DNA from: Hysterium pulicare CBS 123377
Taxonomy: Eukaryota; Ascomycota; Dothideomycetes; Hysteriales; Hysteriaceae
DNA: 64,000 bases
Direction: 5' to 3'
Assembly: GCA_000467715.1 (NCBI GenBank)
Contig: AJFK01000931.1
Coordinates: 62,001-126,000 of the forward strand
Within the stretch, counting starts at the first letter, position 1. Each line of letters opens with the position of its first letter. The translations under genes were made by a program, and so were the position numbers. Under the pieces are notes generated by a model. The model saw only the letters and a program-made list of their open reading frames with translations, ran no database searches and was not told where the DNA came from. Shown here piece after piece: positions 1 to 64,000 of this stretch.

Positions 1-725
1 TTGCTGAATGCAAAGTTCCTAGATCTGCACCTGGACTACCATTTGGAGAAAGAGAAGCAACCGTTGATATGGTCAGTATTGGATATCATCAGGGGCAGGA
101 ATTGGGTTGAGAGAAAGGGGAAACCGATCACATTAGGTCATTCTACACGCCTGACACTATTCGAGCCCAACGACTGGCATCAATTGAAAAGGGAGATGGG
201 CGATCTTCCAATCTCATTCGTAGGCCTTCCCACTTCAGACCTATACATGATGCGCACAGAGTCGTTAGCGCGTGGTACCCTACATGTCCCCAACATAATC
301 AAAGATTATGGCTTCAACGCTGCAATTGCTGTTAATAACGTCGGCAATGCCTTCACTCCACAGGGTAATTGTGATCCTTTGAGTATAGCTAGTTTGGGCG
401 TTGGAGTCTATCAGGCAGCGACTAAGAGGGATGTAGAACTGTTATACGTAAGTCTCCAAACCCATGGCAGACAGATGCTGCAGCCACCCGCGCGAGTAAT
501 TCCGGTTGACGAGAATCCACGCAGGAATGCGTGTCTAGCAGGGCAAAGGCTGCAATAGGGTGCGCTGCGCCTTCTCTTGACCTCCGCGTTGGAGATGCCG
601 CAGATTTTGTGCTTTTTGACCGTCTCCATGTTGGCTGGCGCTGCAGGAAGAGTATCAGCGAAGTGGTCTATGATGGAGGCGCCAACCGTTCGACGGTTTT
701 GAGAGGCAAAATGACGGCTTTCTGA
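1..725 (+). CDS. amidohydrolase, cytosine-deaminase (CodA)-like, 3' part
   Basis: The 5' end lies outside the window. Visible exons are 1-447 and 525-725. The 77-base intron (GTAAGT...GCAG) joins phase 0 so that LLY runs into ECVSSRAKAAIG. The visible part resembles the C-terminal half of the CodA-type metal-dependent amidohydrolases: GHSTRLTLF carries a candidate metal-site His, VGLPTSDLYMM matches a conserved strand, and the TPQGNCDPLS segment carries the Asp expected at the active site. The tail (GDAADFVLFD) is the typical closing beta-sandwich, where the chain returns to the small domain. Members hydrolyse C-N bonds in cyclic amidines or amides, usually cytosolic. The substrate cannot be told from sequence. 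The family call is firm; cytosine deaminase activity is only a guess by homology. Confidence 0.75.
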
Positions 726-890
726 AATAAGAAAGACCCAGTAGCATACCCTTTTGGTAGTGAAGACGGCCAACGCCAAGTAGACGCCCCATGTGACATC
801 GCGTGCACCTCGTTCATCTACATCTACCTATACTTTCTCCTCACTTCCAACTTCTCACTCCACCAATTCAAGCCCTGCGTGTGCTCAACC

Positions 891-3316
891 ATGGAAGCTT
901 TGCAGGATCGCTCGATGGAGCATGTGTGAGTTCTTCCTTCCTTCCTTGCTTGCTTTCTTTCTTTTTTTTGTATCATCATAGCTAACTCACAATTCTAAAG
1001 CAACAGTGGCGCCACTGCCAAAGTCTCCAATGTCAACTCCAGTCGGAGTGACGAGACCGAGCTGCCAGCCAATGCATACCACCACCCAGAGCTGTTCGCA
1101 AAAGCTGTCGAGTTCGTCAATAATGTCAAAGTACGTCTTACTAGTCACTACTTAATTAAAGCAAGCCCGCACTAACTGTCGAAGGCTCGTTTCGGAGACA
1201 ACTCCAAGCAAGATGCAGACTGCCACGCCCTTCTTATGGAATGGCGGGATCAGAAGCTATCTAATGAGCAGCTACACTGGCAGATGGTCAAGCTATTTCA
1301 AGATCAAGATGATCTGCGCGAAGGCTTTGAGAGTTTCTACTATGCGACTGTCAAAAAGGCTCACTCAACCTCGCCAACGCTCCCCCGGACTCCAATGACT
1401 GCAACATCTAGCTCTCCGACAATCATTCATCCACCTCCTGTCCCAATGCAAGTACCTTTCAGTCCTAACTTTCGATCTCTGTGGCCTGCGGGCGGGGCGA
1501 CATCGAACTCTTCCATTTATAATCAGATGCGCGATGTAGCATTTGGCCATTCGAGTGCACTCACTGCCAATTCTGTGTCTTCTATGTACCAAAGCGACCT
1601 TGCAAGCACATACTACAGGCCACCACTTCCACTCACGCCTTTCATACCTTATCCAAATCAGAACCAATCACCGCCGGCGGAAATGAAAGCACCTGCTCTT
1701 TCGCCTTTCATGATCGAGAGATCTTCACAGCAACAGATCGGCGCACACCATCCCATCCGGCCAAATGTAGGCGAAACAAGACCGTTCACAGTAATTGTAA
1801 TAAATCTTGAGTCAAGTGCTACCGCTGCATATATCCAATGGCTCATGGGACCAATCTTGGGCTACAGGTTCGTTACGTCGGATCCCGTAATGATAGAGGT
1901 GGACTTTGCGGAGCAAACTCTCGCAGAGGCTGCAATTGCTACTTTCCACAACAAGCAGGTACGTGGGGCTCATCATGTCCCTTTATTTTTTTTGGAACGT
2001 ACTAATTGAAGTTCTTTCTAATGACCAGATTGGTGGAAGAGTGCTCTCTGTCTATATGAAAACTCTTCCTATCCAAGCCTCGCCTACCGTCAATCCGTTC
2101 AAACCACCGTCGCCCGCCGTATTTCGCCCCCCGAAACGTTCAAGGTTGGTATCCGATGTATCTCTAGCCAGACCTGATATCAAGGCCGAGAGGGTTCCCA
2201 CTCCGACTTTAACAGAGGCCATGTCAAAATTCAAAGTCAGAGGCACCGGTCCATTTGTCCATGCTATTTGCGGTCAACATTTCAGTTCCAGAGATTCAGT
2301 CAAAAAGCACCACTTCGGTCGTAATACCAAGCCTGGGGATCAACAAGGTTCTGGGTGTTGGTACAAGCGTGGAAAACCAGATATCGCATGGTACGTGTAT
2401 CGTTATAAGTGTGTTATGTGAGAAAAAAGATTAATGTAATGCTAGGGACGCGCATCCATCTTGTCGAGCTCACACGGACCAATCGAAGAACTCAGGGACT
2501 ACTCTCCCCACTCCTCGTTCGAGCCGGGTTGCAAGCCTACCTGTTCTTCCGCCGCTCACTGCTGTACCAATCAAATCCAGCCCAAACCTGGTTACTATCC
2601 CAACTCTTACCGATCTGCCAGCTAAAGTGGCATCAATAGTTGCCAGAGGAAGTAGCACACCCATCCCGCTTCCTGAGAATGTTAGAGATTTACAACAGCA
2701 ATCAACGAACGTGCCTAGATTTTCGGGCTCTACTGGCCAGAACAAGCATGCATTCGCAAGTATGCCGCCCGGCTTACTTGCCGCTTCTAAGGAGCACGGT
2801 GGAAGGGCGCCAGTAGTTGAAAACCTAGAAAAACTGGCTGAATCGTTCAAAATACCTGATTCTGATGAGGTAGATCTAGTCGGAGATAAACCGAGCTCGA
2901 AGTTAGCCAAGGACATCTCCGGTTTGGTCTTTCGTGAAAATCACAGCGAGTCCGTTCTGGTGCCGAAGGCCTTGGGACCAAGAGAGGCCGACACAATTAC
3001 TGTAGTTCCGAGGCCCCAGCAACCCCGAATGAGACAAGAGCCAGTGTTGATTACACCCAAAGCACCAACGACAAGTGCATTCCAGACCTCCGGCACAATT
3101 CTTGAAGAATATCGACTTGACTACTCAGCTCCTGAAGCTTCCGCGATGGAAAAATCGAAGCCAAAGCAGCGCAAGCGAGGACGCAATGATGTCGGCAGAA
3201 GGGAGTTAGAAACATTGGAGCCAGAGCCCGAGAAATCGATCATGCATAGCGAAGAAAGCGAATTGTCGAGGGAGCATTTGAGGAAGCTTGGGCTAGGACT
3301 ACGGTCTAGGTACTGA
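891..3316 (+). CDS. fungal protein with RRM-like fold and Cys/His-rich segment
   Basis: Exons 891-925, 1001-1130, 1185-1958, 2029-2390 and 2446-3316 give 723 residues; all four introns are short GT-AG. Residues about 15-115 form a charged helical N-terminal region, followed by a Ser/Pro-rich linker. Residues about 254-325 look like an RNA-recognition motif: a strand around PFTVIVINLE, a helix, then GYRFVTSDPVMIEVDF and a closing strand GGRVLSVYM. Around residues 394-450 there is a C..SRDSVKKHH motif followed by further Cys and His, suggesting an atypical zinc-binding finger split by intron 4. The rest is disordered, and the tail is basic (KPKQRKRGRN), a possible nuclear localisation signal. 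I do not recognise a named family. A nuclear RNA- or DNA-associated role is inferred only from these parts. The start is the first ATG of the frame after the previous gene. Confidence 0.7.
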
Positions 3317-3779
3317 GGTTAGGCCTAGCGGGTGCTTGCAGTCCGGTGGGAAACAGGTATGATGGATGTATGTACATGTACGATGTGGTAATCTGGCATG
3401 GGAGAAAGTAGCTGCTTTCTTCTTTTTCAAATGCGGTATCAAGCTCAAGTCACTGGCGATTGTTCTTGGCGGTAGTGCTGGTTCACGATTCAACGATGTA
3501 TACTAGTCTCCTGCTGTCAGTAAGAATGGCTGTTTCGAACAATCGATGGATCCTGATTGTGACTGGAACGCCACACAAAAACAAGACACGGGGATGTGAA
3601 TATTGGAACTCAACAATTTCATCTCAATAAAGCTTTAGAACAAGGTTCTTCCTTTACATAGATATAATAACAAGAGCCCCAAGTTCCAGTGCAACATTTC
3701 GGGTACAACCCACGTTCTCCGAATCCAGCCCAACTTTGCATCAGATGTGGGTTATAGCCGCTCTCAAATGGACATGACC
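3317..3779. other. convergent 3' intergenic region
   Basis: The 463 bases between two convergent stop codons must hold both transcript ends. One AATAAA is visible on the plus strand at 3626-3631. I see no coding exon or RNA gene here. Confidence 0.6.
3626..3631 (+). terminator. AATAAA poly(A) signal candidate
   Basis: AATAAA lies 310 bases after the stop of the RRM-like gene, within a T-rich then A-rich stretch. Fungal signals are loose, so this is a candidate only. Confidence 0.35.
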
Positions 3780-5570
3780 TCAGTACCTCTCCTCATCCTT
3801 TTCCATCAAGGTCTCAAGCCACTGTGGAGGAACACTGACCTCCTTCTTCCCCCCTCCATACCCCGCAACAATCACATCTTCAGCCTTACTCCACACCATA
3901 ATCCGCCCATAGCCCTTCCCAACCGCCTCAATCCACTCACTCCAGATGCCCGTATCCGTGTCCCGGCTCTCGATCAGAGGCAAGTTTCCCGCTTTCTCGA
4001 GATACAAGATGGTTCTACGGAGGGGCTTCTGCTGTCGATGAATGTTTGCCGTGCTGGGTGAGTAGTTTGGATGCAGGAAGCCCGGGTTCGCAGCGGAAGA
4101 TTCTTGGGATGTGACGTAGATCACATCCGTCGATGAGGACGTTATAGCGGAGGTAGGGAAGGCGAGCGTATGATACGGTCGAACGGCCTCCCCACGAGCA
4201 TCCCCAGCAGCCGATTCGAAAGACGCCGTGTTATCTGTCGACGACGACGAAGGGGACGAAGCACAATGCTCCCTGACGATGAGAAAACTCCACCTCCCCT
4301 CATGGCACGCTCGTCGCCGCTCAGAAGAAGTCAAGTCAAGTAGCTTGCCCAGCCTTCCTTTCTCGGCCTTTCCGTCAAGGAACGTATCGACCTCGCACCA
4401 GCGCATCAGCTGCACGTCTCCCGGCTCGATGCGCAGCAGTTGGCGCGGTGGGTCGGTTTCCAGCGTCCAGAAGGACGCGCAGATGATGGGAGTCTGCTTT
4501 GGCGGCTGGACCCAATACGGTACATGGACATCCTCCTCCGCGCATGTAGCCAAGCGCCCTTGCAGCTGGGCTTGGGTAGCAAATTGGAACCAGGATAGCA
4601 GTGTCTGAGTCAGGTTTTGCGAGAAGCTGAGCGGTCCGTTCCGGACGTTGAAACTGGTGCTCCAGGGGAGCGAACGGCGCTTTTTCGCTGCTGGGGGTTT
4701 GGGGAGATTCTGAGAGGGGCTGGAGACGCTGCTTGTACGGGGGCGCTTGAGAGGGGGTTGGTCGGGGTTACGGTCTTGGGCTTGGGTTTGGCGCTCCTTG
4801 GTTGGGGAGGATACGAGGATGGTTGGGACCGTTACGAAGGAATCGGAGGCGTTGGTTAGGTTGGGGGTGCTGTGGGACTTGTGTCGTAGGGAGAGCGAGA
4901 TTCCGGGGTTCAGTTGAGAGGCCGGAAAGGTAATAGTTTCATCATCGTCGTCTGCTTTTTCTTGTAGTTGTTGAAGAGAGCCGGCGTCGCTATTGGAATA
5001 TTCGTCGTCAGTATCTTCACCCTCAAACTCAACCAGCGTCTCAGTCTCGCTGTCGTCTTCGGGCTCTGAACGTTGGCTTGCCAGAGCTTGAAGCTTTATC
5101 GTCATACCCTCCCTCTTGCTGGTGTCGTCGCTTTCCAGTCCCTCGCCATTTCTCCCATATCGAGCAATAACCCTAGATCCTATTTCTTCGCTATACCTCA
5201 CACTCTCACACCCAGCTCGATCATCCGTCAAAAACCAAGGACCAATTGTCTTACCATACTCCGAGTTCTTCCGTTCCGTGACCCTCCACTGTTCCATTAA
5301 CCTCTCCACACCCTCCGGTAGCACCGGCGGCTGTAGAAACGGCGTCGGCGCCCGCTTATCCACTCCCAAAACACTCTGGAACGCTCTTGATGCCGAAAAG
5401 ATCTTCGGTATCGAAGACCTGACATGCTCATCGTAGCTTCGAGCGTCTAAAGAAGAAGCCCGGCTACGCATTGCGACCGAGCGATTTGGAATGGGGCCCG
5501 GCAGAGGGAGGAGCGAAATGGGAGACGATAGTCCGGGCAGTTTGGATTTGGGATGGGGTGGGAAGGACAT
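3780..5570 (-). CDS. uncharacterised fungal protein, 596 aa
   Basis: A single-exon gene of 596 residues. I do not recognise the family. The first 150 residues contain a Pro-rich start and a fairly ordered segment (VERLMEQWRVTERKNSEYGKTIG..., GPWFLTDDRAG). The middle, residues about 150-300, is disordered and acidic (SEPEDDSETETLVEFEGED, then Ser/Pro/Arg tracts with KKRRS). The C-terminal third looks folded: FSQNLTQTLLSWFQFATQAQLQGRLATCAEEDVHVPYWVQPPK and a run with YLEKAGNLPLIESRDTDTG IWSEWIEAVGKGYGRIMVWSKAEDVIVAGYGG. It ends PPQWLETLMEKDEERY. The gene converges with the RRM-like gene. Function is unknown; long overlaps with other frames are shadows of this gene. Confidence 0.8.
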   Translation of the reverse strand: MSFPPHPKSKLPGLSSPISLLPLPGPIPNRSVAMRSRASSLDARSYDEHVRSSIPKIFSASRAFQSVLGVDKRAPTPFLQPPVLPEGVERLMEQWRVTERKNSEYGKTIGPWFLTDDRAGCESVRYSEEIGSRVIARYGRNGEGLESDDTSKREGMTIKLQALASQRSEPEDDSETETLVEFEGEDTDDEYSNSDAGSLQQLQEKADDDDETITFPASQLNPGISLSLRHKSHSTPNLTNASDSFVTVPTILVSSPTKERQTQAQDRNPDQPPLKRPRTSSVSSPSQNLPKPPAAKKRRSLPWSTSFNVRNGPLSFSQNLTQTLLSWFQFATQAQLQGRLATCAEEDVHVPYWVQPPKQTPIICASFWTLETDPPRQLLRIEPGDVQLMRWCEVDTFLDGKAEKGRLGKLLDLTSSERRRACHEGRWSFLIVREHCASSPSSSSTDNTASFESAAGDARGEAVRPYHTLAFPTSAITSSSTDVIYVTSQESSAANPGFLHPNYSPSTANIHRQQKPLRRTILYLEKAGNLPLIESRDTDTGIWSEWIEAVGKGYGRIMVWSKAEDVIVAGYGGGKKEVSVPPQWLETLMEKDEERY

Positions 5571-5968
5571 GGAGTAGGAAATGAAATCTTACCGTAGAGG
5601 AAGTGAATTTGGCCAAAGGTGAAGTGGTAGCAGGGTGTGACGCGAAAGAGGAGTCGGTGAATACAATTTTGGCGGTGTTGATGAGGTTTAGATGAATATA
5701 AGAGCGATAGGAGATTCAGTTGTTGCGACACAGGACGTTTTAGACGTTATGAGATGTGAACGAGAGAAAGTTGATCGAAAAAGGTGAACCCAAAGTGGTG
5801 GAGAAGGTCCAAGGTTCCGCGTTCACATGCTAGAGTTGGGTTGACTCAGTTTGGTCTTGATTTTAGCTGCCTATCATATTCTTCACCTCACCTTCATTAA
5901 GTCGGATACGCTGACCTTGCATTCATATGCCAAAAGAAATCAAGCCAGTCTTTTTAAACCACCACCCG
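5571..5968. other. tandem intergenic region
   Basis: Lies between the start of the 596-residue gene and the stop of the epimerase gene, both on the minus strand. It should hold the promoter of the former and the terminator of the latter. I see no further gene. Confidence 0.5.
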
Positions 5969-7376
5969 CTATCGGGTAATAGTCTTGTTGACAGAGAACA
6001 CATATGCAGCTTCAAGAACATAAGGATCATCGCCCGGCCCAAAAATCTGCTTTTTCTCCCTCTGCCACTCGGGCTGGTTAATAGCATCAATCCAGTCTTC
6101 TACCTCCATCACTATGCATCCGTACTGCTCGACAACACGTGGTCGGCTGCCGTCTGTAAAGCCCTGGGTGGACTTGATGGGAAGAGTACCTATGGAAATG
6201 TGAGAATTGTGCGAGTCAAAGTGAGAGGGAAGGAACCTACCATTCTGGCCACCACAGCTATAGACTTGGAAAGCTTCTTGGTCGGTGAAGATGTCGACTT
6301 GAATACCCGAGAAAGGACTAGCCAACGTCGCCACTGGACCTTCAGTACGCCAGTCATAGGGGCCTTTTTGAGCGCGGTTCACGAGGTAGCAGGTGTCGTA
6401 GCCAGTGCAGTTGGTGCCGCAGTTACCCAGGGCTTCTGGAGCGCTGAAATTGGCGCCGAGTTGCTTAGGAGCGGACCAAAAGTCATTGACGGAGTACTGC
6501 AAATTAGGAAGAACGGTGCCATTAGGAATCAGAATACCATCTCCACCTATGCGCTGGCCGGAGTAGGGAAGGTAGAGGGTGTGGTTGAGCGCTGTAGCGG
6601 TTTCGTTGTTTTGGAAGGCGTCCAGATTCCAGTATGTCTAGAAAAGCGTCAGTCCATGAAGGTGAGGTATTTGCAAGGTTCTATACGTGGGAGCTCAGCA
6701 TGATTGGAGTCTTCTTGGTTGTAGCTAGGGCGATCATCTTGATATGCCACGTATACGGCGTCAAGGTGTAGGTAATGTAGCTGATGACCTCGCCCGGGAA
6801 GCCTTCCTTGCCATCAGGATCGACGATCGAGAAAGTGATTGAATCCGTTGTGTGCGCAACGACGGTAAAATTTCTCTAAAGCTTTGTCAATGGTTGTCGC
6901 GTTTCAGGGAGCTCCATAGCATACCCAGTCCCATCCGTCTGGACCACCATGAAGAGTGTCGTTGTTGTTGTTCTCATTCGGCAGCACGTGATATTCGACG
7001 CCATCAATAACGAAGCTGCTATTCTTGATGCGGTTCGCGTAACGGCCTGGAAGAAGGTTAATTTGTTTGTTGTTGGGACGAAACACGGCATTGACATGCC
7101 TGGAACGCCTCCAAGATGAGGATGGAAAGGGTCGACCGAGTAGTGACTCGCATTGTCAAATCCAAGAACGATGTCTCGCTCAATGCCATTGGTGTCGTTG
7201 ATGAAGAGGTTGCTGATTGAAGCTCCGTACGGGATGAAGTTTGCACGGATTCCCTCGGCGGAGAGCTCGTACTTGCCATTGGCGTCTGGGCCGAGGATTG
7301 TGCTGTTACCTCCGTACTGCGCGAGGGCAGTGGTAGCTAGCAATGAGGCGACGAGCGAGAGGCTGAAGCTCAACAT
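5969..7376 (-). CDS. secreted aldose 1-epimerase (galactose mutarotase family)
   Basis: Exons (transcript order) 7376-7100, 7046-6925, 6875-6687, 6637-6241 and 6189-5969 give 401 residues. The N-terminus is a clear signal peptide (MLSFSLSLVASLLATTALA, then QYGG). Family landmarks are in order: NFIPYGASISNLF, the HLGGVPGRYANRI block, HGGPDGWDW (candidate catalytic His), SSHTYWNLDA and C-terminal VEDWIDAINQPEW. The enzyme interconverts alpha and beta anomers of aldoses; secretion suggests action on sugars released outside the cell. Many N-glycosylation sequons fit that. The first intron (7047-7099) can only be removed with a GC donor (G|GCATGT), because no GT donor keeps the frame through GVPGRYANRI. 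The four other introns are GT-AG, 49-51 bases. Confidence 0.9.
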
Positions 7377-8415
7377 GGTGGGCAGTTGAAAGAATCGAAG
7401 CTCCGGGTGGTGCTCAGTCAGAAGCTGGAGCTTGGAGCTTGGAGGTCGCTGGGATTATGTAGGAGCTGGTCGGGGGAATCCCATGACCAGGGGTTTGAGC
7501 AGCCTGGCAGGTGGATGAAAGCAACGTCGACCGGGTCCCGGGATAAGGTGCCACGGTGAAGCTTCCAAGTCCCCGCATCGCTGTGGTGCGTTAGGACCCA
7601 GGAAGGATCTTCAGGCACACAGCCTGTCCTGCTATGACGCCATGCTGAACCGAACAGAGTGAATGCCAGGCACATAGGAGTCGGCAAGGCATCCGTTTCA
7701 TTCGAGCCAATGCCCAAAGAAAAGAATCGAGCAGAGGTTGGAGGCTCTGCAGTTGTGCCTCAGACTCAATTCCTTGTGGTGGAGGGCTGCGAAGAGAGGG
7801 CAGTAGTGTCGCTCATCACATCGGAGCTCATAGCTTCTTCGGTTCTCTCATCCTTCGTATGCAGCCAAGAGGCAGGCGTTGATTCGCGGAGAAAAAGGAC
7901 GGGCATGTAGATGATTGAAAGTGTGGAGAAACTTCTGATTGGGGTCGGAACACGGCTGGCTTGGGCTGGGGGCGATCGATGCACCCCATGGCTGAGCTTG
8001 TTGTTGTTGTTGCATCCTTTCCTTTCCCCGCCCAGCCACGCCACAAGATCTACACGCCTTTCCCGACCTCGTTGTGCGGCCTGCCGAAGGATTTTAGAAC
8101 GTCAAAAGTGAAAGGAGTTGTTAGTATAGTCCGCGTTTGTCATACCCTATGGGGCTACACTTCCGCTCTCATCGGAATCTACTCCACTGTACCGAGAGGG
8201 AATGTGGAAGTGATGGTCGATCATGGGATTGATACTGGAGACTTGGGGAGAAACTCATCGCTGCCAGAGTCACCAGTTCGATAGCGGATGGAATTGAAAT
8301 AATATCTATGTGAAATGCCCAGACAGGTACACCGATTCCCCAAACGCCAGTCAATCTACAGTAGTCCTGCTGTCTACATGCGTATGAAACCTCCTACAAG
8401 TAATCTTGGATGCCA
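7377..8415. other. tandem intergenic region, about 1 kb
   Basis: Separates the epimerase start from the AT-hook gene stop, both minus strand. Short open frames occur on both strands but none has a signal peptide, domain or coherent splice pattern. I read it as promoter plus 3' UTR. Confidence 0.45.
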
Positions 8416-11400
8416 TCATTGTCTCTCGTTTGGCCATTCAATCGTCATTCCACCAACTCTCCTAATTTCATACCCTTGCCGCTCGTCTCGTCTTACGGCT
8501 TCTCCCATAATCACAGTAGCCAGCCTAGTGATCACACAGTGAGCATCTATCTCAACTCCGGCTCTTCCCGGCAAGCAATCGCCCATTTGAATTCTCTTCC
8601 CACTGACACTCTCGTACTCTTTGATGTCCTTCAGTTGTAGCAACTGCATGAAGACTGCTGCAATGACAACGTGGCTCTCGCTCATCACGACGCTATATCC
8701 CCAGCTGCTGAGCTTTGCGCCTACATATTTCTGGTAGTTGGGGAATGACTCCAGGAGAGCATTGTTGGTGTTCGGAGGTTTGCTGGGTGCGAAAAGCGAG
8801 GGCTTGTGCTTATATTGTTGGTAAAGGGCATCAAATGCCTTGTAGTGCGTCTTCGTCCAAGGCTCAAAGCGAGGAAGAGGGTCGAATTTGGAAGTAATCG
8901 GATGTGCCGGCGCGGGTTCAGCTGAAGCGAGTGTCCCCCAGATGCTGGATGTGAGGCGTCCAAACAATCCGGGACGGCGAGGTTTCGGATGTTCGACTGA
9001 AGGGTCAACTGCACTGATTGGCCTATGTGCTGCTTCGTGAGGCGACTTTGAGGTTTGGGGTGTATTGTCGCCAAACAGAGGAGGATACACTCGTCTAGGA
9101 GCCAGAACGCTGGTTGCATGTTCTTCGGGTGGTGACGATGGAAGTGCCGTTGTCGTTGATTGATGCTCGGATCGGGATCGCTCAGTGACTTCTTCGATAT
9201 CATGAAGAGTGTGGTTATGCGGTTCATATGCATGTGCCTCAACTTCTTCTCGGAGGTGACGAACTTCGGATGATTCTGTACACGTAGGCACCTCCATCTC
9301 TTGCCGAAGTTGGCGTATATCGGATGTCTCGGTATCATCGATATTGGTACGAAAAGGTGAGCTCTGTGGATATTCAGAGTCGTTCGCACTCTCATCGAAG
9401 ACCTGGTCAGTGTCTGGATCTCTAGTATCGAATTGTTGCCGTAGAGGACTGCTTTTGTATGGAGATGCCTGCAATGCGGGAAATCGGGGAGCGTTCTTGA
9501 AGGGACTTGACTTGTGTGGTGTATGCAAGATGCTGCTATCCTTGATTGGACTATCATTACCTCCGAGAAGCATGGATAGATCCAATTTTTCGCTCTTGAG
9601 TTCCTTACATGTCGAGTTCCTAAAGACAGCTGGGAGGTTTTGCTGCCAGAACATGCCAGTATCATCACTGGCTTCACTGGCGTCATCATCCTCGTCCTCT
9701 TCGATAATCGCAGGCTCTACAAGTCGGTTTTTACCCTTGTCTGCGGATAAAACGGGAGGCCCTTGCAGCAGCTGTTCATGAGCATACCCCTCTGGTTCTG
9801 GTTCTGGTTCTGGTTCTGGCTCTGCTTCATCGCTATAGTTGAAGTCGCTGGCACTCTTCCTACGCCACGTTCTTGGAATCTTGCCACGGGCGGGCTTGGG
9901 AAGGCTGTCGTCGATGGGAAAGAGATCCTGTAGCTGTGGCGACCTTGTAGTTCGTGGATCAGAAGGCAAATCCGATGATCGACTGGCTTCCTCTTGCCAG
10001 ATATCTGAGTAATCTTCCGCCTCTGACTCTTCATCTTCGATTACAACAACCTGACTCTGGTCTGCATTTTCAATTTGAAGGCTCACAGCTTGCCTTTCGC
10101 GCTGAACTTCTGCATCAAGATTACGATGACTGCTTTCTACTTGTGGTGTGCTCTGTTGCCTGACTGGAGGCGTGTCAACTTGCCAACTCATTTCGCCGTC
10201 ACTCCTGGCAGGGCTAACGAGTTGAGTCTGCTGCATGCGCAAGTTCAAAGATGGATACGCAACATCGGTATCCTGAACGGGAGGGGGCGGTGCAAGCGCA
10301 TAGTCATCCTGCTCTTCTGGAGTGAGAAGGCGAGAATATTGAGAACCCTTTCTTCGTTTCTGATCAGGAGGCACGGAAAAGGGGTCATCCTTCGGTGAAC
10401 TGTTCGCTTTTGAGGAGCCTGGCAAAGCTGGCGAAGACTCTTTGCTCGCTTGTCGACTCTTAGATTGCCTTGACAATTGCTCGCCGAGTCTTAATCCAGC
10501 ACGCAGCTCTCTCCTAGTGCCGTCACTGAATCCTCGGAAGAGATCTTCTAGGGGATCCTTTTGCTCTTTCGAAGCCTCTTGCCCAGGTTGTCCAGCTGGC
10601 GTAACTCTTATAGTATCGAGGACTCCCTGAAGAGCGATGCCGGTCTTGACAACCCCTGCAAGCTTGGGAGTTGATGTTTTGGGTGGATACATTTTTGCGA
10701 CTTCTATTGCTGGTGGGGCTGATGGAGACTTCGAATCCATGGCAGGCGTTCGCTGTCTCTTCGGGGGAGAGGAAGTGATGTTCGATGGGGTCGGACTAAT
10801 TGAGGATGGTGGCCCAGATTCGTTCAAAGGATTACGAGAGTTCTGGTAAGACTGGCTCGAGGATGGATGCAGGAAGCCGTTCTGGGGGTTCATACTTTTC
10901 CTGGCCGCTGAATCGGCTGTAGCAGATGGTTGATTCAGCGGGCTACTAAGAGCCTGCCTGCTCGGCAGAGATTCTATAGAGATCATACTGAAATTTTCGC
11001 TCTCGAGGATTGTGGTGCCGTCGACCATGGTGTTCCCCTCCCCTGGAAGAGAGTCATCCTCTTCATCATAGAAGAGAGCAGTGTCCCCAACTTCTGTTCC
11101 TGCTTGAGCCTTGGTAGCCTCCTGTGTAGTGGTATGCAACAAGCCCACTAGTTCATCGTACGTAGGTTCATCACTATCCTCATCAGATCCAGACGGAGTG
11201 TATGGGGCGGCACCTCTAGGTTTAGCTGGTGTTGGTGCCCTGTCACGAAGACTCCGAGCATTCCCTAGCCTCCGCGGCGTATCCTCTGATAAGGGACCCT
11301 GAGTCAGTACCACTCGTTCATGAGAAGAGGAAATTTTCGATGGCTCTAAGACAGGTGTCTCTGTGCTTGCAGCATCATCAATCGTAGCAATCGGCTGATC

Positions 11401-12081
11401 AGTCCTCTGCTCTGGCTCTGTGTGCTCCAACGCTCCATCCTCAAGTGAAGCCTCAACCAAGACCTCTGCCGGCTGTATGCTCTTTCTTGGTCGCCCTCGT
11501 GGTCTCTTCGGTGGAAGTTCCCCATTATCGATAGACATATCAACAATGCTCGCGTCTGTGGCTCCAACGCTAGATTTTCTTGACCTCCTCCGAACAGGTG
11601 TTCCACTTCGCTTGGCCTTCGCTGCAGTCGGCCCATCTGATTTCCTAGGCCGTCCCCTCCGTTTGATTGGAGAAGACGCGTCGGGGTCCTTTAATGGGAC
11701 TGTCGTGGTTGTTGTTCGCAGTATGCGGTTCCGGGTTGGCGATCCATGCCCAACGCCCTCTTCATCTGAAGCACCACTTCCTGGCTCCGCCTCCACTGTA
11801 ACCTTGATTCTCCAAGGGCTTGCGCCACCAGTCCGGCCTGTGTTCATGACCATAGATTTCGCGGGAGAAGAAAAGTCGAGCGTATGTGCGGTTATGTCTG
11901 GCTCTCGTGGTTGGAGATTCGCTGAGCTTGGAGTTAACGGTCCTTTGCGAGTCCGCTTTGCCTTTCCGCGCGTCTTGTTTTCGTTGTAGGAAAGCGCCAA
12001 CGGGTCTGGTGATGATTCTGGGTAGTTGCTGCTGTTGGTGGCATCCTCGTCGGAAAAGGTCGGTCGGTTACTGAACGCCAT
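8416..12081 (-). CDS. large AT-hook DNA-binding protein
   Basis: Single exon, 1221 residues. Two AT-hooks are visible near the N-terminus, KRRGRPRKS at about 140-148 and KRPRGRPRKS at about 192-201; these bind the minor groove of AT-rich DNA. A conserved-looking SPWRIKVTVEAEP motif at about 88-100 precedes them. Most of the middle is disordered, rich in Ser, Pro and acidic residues, with an EP dipeptide repeat. The last 200 residues look folded: GLFGRLTSSIWGTLAS, FEPWTKTHYKAFDALYQQYK, then helices around SESHVVIAAVFMQLLQL and DAHCVITRLATVIMGEAVRR. It is transcribed away from the resolvase gene across a 233-base shared promoter. A nuclear chromatin role is inferred from the AT-hooks; no specific function is known to me. 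Confidence 0.85.
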   Translation of the reverse strand: MAFSNRPTFSDEDATNSSNYPESSPDPLALSYNENKTRGKAKRTRKGPLTPSSANLQPREPDITAHTLDFSSPAKSMVMNTGRTGGASPWRIKVTVEAEPGSGASDEEGVGHGSPTRNRILRTTTTTVPLKDPDASSPIKRRGRPRKSDGPTAAKAKRSGTPVRRRSRKSSVGATDASIVDMSIDNGELPPKRPRGRPRKSIQPAEVLVEASLEDGALEHTEPEQRTDQPIATIDDAASTETPVLEPSKISSSHERVVLTQGPLSEDTPRRLGNARSLRDRAPTPAKPRGAAPYTPSGSDEDSDEPTYDELVGLLHTTTQEATKAQAGTEVGDTALFYDEEDDSLPGEGNTMVDGTTILESENFSMISIESLPSRQALSSPLNQPSATADSAARKSMNPQNGFLHPSSSQSYQNSRNPLNESGPPSSISPTPSNITSSPPKRQRTPAMDSKSPSAPPAIEVAKMYPPKTSTPKLAGVVKTGIALQGVLDTIRVTPAGQPGQEASKEQKDPLEDLFRGFSDGTRRELRAGLRLGEQLSRQSKSRQASKESSPALPGSSKANSSPKDDPFSVPPDQKRRKGSQYSRLLTPEEQDDYALAPPPPVQDTDVAYPSLNLRMQQTQLVSPARSDGEMSWQVDTPPVRQQSTPQVESSHRNLDAEVQRERQAVSLQIENADQSQVVVIEDEESEAEDYSDIWQEEASRSSDLPSDPRTTRSPQLQDLFPIDDSLPKPARGKIPRTWRRKSASDFNYSDEAEPEPEPEPEPEGYAHEQLLQGPPVLSADKGKNRLVEPAIIEEDEDDDASEASDDTGMFWQQNLPAVFRNSTCKELKSEKLDLSMLLGGNDSPIKDSSILHTPHKSSPFKNAPRFPALQASPYKSSPLRQQFDTRDPDTDQVFDESANDSEYPQSSPFRTNIDDTETSDIRQLRQEMEVPTCTESSEVRHLREEVEAHAYEPHNHTLHDIEEVTERSRSEHQSTTTALPSSPPEEHATSVLAPRRVYPPLFGDNTPQTSKSPHEAAHRPISAVDPSVEHPKPRRPGLFGRLTSSIWGTLASAEPAPAHPITSKFDPLPRFEPWTKTHYKAFDALYQQYKHKPSLFAPSKPPNTNNALLESFPNYQKYVGAKLSSWGYSVVMSESHVVIAAVFMQLLQLKDIKEYESVSGKRIQMGDCLPGRAGVEIDAHCVITRLATVIMGEAVRRDERQGYEIRRVGGMTIEWPNERQ
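9791..9825. repeat. hexanucleotide microsatellite inside coding sequence
   Basis: About five near-perfect copies of GGTTCT encode the EPEPEPEPEPE tract of the AT-hook protein on the minus strand. The hexamer unit keeps the frame, so copy-number changes would only lengthen or shorten the tract. Confidence 0.8.
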
Positions 12082-12167
12082 GGTGCCGATGGTCCTTTGA
12101 CGACGGTGAATGTACTAATGAAGAAGAACAAGTTGGAACATGTCCCTGAAGATTCACGATAGTTGAT

Positions 12168-12173
12168 ACGCGA
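12168..12173 (+). promoter_or_regulatory. MBF-like site ACGCGA
   Basis: Matches the ACGCGN core recognised by Mbp1/Swi6-type complexes that time S-phase genes in fungi. It lies 142 bases before the resolvase start and 87 before the AT-hook gene start. Confidence 0.35.
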
Positions 12174-12196
12174 GGCTTTGTTTTCGGGGGTTGCTG

Positions 12197-12209
12197 GTTG
12201 CCAGGCAAC
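12197..12209. promoter_or_regulatory. RFX/Crt1 X-box
   Basis: GTTGCC-A-GGCAAC is a perfect palindrome with a one-base spacer and fits the X-box consensus GTNRCC-N(0-3)-RGYAAC. In yeast, Crt1 (RFX family) holds DNA-damage genes off through such boxes. It lies 106 bases before the resolvase ATG. Function here is inference. Confidence 0.6.
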
Positions 12210-12314
12210 GCCGGCTATTCCTCGGCGTAGTCACTTCAGCGAAAGTAAATCAACGACCATCATTGACAAACGACATGGTCGCTTTTCCGCTCCCTGTAAT
12301 TGATATAACTTGCA

Positions 12315-15219
12315 ATGGGCATCCAAGGGTAACATCTCCTCCAAATAGCATGGAGTTAAAGGGCTAACAAGTGCAGAATCTACAAAGAAATTGGTCCAGG
12401 GGAAAGAATCGCCCTCTGTAAACTTGCAGTCCAGAAGTTCGAAGAGACCGGACGACCGTTTCGCATTGCTATAGATACATCAATATGGCTTTTTCAAATC
12501 CAAGCTAGTAAAGGTAGTAATTGCACCTCCGTATTCCAAAGGAATTGGAGGCTCACATTCCATTTTCTTTGATCTAGGAGGGTCCAATCCAGCACTCCGA
12601 ACCTTTTTCTACAGGCTGCTACGCCTGATCTCGCTCTCTATACATCCAATCTTTGTATTTGACGGACCCAATAAACCCCCTTTCAAGCGAAATAAACGGA
12701 CAGGACCAAATGTTGCCTCAATACCGGAATTCCTTGCTAAACAGCTTTTAAAACAATTCGGCTTTCCCATACATCTTGCGCCTGGTGAAGCAGAAGCAGA
12801 ATGTGCACTGCTTCAGAAAGAGGGCATAGTAGATGCTGTCCTCAGTGAAGATGTTGACACTCTCATGTTTGGAAGTGGCATCACTCTGCGTAATTGGTCA
12901 CCGCAGGCGAAGTCCACTACTAAGACGCCGACGCATGTGAACCTTTACGATGCTGTCAAGACCAAAATAGGGTCCTCTGGGCTCGATCGCGACGGGATGA
13001 TTCTAGTCGCTATGATGAGCGGGGGAGATTATGTCCCCGAAGGCATTTCGGGATGTGGACCCAAAACAGCTTGCGAGGCTGCGAGAGCGGGTTTCGGGAG
13101 AGATCTTTGCAAGATAGCTAAGGGTGATGCAAAGGCTATAAGGGACTGGAAAGAAAGGCTGACGCATGAGCTAAAGACCAACGAGAGCAAATTCTTCAAG
13201 AGAAAACATGGCGCGCTTGTTATTCCGGAAGAGTTTCCTAGATCCGATATTCTGGGATACTATACGCAGCCGGCCACTTCGTCCAAGGCTGCGCTCGATA
13301 AGCTCAAACGCTCTATTAAATGGGATCAAGATCTGGATTTCTCGGGTTTGCGAGACTTCACTGGGGATGCCTTTGATTGGACGAAGTTAGGGGGTGCAAA
13401 GCATTTTGTTCGGAACTTGTCGCCAGCCTTGCTGGTTCGTCACCTTCGGATGAGAGGAGAAAGAGATGCATCAGATGATGTAGAGGTTACACAAAAAGAA
13501 GAAGCAAGACTGGTCAAGAGTATCCATGGAAAGAGGAATCATCCCGACACTGATGAATCTACTGAACTACGAGTGGCTTTCACACCGATTGAACTTGTAA
13601 ATCTGGACCTGGATAAAGAAGAGCCAGACGAAGAGATGCCTGGATATGGTTCAGATGATGAGATGCCTATCGATGGCGAGGTTGATGCTATCAATGTTCC
13701 AAGGAAGCGAAGTCCTACAAATTACGATCCTTTCAAACCACAGAGAGTCTGGGTCATGGAGACTTTCCTACGAGTCGGTGTCCCACTCAAAATCCAGGAT
13801 TGGGAGGAAGCCATCCGTAACCCAAAGAAGTCCTTGGCCCCAAAGCATGCAAATAAGGCTCATACAAGCAAGGCTGCTGCTAATCCCAAACCAACACGAA
13901 CAAAGAAGATGAAGGAATCATCCAGCATGCCTAACGGCGCAATTAATCGTTTTGCTAAGGTGATGAAACCTGGGGTCAAGCGATCCCAGACTTCAGTAAA
14001 ACCCCATGATCAAAACGGCGAGACGTTATCCCCTAGTCGGAACACGAATACACTTCCACCTTCCTCAAATCATACAGCGAATTTGGTGAGCCCGAGAGTG
14101 TCGAGGCAGCAGACCGTTATCGAGCTTTTTTCGTCACCGGCTAAGGAGCCTAATGCTCCAGCATGTCCACCGGCAGCCAGATCGCTATCCGCTGTTACAG
14201 AAGAAGTACCATCAAATGTCGCAAAAAGGCGACGCCGTAGTCCCATCCAGCGCTCACGTACCCTTCCAGCGGAGACTTGCATATCTCACATTCGGCTCCA
14301 TACCCCTCCACTTTCGTCTACGATCGAAATGTTGGACCTGGTTGATTCACCACGACTGCCATCTAAGATGTCAAAAGGGACATATATAAGCCAGGAGCCC
14401 TCTCCCCACAGTGGAAATGCGCAGCATACCATGAAGAAGAACTCCTCAACTGCATTTACTTCAGAAGCAGGCCGAGGGAAACAGACAACCTTGGATAGCT
14501 GGGCTAGTCCTTCTGGCGTAAGGAGGACTGATCCTACCTCCTTTGCTGAATGCATTGGGACTTCTCCATCCCTCCAGCTTTTTCGTAACGAGCCAGAACT
14601 ACTCGATCTAAGCCTTTCATCTCCCGTTCAACCCATATTTCACTCAACTCAAACGTGCGCCCAACCGTCCGTATTCTCAAGATTTAGTCCGCCGCATGAG
14701 AAAAGTACGCAGCCTCGCCCACCTCTACGATCCATTTCTTCCAACGGATCTAGATCATCCACAGAGTCCAGATTCTCCAACCCTTCTTCACACCGTCGAA
14801 AGGATCCGCCGATTTCAACAGCAGCGACGTTGGAAATAGAGACCTTGGATCTAACGGCACCATCTCGCGCAGCTACACCCTCCCCAACACAGTTAAAAAC
14901 TTCAACAGCGCAATCCCAAACCTCCCTGAGTACCTGTTCCTCCTCACCGTATACCGCTCTTCGTCGCTCACCCCGTAACCACGCATCGCCATCTCGAGCG
15001 AACTCGAAATCCCCACCAGCGCCTTGGAAGCTCCAGCAGACGAAGAAACGCGCTATAGTCCTAAGGAAAAGTCTTGCCGGCGCATGGAATTTCACGGATA
15101 TCGAGACTTTGGGTGTGGAGAGTGCGCCTGCAACGACGAGAAAGAACAAAATGAAGAGGGAGAAGGAGAGGGGGAGGTGGAGGGAAAGCGAAGTTGAGGT
15201 TTTGGATTTAGTCGATTAG
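12315..15219 (+). CDS. GEN1/Yen1-type Holliday-junction resolvase (XPG/Rad2 family)
   Basis: Exons 12315-12328, 12377-12513 and 12578-15219 give 930 residues. The tiny first exon encodes MGIQ(G), joined to GIYKEIGPGERIALCKL, as in fungal GEN1/Yen1 proteins. XPG-N: D38 (AIDTSIW) and D79 (FDGPNKPPFKR). XPG-I: E121 and E123 (PGEAEAECALL), D142 and D144 (LSEDVDTLMFG). D201 in SGGDYVPEG opens the helix-hairpin region (ISGCGPKTA). All catalytic acidic residues are present. A basic segment follows, then about 550 disordered residues with Ser-Pro sites typical of Cdk regulation and two Gln-led motifs (QQTVIELF, KQTTLDSW) vaguely like PCNA-binding boxes. The enzyme cuts four-way DNA junctions symmetrically during recombination repair in the nucleus. 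A promoter X-box and MBF-like site suggest damage or cell-cycle control. Confidence 0.92.
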
Positions 15220-15758
15220 CAGTGTTATACAGATCTCGAGAGTGAAATGCTCCATGCAAGATCCGCGCTGCATCCATTGTCCTTGGCCTTGAGTATTCTT
15301 GATTGGAATTACATAGTCGCAAACGTATTGGTATTGACTAATCATACACTGAATCATGACCATGTACTTGTTATGAATGGAACGACCACTTTTGGACATG
15401 ATCGCTATCCGGTCCCTATTCTATGTGCTCCTGACCTGCTGCAAATACTTTATAGGCAGGTACAGCCTAGCCCTATGCTACTTATCCATGGCTATGATGC
15501 TGAAACAAGAGAAAAGGAATGATTAATAAATCGGTCTCCACCTTTACCGTTAAGGAACTGCCTTCATTTTGTGCGCGTGAGCGCTGTGTCATGCCTTCAT
15601 GATTTTAAAGGAAATACCAAATATGCGCTCAATGTCGCCATCAACGCCAGATGAGATGCCGATGATCGAAACCCAAAAGCGAAAAGATGAACTACATTCC
15701 GGATCGCAAAGTAGAAAACATCTTAGTCATTGATAATCTGGCTCGCAATGCTCGTCGA
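15220..15758. other. convergent 3' intergenic region
   Basis: 539 bases between the stops of the resolvase and PARP-E2 genes. Apart from an AATAAA at 15525-15530 I see no feature. Confidence 0.5.
15525..15530 (+). terminator. AATAAA poly(A) signal candidate
   Basis: Lies 306 bases after the resolvase stop on the same strand. Candidate only. Confidence 0.35.
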
Positions 15759-18700
15759 CTAGTACGGAGTGTAGCTGGCGTACCCGGAGCCTTGGTTAGG
15801 CGTCCCTCCATACGCCATCTCCTGAAACCCAGCAGGCACTTGCCATCCATGGACATTGCAAGAACGTATATAAGCCTCTACTGCTTCGCCAACGCCGTAG
15901 TCAACGCGTGCACTGTTGTCGAGACGAGCGGGTTTAGGGTCGAGGGAAGACATTGCCATGCGGACCTGGAGGAGCACCGACTCGATGGAGGAAACGGCGG
16001 ACCAGCCATTGTTTGTTAGGAGCTATGATTTGGTTAGTTGATAAGTTGCGAAGAGATCAAAAGAAACATGAGAAGGTTGGTTATGCTTACCTCCATGCAC
16101 AAAGCGCCACCAGCGGTGACATGTCCACCACCACCCTGCTGAAAGCCCAAGAAGCGTGGACGAATGACTCGGACAAAAGGTGGGCTCATTGGATAGTCTT
16201 TTCCGAATCGCATCTCCATCACAATGCTCTTATAACCCTTCGCCTTCATGTCCTTGGCTAAGGGCAAGGTTGAATCAAAGGAATGTAGCTCCATAATCCA
16301 CTGATACATGTTCGTGATCCTTTCTGGATCAATGTACCAACCAAGTTCGTGTAACGGCTCAGACTTCTGGACTTTCAGCAACGCCCTGAAATCTTGTTGG
16401 AGGCGTTTCGTGGCGGAAATCGTTGCCCAGGCAGGTGGCTCAAGCATTGGTAAGGTAGAATAATCCAATGTACCAGGCTCAAAGTCAGTCATTGGTTTGG
16501 ATGATTTGGAGCTCTTCGACCCAAGACCGAATTTCGAGAAGATTCCTCCTGTTGCTTTTTCTTTACCCTTGCCGGTACTGGTTGGAATTGGTTCCAGTTC
16601 AAGTTGCGATTGAGGAATATCCTCGTCTTGGAAAATTGCTAGGTCCTCGTCTAACGTAGCAACACTCGCAGTATCATCCTCTTCAGCATCCAAATCAATA
16701 GCATCATACATACTTTTTCCAGATGCCTTCTGCCTCTTGTTGTTCGCCTTGAGTGAGATGGATTGCGGTCGACGTGAACCCTTTGCTGCATGAACAGGAA
16801 TGATGATCTTGTCATTTTGACCCCTTGGCGTCATATTTGGGTCCTGCTCAAGCGCCTGAAGGGGTTTGGTGTCCTTAGAGGCTGTCGTCGGAAGGTTTGT
16901 TACATTGCCCTTAACAAATAGATACCGTGTCTGAATCCAGTCTAAGTGCTGTACTACCAAATGCGGGCTCTGGTTGACGTATTCCTTAGGAGCATTGACG
17001 ATTTCGTTCAGCGCCAAAGCAGAGTTCACCTTAAGTTCACTCTGAGGCCAGTAGCCCACTGCAGGACCATACCCGCAATAGCCCATACTAGTATTGTACT
17101 CGAGGGAATGATACACACCATGTCCATAAGCGCGGCCATGAGCGGTATCTCTGAAATGGAGTCCTTCGCGGATGATACTATGCCAGTTGTGTAAAGGACT
17201 GCCGTGCCAGGCGAAAAGGGTTGGATATTTCAGTTTCAATCGCTCTGAAGTACTCCGAACGGAGCCGATAAAACGTCGCTCTTTGTCCGGGGCACCCATA
17301 GCGAATCTGAACTGCATCCAACCAGACATGCCATAGAGTCGTTCCTCACCCTTCTTTCCCTTGATATCTGACTCTCCTTCGTCATCGACCTGGACGATAC
17401 AAGCCCGATTAGAGGCGATGATCCATCGCAAAATACCCAAAGCGGCCGGAGAGATACGTTCAACCCAGGAATTCAACCCCGACTGTGCTTTCCGGGAGAG
17501 GAATTGTTTCATTTCAGCCACGCTTGGGAGCAGATCCAACAGGGCGTATATCGTCTGCCGCTTATAGTGTTCGTGCAGGTCATCGAAGTTCTGATTATAA
17601 ATATAGAATGTTGCTGGAATGAACTGGGATGGTGTCGGAGGGGCTTTGACAGGCGCATTCACATAGTTTTGGCCACCAGGCTGAGAAGCGTATTGCTGAA
17701 CATCATAGAATGCTGTTGGAACAGGTTCTGACACTTTAACTGTGGGAAAGAAAGTTGTATCTGCAACTCGACAGTGCTGAGGCTTGGCCGAATTCGCAGG
17801 TGAGCGAATGATCACCCAATCCCCATTCCTGAAGGGGCATTTCTGATTTGGATCATCAAATATCATCTCCAACGTTGATGCGTTGAATCGCGTCTTTCCT
17901 TGTTCCGCCGATGCAGTTATTGTTGGCGATGGCGTGGGCGGAGCCACATAAGGCGAAGCAGCGTAAACTGGATAAGGCTGCTGAGGTTGATTGGCATAGT
18001 CACTTTCAAAGGCAGCCGATGGAGGAACCATCAAACTCAAGCCCGTCGGAAAGTCTTTTAGGGAGCTTTGCCGTGCAGTAACATAACAGAAGCTGATGAG
18101 AAGATCGACGACTCTGGGTTGCGCAAGGATCTCGTGCTCTATGCTAGGTCCAAAGCCAAGAGACATGTACTGATAGAGACATAGGGGCTTATCGCAGACA
18201 TAAGGCTTGATGGCCTGAAGGTCGTCGGGCATTTTGCAAAAGCAAATCAGACAGAATTCCGTGCAGCGCACAAAGTGTCGAAGTACAAATTGCATGCCAA
18301 TGATCGGAAATGAGTGAGTTTGGTGAGATTCTGAAATGTGGTCGGCGGTGACTACGTTAGAGAATGCCCTGTTGACCATCTCGGGTTCCATGTATTTGTC
18401 GTTCATCAAATCAGAATTCTCGATGTTTGTTCCATAATGGTCATTATAGTACTGCTCAGCTCCAGCCCATGGCATACCCATGAATCTGTATTCGATCAAG
18501 GTCACCAGTCGCTCGTTCAGTAGTTCGTTCAGAGGCCTTGAGATGAACGAGTTCCTGAAACCTCGGTTGGGTTGGTCCTGGGACTCATTTTGAGATTCCG
18601 CTCGCTGCTTCTCCTCTTCTTTTGATAGAGTCGTGAATGCGCGAACTGCTTCCTGCATAGTGGGCTTGTAGGTGTGACTGATCCCAATACGCATGCCAAT

Positions 18701-19529
18701 CTGGCGTCGAGCTGTTTGGGCATCATAGCTTGTCAGAGACTCCATTGACTTGTACCCGTTAGGATAGTTGAAGATGACAATCAGGTATTCCGTGGGTTCC
18801 ACCTGCCAGGCTTGCATAGCTTCTTCTGAAATGCCAAGCTTCGATATCCGGCATGACAAGCTCACGTAACATCCGAATCCATCCATCAAACCGCCAAGAT
18901 GCCCAACTTTGAATCCTGCGGCTTTGGCTTCCATCAGATCCGATCGGATACGTGACCGGAAAACAGACGTAGGCTGCGTGAATCCCTCTGGAGAGGCACC
19001 GTCCACCTTTCCAAAGATAGGCTTGGGAACAATGTCATCATCAGGAAAGTACTCATCTGCAGATCCGTCATCGTCGTCATCATCATCTTCATCGACGGGC
19101 GAATCGGAATCTTCTTGCGAGTCAAGCATTTGCGTGTCGCCATCGCGGTCAGTAGACTCTAACTTGCGGGCAACGAGTTCAAGTAGCTGGGTGACATTTT
19201 TGCCCATAGCAGAGTCGGAAAGACCTGAAAGAGCTGCCGCAATGTTCGACGGTGCATCATCGGGAGCAAAGAGCATGCATGTGTGGCTCGAAGGATACTC
19301 CGACACGTCTAATGATCTAATTAGCGGAGTTTCTGGGCGAGATAGCATAGCAAGATGATTACTTACCAGGTATTAAGGCTGAGATTTGTAGTGTCCCGCC
19401 ACTTGTGGCACTCTTCACGCGAAAGGTGAACTCCCCGTCGTCACCTCCAGTCTGAACATCAGATATTCCGGCAATTGCAACACCCTCAATTGCCTTTGAG
19501 AGGTCGGCTACAAAGGCCTTCCTCGGCAT
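15759..19529 (-). CDS. PARP catalytic domain fused to UBE2Q-like ubiquitin-conjugating domain
   Basis: Exons 19529-19367, 19308-16091 and 16022-15759 give 1214 residues (MPRKAFVAD start; an in-frame ATG at 19550 would add seven). An acidic, disordered stretch follows the N-terminal segment. PARP signature: LFAWHGSPLHNWHSIIREGL with the NAD-binding His near residue 756, then HGVYHSLEYNTSMGYCGYG. The usual third catalytic Glu seems replaced (SPHLVVQHLDW), as in mono-ADP-ribosyl transferases. Residues about 1030-1200 form a UBC fold of the UBE2Q kind, with GGHVTAGGALCME-LLTNNGWS carrying the catalytic Cys; the last intron falls just after CME. The order PARP then E2 is recurrent in fungi. It probably ADP-ribosylates and/or ubiquitinates targets, maybe linked; substrates are unknown. 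It converges with the resolvase gene. Confidence 0.9.
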
Positions 19530-20480
19530 GGTTGCTGTGGTACAAAGCAAGTAGGAGCTTTATTTGGAGCTTCCCTTCACAAGCTGGTCGGTGGTAGCAA
19601 GGGCTGAAGCGCTTGGCGACCCGTCTAGATAACTTTTGCAAATGAAATTTTTGAGTGAAAACCGAAATCAGGTCGAACTTCGTGATGTGACGGTGGTGTC
19701 AGTATTTTTTCCAAGGGGTGGGCGAGGTTGGGTGCGCTCGGTGGTGTAGCTAAGAGCAAGTCAAGTGTGGGTAACAAACAAGGCTCCAGGAAGTGTTTAT
19801 GGAGGAGCTGGCAACATCGACCTGGTGGATGGTATTCAAGGAAATAAGGGAACATAAAAATGCACCGAGTGAATGGAATGTGTCCAGATAATGCGAGAAT
19901 CTGCGCTACAGATGTTCGGTAGGCAGGCAAGCAAGTAAAGTGAAGGCGTCGCCTGTGATGCTGTGATGCTGTGATGGGTAACTCAGGCCGGATGAGAGCG
20001 AAGGGGAAGGCTTCTAATGGAATTGACGCAGCGACGTCTTCTGCCACGGTGACTCGACAATTCACACCAATCCCCTAGCTTTACCGGTAAGAGCTTTGTA
20101 CCTAAGGCATTTGCATCCCAGCTCTGTTGCCTCCAGGCAGAAGAGATAGAGAGTGGCAGTGAAGCAGGACACGGGCCAAAAACGCCTCACTCTGTTAGCG
20201 TAGGTGCCCCTGCCCGCCATGCACAGGGCCACAAGAGCTTCATATCACATTATTTCTGCAACCGATCACTACGCTATCCTCGCAACACAATGTTCTTCCG
20301 CATACTAATCAATACGTAGCAATCGAAGAGCACGTCTATCCTAACACATCGAGCTAGGTACTTGCTGATTCTCCAGTGCACTTTAGCGTGCCGCCGAGCG
20401 GGAAACCGGCCTTTGCCCTTGGTGCCTTCGTAGCTCCCTCCTCTAACATTTAAAAAACCCTCCCATCACGGCTATATAGG
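19530..20480. other. divergent intergenic region, PARP-E2 / Cog7-like
   Basis: 951 bases between two divergent starts. It must contain both promoters. It contains a short tandem TGTGATGC-type repeat near 19958-19977. A minus-strand open frame over 19625-20065 shows no domain and I do not call it. Confidence 0.5.
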
Positions 20481-21527
20481 ATGGCTATATCTTCTCCCAA
20501 GGGACCTGTGGCTGGAAGCTCTAGTCACGTCGCCGACCCTACCCTTCGTCCTTTTCTGCAACCTACATTTGACCCTGCGGAGTACCTCAATGCCGCCTTG
20601 CCCTCACTTGCGCTATCGACGGCTTCCTCCAGACCTACTAAACAAGCCACTGCCGTCTCATTAGGAGACCTTTCTTCTCAGACTCAGGACCTTCTATCGC
20701 AGCTCAACGCTCATACCACACGTCTATCGACCGTTCTTACCCAATTGACCGATGATATATTGCGAAGTGGAGGTCGCCTGGCTTATGAAGTCGAGGTTTT
20801 GCGGGGAGAAACGCTAGGCTTGACAGACACTCTAACAGATGGCCTGCGTTCCGATGTCGGGAAGTTTCTGTCCGGAGGTATATCACTAGAGGCGAAAGAG
20901 GCTGAAGATGTCAGCGAGAGTCTCGTGGTGCCAGAAGAACACCAGCCTGGCAAAGTCGGACCAGAGACGACCGGGTTGCCAAAGACTGAGACCGATCCGA
21001 GCATACCACCGTACATCTCACACCTACGAACCATGACCCTCGTACGATCCCGACTCGAAAGTGTCATAAAGGTGTTTGGAGATGCTATGCAATGGACTCT
21101 GCCTCCCTCCGAGGTCTCCTTAGCTTCTTCCTTGATCTCAGTCTCTGCTCCAGAACCAGGTTCGGACAGTCACAGTCGTGAAGAGAAAAGTCGCCAGTTT
21201 GCAGACAATCTCCGCAACGAGATTTCAGAACTCATCACTGGCATTAATGGCGAAGAACCTAGCTTCGAAACTGCCATGAGTCGGATACAGGCGCTTCGAG
21301 ACCTCGCCCAGGTTTGGAAAGGCACAGCCGAAGAAAAGGCACGAATCAAGTTCGTGGAGAGTCTTGTAAGATTAGCGGAAGATAAACAGAAGGCTTCAGC
21401 TACTGCGGCGAATCAGAGACAGCGGGATGGTCGGGGTGGAAGCTCCCAAAAACCGCAGGGGAAGGAAAAGAGTCATGGCTTCCTTGATAATCTTCAGAGG
21501 ATGCGTGGCAATATCTATCTCGAATGA
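20481..21527 (+). CDS. conserved oligomeric Golgi complex subunit 7-like
   Basis: Single exon, 348 residues. After about 20 residues comes FDPAEYLNAALPSL, matching the FDVKEWINAA start motif of Cog7. Long amphipathic helices follow (SLGDLSSQTQDLLSQLNAHTTRLSTVLTQLTDD..., then HLRTMTLVRSRLESVIKVFGDAMQW), typical of COG tether subunits. The C-terminal helix region (FADNLRNEISELITGING) and a Lys/Gly-rich tail end the protein. COG tethers retrograde vesicles at the Golgi; Cog7 belongs to the Cog5-8 lobe. The protein is about half the length of animal Cog7, which I believe is usual in filamentous fungi. Confidence is moderate because the call rests on the N-terminal motif plus helix layout. Confidence 0.65.
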   Translation: MAISSPKGPVAGSSSHVADPTLRPFLQPTFDPAEYLNAALPSLALSTASSRPTKQATAVSLGDLSSQTQDLLSQLNAHTTRLSTVLTQLTDDILRSGGRLAYEVEVLRGETLGLTDTLTDGLRSDVGKFLSGGISLEAKEAEDVSESLVVPEEHQPGKVGPETTGLPKTETDPSIPPYISHLRTMTLVRSRLESVIKVFGDAMQWTLPPSEVSLASSLISVSAPEPGSDSHSREEKSRQFADNLRNEISELITGINGEEPSFETAMSRIQALRDLAQVWKGTAEEKARIKFVESLVRLAEDKQKASATAANQRQRDGRGGSSQKPQGKEKSHGFLDNLQRMRGNIYLE

Positions 21528-22284
21528 GGAGCATGCTGTTTGTGAGAGACCAAAATTTTGGCTGGCGAACCAATCCCCCACTGTCTGCAAGCACCACAAC
21601 TCGACTCACTCATGGGATGCCTTCGCGTCGTCTTCTAATTAGGGGCATATGCATCCCTACTTAAAGAGATGATCAGTTGAATTCAGAGTCACTAGCCTCT
21701 GTCTCATTCCTGAGCACTCTAAATACTTCAAAGCCCCCTACGCCTTCATCAGCGCCCACTGGCCTTTCTGCTTCCAAATGCTGCGAGGGAAGAAGGTAGT
21801 TCTTGACCGAGGGTGGGTTTAGGACTTGTAGCATCAGCATCGAAGATATGGGTCACCGTTGTGCATCAATAAGGGGCTTAGTTGATTTTGAGAGAAGAAG
21901 GAGATTGGGAGTAATGGGAGAAGTAGGTGAGAGACGCGTGATTTATGGATTAATAGATGGGGAGACTGCTAGGAGGGGGTTTAGCGCTTGGGAAAAGAAT
22001 ACGGAAGTTGAGGAGACTACGAATTTTTTTTTGCGAAATTGGCATCGCATAGACATTGGGCGACGATGGATCTTTGATTAGTTAGTATCGCGGGAAAGAT
22101 CTCACTTTTGCCGTTATCGCTAATGAAGTATTGAAATACACTATTCAAACTCTATACTGCTATCGCATTCTTCCAATCGTGCGGTCCTACGCGGCCAACA
22201 TTATCTTCAGGTCCTTCCTAAAGCCTAATACAACAATATATGTACGCGGATGCATTCGACCTGTGTACGAGGCTGCTACACACC
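21528..22284. other. convergent 3' intergenic region
   Basis: 757 bases between the stops of the Cog7-like and alpha-galactosidase genes. Small open frames on the plus strand look random. No RNA gene was recognised. Confidence 0.45.
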
Positions 22285-23925
22285 CTAACTCTCCTCGTTT
22301 ATATGAACTCCAGTTGGAAGTGCGAACACCTGACTATCCTCTTCATTTCCGCAGTTCCTAGTCCCGTTCCCTTCAGTCAAGCAGTATCCAGATTCCTGGT
22401 TTATCAGGTTCCCGCTAACCCCATAAACCCATCGTTGAGACTGGCTCTTATCGCTACAGCGGGTAAGGCTTAGCTTGGAGTCTTTGGCTGTCAAGCACTT
22501 ATTTGACTCTGATAGAGGACTGATGAGTCCGGTTGTGTTGTATCCCTGCCACACTTGCGAGTCGGTCCCTGCACAGCCTGAGAAAGCTACGGAGGATGAA
22601 GTTCCTGTCAAACAGTTCAGTGAGAAGGTGTTGAAGATCATGCCAGTTGGAGTAACGTCCATATGGGAATCGTGGCTTGGGTAGATGCGGAAAATTGCGG
22701 TTGCATGCGATTTGATTTTCTTCAGGCGAACCGAGCTTCCAACAGACTCTGTGGTGTTGGTCCATAAGTCTCTTGCCTTGTAAGATCCACTGGGATCTAA
22801 ACCGACTCGCTCAAGGGCAATCTCGGTGCTATTGGTATAATTGCCTCGGTTCAAAACAGTCAGCAAGCGGTCGCCGTTTGCGAGGTTTTTGGTAAGTATG
22901 TCCCAGTATCCGTCCTGAGATACGAGCGTTGCTTGTTGACACAGCCCATCTTGGTCAACCGCCAGGATGTCTTTGTTGGTCAAGTACGCCACCTCTTCAT
23001 CCGTCAAATCGGGGATATAGGAGCTGATGATCAGAGGTGCGGAGAAGGACGACCACAGCGCAAAATGCGACCTCTTTTCATCGATCGTAAGATCGGGGAA
23101 ATCGACAATCAGAAAGTCCGGGTCGTTGTAGAATCCGCATTTCTGGTAACGTGATAATCGCACCTCCATTCCATAATTATTCATGATGCTCTCCCAATGG
23201 CCCCCGGGTTCCCACACACCCTCAGTGCCGTATACCTTGACGTCATCCGAATGCCTTGCAAGTTCTCCGTTTTTGGGAACCCACGACATAGATCGATACC
23301 AATCGGTGTTGTTCTGATCAAGGTGGAAATTTGGCGAAAAATATGCTGGCGCCGATTCGGAGAAAGCCATTGGCCGGGATAAGTTGCTCAGGATCTTGTG
23401 CCACTTAGTGTACAGCGATTCAAATTGATCATAATATGACCGTCCCTTTAAATCGATGTGGCATCCATCGAGCTTCAAATAGTCGACACCCCAAGATTCG
23501 AATGTTGCCGCATCCTGTTCCTCGTGGTCTTGAGATCCTGGATACCAACCGCAAGTCATATTTCCTGCGTCCTCATAGATTCCAAACTTGAAGCCCTTCT
23601 TATGAAAATAATCGCCAAGCCAGATCAATCCATCTGGAAAAAGGGTCGTATTCCACTGTAGAGAGCCGTTCGGTGCACGAGAACGCTGGAGCCAACAATC
23701 GTCTAGGTTGATGCGGTTGTATCCTGCAGCAAGAAGACCTTTGGAAACCATTGCGTCTGCAGTCTTGGTGAATAGAGATTGATTGAGTGCACATTCGAAC
23801 CGAGCCCAATTGTTGAAACCCATTGGGGGCGTTGGTGATAGGCTTGGGTCTTCTATCGTAGCAGATACATGGCTGAAGTGCGCCGTGAAAGCGCTAAACA
23901 GCATCAATAATAAGAGCGCCATCAT
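22285..23925 (-). CDS. secreted GH27 alpha-galactosidase with ricin-B-type lectin domain
   Basis: Single exon. I start at 23925 (MMALLLLMLFSAFTAHFSHVSA), a clear signal peptide directly before the GH27 start PTPPMGFNNWARFEC; the frame stays open for 92 codons further upstream, but that stretch has no homology. The product is 546 residues. GH27 landmarks: NRINLDDCW, GIYEDAG, YLKLDGCH with the nucleophile Asp at about 153, and RHSDDVKVYG with the acid/base Asp at about 228. A C-terminal beta-sandwich follows, then a trefoil lectin segment (about 425-546) with a QXW motif in SQSQRWVYG and paired Cys. It releases terminal alpha-galactose from galactomannan or raffinose-type sugars outside the cell. 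Two XlnR-like boxes lie upstream. Confidence 0.92.
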   Translation of the reverse strand: MMALLLLMLFSAFTAHFSHVSATIEDPSLSPTPPMGFNNWARFECALNQSLFTKTADAMVSKGLLAAGYNRINLDDCWLQRSRAPNGSLQWNTTLFPDGLIWLGDYFHKKGFKFGIYEDAGNMTCGWYPGSQDHEEQDAATFESWGVDYLKLDGCHIDLKGRSYYDQFESLYTKWHKILSNLSRPMAFSESAPAYFSPNFHLDQNNTDWYRSMSWVPKNGELARHSDDVKVYGTEGVWEPGGHWESIMNNYGMEVRLSRYQKCGFYNDPDFLIVDFPDLTIDEKRSHFALWSSFSAPLIISSYIPDLTDEEVAYLTNKDILAVDQDGLCQQATLVSQDGYWDILTKNLANGDRLLTVLNRGNYTNSTEIALERVGLDPSGSYKARDLWTNTTESVGSSVRLKKIKSHATAIFRIYPSHDSHMDVTPTGMIFNTFSLNCLTGTSSSVAFSGCAGTDSQVWQGYNTTGLISPLSESNKCLTAKDSKLSLTRCSDKSQSQRWVYGVSGNLINQESGYCLTEGNGTRNCGNEEDSQVFALPTGVHINEES

Positions 23926-24234
23926 GACTGCACCGTATACCAAAATGCAGATTGTGAGGCCGATCGTGTCTGTACAACGGAGGGAATCTAGACCAGTATT
24001 ACGGAATAAGACTCTCAAGGTTTCGAATTTTAGAGCTGTGCAAACGCCATTGACTGTAGCAGGGGGGCTCAGCGGAAAAAGTCTTGGGGAGCAAAGGCCA
24101 TAAGTGATACGTGACACGAAAGAAGAAAGATACTCTGTACAGATATATACCCCACCCAGGTTGAGCCATGGATCTGCAAACTTCGCCAGGTACATGGACA
24201 TTGGACTTCAAGGGACGATCAGATTTTAGCCGGA

Positions 24235-24241
24235 ACCGGGT
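24235..24241 (-). promoter_or_regulatory. XlnR/Xyr1-like site GGCTAAA
   Basis: A full match to the Aspergillus XlnR consensus, 310 bases upstream of the chosen alpha-galactosidase start and on the coding strand. XlnR is known to activate some alpha-galactosidase genes. Confidence 0.45.
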
Positions 24242-24503
24242 TGCTACCTCGAATGTTGATATTAGGATGTAACCGCAATCGTGCACAGTGCTTCGTTACG
24301 CGTTCACTTGTTCATCTCTCGCACTGTTTGTGAAGGAATGCGTCGTGTTGTCGTATATATTCATTGCCACGCATCTTGGCTACCTCTTCCACCATTTGAA
24401 CTTGTCATTGAAAGAAGTAAAATAGAGGCGCCCCGGCGATGATTGAAGCGGAGAGCGCACCGTGACGTTGATACAAGCTAAGGTGGCATCGACTGAAGAG
24501 CTA

Positions 24504-24509
24504 GGCTAA
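24504..24509 (+). promoter_or_regulatory. XlnR/Xyr1-like core GGCTAA
   Basis: Second core match, 579 bases from the alpha-galactosidase start. Six-base matches are frequent by chance. Confidence 0.25.
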
Positions 24510-24875
24510 TGCCATGTCGAGAAGAAGAAGGCAATGTGAGAAAGTGAGTATGGTACGGTATCTGAAGCTAGACGAAGCCCAGCCGTCAACAGACCGCTTC
24601 AACGTCAAGGACAATCACGGACAGATATGTATGACGTTGAACAACCTTGGACCGATGAAACAAAACGCATCTCCCGCTGTGGATTATGTAAGGCCCGGTC
24701 AACTTGCCACGAGTTTGCGCCACCCTTGCACGTGCGGTGGTAAGCTCCATCTCGTCGAGTCACCAAAGACGCAAGCTGCCAGTACGGAGCAAACACTTTC
24801 GAGAAACCTCATTCGAAGCTATATTAACCAATTCACAGTTACTTTTCACTTACTAAAACCCCTACTATCTTTCTT

Positions 24876-25593
24876 ATGGCACCAAAAAAAGGCGCCGGCG
24901 AGAATTCCAAGAAAGCAGCGGGGCAAGCGCGTAAGGCAGAAGCTGCTGCTGCCAAGCAGAATGTGAAAGAGAAGCAGAAGGCAGCAGAAGAGGACAACGA
25001 ATGGCAAAAAGGAGCGAAGTCCTCCGCGAAGGCGTATGTTCTCCCAAGAGGATTACAATGCAAGACAGCTGCTAAGAACAGCCCCTCCGTACAGTGAAGC
25101 CGCCGCCAACAAAGCCGCCGAAGCAGCTCGCAAGAAAGCGGAGAAGGAAGCGCTATTAAAAGAAGAAGAGGCATCTCTTCCGACCAAAGCAAAAGGGGGA
25201 AATGCAAAGACGGCTCAAAAGAAGACTCGAGGCATCGACTCAGCGCTATCATCATTCTCAGCACCCTCCGCGCTGAACGCCACTGGCATCGACAATGCTC
25301 TCGACGCTCTAAGTCTCACAAATAACACAAATGATAAGATCGACCGCCATCCCGAGAGACGGTTCAAAGCAGCATATTCGGCGTATGAAGAGAGGAGGCT
25401 GGAGGAAATGAAGGATGACAAGACGTTAAGGAGACAACAGAAACTAGACCAGATCAAGAAAGAATTTGAGAAGCACCCGGAGAACCCGTTCAACCAGACT
25501 TCTGGCAAGTACAACTCAACCAAAGACGAACTGGCAAATATTCGAGACTCTGAGCGAGAGAGTAAGGAGAAGAGGCTGGGCGTATCTGCTTAA
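24876..25593 (+). CDS. CCDC124 / Lso2-like ribosome-associated coiled-coil protein
   Basis: Exons 24876-25033 and 25095-25593 give 218 residues; the 61-base intron splits an Ala codon. The N-terminus MAPKKGAGENSKKAAGQARK is the family hallmark. A long Lys/Ala/Glu-rich helix follows (KEKQKAAEEDNEW). The C-terminal half has the conserved ERRFKAAYSAYEERRLEEMK and NPFNQTSGKYNSTKDEL blocks. CCDC124 in animals and Lso2 in yeast bind idle 80S ribosomes near the A and P sites and aid recovery from dormancy; this protein is the longer, CCDC124-type form. Cytosolic. Very high charge agrees with ribosome binding. Confidence 0.9.
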
Positions 25594-26014
25594 TGGCTCT
25601 TTAAGAAGATGTAGGTGTTTTGGTTGCATTTTGGAAGCCAAGCGCTATTAAACTGCATCAAGATGTTCGATGCTGTCGATTCCATCGAACTTCTTGGGAA
25701 ACGATTCCTCACGATTGATGACTAGAAGGGCTCGACGAAGCGCTCGTTAAGAACCGGACTGTAGAGTCATGTTCATACTGTAGTAGTGATGAATTCGAGC
25801 GACTATTTCAAAAGTATGCAACTCTTGGCATACGGATGTAGAATATGTCACCATCATCATGTTGTAGTCCTGGGAGGTGAGGTTCATGTTAAATGGAAGA
25901 CAAACCATGGTATGGTATCTTAAGTGCACAATCTAAACCTCTCTGGGACACAAAAAGGCCGCACCAACAACGCCATGCTACTCTTATCATCAAAATGTAC
26001 GAAACTCAGACTTC
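25594..26014. other. convergent 3' intergenic region
   Basis: 421 bases between the stops of the CCDC124-like and acyltransferase genes. Nothing recognisable. Confidence 0.5.
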
Positions 26015-28434
26015 CTACTTCCCCGGCTCGCTCCCAGGTGTAGTAGCCCCGCTTCCCATCTCCCACCCTTCAGCACCACTGCTCCGGCGCCTATGATTTC
26101 TCTGCCTCATTTCACCCCTAATCTTCTTGCTAACCTCATCCAGGCTGCCCTTCCCATTAAGGGTACTGAAAGCCTTCAGAGGGAACCCACCGCCGAAGCC
26201 GCCCAATGAGCTTGTTCTACTCCTGGGCCTATTGGGCGTCGTAGGTCGCGTCGAATAAAATTCAGTGCGGCCCAGGTCTTTGAACGATTCGTTGCGTGGA
26301 AGATTCCCGGATGCCAAAGAACTGCCGCCAAAACTTGCTGGTGGATTTTCGCCCGTTGGTGACGTAGGCACAGAGTCAAAGGAAAAGCTCTCGCTCTCCC
26401 TACCAAATTCTGCTCCTCCTGGTGTCTGAGGAGGCGAGGTATCAGTGCGCAAGGGACTGGTGACAATCCGTTTCGACTCAAAATCTGGGAACATCTCGGG
26501 ACCGAGCGTGTTGATAAGTTCCGTGACCTGTGCCGCAAGGTCTGCACGAGTTTTCCTGAGTTTGACTAGACTATTATTGGAGGATGGCGACAACAAATAC
26601 ACGAGCGGAGGAAGAGACTTGGCGATATCCATGCCAACCTCGCCGAATCGCAGCGCCGCATAAGTGACGGTGGGGAACACGATAGCCTGCGCAACTACTA
26701 GAAGCTTCAGAGACACCCACTTCGGAACGTATCCTTGGATACGGTTGACATGACACCAATACGTGAAGATACATATCCATCCTGCGTAGGTTATTGGAGC
26801 TACAGCCATTGCGACAAGCAGTTTCCAGGTAGCCATGACATCTCTGGCTTGGATCTTGACTGTCGACGCCGCGAGCGCCTCTCTGGACTTCTTAATTGAA
26901 ATTAACTTGCCCGAGATGAATACGAAAGCGAACAGCGTGAGTCCAGGAACAACAAAAATGGATAAGATAGCCAATTTTAGTGTTCGGTAAATAAGAAGGA
27001 AGATAATCATCGGGATTGAAAGCTTAGCATAGTCCACTTGATGATCTCGTATGTTTAAAGCCATGAGTCGTTTATTGTAGGCTAAGATGGCTTTCTTCAG
27101 GCTAACAATTCGGGGATCGTCTTGGTACTTCGTGTACCCTTTGACTAATCGACGATTGAGCTCGACGACCACTGGGAGCGGGAATTTCTTGCCCTTTGGA
27201 CTATACAATCGACGAACTGCCTGAATCAACTATCATGGAAGACGTTAGTGATGTTGTCCAAAGCAAAAAGGAGTATTGACCGACTGACCATCAAGGTATC
27301 GTAGTCTGGCGTCGTTACAGTCACAGCAGCGAGAGAGTTGTAAACCATATCAAGCATTTGCCCAATCGCGTCGCGCCTTTCCCCTTGACTATATTTATGC
27401 ACGAGCTCAGGCGGTACCTCAAGTGGAGTTCCAAACTCGATTACTGCCCGTGACCGGAATTTATGAGCATGGAAATAGTTCATACCGACCGGAATAATCT
27501 TCAGTCCGCAATCTGGGTCTTGGGCAAGAGCACCAAGTGCCATGATAGCCACACCAGCTATTCCAAAGTTAGAAGATTTAGAAAGCTTTTAGTTTTAGCT
27601 CAGAGAGTACCTTTCAGGGGAAGAAGCTCTGTCCTGTCATGACTACCACCTTCCGGGAAGATTCCAATGCACCCCCCGCGATTCAAGGTCTCAAAGACGG
27701 CATCATAAACCTCTGTCTGGTCCACTTTTGGGGCGACTTTGAAATTGATACCCTCGAAATCTGGGGCTAGACTTACTTTGGCCCCAGCACCGTTCGTTAA
27801 ACTTCCATCATCCGATGCGTCGTCACGTCCAGTCAACTGACGGACAGCGATGCTACCTTTGAAGGGACGTTTCAGCCTGAGCTCTTCTGGACCCTTAATT
27901 TCTTGGATCTCGGCACTGGCTGCCATGTTGTTGACCGATGGCAAAACTACCAGGCCGCCCACTTGGACGTCTTTGCTCTCAAAATCTGTACCAACACCCC
28001 GGATAAGACAGGGGTCATTCGTTGGATCAGGCAGATATATCTTTCCCTTGACACCTTTAGTAGAATCTAGAGCTCTCCCTACAGGAACGGATCCTGCTTG
28101 TTTTGCCATCCATCCTATAAACCTCCTCTTCATAGACTTTTCGGCTATCAGAAAATGTATTCGACGTTCGGCCTCTTTACGAACTACTCGCATAAGAATC
28201 AAGGGATCGACGAACTATAGTGTTCCTGGTAAGAATGAGTTTGTGATTTCCGGGTACTTGACCTACCTGGTTTGCATGGGGGGCACAAACGAACATAACA
28301 GGACCGGACTTGGGAATCTTCCATGAACTTCGAGGATGCACTTCCCGGAAGAACAAATCAACCAGCATGGAAAACAACCATAAAAGTCCATCGTACACAA
28401 ATGGGTTCATATATCCAAGGTGTGGTTTTGCCAT
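26015..28434 (-). CDS. glycerol-3-phosphate / dihydroxyacetone-phosphate acyltransferase, Gpt2/Sct1 type
   Basis: Exons 28434-28267, 28214-27611, 27557-27289 and 27229-26015 give 751 residues. Start MAKPHLGYMNPFVYDGLLWL precedes a first membrane helix. Acyltransferase block I is APHANQ-FVDP (residues 53-59), cut by intron 1; a later block is FPEGGSHDRTELLPLKAG, cut by intron 2; KIIPVGMNYFHAHKFRSR follows. Residues about 430-560 hold several hydrophobic spans (IPMIIFLLIYRTLKLAILSIFVVPGLTLF; LLVAMAVAPITYAGWICIF). The C-terminal tail is Ser/Thr/Pro-rich and probably phosphorylated, as in yeast Gpt2. The enzyme adds the first acyl chain to glycerol-3-phosphate at the ER, starting phospholipid and triacylglycerol synthesis. 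The upstream frame stays open for 37 codons, but MAKP matches the family start. Confidence 0.93.
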
Positions 28435-29391
28435 GATTGTTGTTGTTGAGCGCCGTTCGCTGTCACCACGAAGGCTTCGGGGCGGCTTCGCTGGTTGTGA
28501 GGATAAAAGGAAGCGAAGGTCGCTACGTTTATATGTGGCTCTCAAGAGTGGTAAATCCTCCTGCGGTCCGGGGTTCTAATAATGGATGTGGAATTCCTAA
28601 CAAGTGAATGTCCAATAACTCTACTGCCTATGCGTTCCACGTCAGAGAAAGTTCGAGGATCATGCCGCGAGATATCCTAGCAAATTCTCATGTACATACC
28701 CGACAAAAATGTTAAGAGGCCTGCAAAGAAGCTGCGTGCAGATTAATGTGTAGTCATGGTAAAGATGTATGAGTACTTGGTTCGCAAGGCGAAAACACGG
28801 GCTTCCCCGGTAGCAAAATCACTCGGATATCCGGCTCTGCAGGGATTTTGGCGAGAATAGGATGCCTTTGGGAACAGTGGTGAGTACGCTATACACTCTT
28901 GTTGAGCCCGGGTATGTGGAGAAGTCGAGATGAGCGGGTGGAAGCAGATACAGTAGCGATAGGTTGGGGTGTGGCGTCACAACGGTTTTTCGCGGGGCAG
29001 AACAAAAATTGGTGCAGGGGAATTTATGAAAGAGGGAATGACAAGCGTGCAACAACCTCACATCTCATAGATCATCATAAACCAGAATGTACGTAAGACA
29101 AAGACCGATCTAGAGATACCTAATTATATAGGGTGGAAGTTACGACTGGTACACCCAAAAATGTCTTTTAGCTATATGCTGACGCCATACTCCACGCTAT
29201 GCACAAGCACGATGCAGTTGTACAGTATCGTACCATGTAATCGAGAGCGCCTCGGACGCTCTCATGTCCATCCGTCGGCATCAATACCCATAATTGGTTG
29301 ACGGCGTTTTGACAACCTCTAAAGGATGGTCCCAATATCAAATAATATGCTTACCAACGTCCCACAACCGGAAAGCCCCATATGCGAAGAG
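28435..29391. other. tandem intergenic region, about 1 kb
   Basis: Between the acyltransferase start and the GH76 gene stop, both minus strand. No coding exon, RNA gene or repeat was recognised. Confidence 0.45.
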
Positions 29392-31125
29392 CTACCAGAG
29401 CCCTGTCACAAACCCAGCGACGGCAGCTCCTATCAGCCATCGCTTAGCAACAACAATATTTGCTGCCGCTGCACTGGGTGCTGCTGGGGTTTGCATCTCC
29501 GCAGAGGTCGACCTTACGGGTAAGTTGAGGGTCGTTGCCACTGAAGGCTTGACGATATGGACATTCGCCTGTGTCCTGGGAGCACCAGCATTCGCAACCA
29601 GAAGCGCTTGCGTGACCTCAAGTGCACTTAACTGCTGCCCGATACCGAGGGCCCCGTCCCAGTGACCGGTGTACCATTTCGATCCGCAAGAGACACCATC
29701 TAAGCCACCTGAGCAAGACTTCGCTGCAGCCGCTGCGGATGCGCGGAGGAAAGTGTTCACACTCTGCGCAGTGTAAGGAGCCAAAATCGCTGTTTTGGCC
29801 ATGAAGCGACTGAGGTAGGCTTTGAAACTTTGCTGGTCGATGTCGCAGGTGTGTACCGTCTCGCAAGCCGCCTCGTACATGACATTGGTGGAGTTCTTAT
29901 ACGGCGAGAAAAACACTGCACTCTTATCAAGGAGTCCAGATAGCCTTAAGGTGAGAATACGATTAGCATGCACTTCAAAAGGGGGTGTTCGTACTGCCAG
30001 AGCCCGCTTGGTACTTCCGCCTGTACTGATTCCATGCCGACATGCCAGTTGAGTGGCGCCTTGGCAGAGACCATACATGGCGGATATCTAAAGACGGGTC
30101 ATGGTATTCGTACCGGGACTTTACGTACCGATCTTGCCAAACCGAGGAACCGTTGGTGTAGTTGAACAGTGCAGCGGCTCCATGCATGAAGACGCCAACA
30201 CCATAGGTCCATTGCATGTGATTCATATCGGTGCAATTCTTCAAGTCGTTGGTTCCATCGAATACTTCGTAGGAATCGCTGACCATACCCACACGCCGAA
30301 CCCAGTCCCACGTTTTCTCTGCCCAATCAACATAAGTCGCATTTCCGGTGTATCGAGCCAGCCGCGCTGCGAGAGCGAAAAAGGCACCATTCGAGATGCT
30401 GTTCTTGTATTCGTATCCATAGGCATTCTCTAAGTATATCTGCCACTTCAAGCCTCCAGCGCATGAGCTAGTATCCCAACGTAGAGCGATGCTATCGAAC
30501 GCCGCCTTGGCAACATCGATGTATTGAGGATCGGAGTCTTTCGGATTTGGGAATTGAGTTTCCAAAGCGGACATCAACGCAAGCGCCCAAAATGCTTGGT
30601 CGTCATTGCCCTACATGCCACATTTAGCTCGAAATAGACAGTGTCTTTAGGTATATATGAACGCACCTCTTCCTGTTTTTGCCAGGGGAGAACGAGGTCC
30701 TTGTTTGGGCCAAAATTGGCCACCAGCGCCTGTACGGTGGTGTCGACATAGGTTGAGTCGTTGGTGTACGCCCAGTAGTCAATTAGACCTCCCCATAGAG
30801 CACCCGCTTCCTAAATCCAGTTAGAACTTCTGCCAGATCTGAAGGGATTGAAGAACTTGGTGATCATACCCACCAGTAATAAGGATCCGGAAGGGTTCCA
30901 ATCTGCTCTGAAGGTGTGTTGGTTTCGTTGTTTTTATAGTAGGACATCAATCCTTGAGCGTATGTCCCCGCGGCAGCTCGTAATGACGCTATGGACCAGT
31001 CAGTGTGAAATCTGGGCGCTAGAAAATAAGGCCAGACCTTCATCGTCAGTGTCGAGTTCTATGGAAGAAACCAAAGGAAAAGTGGCGGAAAGGAGCAGAG
31101 CTGCTGTTGACCGGAACAGCATCAT
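29392..31125 (-). CDS. GPI-anchored GH76 protein (Dfg5/Dcw1-like)
   Basis: Exons 31125-31038, 30988-30870, 30810-30667, 30610-30129 and 29944-29392 give 461 residues. Signal peptide MMLFRSTAALLLSATFPLVSS. GH76 landmarks: DPYYWWEAGALWGGLIDYW, GNDDQAFWALA with the catalytic Asp pair (about 120-121), NGAFFALAARLARYTGN, then SGLLDKSAVFFSPYKN, MYEAACE and FKAYLSRFMA. The C-terminus ends in a short hydrophobic run (LIGAAVAGFVTGLW), a probable GPI signal. Such proteins act at the plasma membrane or wall, where they are thought to process alpha-1,6-mannan of GPI anchors and cross-link glycoproteins into the wall. Intron 4 is unusually long (184 bases) and partly open in frame; only the 29944 acceptor restores WQDRLSGLLDK. 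A TGCTAAT branch site sits before it. Confidence 0.88.
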
Positions 31126-32326
31126 CGGAAGGATTAGGACAAGAATACAGGCGATGATTGAGTATGGAGCTCGAGCAGGTGTTGGAATTTCGCGAGGAAG
31201 ACATGGTGGGCGGCGATTCCACGATATAAGCGTTCACTGTTTGCTCCCCTCCTTCACATTGGCACGTAGACTGAAGTGAATGATGTACGGATTCTGAATC
31301 TGACTGGATAAGCCTCCCGCGCGGCTTGGCCTTGAGGGGTTTTCGCGACAGGGGTCCATGCCGCACCACCACAATGGTAATTCGAAACGAAACAATTCGA
31401 TTGGACAACATGTTTCGGAGTGAGACGGCCTGTGGACAAGCAAATATCAGCCTCACAGGTTGTTTGAGGTGACAGGTTGCCTCTCATCCACATCCGTGGC
31501 GAAGTTGGACATGCGATCCCCCGCCTACACGACGCACTGCCCTCTTAAGATACAGCGTGTTCGACAATTCTGTGTAGCGATTTGACTTTACTCATTTATT
31601 ATCCTTTTCATCAGGTCAATATCGTACTTTCATGAGAAAGGAATTCGAGTGATATGCCACTTACACCTTTGCACCTCACATCCTCATCCTTGCCACCGCA
31701 CCCACTACACCACAATATGTTTTTCTGGCGGTCGGCACTTCCAGACTCGTCGAGTTCGTAGTCGTTCTCGTCGGAAGAATCCGAGGTGAATTTCGACTTC
31801 TCCTCAGTGGTTTCTTCGTCCTTCCGTTTGTGGCTGTTTTTTGTTTTACCACACTCAGATGAGCTCATTCAATGTTTGCTGGTTTCATGCATTCTAGACA
31901 TCCTGGAATGAAATGCGACGTGTATCTATCTGCAGCCTCGGCTGGAAAGTCTTTGTTGCTGTGTATTTGAATTTGAAAAAGATTCTGTGATGTTGGTAGA
32001 GAAGAGGAAGGATATGACTGTGAAGGTGCGGTCGTTAAAAAGGCTTGGACTGTGACCAAAGGGGAGATGATGATCGAATAATACGTGGTTGAGCGCAGTT
32101 CTCTAATCTTGAGAGGCACAAGTTACGATGAAACGAAGGGTACTCAAACTCCAGGAAGAGTTGTTATAGGAAGAAAGTGCAATGGTTGCCAGTGACGTGA
32201 TGATAGGTGGTATCCCTTGCCGACCATATGAACCAATCGTAGTAGAATTGCACCTTAAGTACAAATACATTCATCCACTAATTTTTATACACTCACAAGC
32301 TGAATGATGACACTTGTTTGTCTCGT
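31126..32326. other. intergenic region, 1.2 kb
   Basis: Separates the GH76 start from the stop of the bZIP gene (both minus). It must contain the GH76 promoter. Two overlapping minus-strand open frames at 31611-32119 may mark a small gene, listed separately. Confidence 0.45.
31611..32119 (-). other. possible small Cys-containing gene, unresolved
   Basis: Two open frames overlap by the ATGA of a stop and start: 32119-31865 (84 residues, ending PGCLECMKPANIE) and 31868-31611 (85 residues). The second has an acidic/basic, Ser-rich stretch and WCSGCGGKDEDVRC, then a plausible donor GTGTAAGT near 31660. I could not find a splice that joins them. Composition is protein-like but no family is recognised; it may be chance. 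Confidence 0.2.
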
Positions 32327-33662
32327 TTATTCAGGGTCTTCCCCCCTCATGGTCCGCCACCAGAGACTTTGTTCAGCCAATTCACCATCCGTCAAGAACC
32401 ACCACTTTGCCAGAAAGAACGGCTGAGCTTCCCAACTGCGCATATCCCATGGCGCACCACTTCCGACTCCTCCTGCCGAGCCCCAGCATACTAGACCGTC
32501 AGCATCCAGGTCTGCTTTGAGCTCGTTCTCGTCGATGATAGGAGGAGTCAAGGAAAGAATAGCGAGTAATCGAGAGCGGAATGATGGGAAAGGGAAGAGG
32601 TCAATGTAGAAGTCATGACGCTGGCTGAGCTGGGCGGGAACAGGTCGTAGATTGGGTTTGATATGCTGTAAATTGGGGATTGGATGTGGACAGGGGTTGG
32701 AAAGGTGCTGACTGAAAGGGGATTCGAAACCTTTTGACTTGGCCAAAAGCTTCGGAACGCCCAGATGATCAGAATTAGCCATACAAGCCGCATAGAGGTT
32801 CATGCGATTGATCCGGATATGATTACGATATGGATTTGGAAGTCTAATCGTTGCACAATGGCCATCAGCGTATCCTGTGAATGGAGTGTTATGCGGGAAG
32901 CGCAATTCTTGAGGGATTATGGAGACACCGTGCTCCTGTTGTGCAAGTGGTGCGCTTTGATGATAACCTTGCAAATTTGCCGGACCTGGTAAGAGGGAAG
33001 ATTGATCGATCCAAGAAGTCACGTCGGCGGGAAGTTCGATGGAAGTATCGGAAAACAGGGCTCTCGTATTGCAGAGGTCCTTTGTTTGCTGGGATACACT
33101 TCGACTTGCTGCTTCGAAAAGAGGGCAGCTAATCTTCCTTGCATCGTGCCCTTCTGTTTGCGTTGTTTTACGAAATATGGGATCAAAAGCTTGTTCTGGA
33201 AACGTTTGATTGACTGAATACAAGTCAAGGGTTGGATGACTTGGGCGATAGCTCTCAGGAGTCATGAACGATTCAAATTCTTGTGACGGTTGACCATCCA
33301 AGTCTGGTAGTGATGACCAGGGAGGAATAAGATTTGATACGTCATTGTTAGGAGGCAAAGAGTCCAGGTGAGACGTAGATGAAGGCGTATAGAAGTTCGT
33401 TTGCATTGCCCCGTCATGTGTGGGTAGAATTGTGTTTGCTGGAGACGATAATTCACGTGAAGCCTTTTGTCGCTCCCCTATTGTATCATTAGCGATATTG
33501 ATAATGAGCCCTTAGAGGGATGTAGTATCACCGACGGAACTGCTTTTGGTGAAATCTATTCTGGGCTCTCCGGCGCTCAGTCAAAACTCTTTTACGCAGA
33601 CGCGGCCCAGCCAGACCCTGGCTAAGCTCCTCCGTGGCATTGTTCAGGATCTCGCCATTCAT
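32327..33662 (-). CDS. bZIP transcription factor with DUF3425 domain
   Basis: Exons 33662-33536 and 33477-32327 give 425 residues. The N-terminus (MNGEILNNATEELSQGLAGP) leads into a basic region RLRKRVLTERRRAQNRFHQKQF-RERQKASREL, with the bZIP core N-R-x-x-Q-x-x-F-R-x-R. The leucine heptads are weak, usual for this family. A disordered middle follows. The C-terminal 120 residues are DUF3425: HDFYIDLFPFPSFRSRLLAIL, GAPWDMRSWEAQPFFLAKWWFL. Such factors act in the nucleus and often control stress or secondary-metabolism genes; targets here are unknown. The intron cuts the basic region after QF using donor C|GTCGGT; a donor four bases on would shift the frame. The next in-frame ATG upstream (33734) would add 24 residues. 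Confidence 0.85.
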
Positions 33663-34181
33663 ACTACAGTGATCTCTTGCAAAGTGCCTGAGATGGATGC
33701 TAAGCTGTCTCAATACCGGGACGGAATGATCCATTCCAAGGTTGGCATGGAATGTTGTATTTATAATACAAGGAGATGACTGCACGCATAGAGACAAGTG
33801 TACCTTACAAAGAGAAATTCCCACAGCAAAACCCTTTACAATACTCAAAGTCTCTGCCTCCAATGTCAGTTGCAAAGTTTCAAACAGAATTCATCGACTC
33901 GAGGTCTTCTATTATGGCACACAAACCTCATTTGTGCACTGCTAATATAGTGATGTAATGTGTTAAGACGAAAAGTTGGATTTCAAGTCTAATAGACAGA
34001 GACTGCACCCAGAAACCTATGTACGTATATATAACCAAAATGAACATTAATATGGACGAAGAATACGCTGCGTAAGTAAGATAAAGACCAATTCGGACTG
34101 TCCAGTCACTCTCTCCAAAGGGCCATGAAATTGGCATGTAAAATTTCTATAAACAACAGAATTTGAGGAAGCTCCTGGGTA
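33663..34181. other. tandem intergenic region
   Basis: 519 bases between the bZIP start and the stop of the membrane protein gene, both minus strand. Nothing recognisable beyond promoter and 3' UTR expectation. Confidence 0.45.
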
Positions 34182-35570
34182 TTACCATCCATCTCCAAAC
34201 ATGTCCTTGGGACTTTGGACCATGTCTTCGTTTGTAGCAACTTTCCTGCCCGACATCTTCTTCATGGCTTTACGCTCCTTCTTGTTCACTAAGTGGGGTG
34301 TCACCGGTGTGATTGGAGTGAATGGCATATAGGGACTGTACGGAGTTGACGGTACGCCAGTGCGAGGCGTTTGTAGAGATAATTGGTCTCGCCTCCGATC
34401 AAGGTAGGTCGTTTTTGTCGATGGAAGCGAAGTTTCGGAGTCGCCGAAAGCCCGGAATGGCAACGTGTTGGTACTTGATGCCGCAGATTTTGAGCTTTGA
34501 ATTGGTTGAACGGAGCCAATGGCCGGGGGGTTGCTGTAGGAGGATCCGCTACGCTGAGGCGCAGGACGCGGCAGCGGTTGCACTTTATCTAGCTCCTCAT
34601 AATTGTAGTCCTCGTCTGGAGTCAAAGGCGAATTCTGTTGGGTCGGGGGTGACGGGGGAGCGCCGGGATTGTAAAACCGAGGGGATAAAGGCGTCCGCGC
34701 TTCGTCATAAGGGGACTCTCCAGGATATTTTTGCATTGGGGCAGAAATCCGGAGGTTTTTCAAACTGAGACGTGTCTTGCTGTTCGCTGAGCCAATAGAC
34801 GAGGTCCGGCTTTTCTTTGAAAGAACGCTACGAGGGCTTCCCGGAGGGTTCTGACGAGGTAGAGGGGCAGTAGGGGGAGGCTGTGGGTAATCGGGAGGAT
34901 ATATAGCCTTAACAGGGCTTCGAGGATTTGAGACTGGTCTGGAGCTCTCAGATGTATTGATTCGTGGCGGGGCCTTCTTGTCAACTTTGGATTGGCTTGT
35001 AGGCGTAGGATCCTCTTGGTCGGTATAGATCGCTGTCGATGCCTTCTTCGCATCATGATCCATCACGGCTGCGTAGAGACGTTCCATTTCCAATCGGCGC
35101 TGCTCGCGGTCGAAATCAACTATGGATTGATCGAATGAGGACGGACTGTGGACGACGGGACTAGTAGGGCTAGTAGCGGTGCTGCTTGGAGCGCTCTTTT
35201 TGAGTCCACGTTTGAACCAAGATGTTGCGGAACGAGCGGATATAGGAGAGGTTGGAGGGGGAAGTTGGCCGGCGGGTCGAGCTTTTACCAATTCAAGTTC
35301 CAAACTTTTTGGAGAGTTCTCTGCATTTCGTCTCATCCTTCGTCCGACTGTGAGGAGCAGGACGCCCCAGATAAGTACAGTGAGGACGTAGCCGCCGACG
35401 ATGCCACAGATCTGTGCAGGGAGTAGCGCTCTGTTCCTGGAAGCGTGGGCAGAGGCAGGAGGACCGTCTTCAGGTGAGGGAGCTGGACCGTTGAAGATGA
35501 AACCCGGGGCTGCGCTTGCACAAGTTGCAAGGTAGAGCAGAGTGAAAGTCGGTGGCAGACCGCTACGCAT
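34182..35570 (-). CDS. single-pass membrane protein with long disordered cytosolic tail
   Basis: Single exon, 462 residues. A signal peptide (MRSGLPPTFTLLYLATCASAA) is followed by about 30 Pro/Ser-rich residues, one strong membrane span at about 53-75 (ICGIVGGYVLTVLIWGVLLLTVG) and a basic stop-transfer RRMRRN. The remaining 380 residues are disordered, rich in Ser, Pro and basic residues, with repeated SP/TP sites. A short helix REQRRLEMERLYAAVMDHD and a basic KKERKAMKKMSGRK near the C-terminus look conserved. Topology predicts a short outside part and a large inside tail, like wall-stress or polarity sensors, but there is no WSC or Ser/Thr-rich mucin-like stretch. I recognise no family and propose no function beyond membrane anchoring. 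Confidence 0.8.
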   Translation of the reverse strand: MRSGLPPTFTLLYLATCASAAPGFIFNGPAPSPEDGPPASAHASRNRALLPAQICGIVGGYVLTVLIWGVLLLTVGRRMRRNAENSPKSLELELVKARPAGQLPPPTSPISARSATSWFKRGLKKSAPSSTATSPTSPVVHSPSSFDQSIVDFDREQRRLEMERLYAAVMDHDAKKASTAIYTDQEDPTPTSQSKVDKKAPPRINTSESSRPVSNPRSPVKAIYPPDYPQPPPTAPLPRQNPPGSPRSVLSKKSRTSSIGSANSKTRLSLKNLRISAPMQKYPGESPYDEARTPLSPRFYNPGAPPSPPTQQNSPLTPDEDYNYEELDKVQPLPRPAPQRSGSSYSNPPAIGSVQPIQSSKSAASSTNTLPFRAFGDSETSLPSTKTTYLDRRRDQLSLQTPRTGVPSTPYSPYMPFTPITPVTPHLVNKKERKAMKKMSGRKVATNEDMVQSPKDMFGDGW

Positions 35571-36983
35571 TGTTTAAGTAGTCGCCGGGTGGGCGAGAAC
35601 AGGGCCGCTGCGACAACGACTGCGACGTAGCAAGGAGCCGGTGGAAAGGCGGAGTGTAACAGCTGGCGACATGATGATATGAGGACGGGGTGGACTATGT
35701 ATATCAGTCTGGAATAATTGGGCGCTGGGGGGATTTCGCATGGGGCGCTGCAGACAGGTGGAATGGGATGGACTGGATGCGAGAGAGTGTGCAGCGGCGA
35801 GTTGATTGGCGCAGGGCAGTGTGCCGGCGCTAAAACAATATGCAGATTCCTGGCCGCCGCACACGACAGGCTTGACGGCGGAGCACCAAGGCGGGAGCTT
35901 CTTCACTCGATATTCAAGACGAGTGGCAATCCGTGACAATCATAAGATGGAATTTCTGGTGGGAAGCATAGATTGCATTGCGGCGTGCGACATGTGGCAT
36001 GCGGCTTGCGGCGTGCGGCGTGAGTACCCAGGACTCTGATCTGGTCGCTGCTATGGACATCTGTGATCCGTCAGGCGGAGCAAGGCCGACCTAACATCCC
36101 CCGCAATCAACAAACTCACTTCTCACGATCCGAGTGACCTGGATGCGAACGAGGACAATGAGGATGGCGCGGTCGTTGTTTTCCAGCTGCAGGTCAATCA
36201 CGATAGCGTCTTTTGGTTCGAGGGGACGACCTATGATTTCTAGCCCTATGCCAGCCCCCATTCCTTCCGGTCGTGATGATTCTCCGTCAGTGCTTCCCCA
36301 CAATTCTAAGCGCCCGCATCAAGCCAATCGCCTGTCGCATCACCAGCCACTTCACGAGATAAAGAAGACAGTCACATTCCCCACCTCTTCCCATAAACCT
36401 CACGCACTTTCCATGCCAGCAGCACACCAGTCACACCAATCGTCTGCACAATCGTCCACGCAATCGAGACTATTCACATCATACTCGTCCTCTTAGCTGA
36501 ACTCGCCCCTGACTGATGGCTGTCTCCAGAAGATAAGGCCTACATCCATATCAATGCAAGGAACTGGCTACTCCTCGTCTCAGCTAGGTCCTGGCGAGCG
36601 GTAATGCAGAGCTCCAACATCCCTTCCACGGCAACGACTGATCTATCTATCGTTTTGATGCTATGTTGCCTCGGTGTTGAGCAATCATTATTCGAAAAGA
36701 TTCATTCGAAGAGGAAACCCTTTTTACGAGCATGTCGCCGCAAAAGAAAAGCGAAACCCATGACAGCCTTCCCGTTCTTCGTCCTGTCAAACATCGCCCT
36801 TGACAACGACTGACTAAAACATAAGATCAATGCTTCGAATTAGCATTCAATACAAGTAGACAATCTGTTCTCGAAAAGGGGCCAGGGCGCCAATGGGTGC
36901 CTTACCATTAGAATTACACAGGGGCCATATGCCGCAGGAGGGTACTTCAATCTTTCCGGCCCGTCGTGGCCTTGATACAGTCA
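35571..36983. other. 1.4-kb gap with protein-like fragments, no resolved gene
   Basis: Between the membrane protein start and the Ntr1-like stop, both minus strand. Two minus-strand stretches look protein-like. One, about 36450-36365, encodes a membrane-helix-like IVQTIGVTGVLLAWKVREVY. The other, 36330-36120, encodes GLEIIGRPLEPKDAIVIDLQ and a following hydrophobic strand, ending at a GTGAGT donor. Their phases do not join with the splice sites I tried. A 120-codon plus-strand frame (36134-36496) covers the same stretch and looks like its shadow. Confidence 0.35.
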
Positions 36984-39182
36984 TCATTTCCCTTCTGCCT
37001 TCTGTACTAATCCTTCTTCGAGCCCCACGGGTTCCCACACACTTCTGTCCTTCTTGTTCTGTGCATAGACAACATCCCCCTTGAAGTACACGATAACACC
37101 GCCTCTCCCGGTTGCACTTGCAGTAATCCTAAATAGGGGGAGTCCAGTGCGTTCGTGCGCTTCCCTTAACGGAATAAGGAGCAAATTCTCTTCCCCACAC
37201 CACTCTTCGACGATGTCCTTGAATGTAGGTTCCTCAATAATCTCCTTCCTCGCCGAGCGGGGCTCCTTGACTGCATCTCCAAGTACTTTAGGTGTTGAAG
37301 GTGGAACATTCAACGGGCGTTCGGGTCCAGCGCGAGGAAGTGGAAGCTCATGTTTCGCTCGATCACCTAAATCGAGAGCTAAATTAATCATTCCCAGGCC
37401 CTTCTCCCACGTCTCCGCTACAGCACGCACTGAGTTAACCTCTTCAGGAAACAGACCTTTCCACCACGAATACCACTGCCCGACTTCTTCATAATCAGGG
37501 TCGGCGGTAAGCCAGCTGTGGAGAACTGCGAGCCATTTGGGGAAAAACTCGGCGAGAAGTACTTGGCCCATGATGCTAGGTTTGAAGAACGAGTTCCACG
37601 CGAGAACTTGCTGCAGGGCTTTCAAATCTTGGTCAGCAGGATTAACATCAAACTCCGCTTGAAGCATGACCGAGAATCGAGGAAGTAGGTGACGGACAAG
37701 AGCGTTGTCGAGCTCCGTGCGAAGAACTTCACGCCAATTCTCAAGGCCCGGGATCACTCCACGTGATAGATCCCATGTATCTAATGCTACGCGGAATTTG
37801 CGCTTAACGTCAGCCAGAAGTCCCGTAGGGCTTTTGGGGTCTGTGTGCTGCTCAGACAAATATTGAAGCCAAGGGAAAAGCCAAATATGTGGCAGGGGTG
37901 ATGAGTGTTTCTTTTTCAGGGAAGTGCGGGGATTCCACGACTGGATAGCTCCAGATAGCTTCTGCACAACAAGCTGATTCAGCACATTATGATAGATGAA
38001 AGAAGGGAGGATGTCTTTCCAGGCTTCCACCAGTGTGATGACTGATGTAGGTACATGAGGATCCCACTCATTTGTAATGGCAGTGCGAACTTTCGGCAGC
38101 CAGAGTGAATACATCATGGTCTCAAAGGGGGTCGTGGATTTGTGTCTTCGACCATTGTCGAGAGTGTATTTACCAGTTTTGGAAACAATCGTATCTCCGT
38201 TAATGCCTAAAATGGCTCTCAAGCGGTGGATGTATGCAACCAAGTGCATGGGGTGTTCCAGAGGCTCCCAGTCTAGCATCTCCTGTTTGAACAAGGGGTG
38301 TATTGCAGCAACTGCGGCCTCTGACAAACCGAAAACGCGAATTTCGTCCCGATATTCGAATTGTATGGTTTCCAGTTTCGTGACGGCTTCCTCCCATTTC
38401 GCGGCAGCCTCATCATACGTGCTTGGTTTGCTGAGGTCAAGACGATTCAAAGCTGCAACAGCTTCAACTACACCATGGACTTTTCGTATGTCTTCCTGGA
38501 TCACATCCATTTCTTGCTGCAGCTGACCTTCTTCTAATTCCAGCATCTTTTTCTTCTCGGTCAGATTATTCCAAGACTCGGCAAAGGCTTCTAAGTCCAG
38601 TCTCGCTCTTTTCGCAATCTTTTCGGTCTCGGTACCTGCAGATGTTGGCCCGCCCTGGTGATTCATCAAGCCTGCCGCTGACGTTAAAAGTCGCGTCTCT
38701 TTACCAGTTGCATCGATGATAGATTTTAGAGCATTGGGAACATGCAGGCCATCCGCTGCTGCTTCAATGTCCGCCGCGGTTTTGTATTTGATCTTTTGTC
38801 TGCTGAATCCTCCTGGCGTGCTCGCGCCACTAGTTGTTCCAGACGCTGATTTCATGATCTTCTTCCTTCTTTCTCTAGCCCTGCGCTCTTCTTCCGATGA
38901 ATCCTCGTACTCTTCGCCTCGACTCTCCGCAGCTCTTCTGGCTTCAGCCTTGGCTTGTGCGGTCTTCTCTTTGACTGCACCCACGCCAGCACCTTGAGGT
39001 CGAAGTTTGACCTCGATGGGATTCAGTATACCGGCGCCTTCTTTTCCTAATCCTTGGCCATCCTTATATCCCATCTTAGCCATCATCTTCGCGGCAAAGG
39101 ACATTCCGCCGGCCTTTTTGGCAGTTTTGGACTTCGAGTCATCGTCGAAATTGCCTTTGCGCTTCAGTGGAGGGCGCTCCAT
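36984..39182 (-). CDS. Ntr1/Spp382-TFIP11-like G-patch splicing factor
   Basis: Single exon. I start at 39182 (MERPPLKRKGNFDDD), 732 residues; the frame is open 40 codons further, but that part is low-complexity and would crowd the divergent neighbour. A G-patch lies at about 26-70 (SFAAKMMAKMGYKDGQGLGKEG, GILNPIEVKLRPQGAGVG). A Lys/Arg/Glu-rich helix follows. The large GCFC domain fills the rest: ESWNNLTEKKKMLELEEGQL, YRDEIRVFGLSEAAVAAIHPLFKQ, TVIWLP-like TTPFETMMYSLWLPKVRTAI, LPHIWLFPWLQYL, AWNSFFKPSIMGQVLLAEFFPKW. Ntr1 recruits and activates the helicase Prp43 through its G-patch to dismantle spent spliceosomes in the nucleus. The tail (RTGLPLFRITASATGRGGV, VVYAQNKKDRSVWEPVGLEE) also matches TFIP11. 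Confidence 0.93.
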   Translation of the reverse strand: MERPPLKRKGNFDDDSKSKTAKKAGGMSFAAKMMAKMGYKDGQGLGKEGAGILNPIEVKLRPQGAGVGAVKEKTAQAKAEARRAAESRGEEYEDSSEEERRARERRKKIMKSASGTTSGASTPGGFSRQKIKYKTAADIEAAADGLHVPNALKSIIDATGKETRLLTSAAGLMNHQGGPTSAGTETEKIAKRARLDLEAFAESWNNLTEKKKMLELEEGQLQQEMDVIQEDIRKVHGVVEAVAALNRLDLSKPSTYDEAAAKWEEAVTKLETIQFEYRDEIRVFGLSEAAVAAIHPLFKQEMLDWEPLEHPMHLVAYIHRLRAILGINGDTIVSKTGKYTLDNGRRHKSTTPFETMMYSLWLPKVRTAITNEWDPHVPTSVITLVEAWKDILPSFIYHNVLNQLVVQKLSGAIQSWNPRTSLKKKHSSPLPHIWLFPWLQYLSEQHTDPKSPTGLLADVKRKFRVALDTWDLSRGVIPGLENWREVLRTELDNALVRHLLPRFSVMLQAEFDVNPADQDLKALQQVLAWNSFFKPSIMGQVLLAEFFPKWLAVLHSWLTADPDYEEVGQWYSWWKGLFPEEVNSVRAVAETWEKGLGMINLALDLGDRAKHELPLPRAGPERPLNVPPSTPKVLGDAVKEPRSARKEIIEEPTFKDIVEEWCGEENLLLIPLREAHERTGLPLFRITASATGRGGVIVYFKGDVVYAQNKKDRSVWEPVGLEEGLVQKAEGK

Positions 39183-39493
39183 TATATAGGAAGAGGCACT
39201 ATTAGATGAGACCCTTGCTGGTGGTGTAGGTGATGCGCTGGCGATGGAGTTGTGGTGAGCTGTGGTTGAACTGACACCGAAGAAGGCAATAAAAGTTGCC
39301 AAGTGAAGGTGGCTGAAATTATCTATGGAACTACTAGTGGCTAACGGATCCCTACCCCCTCCCTTGCCAAAAATAGTTATGTATGCTCGTGCTAGCTATC
39401 TCGTGCAACACCACAATCAACAACACTCCCTTTCTCTCCCACCAACACGCCTGCAAATCCACCCAGGCAGGCGTTGCCATCTCCCTTTCGGCC
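39183..39493. promoter_or_regulatory. divergent promoter, Ntr1-like / large disordered protein
   Basis: 311 bases between the two preferred start codons. Both reading frames extend into it, but the extensions have no conserved content. No specific site was recognised. Confidence 0.5.
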
Positions 39494-42400
39494 ATGGCAT
39501 CTTCAATTCTCGCTACGTCCCAGTCGATGATGCCAACTCAGTCTTCAGATAGCGTGCCCCTCGACCTCCGCCATCCGACGCCCGATCTACAATCGCTGCA
39601 AGGGGCTTACATTGGCAACATTGAGCGCCTCGAAGAGCATGCGGAGCGAATGAGTTCGCGAGGCTCAGACATTGCCGAGGAAATCAGGAAACTACATCTC
39701 GAGCAAAAGATTGCCGACAGCCGCAGGTCGTCGATGCTATCCACGCCGGCCGACGAAGCACGCGTGCACCATACTGCCAGAAGTCGCAATGCGTCCACCA
39801 GCTCCTACACGAATTCTATTGTAGACGTCAATGGCCAAGCCAGATGGGGTGGCTACTCCCCCGGAGGCTTCGTTACCTCACCGGTCGGATCTATTAGATC
39901 GGGCTCCTGGTCTCAACCCTCGGTGCAGAGACAACGCTCCGTATCACGGGTGTCGAGATTGGGACAGGTCATTCACCCTGAAGACGATGAAGAAGGGCCT
40001 GAAGATCATGAAGGGCCTGCTGGTTCTCCCACTTTCTACGCCACAGTTCCACAGCTTGCTTCACCCAAGCCATCCAGTCGGCGGTCGGTGTCTTCTTTCA
40101 CACGGCAGTACGACCAGATAGCCCGAGAGATACAAGACGAGTTCCAGCAGGCCCCTGATGGTGTCCGCTCGGCGGGAGCTTTGGGTCAGATCGAGAACGA
40201 CGGTGGATACTTCCCTGGACACCATGAACTTCCTGACAGACCTGCAACCGCAGCTTCTGGAGACACATACCATCAAGCGAGGACGCTATTCCATGACTTT
40301 GATGGCGTGCATTGCTCTCCCATAGAGGAGGATGTGCCGGAATCCCAGGGCAGCCCTGATTTGTCACTATTACGGTCAGTGCCCGCACCCCCACAACAAG
40401 GCCAGCCGCCGCCCCCAGACAACATGGTTTTCTACCCTGCACCCGTCCCGAAAATGCTCAATCTTCCTAAACGGCTTTCTCAATTGCCTGCTGCATCCGT
40501 CCAAGCCAGGCGAAGGACACAACTGCTGGATTCTATGTCCGCCGACGTGAGGAGGTCCACGGTCTGGTTGCCAGAAGAACTACGAAATATCCCAGATTCT
40601 TCAGGCATTACCTCTCAGAAGAAAAAGGGCATAGACCCGCGAAGAAGTCTGGCTGGTCTTCCTCCTCAACTTCGCGCAAGTGTCTTCTTTGATCAAGTTG
40701 CCCCAACTCAGGAGGTTGAAGTTAAAGGCGATTCTGCAGAGGCAACCTTGGACAGCATCCTTGAAGCTTCAGCACACGCCCCTGCAAGTGCCTTTACAGA
40801 CCATCCGTTCGCTGGACACATTGGCGATGAAGTCTACGGCAAGAACCAGGCTCGCAAGAGCACCGTGTCATTATTGAAAGACGACAAATCCAACACAAGA
40901 AAAAGCCGCAGCTCCCTGAATCTTCTTAATCTGCGTCGGAATTCAAGTGGGGATCTGCTCAACAAGTTGCGGAAACGAAACAGTACTCTAGATCTTGACG
41001 AAATAACCACTCGGAATAGCAGCCGTATGAGTCTGGGACCAGACCTTGAAGGCAGCGGACATTGTGTTGGTGGTCCAAAAGAGCATGAACTTGTGGATGC
41101 AGGAGAGCGGAGCCCCCCACGACCGTCATCTAGAAGTGATCATCAGTCCGATGTGGAAGATGGGGCTGAAGAAGACGGTTTAACCCCCGAAGAGCCATCT
41201 GTCCCACCAATCTATGGTGCACCAACGACACTGTTGGCCGAACTTCAGCTCCGAAAACAACAGCAGAAAAGTCGCAATCGGACCGCTGCCACTGCCTTCC
41301 CCAAAGGTATGCATTCAACGTTGCTGGAACTTGATGCTGTCGCAGAAGTTGAAAAGAAGCGTAGACATGGGCAACGAGTTGCTTTAGCTTGGGAAGACCC
41401 GGAGATGAAGGCTTCTCAGGATTTTGGCGATGATGATGATGATGTGCCCCTTGGCATGCTATTTCCTGGTCGTGATGGGTTGGCCAACAAAAAGCAGGGT
41501 GACCGAGGTCAAAATTCTGACTGGGATCGTCCGCTCGGTCTCATGGCACAGCGGGAACTCGAAGACAACGAACCTCTTAGTAGGCGGCGGACTAGACTGC
41601 TTGGTGTTGATTCTCGGCAGAGAGATCTCAGCCCTTCGAAACGGCTGACACCTATCAGTGCTACGCACAGTCCAGAGCCTTCCCAAGGTTTACTGCCTCT
41701 CAACAGCCAAAATGCAACGCCCCCTATAGATGATGGCTATGAAGAAGAGACACTTGCGCAGAGAAAGCAACGGCTAAAGAGTCGGGAAACCCTAAACGCC
41801 TCAATTGGTGACGTCCAAGCCCGACCTATAAGTGGCGAATTCCTTAGCGAGATGCTGAGCCAGTTCGGACCTTCCGGAGAAGACGGGAAACCGAAACCTA
41901 CCGTTGTCGCTCCAGTTGAAGAGGAAGAAACCTTAGGCCAACGCCGTGCTCGACTTCAGGCCGAAGCACTCGCGCGGTCCAATACGGATGGGACTTATAT
42001 CAATCCTTCTGCCGCCAGTCGACCGGCTCTTCGCTCATCTCACAGCATGGCCGATATCCTTGCAGCTCATCCCGTCAGCCAAACCGCTCGCAAAGTGTCT
42101 GACGAAATGCTACTGTCGTCGTTACCTCGGGGCAGTCTGCTTCAGCAGAATGAAGTGAGAAAAACACGCCACAAAGCAGATATGATGCAGCAGAACAAAC
42201 GCAGTACAAGCTACGGTCTCGAGCGACCCCTTCTGGGAGATATTGGAAAAACCTCATCCGATCCGACCCTTTCTGCTAAGAATAACGCGTTCAAAGGTGG
42301 CATTTACAACAACGGCATGGGCGGTGCTGGTGTTATGTCGACGCCGTCACTTGTTCCCCCGAACATGATGACACCGAACATGGCGAGCGGTATGATGTCA

Positions 42401-42700
42401 ACCATGAACTTTCCGCACCAGCCGAATGGTCACTATGGTGCGGCAAATGCAGGGATGCCGACGTCTTTCTCCATGAACTTTCTTCCCAATGGCTTCGGAT
42501 ACCCGAGTCCTCAGCAGATGATGGGAGTGAATATGAGTATGGGTGTGCCTATGAACGGACTACAGGGATATTTCCCGCAAATGCAGCAGCCTGGTATGCC
42601 TATGCCGATGGGCCTGCCAATGCAACAACCTATGGATCCCGCGATGGACCCGAGGCAGAGAGATATGATTGACCGTTGGAGGCAGTCTGTCATGCATTGA
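39494..42700 (+). CDS. large disordered fungal protein with repeated RRxRL motifs
   Basis: Single exon. The ATG at 39494 sits in a strong context (GCCATGG) and starts MASSILATSQSMMPTQSS; an upstream in-frame ATG at 39383 is less likely. The product is 1068 residues. A short coiled-coil-like segment (NIERLEEHAERMSSRGSDIAEEIRKLHLE) lies near the N-terminus. Most of the chain is disordered with Ser/Arg/Pro stretches. A more ordered part holds APTTLLAELQLRKQQQKSRN, PKGMHSTLLELDAVAEVEKK and VALAWEDPE. A linear motif recurs three times: DNEPLSRRRTRLLG, EEETLAQRKQRLKS, EEETLGQRRARLQA. The last 130 residues are rich in Met, Gly, Pro and Gln. It appears conserved in filamentous fungi by its style, but I do not recognise a name; a scaffold role is a guess. 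Confidence 0.8.
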   Translation: MASSILATSQSMMPTQSSDSVPLDLRHPTPDLQSLQGAYIGNIERLEEHAERMSSRGSDIAEEIRKLHLEQKIADSRRSSMLSTPADEARVHHTARSRNASTSSYTNSIVDVNGQARWGGYSPGGFVTSPVGSIRSGSWSQPSVQRQRSVSRVSRLGQVIHPEDDEEGPEDHEGPAGSPTFYATVPQLASPKPSSRRSVSSFTRQYDQIAREIQDEFQQAPDGVRSAGALGQIENDGGYFPGHHELPDRPATAASGDTYHQARTLFHDFDGVHCSPIEEDVPESQGSPDLSLLRSVPAPPQQGQPPPPDNMVFYPAPVPKMLNLPKRLSQLPAASVQARRRTQLLDSMSADVRRSTVWLPEELRNIPDSSGITSQKKKGIDPRRSLAGLPPQLRASVFFDQVAPTQEVEVKGDSAEATLDSILEASAHAPASAFTDHPFAGHIGDEVYGKNQARKSTVSLLKDDKSNTRKSRSSLNLLNLRRNSSGDLLNKLRKRNSTLDLDEITTRNSSRMSLGPDLEGSGHCVGGPKEHELVDAGERSPPRPSSRSDHQSDVEDGAEEDGLTPEEPSVPPIYGAPTTLLAELQLRKQQQKSRNRTAATAFPKGMHSTLLELDAVAEVEKKRRHGQRVALAWEDPEMKASQDFGDDDDDVPLGMLFPGRDGLANKKQGDRGQNSDWDRPLGLMAQRELEDNEPLSRRRTRLLGVDSRQRDLSPSKRLTPISATHSPEPSQGLLPLNSQNATPPIDDGYEEETLAQRKQRLKSRETLNASIGDVQARPISGEFLSEMLSQFGPSGEDGKPKPTVVAPVEEEETLGQRRARLQAEALARSNTDGTYINPSAASRPALRSSHSMADILAAHPVSQTARKVSDEMLLSSLPRGSLLQQNEVRKTRHKADMMQQNKRSTSYGLERPLLGDIGKTSSDPTLSAKNNAFKGGIYNNGMGGAGVMSTPSLVPPNMMTPNMASGMMSTMNFPHQPNGHYGAANAGMPTSFSMNFLPNGFGYPSPQQMMGVNMSMGVPMNGLQGYFPQMQQPGMPMPMGLPMQQPMDPAMDPRQRDMIDRWRQSVMH

Positions 42701-43372
42701 TTTCTGACAAAATTGCTCGGAAACACCGGCTCCGCTATTTTCTTTGTAATTGCATCTGTGACATATTTCGGAGATTCAGCATTTGATTTTCGTCGACTTT
42801 AGCGTGCAACCTGGGATTGGAATAGCATTTGTGAGCGTGGGCTTCCACTGCCCTTTCATGGTAACGGGTTTGCAATTGGAAATGCCAACCGCCTTAGTAT
42901 AAGCTTCAGGGTATATACGTTACCGATCTTAGACTACATGGTGCGGAGAGACTTAATGATAATTTGTATTGACTCCACTAGATATGCTAAGAGTCACTTT
43001 CAGACCTCGGTATCTAGCAGCGCTTTATCAAATTAGGTGATGGTTAAGAGTACAAGCGCAGCCAACTGAAGGTTTAGCTTGGAGGAAGCGTCCTAAAACT
43101 CGTCTGGATTTCTTGACACGTGCTCATAATGGAGTACCTTATTTACATAGAGTATTTGCACTCAGTGAAGGTCGTTATCGAATGCTTGGATATACTTCGT
43201 AAAGCCCGTGCGCACGTATAGTTTTCTCGAGCCTCAGGGGTGCATCGCACCCTCACGCCTTGCCTAATGTGGCAGCAGCTATCCAAGTGCCTCGGACAGC
43301 AGTCTTCACATGGGCGACTGATAACAAGTGATAGCACATCTCGTGCTTGCTCGCACCACTTAACAATTCAAC
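42701..43372. other. intergenic region
   Basis: 672 bases between the end of the disordered protein gene and the MFS start, both plus strand. Terminator and promoter are expected; nothing specific was recognised. Confidence 0.45.
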
Positions 43373-45254
43373 ATGCCCTCGAGCATAAAGCTCCATCCGT
43401 GTGCGAGCCAGGAGGAGCGGTTGATTGCTTCATCAAGCATGGGCGACGCGTCAACCCACAAACATGGTGCTCTCGTTCGGGAGGAGGTGAACGAACATGC
43501 TCCCATCCCCTCTGTCGCAGCCTCCTCGCATCAACAGCAGCACCAACATCTCGAGGCGCATGCGACCGAAGGCCAGCGCGATGGTCCTCCGCCGCATTTT
43601 CGAGTCTACAAGCGCCGATGGTTTGGACTAGTCCAGCTGGTCCTGCTGAACATTGTCGTGAGCTGGGACGTATGTATTTTGCCTTTTGTTCTAGCTCTGC
43701 GCCTTCAATCACCCCAATACATGCTAAACAACACAGTGGTTGACCTTTGCCCCCGTCTCTACCACCTCTGCCGAGTACTTCCAGGTCTCTGAGACGGCTA
43801 TCAACTGGCTAAGCACGGCATTTATGTTTGCTTTCATCTTTATTAGTCCGTACGTCTCTTTTGCGTCCTCCTATATCACTCCAACTTTTCCACTGACTGC
43901 GATGTCCCAGGTTGGTCATCTGGACTTTAAACCGCGGGCCAAAAGAATCGATCGTCACAGCAAGTATTCTGTTGCTGCTGGGCGGCTGGATTCGATATGC
44001 TGGCACTCGAGCAGGCCCACATGGTCATTACGGCGTTGTCATGTTTGGTCAAATCCTTACAGGTCTGGCTCAGCCGTTCGTACTTGCAGCTCCTACTCGT
44101 TTCAGTGACTTGTGGTTCACTGAATCAGGCAGAGTATCTGCCACTGCTGTTGCGTCCCTTGCGAATCCTTTTGGAGGAGCAGTGAGTCTAGTCCCCTGCC
44201 TTATATAGACGATCATGCTAAACAGTAGCAGCTTGGTCAACTGATAGATCCCTTTTGGGCAAATAATCCCAGTCAGATCCCAAACATGGTCCTTTATACC
44301 GCTATAATTGTAAGCTCCTAATTCCATTCATTAGTAACCACCAACATCACGTGGCAGTGGTCTCTTCCCAAATTGTTTTTACTCTAGTGAAGCCGTTATA
44401 TGGACACTTACGGCGCACAGTCAACCGTGGCCGGGCTTCCAGCCCTTTTCATTCCCGCTAAACCTCCAACACCCCCTTCGGCATCATCCTCTCTCCCAAA
44501 AACTAATATAAAGGAATCAATACGCATACTAACCCGCAACCCCTCATTCTACCTCATCTTGATTCCATTTGGTGTCTACGTTGGGTTCTTCAACTCAATC
44601 TCCAGTTTGTTGAATCAGATACTGGAACCTTACGGCTTCACAGAGTCACAGGCAGGAATCTGTGGCGCCCTTCTCATAGTCGTTGGCCTCGTAACTGCTG
44701 CGATAACCTCGCCCATTATTGATCGCACGCATGCCTACCTCTTCGGTATCAAGACTCTTGTTCCAGTCATCGCTGCAACTTATCTTGCCTTTATTTGGGC
44801 ACCAGCCACTCGAACACTCGTTGCTCCATACATCATCGCATCCATTTTAGGCGCCGCAAGTTTTTCACTTGTTCCTATTGCGCTAGAGTACCTGGTCGAA
44901 GTTACATGGCCAGCATCACCAGAAGTTGGGAGCACGATATGTTGGGCTGGAGGTCAGTTACTGGGCGGCATTTTCATTGTTATTATGAATGCGCTTAAGG
45001 ATGGAAATATCGTTGTCATAGGAGATGGCGATGACAAAAAGGGGAGTGGCTCTGGAGACCATCCGCCCGGAAATATGCAACGGGCGTTGATCTTCCAGGC
45101 TGTTATAGCCTGCACAATTGCGCCGTTGCCGCTCTTAATCGGCATGAAAAAACTGGGCTTGGGCTCGGGAAAGCAGAAGGGTCGCTTGATGCTCGATGAA
45201 GGAGGAGTAAGATCTGATGGATATCAAGATAGGGAGTCGGAGGAAAGAGAATGA
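43373..45254 (+). CDS. major facilitator superfamily transporter, FLVCR-like
   Basis: Exons 43373-43669, 43737-43849, 43911-44181, 44232-44309 and 44421-45254 give 530 residues. A hydrophilic N-terminus of about 80 residues precedes RVYKRRWFGLVQLVLLNIVVSWD, the first span. Then come WLTFAPVS, INWLSTAFMFAFIF, SPLVIWTLNRGPKESI, VMFGQILTGLAQPFVLAAP, RVSATAVASLANPFGGAL, and six further spans after a cytosolic loop with PAKPPTPPSASSS. The NRGPK loop and ANPFGGAL match the FLVCR/DIRC2-like MFS branch, which exports haem or carries choline and related solutes in animals; fungal substrates are unknown. About 12 spans are visible. Intron 3 ends in a tandem acceptor (TAGCAG). Confidence 0.88.
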
Positions 45255-45701
45255 CATGAGTCGATTTGATTGGGTTCTTTTTGTTATGTGAGCAATTATG
45301 TTTGTTGAGAGTCCTCTTTGTATTGTGCCATAACTCAATTCTGGGAATTGGGAGTAAATAGCAAGGTGTTTAAACTTGCGTTTGTATAACGGACGTGATC
45401 TAGAACTAACGATTGGATAATCCATAGGTGTGTTTGGTATGTAAGGGATTCCATGTCATGTCATCAACATCACTTCAATTATCAGCGTACGTGAACAGGT
45501 GTATTGTATAAAGACAAGTAGAGTACACATGCGGGGACCTGTCGTGCGGGAAATCAAAGTCTAGTGTACTATATACAATTGGCTCGTAGTGTAGTATGGT
45601 AGTCATTGACAGATTATCCTTCCTTGACTGAGCTAGGATATAGGTCTGAGCATCAAGCCACAGCGTGCCAGATATCGATATTGCTGGGTGAAACATGAAG
45701 T
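45255..45701. other. convergent 3' intergenic region
   Basis: 447 bases between the MFS and Qcr6 stops. No feature recognised. Confidence 0.45.
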
Positions 45702-46406
45702 CTACTTGAGCTCCTTGAAGAGCTTGGGTGCGGCGCAATTCGTTGCGCAATGGGCGAGATGGAAGACTGTTGCATGACGCGGTATTAGCTTTGAGTTGAA
45801 AACAAGCAAGAGGGAATGGGCATCATACACTCTTCAACGCAGTCCTCTTTTGCCTTGCCTTCATTGTCGATTTGGCCTGTCACGCGCTCAACGCATTCAT
45901 CGTAGTGGTGTTTGGCAGGAGCGCATTCTTTCGTCTTCGAACATTCTAACAAAAAGACCACAACCGTTAGCCAATTGATCTGATAGGATAAGACTCGAAG
46001 TTGTATAATTCGGTTCAGATCGGACGACCATAATAACCCAAAGTCCCCATTGCGTCCGTGAATCGCGAAGTAGACTTGTGAAAATGGAGAACGACTCACC
46101 CTCCTCTAGCTTAGGCTTGGGATCCTGAATCTCCTCTTCCTCCTCCTCCTCCTCTGGCTCCTCCGCCTCCTCTCCCTCTTCCGCTCCATCATCCCCATCT
46201 CCGCCCGTGGGTCTGTGTCCGGTCTCATCGCTTTCTTCATCCCCTGTCGCATCTTTCTTGTTGGCGTCTGCCTCGTCGCCAGACTCCTCGTCGGTTCCGG
46301 AAGCTGGCGACTTGGTACTGGAACCGCCCTGAGGCGCTGCCTCGGCGTCTGGGGAGGGATGGGAGAACGAGTCCCAGATTTCGGAGAAGACAGAGCTGAG
46401 CCCCAT
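45702..46406 (-). CDS. QCR6: cytochrome bc1 complex acidic hinge subunit (Qcr6)
   Basis: Exons 46406-46100, 45945-45829 and 45766-45702 give 162 residues. Start MGLSSVFSEIWDSF, chosen over an in-frame ATG 40 codons upstream because that part has no family content. A long disordered acidic stretch ends in EEEEEEEE and IQDPKPKLEE. The conserved hinge follows: ECSKTKECAPAKHHYDEC, VERVTGQIDNEGKAKEDC, VEEFFHLAHCATNCAAPK, ending LFKELK. The four paired cysteines form the usual helical hairpin disulfides. Qcr6 sits on the intermembrane face of complex III and helps cytochrome c1 meet cytochrome c. Intron 1 is 154 bases; intron 2 requires donor T|GTATGA, two bases after a competing GTGTAT. Confidence 0.95.
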
Positions 46407-46543
46407 GTTGGCGAGTGCAATTGAGGTGGTAATGGGTGAAGAGATGGACTTGTCGTCGTGTGCAGGGAAGCGGAAAGCTTGAATCTCTGCTTTTTCGGGT
46501 GAAGTCGTGAGCCGGCCATTTGACAATCCACGGTTAGTCAGCC

Positions 46544-46551
46544 ATCACGTG
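46544..46551 (+). promoter_or_regulatory. Cbf1-type E-box ATCACGTG upstream of QCR6
   Basis: Matches RTCACGTG, the yeast Cbf1 site, 138 bases upstream of the QCR6 start. Cbf1 acts at a yeast bc1-subunit promoter (QCR8) from my memory. The element lies downstream of the RraA-like gene, so QCR6 is the only start it can serve nearby. Confidence 0.35.
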
Positions 46552-46669
46552 CACGACCGACATCAATTCGGGCTGGACTCTTCTTTCAATTGCAATCAAA
46601 GTCATGATCTAGCACCGGACCTAAGCATGTATATTGAATCCTTCTTGCTGCGCTTCAACTTCTTGAATT

Positions 46670-47566
46670 CTATAAACTACTTCTATGCCTTCGAAATGCT
46701 TCCGCAACCTCCACACCCTTTTCCACATCCTCCATGACCTTCTCATCCGCAGCTACAAGTTGAGGCACCAGCTCTAAAACTGCATCGACTTTGGACTGGG
46801 GAATCGAAACAACTGCATTCTCCGATGGATCTACCATGATAACATCACCCTTGGAAATATTAGCTCCAACCTTCTACCCATACGCCCCCATGTAGATATT
46901 TACTTACAGGCTCCACTTGAACGTCTCCGATGGTGATCGGTACATTATGTGCCCAAGGCTTAGCTTCAGCCCCTGTGCCAACTGTGGATGTTCCTCGAGA
47001 CCAAACGGGAATCCCAAGCTCGCCCAGTGCCCCCAGATCCCTCACCCTTCCATCAACCACAATGCCCTTCGCACCCAGCAACTTCATTCTCGCACCCATT
47101 ATGCCACCAGCTACTGCACACTTCTGTCCTTCGGGCTGGCTTATAACTACTACGGTATCTGGCGTTGTAAGGTCCGAATAAGGCGTACCCGACTTGATGT
47201 TCGAAGCTGGAAGATTTGTCGGAGGGGAAGTCTGAGAAGTCTTGGAGAAGATTGTGGGAGGCTTCGGGACCATCAAAACGGTTGAGGCAGGCGCTACAGT
47301 TCTATTTGCAGCGCTATCAGCCGGGGAGCTTGCAGAGCTGATGGGTGCTGCTAATTGTTAACTGCCCAGTCGTTTGTCTTACAGACTGAAAGGAAGCTGC
47401 AAGGCGTACATAGATCAGCTAGGAAACCTGCACCAGACACGTTGAGTTTGAGAAGAGCATCCGATATCTGAGCGACTCAGCAGGGTGAAATGCAAGGTCG
47501 TTGCAAGTTTGGACGTACGTCGCATGCTGTGTAAGCGGCGAGCGCTTTTAGCTTTGATGAAGACAT
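46670..47566 (-). CDS. RraA-like / 4-hydroxy-4-methyl-2-oxoglutarate aldolase family protein
   Basis: Exons 47566-47519, 47467-47410, 47350-46908 and 46849-46670 give 242 residues. Start MSSSKLKALAAYTACDISDALLK is the family N-terminus. After the intron joining ADL-SAPISS comes VVVISQPEGQKCAVAGGIMGARMKLLGAKGIVVDGRVRDLG, with the substrate- and metal-binding GGxxxxRAK-like and DGxxRD motifs; the Arg-Asp pair matches the aldolase catalytic site. PGDVIMVDPSENAVVSIP closes the fold. Bacterial relatives are aldolases for HMG/CHA or the RNase E regulator RraA; fungal members are usually annotated as aldolase or oxaloacetate decarboxylase, with unproven roles. The stop lies 263 bases upstream of QCR6 in tandem. 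Confidence 0.9.
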
Positions 47567-47875
47567 CGTACTTATAGGGTGAAAAGGATAGTCAATCTTA
47601 TCCGCAAGCTATCTTTGCGTTTATTTAAGCTGCAGCAGATATTGGGAACATAGAAGCGATGAAGATCCAAAATGTTAAAAGTAACCCCGCTATCGGAGGA
47701 GGGGCTCTCTTGCACGTGTAATAATGTCGAGCCAAGTCACTAGTCAAAGATCATGATATGGATTACAGCTAGTAAAACGGTCTAGATCATACGGTAGCAA
47801 GAATCTTAAGAAGGATGTCTATATTAGATAGGTTGAACATGCATTGCATAAGCTTCAAACAAGAGGTCCCCTATC
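47567..47875. other. tandem intergenic region
   Basis: 309 bases between the RraA-like start and the acyltransferase stop, both minus strand. Nothing specific was recognised. Confidence 0.45.
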
Positions 47876-49528
47876 TTAGAGTGCCGGAGCGTTCCAAGCA
47901 TCCCTATGTATCTTAAAGACGTTCGATTGCTTATGAGGGAAGCTGACTTCCCTCTCTTTATGAAAACCGGCATCGACCAAGTACTTTGCAAGTCTAGCAG
48001 AAGTCAACGCAGTTCTTCGGATAAGATCGCCAAGGAGAACTTACCTTTCATTATCAACTCTGGGTTCTAACATCACCGTCTCGGTTCTATTATCAGCAAG
48101 CCAGCAATAGTGAACGAGAGCACTGAGCCATATTTTGACACGATGTGCTCCCCTGAACTCTTGCTCGCCAACAAGACAGTGAAAACCCCGGTCATAATCC
48201 CCTACCTTCCCTCCGAGATACTTTCCTAGAGCATCCTCTTTCACCCAATATATCTCGAAGTACCCAAACGGCTTGCCATCCCAGCACCCAATGGCTGGAA
48301 AGCTATGTTTACTACTCAATCCTGCTTTCAAGAATTTTTCCTGATGCGATTGAGGTCCGGCTTCCCCCCAAGCATGTGAGACTCGAGGGTCGTTCATCCA
48401 CCTGTGGAGATATTCCGTGTCCGTCATAGTGATATTTAGACCGCCGACAGTTGGGACTACTGAATCAGACATGCTCATCTGAGAGGTACGAAATGAAGTG
48501 AGTGCAGAAGCGGGTGATACTGGACCTTTATGCCGCAGTGGATTGGACGAGATACATGCTACCCGGAAGGAGAGGTATTGTCCCACGCTAGGAACAAATC
48601 TTGTGTAGAATGTTTCTCCTTGACGGGGAGGTTTGGGGCGAATAGGATGCCGCGCATTATTTGAGAAAATGTATTGTGGAGGGGGGGGAGGATAGTATGT
48701 AGGAAGATGACTCGCTGAGTGGAACGGCCCTGGTCCTGTAGGAGACCAAAGACCTTGGGATATCTGCTCCGCTTGGGCATCTTTTTGCCGCTCTCCTTCT
48801 CTACTGGGTGAGCTCGGTCGTGAGCTATATGGCGACCCAGACGGGTATGGCGACTGAGACCTGGGTGAAAGTGTAAAGAGATAAATCCTGGGATCCAATT
48901 GCCAAAATGATCTCCGGCTGACAAACATATTCGTCCATCCTTCGCCAGATCTATCATCTTGATCATAGCCTACGCTTGATTCTTCACTGGCTACCAAGCC
49001 CATGCGCTCCAATTTTGGCAATAATACTCGTCCTTTGAATATGCCTTCTCTGTTGATGTTGATCCTCCATTCGCCTTTAGGTTTACCAGGATCGGCAGTC
49101 TTTGCAGATGCATTCGTGGTTACCTGCAAGGCAGGCTCGGGTTGGTGGAAGTACCACCAGAGAGTTGCCCAGAGCATCATGGCGATCTGGCGTGTGGGCG
49201 AACCTGCGGGCTTGAACTCATTGCTGCTGGGATTGGAGATGGAGGATATGTAGATATGGTCGTCCTGGAGCGTAGGGCTCCTGAAGCGGTGCACATAGTG
49301 CGTCTTGCGTGCCTCGCTATCTTCCGGCTCGGAGGAGCTGCTTGCCGGCTCGTGGTGAGAAAAAACTTTTGGTATTTCTTCATCTTCCGAGTTGAGCACA
49401 ATGGTCCAGCCGGCTGGGAATGGAGAATGATGGTTGGTCAAATCATTAGACTTGAAGAAAAGACCTCCAAAGACAGGCGTCACTGTCAGAGTCTGGCCGT
49501 TAGGGAGGTGGACGATGGAGGGCGCCAT
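47876..49528 (-). CDS. N5-hydroxyornithine acyltransferase, SidL/SidF type
   Basis: Exons 49528-48045 and 47993-47876 give 533 residues; the intron joins [15 protein letters not shown]. The N-terminal half is a variable beta region ([20 protein letters not shown]). A Ser/Pro-rich insert ([20 protein letters not shown]) lies near residue 240. The GNAT-like domain of the MbtK/IucB kind fills the C-terminus: [57 protein letters not shown], then [18 protein letters not shown]. It acylates N5-hydroxyornithine in siderophore synthesis. SidL makes the acetyl form for ferricrocin and SidF the anhydromevalonyl form for fusarinine. I lean to SidL because no fusarinine-cluster genes are adjacent, but sequence alone does not decide. 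It diverges from SOD2. Confidence 0.82.
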
Positions 49529-49890
49529 AGGTGGGATCTCAGGATGTTCGAAGCGATGCTACGGCAGAGTTACACGGCAAAGTCGAAATGTGTGGAGATA
49601 TGGAGGTCACTCGGGGCATCCTCGAGAGTGAAGGTACAGGAAAGAGACTCATGTGTGATGACAGAGCAACTCTTTGGGAGAAAGTTGCAGAAGTGGCAGC
49701 AAGTCAATGTGGGGTGACACTGCGATACCACAGCCACAGATCAGCCACAGCAAAGATAGTAAACGGAGAGCTCGGGAGGTGGAGCTTTGGGCACATCGTA
49801 GCAATGACGTCTTGCGACAACTTCTTCATAAACACCTCAGCGACCTATCCATTCATCCATTCATCCAATTGACCCTACGATCCTCGCATC
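49529..49890. promoter_or_regulatory. divergent promoter, siderophore acyltransferase / SOD2
   Basis: 362 bases between the two starts. No perfect SreA-type ATCWGATAA was seen; one AGATAG (near 49755) fits only the loose GATA core. Both genes relate to iron and oxidative stress. Confidence 0.5.
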
Positions 49891-50761
49891 ATGTCTGCAA
49901 CACTACTCCGGACCTCCGCGCTGCGTTCTACTCTCCGCCAGTGCACCTCAGTCCACTCCAGGAAGGCCGCTCTAGCGGGAGCGACTTTTGTCCGGGGCAA
50001 AGCAACTTTGCCTGACCTTCCATGTACGAGCTACCTATCCGAGTCAAACTACTCTAGAAGGACAGAAATAACTGATGGTGATTGATGATAGATGACTATG
50101 GCGCGCTCGAACCCGCCATCTCGGGCAATATCATGGAACTGCACCACAGCAAGCATCACAATACCTACGTGACTTCCTTCAACAATGCCAGTGAGCAGAT
50201 GGCCGAAGCAAAGCAGAAGGAGGACATCCAATCTCAGATCGCATTGCAGCCATTGATCAACTTCCACGGAGGTGGCCATGTGAATCACACACTCTTCTGG
50301 GAGAATCTCGCGCCAACCTCTCAAGGGGGTGGTGAACCTCCAACTGGCGGTCTTTCCAAGGCCATCAATGAAAGTTACGGCAGCTTGGATGCTTTCAAGG
50401 AGAAATTTAACACAGCACTTGCTGGGATTCAAGGAAGCGGCTGGGCATGGCTGGTGCAAGACAAGCAAACAGGAAACGTTATCATCAAGACATACGCTGT
50501 AACTCATCACTTTTTTATTTTACCCTTTAGTGCATTGGTACTGATGGTGTACTAGAACCAAGACCCTGTAGTCGGCCAATTTCGTCCTATTCTAGGTATC
50601 GATGCTTGGGAGCACGCTTACTAGTATGTGAATCTCTTACTGCTCATCATGACTATTTACTAACAGTGATAAGTCTCCAATACCAGAACCGTAAAGCGGA
50701 ATACTTCAAGGCCGTTTGGGATGTTGTGAACTGGAAGGCTGCAGAGAAACGCTTCCAGTAG
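49891..50761 (+). CDS. SOD2: mitochondrial Mn superoxide dismutase
   Basis: Exons 49891-50023, 50092-50498, 50556-50623 and 50674-50761 give 231 residues. The first 40 residues are a mitochondrial presequence (SATLLRTSALRSTLRQCTS), rich in Arg/Ser and free of acids. The mature part holds [29 protein letters not shown] (first metal His), GGGHVNHTLFWENL (second His), GSGWAWL and DAWEHAYYLQYQNRKAEYF (Asp and His metal ligands). GGGHVNH with Gly at the outer-sphere position fits the Mn type. It converts superoxide to peroxide in the matrix. The last intron must use an AAG acceptor at 50673; the CAG seven bases before would end the protein at once. Start context and length are usual for the family. 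Confidence 0.96.
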
Positions 50762-51237
50762 ATGATAACATCGGAGTGTACATTCACTAGCGACAGAAGA
50801 GGAGTCTCGGTTGTACCTAACAAGATTGGCAAATAAATCCTCGAGATGTACCCTATTAAACCGGCATACACGTCTCTCCTAGACGGATGTCTCTCTTTTA
50901 AATTTGGGATTGCCGTTGCTATCACCTCAGTCCCTCAGACTTATCTAGAAATAGCTCTCGCAATTTGCCATGAACTTGACGATAGCATTTCTCCACCCAC
51001 CGTGCACCGTAACGAGTGCGCTGTCCGAGTCCATTCAAAAAATATGCTCGGTAATCTTGGGTATAGTCCATCAGCCTAGTCGGCTCGCTCACAGGATAGC
51101 GCGGTAGCCTGCCGACCGAGAACTCCGCCTCGTACTCAATCCATGCATCGTGCACTCATGTGCTTAGACCAAATGAGTCTTCCAGGAAATGGGCACAATA
51201 GATAGCTTTCAGAATGTGTCTCATCCTTTTTGTCTTA
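50762..51237. other. convergent 3' intergenic region
   Basis: 476 bases between the SOD2 and GPI8 stops. An AATAAA for SOD2 lies at 50832-50837. Nothing else was recognised. Confidence 0.5.
50832..50837 (+). terminator. AATAAA poly(A) signal of SOD2
   Basis: Lies 71 bases after the SOD2 stop on the same strand, a usual distance for a fungal 3' UTR. Confidence 0.5.
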
Positions 51238-52460
51238 CTATTGTGCCTCAATCCACGAGCCAGCTACCCAGAAGCCCACACATCCTAGAAGAGCTGCTGC
51301 GCCAACAATTTGCTTGGTCCAACCAGAATCTGCATCGACTCTAACAGCACCTTCTTTCTTGGTCGCCCGTTTAGTGCCTTCGATTGCGGTTGTTTCTGCT
51401 TGGGGCAGTGCGGAGAAAGACTCGTTATGTCTCTTCCTAGCCTCGTTAATCATCCGTTCGATAGCCCGGAGCTCTTCTTGCCATGCCGTCTCATTCCTTG
51501 CAGCACCGTTCTCAACCTCCACATTCTGAACATTGCCGAAGAAATCCATGACAAGCCTGGATCTGGCCGCGGCCTCTCCACCATGGAAAAGATCATATCG
51601 CACGCCAGGATGGGAATGTATTTTCTCTTCGTCATAACTATCAAATAGATCACCCATAGTGAGTTTGCTCGACGGTTCTCGAACTTGTGACTCTAGGAAA
51701 TCGAGGTTGTAGTATGTGTATCGATCGATAACTGCGACACCTACATCGTTGTCGGCGTGGTGGGAGTAAGAGGATTGATCGATCTCGGAGCTGCCGGTTG
51801 CGAGTATATTAGGAGAGTAGAATTTGGAGTACATCGTATTTGCTTGACAGGTGTCGATCATGAAGAGCATTTCGTGATAGCTAGCGAAGGGTTAGCATTC
51901 GAAACTTGAACGCAAGCGGCGGGAACGACGTGCCGTTTCTTTTCCCACATCTGCTCAAAGGCATCTGCAAGGTCAAACGCGCTAATCTCTTCGGCATCTT
52001 GGAACTTCAAAAATTCATTGCCTCCATGCCCAGTCATATAAACCAAGATATTGCTACGGTCATCTGTGAGCAGTCGCTTGCTCCGAGGCATGTCCTCCCC
52101 AACCCGGTCTGTTAGTAAACGAATGAAGTTCTCAACGGTGACCTCGTAGCCCCGATAGTCAACTTCGATGTTATCACCGTATAGATCCAAAGCACGGTCG
52201 GCATTGTTGTACACCGTTCCAGGAAAGGCATTGCGTGGGTTGCAGGCCATATCATCGGGCAGCATTAGAATAATTTGGGAGTCGGGTATCCCAAGGCGTT
52301 TGACGGTACGATATAGGGAGAGAACATTGGCAAGGTGACGATAATTGAACCAAAATCGGGAGGTAGACACCAGCACGGCCCAGTTAGATGTATGCTCAGC
52401 GCATGCAAAAGCTATAAGCAGGAAGAAAAGGAGCACAACATTCCTCGAGAGGAGATCCAT
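51238..52460 (-). CDS. GPI8: GPI-anchor transamidase catalytic subunit (Gpi8)
   Basis: Exons 52460-51934 and 51880-51238 give 389 residues. The start [23 protein letters not shown] is a signal peptide; an ATG 18 codons upstream is less likely. C13 legumain-type protease: [44 protein letters not shown] with catalytic His about 145, and [13 protein letters not shown] with catalytic Cys about 187. A luminal part ([14 protein letters not shown]) precedes a C-terminal membrane span ([17 protein letters not shown]). Gpi8 cleaves the C-terminal signal of GPI proteins in the ER and joins the glycolipid. The single intron (51881-51933) needs a GC donor (CG|GCACGT): GT donors available are all in the wrong phase. 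A CTAAC branch precedes CTAG. Confidence 0.95.
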
Positions 52461-52717
52461 GTTGGAAGCAGACAGATTGGCGTTGATACTTTTACAGGTA
52501 ATGCAACATCTCATGCGAGGACGTTTGAGGGCATATGAGGATTAAGAGACATAGGTTGGTACACGAGTACAGCGCCGATCGTAGGGAGTAGAGAGCTTAC
52601 CAAGCATATCGCGGAAAAACATTGTTGCGGAAATAGTATATCACGTCAGTAGCATTTCCTCGATGCCGACCTCGGGATGATCCTATTGCCTCGCCCACTC
52701 CATTTTTATAGCATATC

Positions 52718-55063
52718 ATGGCCCCAGACCGAGGAGCATTAGGAACAGACATGATTCCCCATAATAGAGAGGATACGCACAACGACGACGACCCCATCGA
52801 GGATGCTCGTCAGGCCGACACCCAGAGGTTCCTTGCGAACCGTGCAGACGAGCCACAAAATTTCACGCTGCGAGGAGTACTTGTTGGTCTTGCAATTGGG
52901 GTTGTTATTTGCTTCAGTAACATGTACTTCGGCCTGCAGACGGGCTGGGTCAGTGGTATGGCTATGCCTTCAGCACTCATTGGCTTCGCATACTTCAAGG
53001 TCGTCGCCCGATACATCGCGTTCCCGTTTAGCCCTGTTGAAAATGTCCTAGTACAATCAGTTGCTGGGTCTGTGGGAACAATGCCATTAGGATGTGGCTT
53101 TGTGGGAGTAATACCTGCTCTCAACTACTTGCTGGAGGCTGAAGAAGGTGGACCATTGGATATCAGCCTCTGGAGACTCATCATCTGGGCGTTGGGGATA
53201 TGCTTCTTTGGAGTAGTATTCGCTGTTCCTCTGCGCAAAGAAGTCATTATCCGTGAGAAGCTCAAATTTCCAAGTGGCACAGCAACTGCGCTCATGATTC
53301 GTGTTCTACATGGCGACACAAAGTCAATCGATCTTGCTCCACGACGCAGCAGAGACGATTCAACTAGTTCCGCTGAGGAGGAGCAGCAAGGCTTACTTGA
53401 AGCAGAGCCATCTACTCTCTCCGACGCGAATCTCTCTCCTGTTCAACCCAGTATGGACCAGGTAGAGGTCGAAGAATTTGGGGAGGGTGAGTGGAAAGCC
53501 AAGATTCGATTACTTTTGATCGCGTTCGCCGGATCTGCCCTTTATGTACGTATATGAAGCTAGTAAGCTATAAATATCTGACTGATTGCGCTTCCAGACA
53601 CTTGTATCCTATTTTATCCCACAACTTCATGATATCCCAGTCTTAGGTCTCCCACTTGCTCGTAATTGGCTATGGACCCTGAACCCTTCCCCAGCCTATG
53701 TTGGTCAGGGTATAATCATGGGGCCGGCGACTACTCTACATATGCTTCTGGGAGCCGTCGTTGGCTGGGGAATTCTTTCTCCGCTTGCTAAGAAGGAAAA
53801 ATGGGCTCCAGGCCCGGTCGGTGATTGGACGAACGGAAGCAAAGGCTGGATTGTCTGGATCAGTCTCGCGATTATGCTTGCAGATTCGCTCGTCAGTCTC
53901 GGATGGCTTGTTCTGCGGCCGCTGATAATCTACGCCCGCCTTTATTCTCCTATTATTCTTAACACTTTTCACGACCACACATGGAAGGAAATCTTGACAC
54001 TCAACTTCTCTTCGAAACGAGGCTACGCGCAATTGAACCAGACCAATGCAACTGATTGCAGAAGTTCTGTACCGCCAAGTAAACATGGCACTGCATCAAA
54101 TCGCGAGCCTGACGCGCCTCCAAAACATCTCATATCTAACAGAACAACAATCATTGGCCTTTGCCTCTCATTAGGTCTTTGCATCGCAGCGGTTCATATC
54201 TCATTCCCATCCGTCATTCCATTCCAACTCACTCTTCTTGCGCTTGTACTCGCTCTCTTACTGTCTATCATGGGCGTTCGGGCGCTCGGCGAGACCGACC
54301 TCAATCCAGTGTCCGGCATTTCCAAACTGACACAGCTACTTTTTGCTCTCGTCACACCAAGGAATGGTCCTGCCGCGAAGAATTCAGTCATAATAAACCT
54401 CCTCGCCGGTGCTATATCCGAATCCGCAGCTCTCCAAGCCGGCGATCTCATGCAGGATCTGAAAACGGGGCATTTGCTTGGGGCAGCCCCCAACGCACAG
54501 TTCTGGGGCCAGATCATTGGATCGGCTGTCGGGGCGGTTCTCTCGGCTGTAGTCTACAAACTTTATACACACGTGTATAAGATTCCCGGTGGGCTGTTCG
54601 AGGTGCCAACAGGGTACGTGTGGATATTCACCGCACGGTTAGTTACTGGTAAGGGCCTACCGCCGATGGTAGCGGAATGGGCAGGTGGTGCTGCTGTGAT
54701 ATTTGCGGTCGGAACCGCATTGAGAATTTGGGGAACAGCTAGGAAGCAGAAAGGGTTGGCAGGGTGGTGGGTTGACTGGATCCCAGGTGGCATTGCGGTT
54801 GCGGTTGGTAAGTGGCAATGCCATCACTACGTCCCCGTCTTCCTTGTTTACTAACCCTTTATTTTGCGCATCTAGGTATGTACAATGTGCCATCTTTCAC
54901 CCTCGCACGTGCCATTGGTGGTTTGATTAGTCTCTGGTGGAGGCGCTATAAAGGAAAATCGGAGACGCCTATCATTGTCCTGGCCAGCGGATTGATACTG
55001 GGTGAGGGACTGTTCAGTATCGTCAATCTGCTACTGGCTAGTTTGAAGGTGCAGCATCTCTGA
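52718..55063 (+). CDS. OPT-family oligopeptide/metal-chelate transporter
   Basis: Exons 52718-53545, 53598-54807 and 54876-55063 give 741 residues. A hydrophilic N-terminus precedes FTLRGVLVGLAIGVVICFSNMYFGLQTGWVSGMAMPSALIGF, the hallmark start of the OPT superfamily. Conserved further: SPVENVLVQSVAGSVGTMPLGCGFVG, REKLKFPSGTATALMIRVLH, and later GPATTLHMLLGAVVGWGIL, VRALGETDLNPVSGISKL and GAISESAALQAGDLMQDLKTGHLLGA. Fourteen or more spans are visible, with an acidic cytosolic loop at about 205-260. It resembles the YSL/Ygl114w-like branch rather than Opt1/Isp4. Members move peptides, glutathione or metal-siderophore-type chelates across plasma or vacuolar membranes; the substrate is unknown. 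It diverges from GPI8 across 257 bases. Confidence 0.93.
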
Positions 55064-55871
55064 AATGGTAGGCTTTACCTGTAATCTTGAACCAGCCCTG
55101 AATCAATGACAGTCATTGTTCATGGAGAAATGCAGCGCAGGCTGCTTCGTCATGATGTTCGAGTGGTGAATTTAATGATTTATGCGGCTTGTATCTTCAT
55201 ACCCTGCAGTCCTAACAAAATAAAACATAGTCCCGTTATTTTGCACTATACAAGAAGTATATCAAGGGTAAGGTCAAGTCTTGAGCAGGAGAGGTGAGGT
55301 GAAGTTGATATCGTATTATCTAGTTGAATCCGTTCACTGCTAGCAAGGGTTTAGATAATAGTAGGTAAGGGCGGAATAGATGTGTGGTGCGGTGATTGAT
55401 TTCTACCTCGGTCCCACAACGCCATCAGCATTAGCACGCCCGAAACGAAACCGAAGTGGGTAAGTACAAGTCCAGCTCCACACTTCTCCAACGATCGTCG
55501 TACCCCAGACTCGGGATTAAGAGCATCATGCGTCATGAGCGACGGACACATCCCCGTCCTTTTGCGGGGGAACTGCTACCCCAGACTCTGAGTGGAGATG
55601 GAACAATTGGTCCTTAACCCAAAGTCCATCATTTGCCCTTGCTAGGCTAGGCGAAGGACTTCGGCCTCCCCAGCAGCTGTGACGTCTTGCACCAACGGCA
55701 GTCTTGTTGCGGTAAGATGGAGGAGTCGATGCCATTTGCTTCTGTTGTGCTTTTCAATCATCCATCGATCATCTCTACTCGCGGCTCTGACACCCATTCT
55801 GTTCCATTCTGGGGTTCTACGATTATTTATTCCAAGAATACTCTATTCATACAGATACCCTGAAAGTAGAA
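55064..55871. other. tandem intergenic region
   Basis: 808 bases between the OPT stop and the aquaporin start. An AATAAA for the OPT gene lies at 55219-55224. Nothing else was recognised. Confidence 0.45.
55219..55224 (+). terminator. AATAAA poly(A) signal candidate of the OPT gene
   Basis: Located 156 bases after the OPT stop on the same strand. Confidence 0.45.
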
Positions 55872-57335
55872 ATGACACTACCCATTACTGAACCCCCGAA
55901 GACCCATGATTGGTTCGAGAATGAAAGCAGCCCGCCTCGAACTCACCCTGCGTTTGAAAGTCCACTTGCTTCGCCTACAAGGACACACCAGGAATATGCT
56001 CCAGATACAAACTCGTTGACAGCAGCGGCGACCATCCACTCACTTCCCAATAATGGCTTTCAGAAAGAAAAGGTCTCTTCAAGTCTCCGCAATACTCGTT
56101 CACACCTAGGTCTCCATCCCAGTGCACCTATTTCTGAAGATCATGATGTGGCTGAGCATGCAGATCTGCTGTGGTCTAAAATCAGAGCCGTGATGCGAGA
56201 ACCATTTGCGGAGTTTTGGGGAGTCTTTATTATGATTTTGTTTGGCGACGGAAGCGTTGCGCAGGTCTTGCTGAGCACCGGCCAAACGACCGCACCGGGA
56301 GGGGATGGGTTTGGACCTTACCAGAGTATCTCCTGGGGGTAAGTCATCCAAACCTTATAACGCCCTCGACTGTGCTTTGGGGGTCGGAACTTTCTGAGTT
56401 GAAGCAGCTAAACGTTCATTTCAGATGGGGACTCGGCGTCATGCTGGGTATATACGTCGCAGGCGACTCCGGTGCTTACCTGGTTCGTCCTCGTACATGA
56501 AGGTTAATTGTGACCCGACTACTAACAAGTCTTCCATAGAATCCAGCGATTACATTTGCGAACTGCCTCTTTCGACAACTTCCGTGGCGTCGGTTCCCGA
56601 TGTACTTCATCGCCCAGGTTCTGGGCGCCTTCTGTGCATCTGGGGTTGTGTACGCCAATTACATTAGTGCCATAGACCATTTCGAAGGCCACGGTATCAG
56701 AACTGTTCCCCCCTCGAAGACTGCGACGGCAGGCATTTTTTGCACATATCCACAACCATTCCTGACTAAAGCAAGCCAGTTTTTTTCAGAGTTCATCGCT
56801 AGCACAATCCTCATGTTTGTGATCTTTGCATTGAAGGACTCTAGTAACAACGGAGTCCCTAGGGTAACATAGATCATGCTTCTAATGGTACAAAATCGCT
56901 AACGACATGTACAGAGTGATAAATGGTTCCCTCTTTGCCTTTTCTTCTTAATATTTGGACTCGGATCGTGCTTCGGATGGGAGACAGGCTATGCGATCAA
57001 TCTCGCAAGGGATTTCGGGCCTAGGTTGATGTCATATGCCATCGGATATGGCCCTGAAGTTTGGTCTGCTGGTGGCTATTACTTCTGGGTAAGTTTGACT
57101 GATGATAATGCCATTAGGTGACACGAAGGGAGGAACTAATTCCTGGTAGATCCCCATGGTTGCACCATTTTTAGGATGCATGTTCGGAGGTGCCTTATAT
57201 GATATTTTTATCTACACCGGTCCAAGTCCAATCAATTCGCCGTGGCTGGGAATGAAGCAGCTGATCAGCCCGAGTTACGGCTGGAGGGTCCGGAAGGAAC
57301 GGAACAGGAAGGCTAGAGAGGCGGGTATGGTTTAA
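55872..57335 (+). CDS. aquaglyceroporin (MIP family) with NPA and NLA motifs
   Basis: Exons 55872-56338, 56425-56482, 56540-56863, 56915-57088 and 57150-57335 give 402 residues. A hydrophilic N-terminus of about 110 residues precedes WSKIRAVMREPFAEFWGVFIMILFGDGSV. GDSGAYL-NPAITFANCLFRQ holds the first pore motif NPA (176-178). MYFIAQVLGAFCASGVVY and FSEFIASTILMFVIFALKD are spans. The second pore motif is NLA (312-314) in YAINLARDFGPRL, followed by the Arg of the selectivity filter and Asp marking the glycerol-type channel. NLA in the second motif also occurs in yeast Fps1. It passes water and glycerol through the plasma membrane. Intron 2 splits directly before NPA with a weak donor GTTCGT. 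Confidence 0.94.
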
Positions 57336-57652
57336 CTGGCAGATATGCAGATTAGTCGAATTGATGAAGTTGTCGTTACGAACATTGAGCGGACCTTGGG
57401 AGTGATGAGAATACAATACCCAGTTAAAGCCGCATTGACCCTTGCACGTGATGCAACATTAGACCGTTTTTGGACTCGACTCTGCCAGTGCCCGCGATGC
57501 GCGTCTCGTTGAATGCTCACGACCTTGGAAGTTTTTACATACCACACAACAAATATCTTTTCACGCATTGATATTATATACTCTGGAACAATTACAACTC
57601 TGTTATTCATACAAGATGAAATCGTCCTCTTAACTCTACATCTTCAGTTTGA

Positions 57653-57658
57653 ACGCGT
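57653..57658. promoter_or_regulatory. MluI cell-cycle box ACGCGT
   Basis: Perfect palindromic MCB 58 bases before the CDC45 ATG. MBF complexes use this box to time S-phase genes, CDC45 of yeast among them from my memory. Confidence 0.6.
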
Positions 57659-57673
57659 CTTCCAGCCCGTTCG

Positions 57674-57679
57674 TCGCGT
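57674..57679 (-). promoter_or_regulatory. second MBF-like site ACGCGA
   Basis: Sixteen bases after the perfect MCB. Paired MCBs are typical of MBF promoters. Confidence 0.4.
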
Positions 57680-57715
57680 GTTAATTCGGTCCATTCAAAT
57701 CCATAACCTGCGGCG

Positions 57716-60384
57716 ATGTATCTCCCACGTAGCCTCATATCTCACCTCTACCTCCATCTCATTCGAACGCATCATGCTTTATCACCTCCAGTCTTACTTC
57801 TCGTGGCACTCGAGCCTGACGCGCTATGCGCTTGCCGTATCCTTACTGCATTATTAAAACGCGACTACATCCCGCACAAAATCCAACCGATTGCTGGCTA
57901 TGCCGACCTCTCTAGAGCTGCAGAAGAGCTAGTACGGCCTATGCGGATCAACGAAGGTGGGACTGGAGGCGTTGTTGTGTGTCTCGGCGTAGGAGGAATG
58001 GTGGACTTGGAAGAGACTCTGAGTCTAGACGTGGATGAGAATGGAGACGGCGGGCCTGGAGACGTAGAAGTCTGGGTACTGGATGCAAGGAGACCTTGGA
58101 ACTTGTCCAACGTCTTTGGCGCCCCTGTCAGTAACGATGCCCAGACTGGAGAGCAAAGGCGAAAACAGGCTGGTGTTGAGAAAGGCCGGATACTGCAGTC
58201 TTACAAGCCAGGAAGAGGAGGAATTGTGGTCTTTGACGATGGCGATATCGAGGAAGAGCTCGAGCCCGAGCGAGAGGCGTATTGCGCGCTTGAGGAGATG
58301 CCCGAGATTGGCGAGCATGAAGAAGTCAGTGAGGACGGTGATTCGGATGATCATGAGGATGACGATGAACCTCCAGTCTCGGGGCAAGCTCCGAGAAAAA
58401 GAAAGTCTTGGGGAGATGAGAACATGGATAGTGACGAGGACTCCGAGGATGAGCGTCCGCGGCAAAGGCGAAGAAGCAACTCGGTATGTTGACACCTGCT
58501 CGTGAATAGGGGACAAACTGACGCTTGCTTAAGTCCACATCTATACCATCCTCACCAGACCGGTCCGACCGACCGGCACGACGTGGTCTACTCTCCACTT
58601 CTAATCAACTAGCGGGATCCTCAGATTTCTCGCGTTCCGATTCACCACGTAGTAGATCAAACTCGCCGGCAATACCAGCTAGGAAGACCGTACGGAGTTT
58701 ACGAAGGCAACTTCTCCGAATGCGTGAAAAGTACACCGATGTCCTTACAGGATATTACCAACTAGGAGCGTCCTACTCGGAACCTGTCTCATCTCTTATT
58801 TACTCCCTCGCATCAGAGCTCGGCCGTGAAGATATCGATCTTCTCTGGAACGCCATCGTTGGTGTAAATAGCCTTGAGCTTTACGGTCGAACCCGTAATG
58901 GGGTAGGACTAAGTCCGCTCTCCTCAGCTGGCGGCTCTTCAGGCTGGAATGATGACAGAGGAGAACGCATCCGCTCTGTTTTCCGGGATGAAGTCCGCCG
59001 ATTAAACCCTATAGATTTAAAAGAGATTGCACGCGAATCCAGCATGGGAGATACTGGCGGTGTGATACCAACTCATGCGCGATCGCCAACTGACATGTCG
59101 ATACGGCTGTCTCCCGAACCTCGATTTCTCTTAATACGTCACTGGAGTCTCTATGACAGTATGTTGCATTCTCCATATCTCTCAGCTCGTTTGCATATTT
59201 GGAGTGATGCTGGGAGACGAAGACTGCACAAGTTGCTTGCGAAGATGGGCGTCAGTCTCACACAATGCAAGCAAAGCTACACACACATGGACATGGAACT
59301 GAAGAGAGGCCTCCGGGAAAGATTACTCAAATTTGCCCCCGTATATGGACTCGACGGCCTAGTACCTCCACCTACTCGGCAGGGGGATATCAAGGAAGGT
59401 TGGGGCTTCGTGCGGTGTTGGGGATGGAAAGCATGCCTCAGCGCCGTGGATGCAGGCGTCATATTAGGCGCAATCCTGGAAGTTGGCGATGCGAAAAACC
59501 TCAACCAGTCCAGTCTGGATGCTACAAACTTTGCAGAAGCCCAGAATCATACTGAGATGGTCAATTCGAGTGAGAGGCAGCACATGGACACGAACGATAG
59601 CTTTAGGGATGACGCGCAAGAGCATATCACGGCAAGGTTTTGGACGGCTTATGATGCGCTTTCGTCAATTGATCTGCTAGTACAACATATCGCTACTGCC
59701 CAACATCTCCATCGAGCCATCCTTCGGACAGGAACCAGTCTAATCGAAAAGAAGCAAATACGACATCTCCGTGCCTTCCGCATGGCGGTAGTGAAAGAAG
59801 GACCAGACGTCCAATTGTTCACGCATCCTGGCGCCTTGACGAAGCTAGCGCTTTGGGTAGCTGAAGCGATCGGCGAACTGAATGGAACCGTGAAGGGGAA
59901 GAGAAAGGGTGGAGAACTCGTCATGGCTGGCTTAGACGAGGCTCGAGGCTTGTACATTGTGGTTGGCCTGGGTGGCGGCGGAGCCATGGAGTCAGCTAAG
60001 GAACGAATGATGAAGAGAGAGCAGAAGCGGAAAGAAAAGGAGAAGAAGAAAGAGGTGAAGATTCAGGACAGGGAAAAGACACGGCAAGCCCGAATAGAAC
60101 GAAATCTTGCTGCCGGTCTCGATGAAGATGAAATCGAAGATGATACAGAAGAAGAAGAGAGCGAGGATAGTGACGGGAGTGACGGCGAAGCTGAGGCTCA
60201 TGCTGAAGAACAGATGCAGAAAGGGTACGGGCGTAATCGATTCGGACTAGCGTTTCAAGAGGTCGTCAAGGAAACAGGGGCGAGGGTCAAGATCGATAGC
60301 TTCGAGGCTTGCGTTATTGAGATTAGGAAAGAAGATCTTAGTGGCTTCCTGGAGAGGTTGAGTATGAAGGCTGTTGTTGGGTAA
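57716..60384 (+). CDS. CDC45: replication initiation factor Cdc45
   Basis: Exons 57716-58483 and 58534-60384 give 872 residues. Start MYLPRSLISHLYLHLI; then LLLVALEPDALCACRILTALLKRDYIPHKIQPIAGY, the conserved N-terminal core of this DHH-phosphoesterase-derived, inactive fold. VEVWVLDARRPWNLSNVF and IVVFDDGDIEEELE follow. An acidic stretch with Ser (EDGDSDDHEDDDEPP, DSDEDSEDE) and a basic RPRQRRRSNS end exon 1. Later: YDVLTGYYQLGASYSEPVS-like KYTDVLTGYYQLG, SEPRFLLIRHWSLYDSMLHS, LHKLLAKMGVSLTQCKQSYTHM, IRHLRAFRMAVVKEGPDVQLFTHPGALTKLALWV. Cdc45 joins Mcm2-7 and GINS in the CMG helicase at forks. Transcription is probably S-phase timed through the MBF sites. Confidence 0.97.
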
Positions 60385-60915
60385 TGGCTTTTTGATAATT
60401 GGGTACTGTGATGAGGCATGATCTTGGAACATACATGTATGGCATTGCATACGGTGTACTGGGAGGCAGAGTTGTGACGCGATATTATTGTCCAGACAGC
60501 TGCTGATAAAGTTATCTTTCACGTTTTTTCTGACCAGAACACTAAGATATCCTTTCTACTGAGAAACGTGAATCAGCTGCTCGTGTACGCAATATCACAA
60601 ATTATCAAAATGTAGATGAATGAGGATATCGGTTCCTAAAATAGTTGAAGGACATAGTTGCATCACCATCGAGTCAAAATCGCAGAGGAAACGCGACGAC
60701 CTAGCTCCTATCATTACTGAGGCATTACATGTGCATGAGGTTGGGCAAGAGTTGTTATCATAAGTTGAGTGTGAACTACAGCCCGAAGGCTATACATTGA
60801 AATTACCAGATTTAACTGGTTAGATGAACTAGCTAAAAATAAACCATTGCAGACCATCTGCACTTATCATGCCCATGATCCTGAACGCCGCCCAGTGAAT
60901 CAAGAAACACACCGT
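60385..60915. other. convergent 3' intergenic region
   Basis: 531 bases between the CDC45 and polyubiquitin stops. No further feature recognised. Confidence 0.45.
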
Positions 60916-61952
<1,037 letters not shown>

Positions 61953-62854
61953 ATTGGTAGTTTGGGAGTGTGTGTCTCAAGTGAGTGTTTTGAGTGTTTA
62001 AGTTGAGTTGTTTGGTGTGGGTAGGCTGAAGTGGTGGAGTTGGAGTGTAGTGTAAGAGAGCAAAAGGATGGAGGGCGGCGGGAGGTTTATGTAGGCGGCA
62101 GGCAGGCTGGAGTGGCAGTGAAAGCGGTCGGGGTGAGTAATGACCTCAAACGGTCCGTGCGCGCCACTCGCAACACCCTTGCAACTTTGATGGGGAACGT
62201 TCGAGCAACTTCGTCAACGCTGAGTCGGCGCAGTCAGTCTGGATGGAAAACTCGACGCCGAAAACTTCACAGCAAAAGATTTCCACGTCACTTGATGGGC
62301 AGTGAATACTTTTGTTTGCCATCTCCACGGCCTTCAGAAACTTGCTCGTGGGTGATGGGTGAGTCGGAACTGCTCCCCGCCTCTCTCCGTTATCGCGACT
62401 GCCTTGCATGGCATGTGACCTTGCCAGCCTGCCGTGCAGGTGCCTGGATAAGCCGAGCTCCCTGTGGATTACAAACACTTTAGCGAAGCCAGATCCAAGG
62501 GCTGCCGTCGCTCCGCATTGCGTTTAATGGCAGTCGCATCCTTTCGACTTATCGCCATCGCCAAACCGTTCGCTCGTTCACGGCAAACCTACATATCTCC
62601 GAACTGGGACCGACGTCTTTGAGCATCCTGGTAGCAGCCCTGTGCATCTCCGCCCAGCTTCGTGTATAGCAGACCGCACAGAAATCTTTCACATGAGGAG
62701 GAGTTCGATAGGTAATCAACCATGAAAAAGACCAGTTGCGAGACCACCAAGTGTTTTGTTAGAGTCCATGACGTCATCACCATACTCCCACAGAATCCTT
62801 GTCTGTCCTATCTCACCAAGAATGTGCTTGCGGTTTTCTAAACAATGCAACCCT
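61953..62854. promoter_or_regulatory. polyubiquitin promoter region
   Basis: 902 bases between the polyubiquitin start and the aminotransferase stop. Contains a heat-shock element at 62194-62213. The distal part should hold the aminotransferase terminator. No other gene seen. Confidence 0.6.
62194..62213. promoter_or_regulatory. heat-shock element, four pentamers
   Basis: Four adjoining units of alternating nGAAn and nTTCn: GAA, TTC, GCA (one mismatch), TTC. This fits the trimeric HSF1-type site. It lies 242 bases upstream of the polyubiquitin ATG. Confidence 0.7.
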
Positions 62855-64000
62855 CTACCCATTCAGCGCATTCAGGAGTCTCCTAAACCCCTCCCGCATC
62901 GTCAATTCGTCGCGAGAGAAAACTAGACGGAAGAATCCAGCCCTCTCCGAAGCCTGAGCTTTACCGCTTGACAAGAAGACTTTATTTGCTAACATTCTCT
63001 GCGCAAGCTTCTCTTCCCTCTCCCATTCATCTTTTCCATCTTCTTCCTTCAGCCAAGGCGACAAGTCTACCCAGAAGAAGAATCCGGCATTGGAGCCGTG
63101 TCTATACTGGATTCCCGCCTGATCCATTAGGGACCTTGTCAGTCTATTGCTATCTCCGAGCGCCCTTCTGCTTTTTCGAAGGAACTCGTCTAGCCAGACT
63201 TCATCTTCAAGGATGGTCACAGCTATCCTCTCGTCCATCGTACCTGACCAGTGGAATTGCGAAAGGGATCCCATTGCTCGCATTAGCTCTTCGTTTTTTG
63301 ACCAAACGACTCCCATTCTCAAACCACCGCAAGCGAGGTCTTTGGCCATGCCATACAGAAAATGAACATAGTCTGGGTCCATGTACTCCGAATGATCCAA
63401 GGAGAGAATTGAGACAAACGGCACGGCGGAGTCTTCCTGGATGTCGTAGACTGACTGGGAGTACACTTCGTCTGCCAGTAAATGAATCTTGTTCTGATTG
63501 CAGAACTTCATCAGCTCTATGATTGTTTCCTTGGGATAGCACCGGCCAAGAGGATTATGAGGATTACAGAGCATCAGGGCCCGGACGCGAGTACCCGACT
63601 CTTCAGCTGCCTTGCGAGCCTCATCAAAATATCTGACGGCATCTGGAGAAAATTGCTCGGCTCCATGAAAGGGCACAAATATCGGTTCAAGGCTGGAGTG
63701 ATCAGTGTCTTCAGAGACCTCACCGCATTGTTGATAACTTACTTTGCGACTAGACCAAAGTCTTTGGGGAACGCGATATAACTTGGCATCGTCAACAGCA
63801 CGCCATCTCCAGGATCTCCAAGAATCATTCCAAGCATATTGACGATTGAAGTACACCCATTGGCAAAGAAAAGTTCATTTGCCTCCACTGGGACATACGG
63901 ATCAAAATATCTGGAAGCGCTGGTGAGCATAACTAGATTACTTCGCCGGAGAATTGATTTGGCGGGAAACGGACATACTTGTTAATGTACTTCGCCATCG
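62855..64000 (-). CDS. PLP-dependent class I/II aminotransferase (ACC synthase-like), partial
   Basis: The gene runs off the window; visible exons are 64000-63979, 63910-63743 and 63692-62855. Visible text begins AKYINKYFDPYVPVEANELFFANGCTSIVNMLGMILGDPGDGVLL, with the fold-type I Gly/Ser loop. LCNPHNPLGRCYP carries the Asn that contacts PLP, LLADEVYSQSVY has the Asp-Glu-Val-Tyr pair, and FLYGMAKDLACGGLRMG carries the Schiff-base Lys within AKD instead of the usual SKD. The C-terminal part (FFFWVDLSPWLKE, AGFFRLVFSRDE) is complete and ends RLLNALNG. Relatives include 1-aminocyclopropane-1-carboxylate synthase and secondary-metabolite aminotransferases, so the reaction is not fixed by sequence. 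Introns are 68 and 50 bases. Confidence 0.9.

Follow-up and report, generated by a model that had tools for sequence, protein, structure and literature searches.

A three-exon gene joining a PARP domain to an E2

The window, by which we mean the whole stretch of 64,000 nucleotides of Hysterium pulicare DNA analysed here, carries on its minus strand a gene whose modelled ends fall exactly at 15759-19529, with the ATG at 19529 and the stop codon ending at 15759 (Table 1). The three exons splice in frame into a modelled coding sequence of 1214 residues, and both introns, judged by eye, have GTAAG donors, branch-like CTAAT/CTAAC sites and TAG acceptors. From its N to its C terminus the product is laid out as an N-terminal region (FPE/RWD-like by position), a C4 zinc motif, a PARP domain, a linker and a UBE2Q-type E2. 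The initial annotation had placed a PARP core and a UBE2Q-type E2 in one chain, which is borne out by the gene model, by Pfam matches to PARP and UQ_con, and by matches to the solved structures 1zuo and 2qgx. The motifs it had picked out, WHGS, GVYHSLEY and GGALCME, start at residues 755, 785 and 1121 of the product.

Table 1 Features of the gene in the window (residue numbers refer to the 1214-residue product)
Feature	Position	Strand	Remarks and basis
Whole gene	15759..19529	-	three exons, 1214 aa; gene model and Pfam
Exon 1	19367..19529	-	residues 1-54, plus base 1 of codon 55; gene model
Intron 1	19309..19366	-	58 nt, GTAAGT...TAG; gene model
Exon 2	16091..19308	-	zinc motif, PARP, linker and E2 as far as the catalytic Cys; single open frame
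Intron 2	16023..16090	-	68 nt, GTAAGC...TAG; splits the E2 two codons past Cys1125
Exon 3	15759..16022	-	C-terminal part of the E2 (His1185, Trp1187), tail, stop codon
N-terminal region	18362..19529	-	residues 1 to about 370; corresponds by position only to the FPE (RWD-like) domain of the literature
C4 zinc motif CX2CX15CX4C	18179..18253	-	residues 407-431; cysteine-rich region (CRR) of PARP6/8 type
PARP catalytic region	16892..17539	-	about residues 645-860; outer borders inferred
Pfam PARP match	17075..17215	-	residues 753-799; holds His756, Tyr787, Ser795 and Tyr798
Tyr850	16922..16924	-	taken as the third-residue position; motif reading and RY in a paralogue
Linker	16445..16891	-	about residues 861-1009; no domain match in Pfam; codon usage in frame
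UBE2Q-type UBC domain	15843..16423	-	residues 1017-1187; broken by intron 2
His1117	16121..16123	-	occupies the position of Tyr343 in UBE2Q1 and of Asn in the canonical HPN; alignments to 2qgx and 2aak
Catalytic Cys1125	16097..16099	-	equivalent to UBE2Q1 Cys351; alignments to solved E2s and sequence
His1185	15849..15851	-	aligned with UBE2Q1 His409
Trp1187	15843..15845	-	likely counterpart of UBE2Q1 Trp414; sequence reading, past the end of the alignment

Two neighbouring genes or transcripts misread as one would also bring such domains together, and we rejected this artefact because a single open exon spans the PARP domain and the E2 as far as the catalytic cysteine. Exon 2 reads through 1072 codons without a stop, and shuffling its bases 200 times gave no frame longer than 222, so that chance does not account for it. 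The linker reads in the frame of the gene as well (its codon usage scores -4.02 per codon there, and between -4.21 and -4.35 in each of the five alternatives), and the same domain order has been published for fungal proteins (PMC2964712, PMC4245714), so that a misreading of this kind is very improbable. Searched with the full protein, Pfam-A returned no convincing domain besides PARP and UQ_con. Structure prediction without relatives gave no usable fold, with a mean pLDDT of 31.8 for exon 2 (1072 aa) and 31.6 for the PARP region (226 aa). The window holds 17 frames of at least 280 aa; among ten others that were scanned, four matched nothing at E 0.001 and six matched ordinary cellular families. 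The frame at 20481-21527 has a sub-threshold COG5_N match only.

The PARP half, the zinc motif and relation to Clade 6A

The Pfam PARP match (E 1.5e-8; 34.8 bits against a cut-off of 26.7) covers residues 753-799, and the nearest solved structure to this half of the protein is PARP16 (4f0d, E 9e-4). His756, Gly757, Tyr787, Ser795 and Tyr798, which we take to be the positions at which PARPs hold NAD+, are all retained. From Tyr787 to Cys799 the sequence aligned without gaps to PARP2, in a match that is weak when taken alone (E 0.028); a two-sequence profile of the window PARP and one paralogue matched PARP2 at E 1.8e-6 and PARP16 at E 7.7e-6.

The third position of the catalytic triad, presumably the place of Glu988 in PARP1, was read as Tyr850 in RYLFV, a motif-level reading that lies beyond the ends of the HMMER alignments. 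RY also stands at the corresponding position of a paralogue encoded in this genome, and a longer alignment of the same pair put this stretch out of register. Since tyrosine apparently occupies the place of the glutamate, mono-ADP-ribosylation is predicted; the initial annotation had proposed as much from a triad seemingly lacking its final Glu, and this loss is supported at the level of the motif only. PARP16, too, presumably has Tyr at the third position. Otherwise it differs from the window protein, being anchored in the ER by a transmembrane helix and described in PMC10450202 with neither an E2 nor a C4 zinc finger. Clade 6 PARPs, for their part, have been argued to be mono-ADP-ribosylating (Citarelli et al. 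2010, PMC2964712).

Upstream of the PARP domain lies the C4 zinc motif, the like of which occurred in none of 2000 shuffles of the protein (0/2000). It fits the cysteine-rich region, of the form CX2CX9-19CX4C, that has been described in PARP6/8 homologues (Perina et al. 2014, PMC4245714). Further towards the N terminus, the first 370 residues include an acidic stretch and gave no convincing match, and no RWD, in Pfam or PDB searches; most Clade 6A proteins have an N-terminal RWD-like FPE domain, according to Citarelli et al. (PMC2964712). A PfamB_2311 region directly ahead of the PARP domain is a further character of the clade.

Judged from its sequence, the protein is almost certainly a PARP of the fungal Clade 6A type, in which an ADP-ribosyltransferase of PARP6/8 type, complete with C4 zinc motif, is fused to a UBE2Q-type ubiquitin-conjugating enzyme; membership of Clade 6A is judged here by architecture and not by tree. 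This architecture is not new, as fungal Clade 6A PARPs have been in print since 2010 (PMC2964712). As described there (FPE–PARP–UBCc), they share with the window protein the domain order, the long N-terminal region, a catalytic cysteine in the C-terminal UBCc (here Cys1125) and a triad apparently without Glu; compared by architecture with that description, the window protein showed no difference. Human PARP6/8 and their counterparts in other eukaryotes likewise have a C4 zinc motif before the PARP domain and E2-related domains nearby, and their triad has no Glu (PMC4245714, PMC10450202). The human proteins, unlike the one in the window, have split RWD domains and no catalytic E2 domain (PMC10450202). 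PARP6/8 homologues bearing UBCc have been reported from Ascomycota and Basidiomycota as well as from a moss and a green alga (Perina et al. 2014, PMC4245714), and this spread over several lineages suggests that the pairing of PARP with UBCc was kept or is recurrent.

The initial annotation had mentioned fungal fusions of this kind without an assigned function, and such precedents do exist, in Clade 6A (PMC2964712) and among PARP6/8 homologues with UBCc (PMC4245714); the PARP6/8-type zinc motif and the Clade 6A name are additions made here. The gene is a well-built, true example of a known family, with no stated function found in the literature searched: among the matches listed, from a search in which subscription papers were mostly outside the scope, none was recognised that describes an activity or function of a Clade 6A protein. 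Unpublished expression of a Clade 6A gene in the hyphae only of a dimorphic fungus is mentioned by Citarelli et al. (PMC2964712). In a review of 2025, the E2-like folds of PARP6/8 are termed enigmatic, with roles yet to be described (PMC12687431). According to a 2024 survey, UBE2Q-type catalytic domains in fungi occur mainly in Ascomycota and Basidiomycota, and its text on UBE2Q, PARP and ADP-ribosylation makes no mention of a PARP-UBE2Q fusion (PMC11354881); the part of PMC8883491 that was covered held nothing bearing on one.

The UBE2Q-type E2 half

The E2 half was matched by Pfam UQ_con over residues 1084-1157 (E 1.9e-7; 31.2 bits against a cut-off of 27). A search of solved structures with the full protein returned 1zuo at E 2e-18 (labelled a hypothetical protein, which we take to be UBE2Q2) and UBE2Q1 (2qgx) at E 1.6e-16; with the E2 alone, the same two entries reached 1.6e-19 and 1e-17, and the next E2 followed at 3.3e-5. 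UBE2Q1 and UBE2Q2 are thus the best sequence matches of this half, closely alike in the active-site stretch around GGALCMELLT and likewise without HPN. The canonical HPN is absent here, where the stretch reads GGHVTAGGALC and, in comparison with 2aak, places His1117 at the Asn position. Residues 98, 106 and 164 of the 2qgx chain align with His1117, Cys1125 and His1185, and an offset of 245 turns these numbers into the Tyr343, Cys351 and His409 discussed for UBE2Q1 in PMC10971424, so that the register of the alignment is consistent. Apart from lacking a fusion to a PARP, UBE2Q1 and UBE2Q2 differ from the window protein in having Tyr343 (His here) and a longer His–Trp spacing; their RWD lies far upstream in the chain (PMC10971424), and here an RWD can be placed by position only.

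According to the same source, Ser, Thr, glycerol and glucose accept ubiquitin from both UBE2Q1 and UBE2Q2, and maltoheptaose accepts it from UBE2Q1; both enzymes were weak on Lys in an E2 screen (PMC10971424). UBE2Q1 with Tyr343Phe was still able to discharge, and other tested changes of Tyr343, His409 and Trp414 failed on a peptide with ubiquitin loading intact (PMC10971424). In the window protein this set is incomplete: the tyrosine is replaced by His1117, His1185 is kept and the tryptophan is probably Trp1187, with a His-to-Trp spacing of 2 as against 5 in UBE2Q1. Because of the replacement of Tyr343 and the shorter spacing, we did not class the enzyme with the hydroxyl-discharge mechanism of UBE2Q1; that its chemistry may be similar is a proposal only.

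The missing HPN and the replaced Tyr343 could mean that one half has lost its catalysis and acts as a scaffold for binding, a role that RWD domains without catalysis may have, and human PARP6/8 are predicted to contain RWD folds related to E2s, in which the cysteine is typically missing (PMC10450202). Cys1125 and the His, Tyr, Ser and Tyr set of the PARP half are kept, however, and an active cysteine has been reported in Clade 6A proteins (Citarelli et al., PMC2964712), leaving a dead half improbable.

Possible joint action of the two halves and the genomic setting

If both halves are active, as their sequences suggest, the PARP half would transfer ADP-ribose one unit at a time, while E1 would charge the E2 half at Cys1125 and this half would favour non-lysine acceptors; we consider this chemistry probable. 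It is plausible but unproven, and on balance rather unlikely, that the two halves act in sequence to make a hybrid ADP-ribose/ubiquitin mark. In such a sequence, the PARP half would put ADP-ribose on a target or on the protein itself, and the tethered E2 would then attach ubiquitin to a hydroxyl of that ADP-ribose, with partners and targets possibly chosen by the zinc and N-terminal regions. Taken as a whole (identity, chemistry and sequential mechanism), this is the best explanation we can offer, with a probability of roughly 0.4; what the analysis shows of it is the fused frame, the identity of the domains at sequence level and the residues that are kept.

One chain would then yield a product that in animals is attributed to PARPs together with Deltex E3s. 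The product of that route (MARUbylation) is the same as the proposed mechanism would give; the route differs in using separate proteins and an E3 with UBE2D (PMC13270118). In its full form the proposal is doubtful: a single protein, without a separate E3, would write the hybrid mark by adding ADP-ribose with its PARP half and esterifying ubiquitin onto it with its UBE2Q-type half, and the mark would be older than the Deltex route of animals or separate from it, in a genome in whose assembly no PARP1-type enzyme was seen.

Several observations argue for a hybrid writer. The PARP domain and the E2 share one uninterrupted exon, both have Pfam and PDB matches, and the residues named above are retained. 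In addition, UBE2Q1 and UBE2Q2 discharge ubiquitin on hydroxyls and sugars (PMC10971424), and ester-linked ubiquitin has been reported on protein-linked mono-ADP-ribose in human cells (PMC12000418). Against it, UBE2Q1 Tyr343, which is needed for discharge on the peptide (Phe being tolerated, PMC10971424), is His here and the His–Trp spacing is shorter; moreover, the ubiquitylation of ADP-ribose has been attributed to Deltex E3s with UBE2D (PMC13270118), not to UBE2Q. With a linker of about 150 residues between the domains, nothing forces the two active sites together.

The chief rival, unlikely in itself and about as likely as a hybrid writer, is that ADP-ribosylation guides an ordinary ubiquitylation, in which the E2 modifies Lys, Ser or Thr of a target that the PARP half has marked or bound and the two marks are not joined. 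UBE2Q1 is reported to ubiquitylate a protein peptide directly, and RWD domains have been suggested to serve substrate recognition (PMC10971424), both of which would suit such guidance; yet nearness is the sole feature of the fusion that it uses, and it has no known substrate. One active site might instead modify and thereby switch the other half, for instance by ADP-ribosylating the E2 or its bound ubiquitin, with one half alone acting on outside targets. Auto-modification is common among PARPs, which agrees with such regulation in cis, as does a bacterial ADP-ribose-binding effector that binds UBE2Q1 (PMC8699189) and so loosely connects UBE2Q with ADP-ribose; no sequence feature seen points specifically to it, and we hold it to be improbable.

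The hybrid-writer reading matters because ubiquitylation of hydroxyls and sugars by UBE2Q (2024) and ubiquitin on protein-bound ADP-ribose in cells (2025) make an oddity of 2010 testable now. Should the two reactions be coupled in the fusion, a hybrid mark would have a writer consisting of one chain, and the E2-related folds in the human PARP6/8 branch might find their explanation. The genome offers a fairly clean setting for this, with three PARP-domain matches, no WGR over the cut-off and, as far as the searches showed, a single close UBE2Q-type E2, the fused one.

The source assembly comprises 37.2 Mb in 596 contigs. WGR, a mark of PARP1-type enzymes, gave no match over the cut-off in it and one below (18.2 of 22 bits, on C572), in a search that matched 2 of 14 control genomes. 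A search of the assembly with the fused E2 recovered the window gene itself, split over two exons, plus two weak matches (E 0.003 and 0.027), both at sites of PF00179 matches, so that a second close UBE2Q-type E2 was not found. PF00179 itself has 35 matches in the assembly, the window's E2 not among them, probably because intron 2 cuts it; the PF00179 search alone therefore cannot exclude other intron-cut E2s. That the fused E2 is the only close UBE2Q-type E2 found, and that the assembly has four macrodomain matches, one PARG-like match and two ADP-ribosyl hydrolase matches, of which one contains two stops, is in line with a hybrid writer. The Deltex DTC search shows nothing either way, as its zero matches in the assembly are paralleled by zero in the control genomes. 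Pattern searches for relatives of the fusion gave 593 matches in genome contigs and 600 in viral contigs, 0 confirmed in either set, and two further scans of viral contigs gave no match.

The three PARP (PF00644) matches are the window gene and genes on contigs C180 and C208. That the latter two have no E2 match, in a UQ_con search by which the E2 of the window gene, cut by an intron, is missed as well, speaks against a hybrid writer. The C180 gene (L036, 1308 aa) combines PARP with a sub-threshold ARTD15_N match and has a zinc motif of the form CX2CX9-19CX4C at 1009. The C208 gene (L037) comes no closer to this motif than a near form that ends in CX3C. The C180 and C208 proteins match each other at 36.6% over 134 aa (E 1.6e-23); their similarity to the window protein is lower (E 5e-6 and 9e-4).

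ADP-ribose erasers and PARP1-type writers

Across the whole assembly of this fungus, no match to WGR, the mark of PARP1-type enzymes, rose above the cut-off, and the single one below it lay on contig C572; a PARG-like match was found in the same assembly. Judging from these domain matches, the genome encodes a putative poly-ADP-ribose eraser (the PARG-like match) but no apparent PARP1-type writer. The macrodomain pair on contig C402 perhaps represents tandem genes or one double-macrodomain gene.

Further PARP genes

The PARP protein from contig C180 matched no E2 domain and matched ARTD15_N, the PARP16 N-terminal domain, at sub-threshold level only; its gene carries the PARP6/8-type zinc motif CX2CX9-19CX4C. 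Sequence comparison showed the PARP gene on contig C208 to be akin to it, with the zinc motif present there in a near form only. This third gene, spread over two frames, is apparently cut by an intron. The frame adjoining it resembles, by eye, an acyl-CoA ligase.

Features located in the window and elsewhere in the assembly
Feature	Location	Strand	Remarks
Second PARP gene	C180, L036:861-4787		single exon, 1308 aa
Third PARP gene	C208, L037 about 3257-5685	minus	spread over two frames
Two macrodomain matches	C402, 118238-120220 (loci L006, L007)	same strand	span <2 kb
Long open frame	window 8419-12081		1221 aa
GEN1 C-terminal domain frame (Holliday junction resolvase)	window 12865-15219	plus	Pfam match
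Alpha-galactosidase with C-terminal ricin-type lectin domain	window 22285-24201	minus	Pfam match
Long open frame	window 39383-42697		1105 aa
Acetyltransf_8 family GNAT acetyltransferase and OPT transporter frame	window 48044-54851		Pfam matches

Other frames in the window

Neither long open frame had a Pfam match at E 0.001. The GEN1-domain frame and the PARP-E2 gene are convergently oriented, and about 4 kb separates the GNAT acetyltransferase from the OPT transporter frame.
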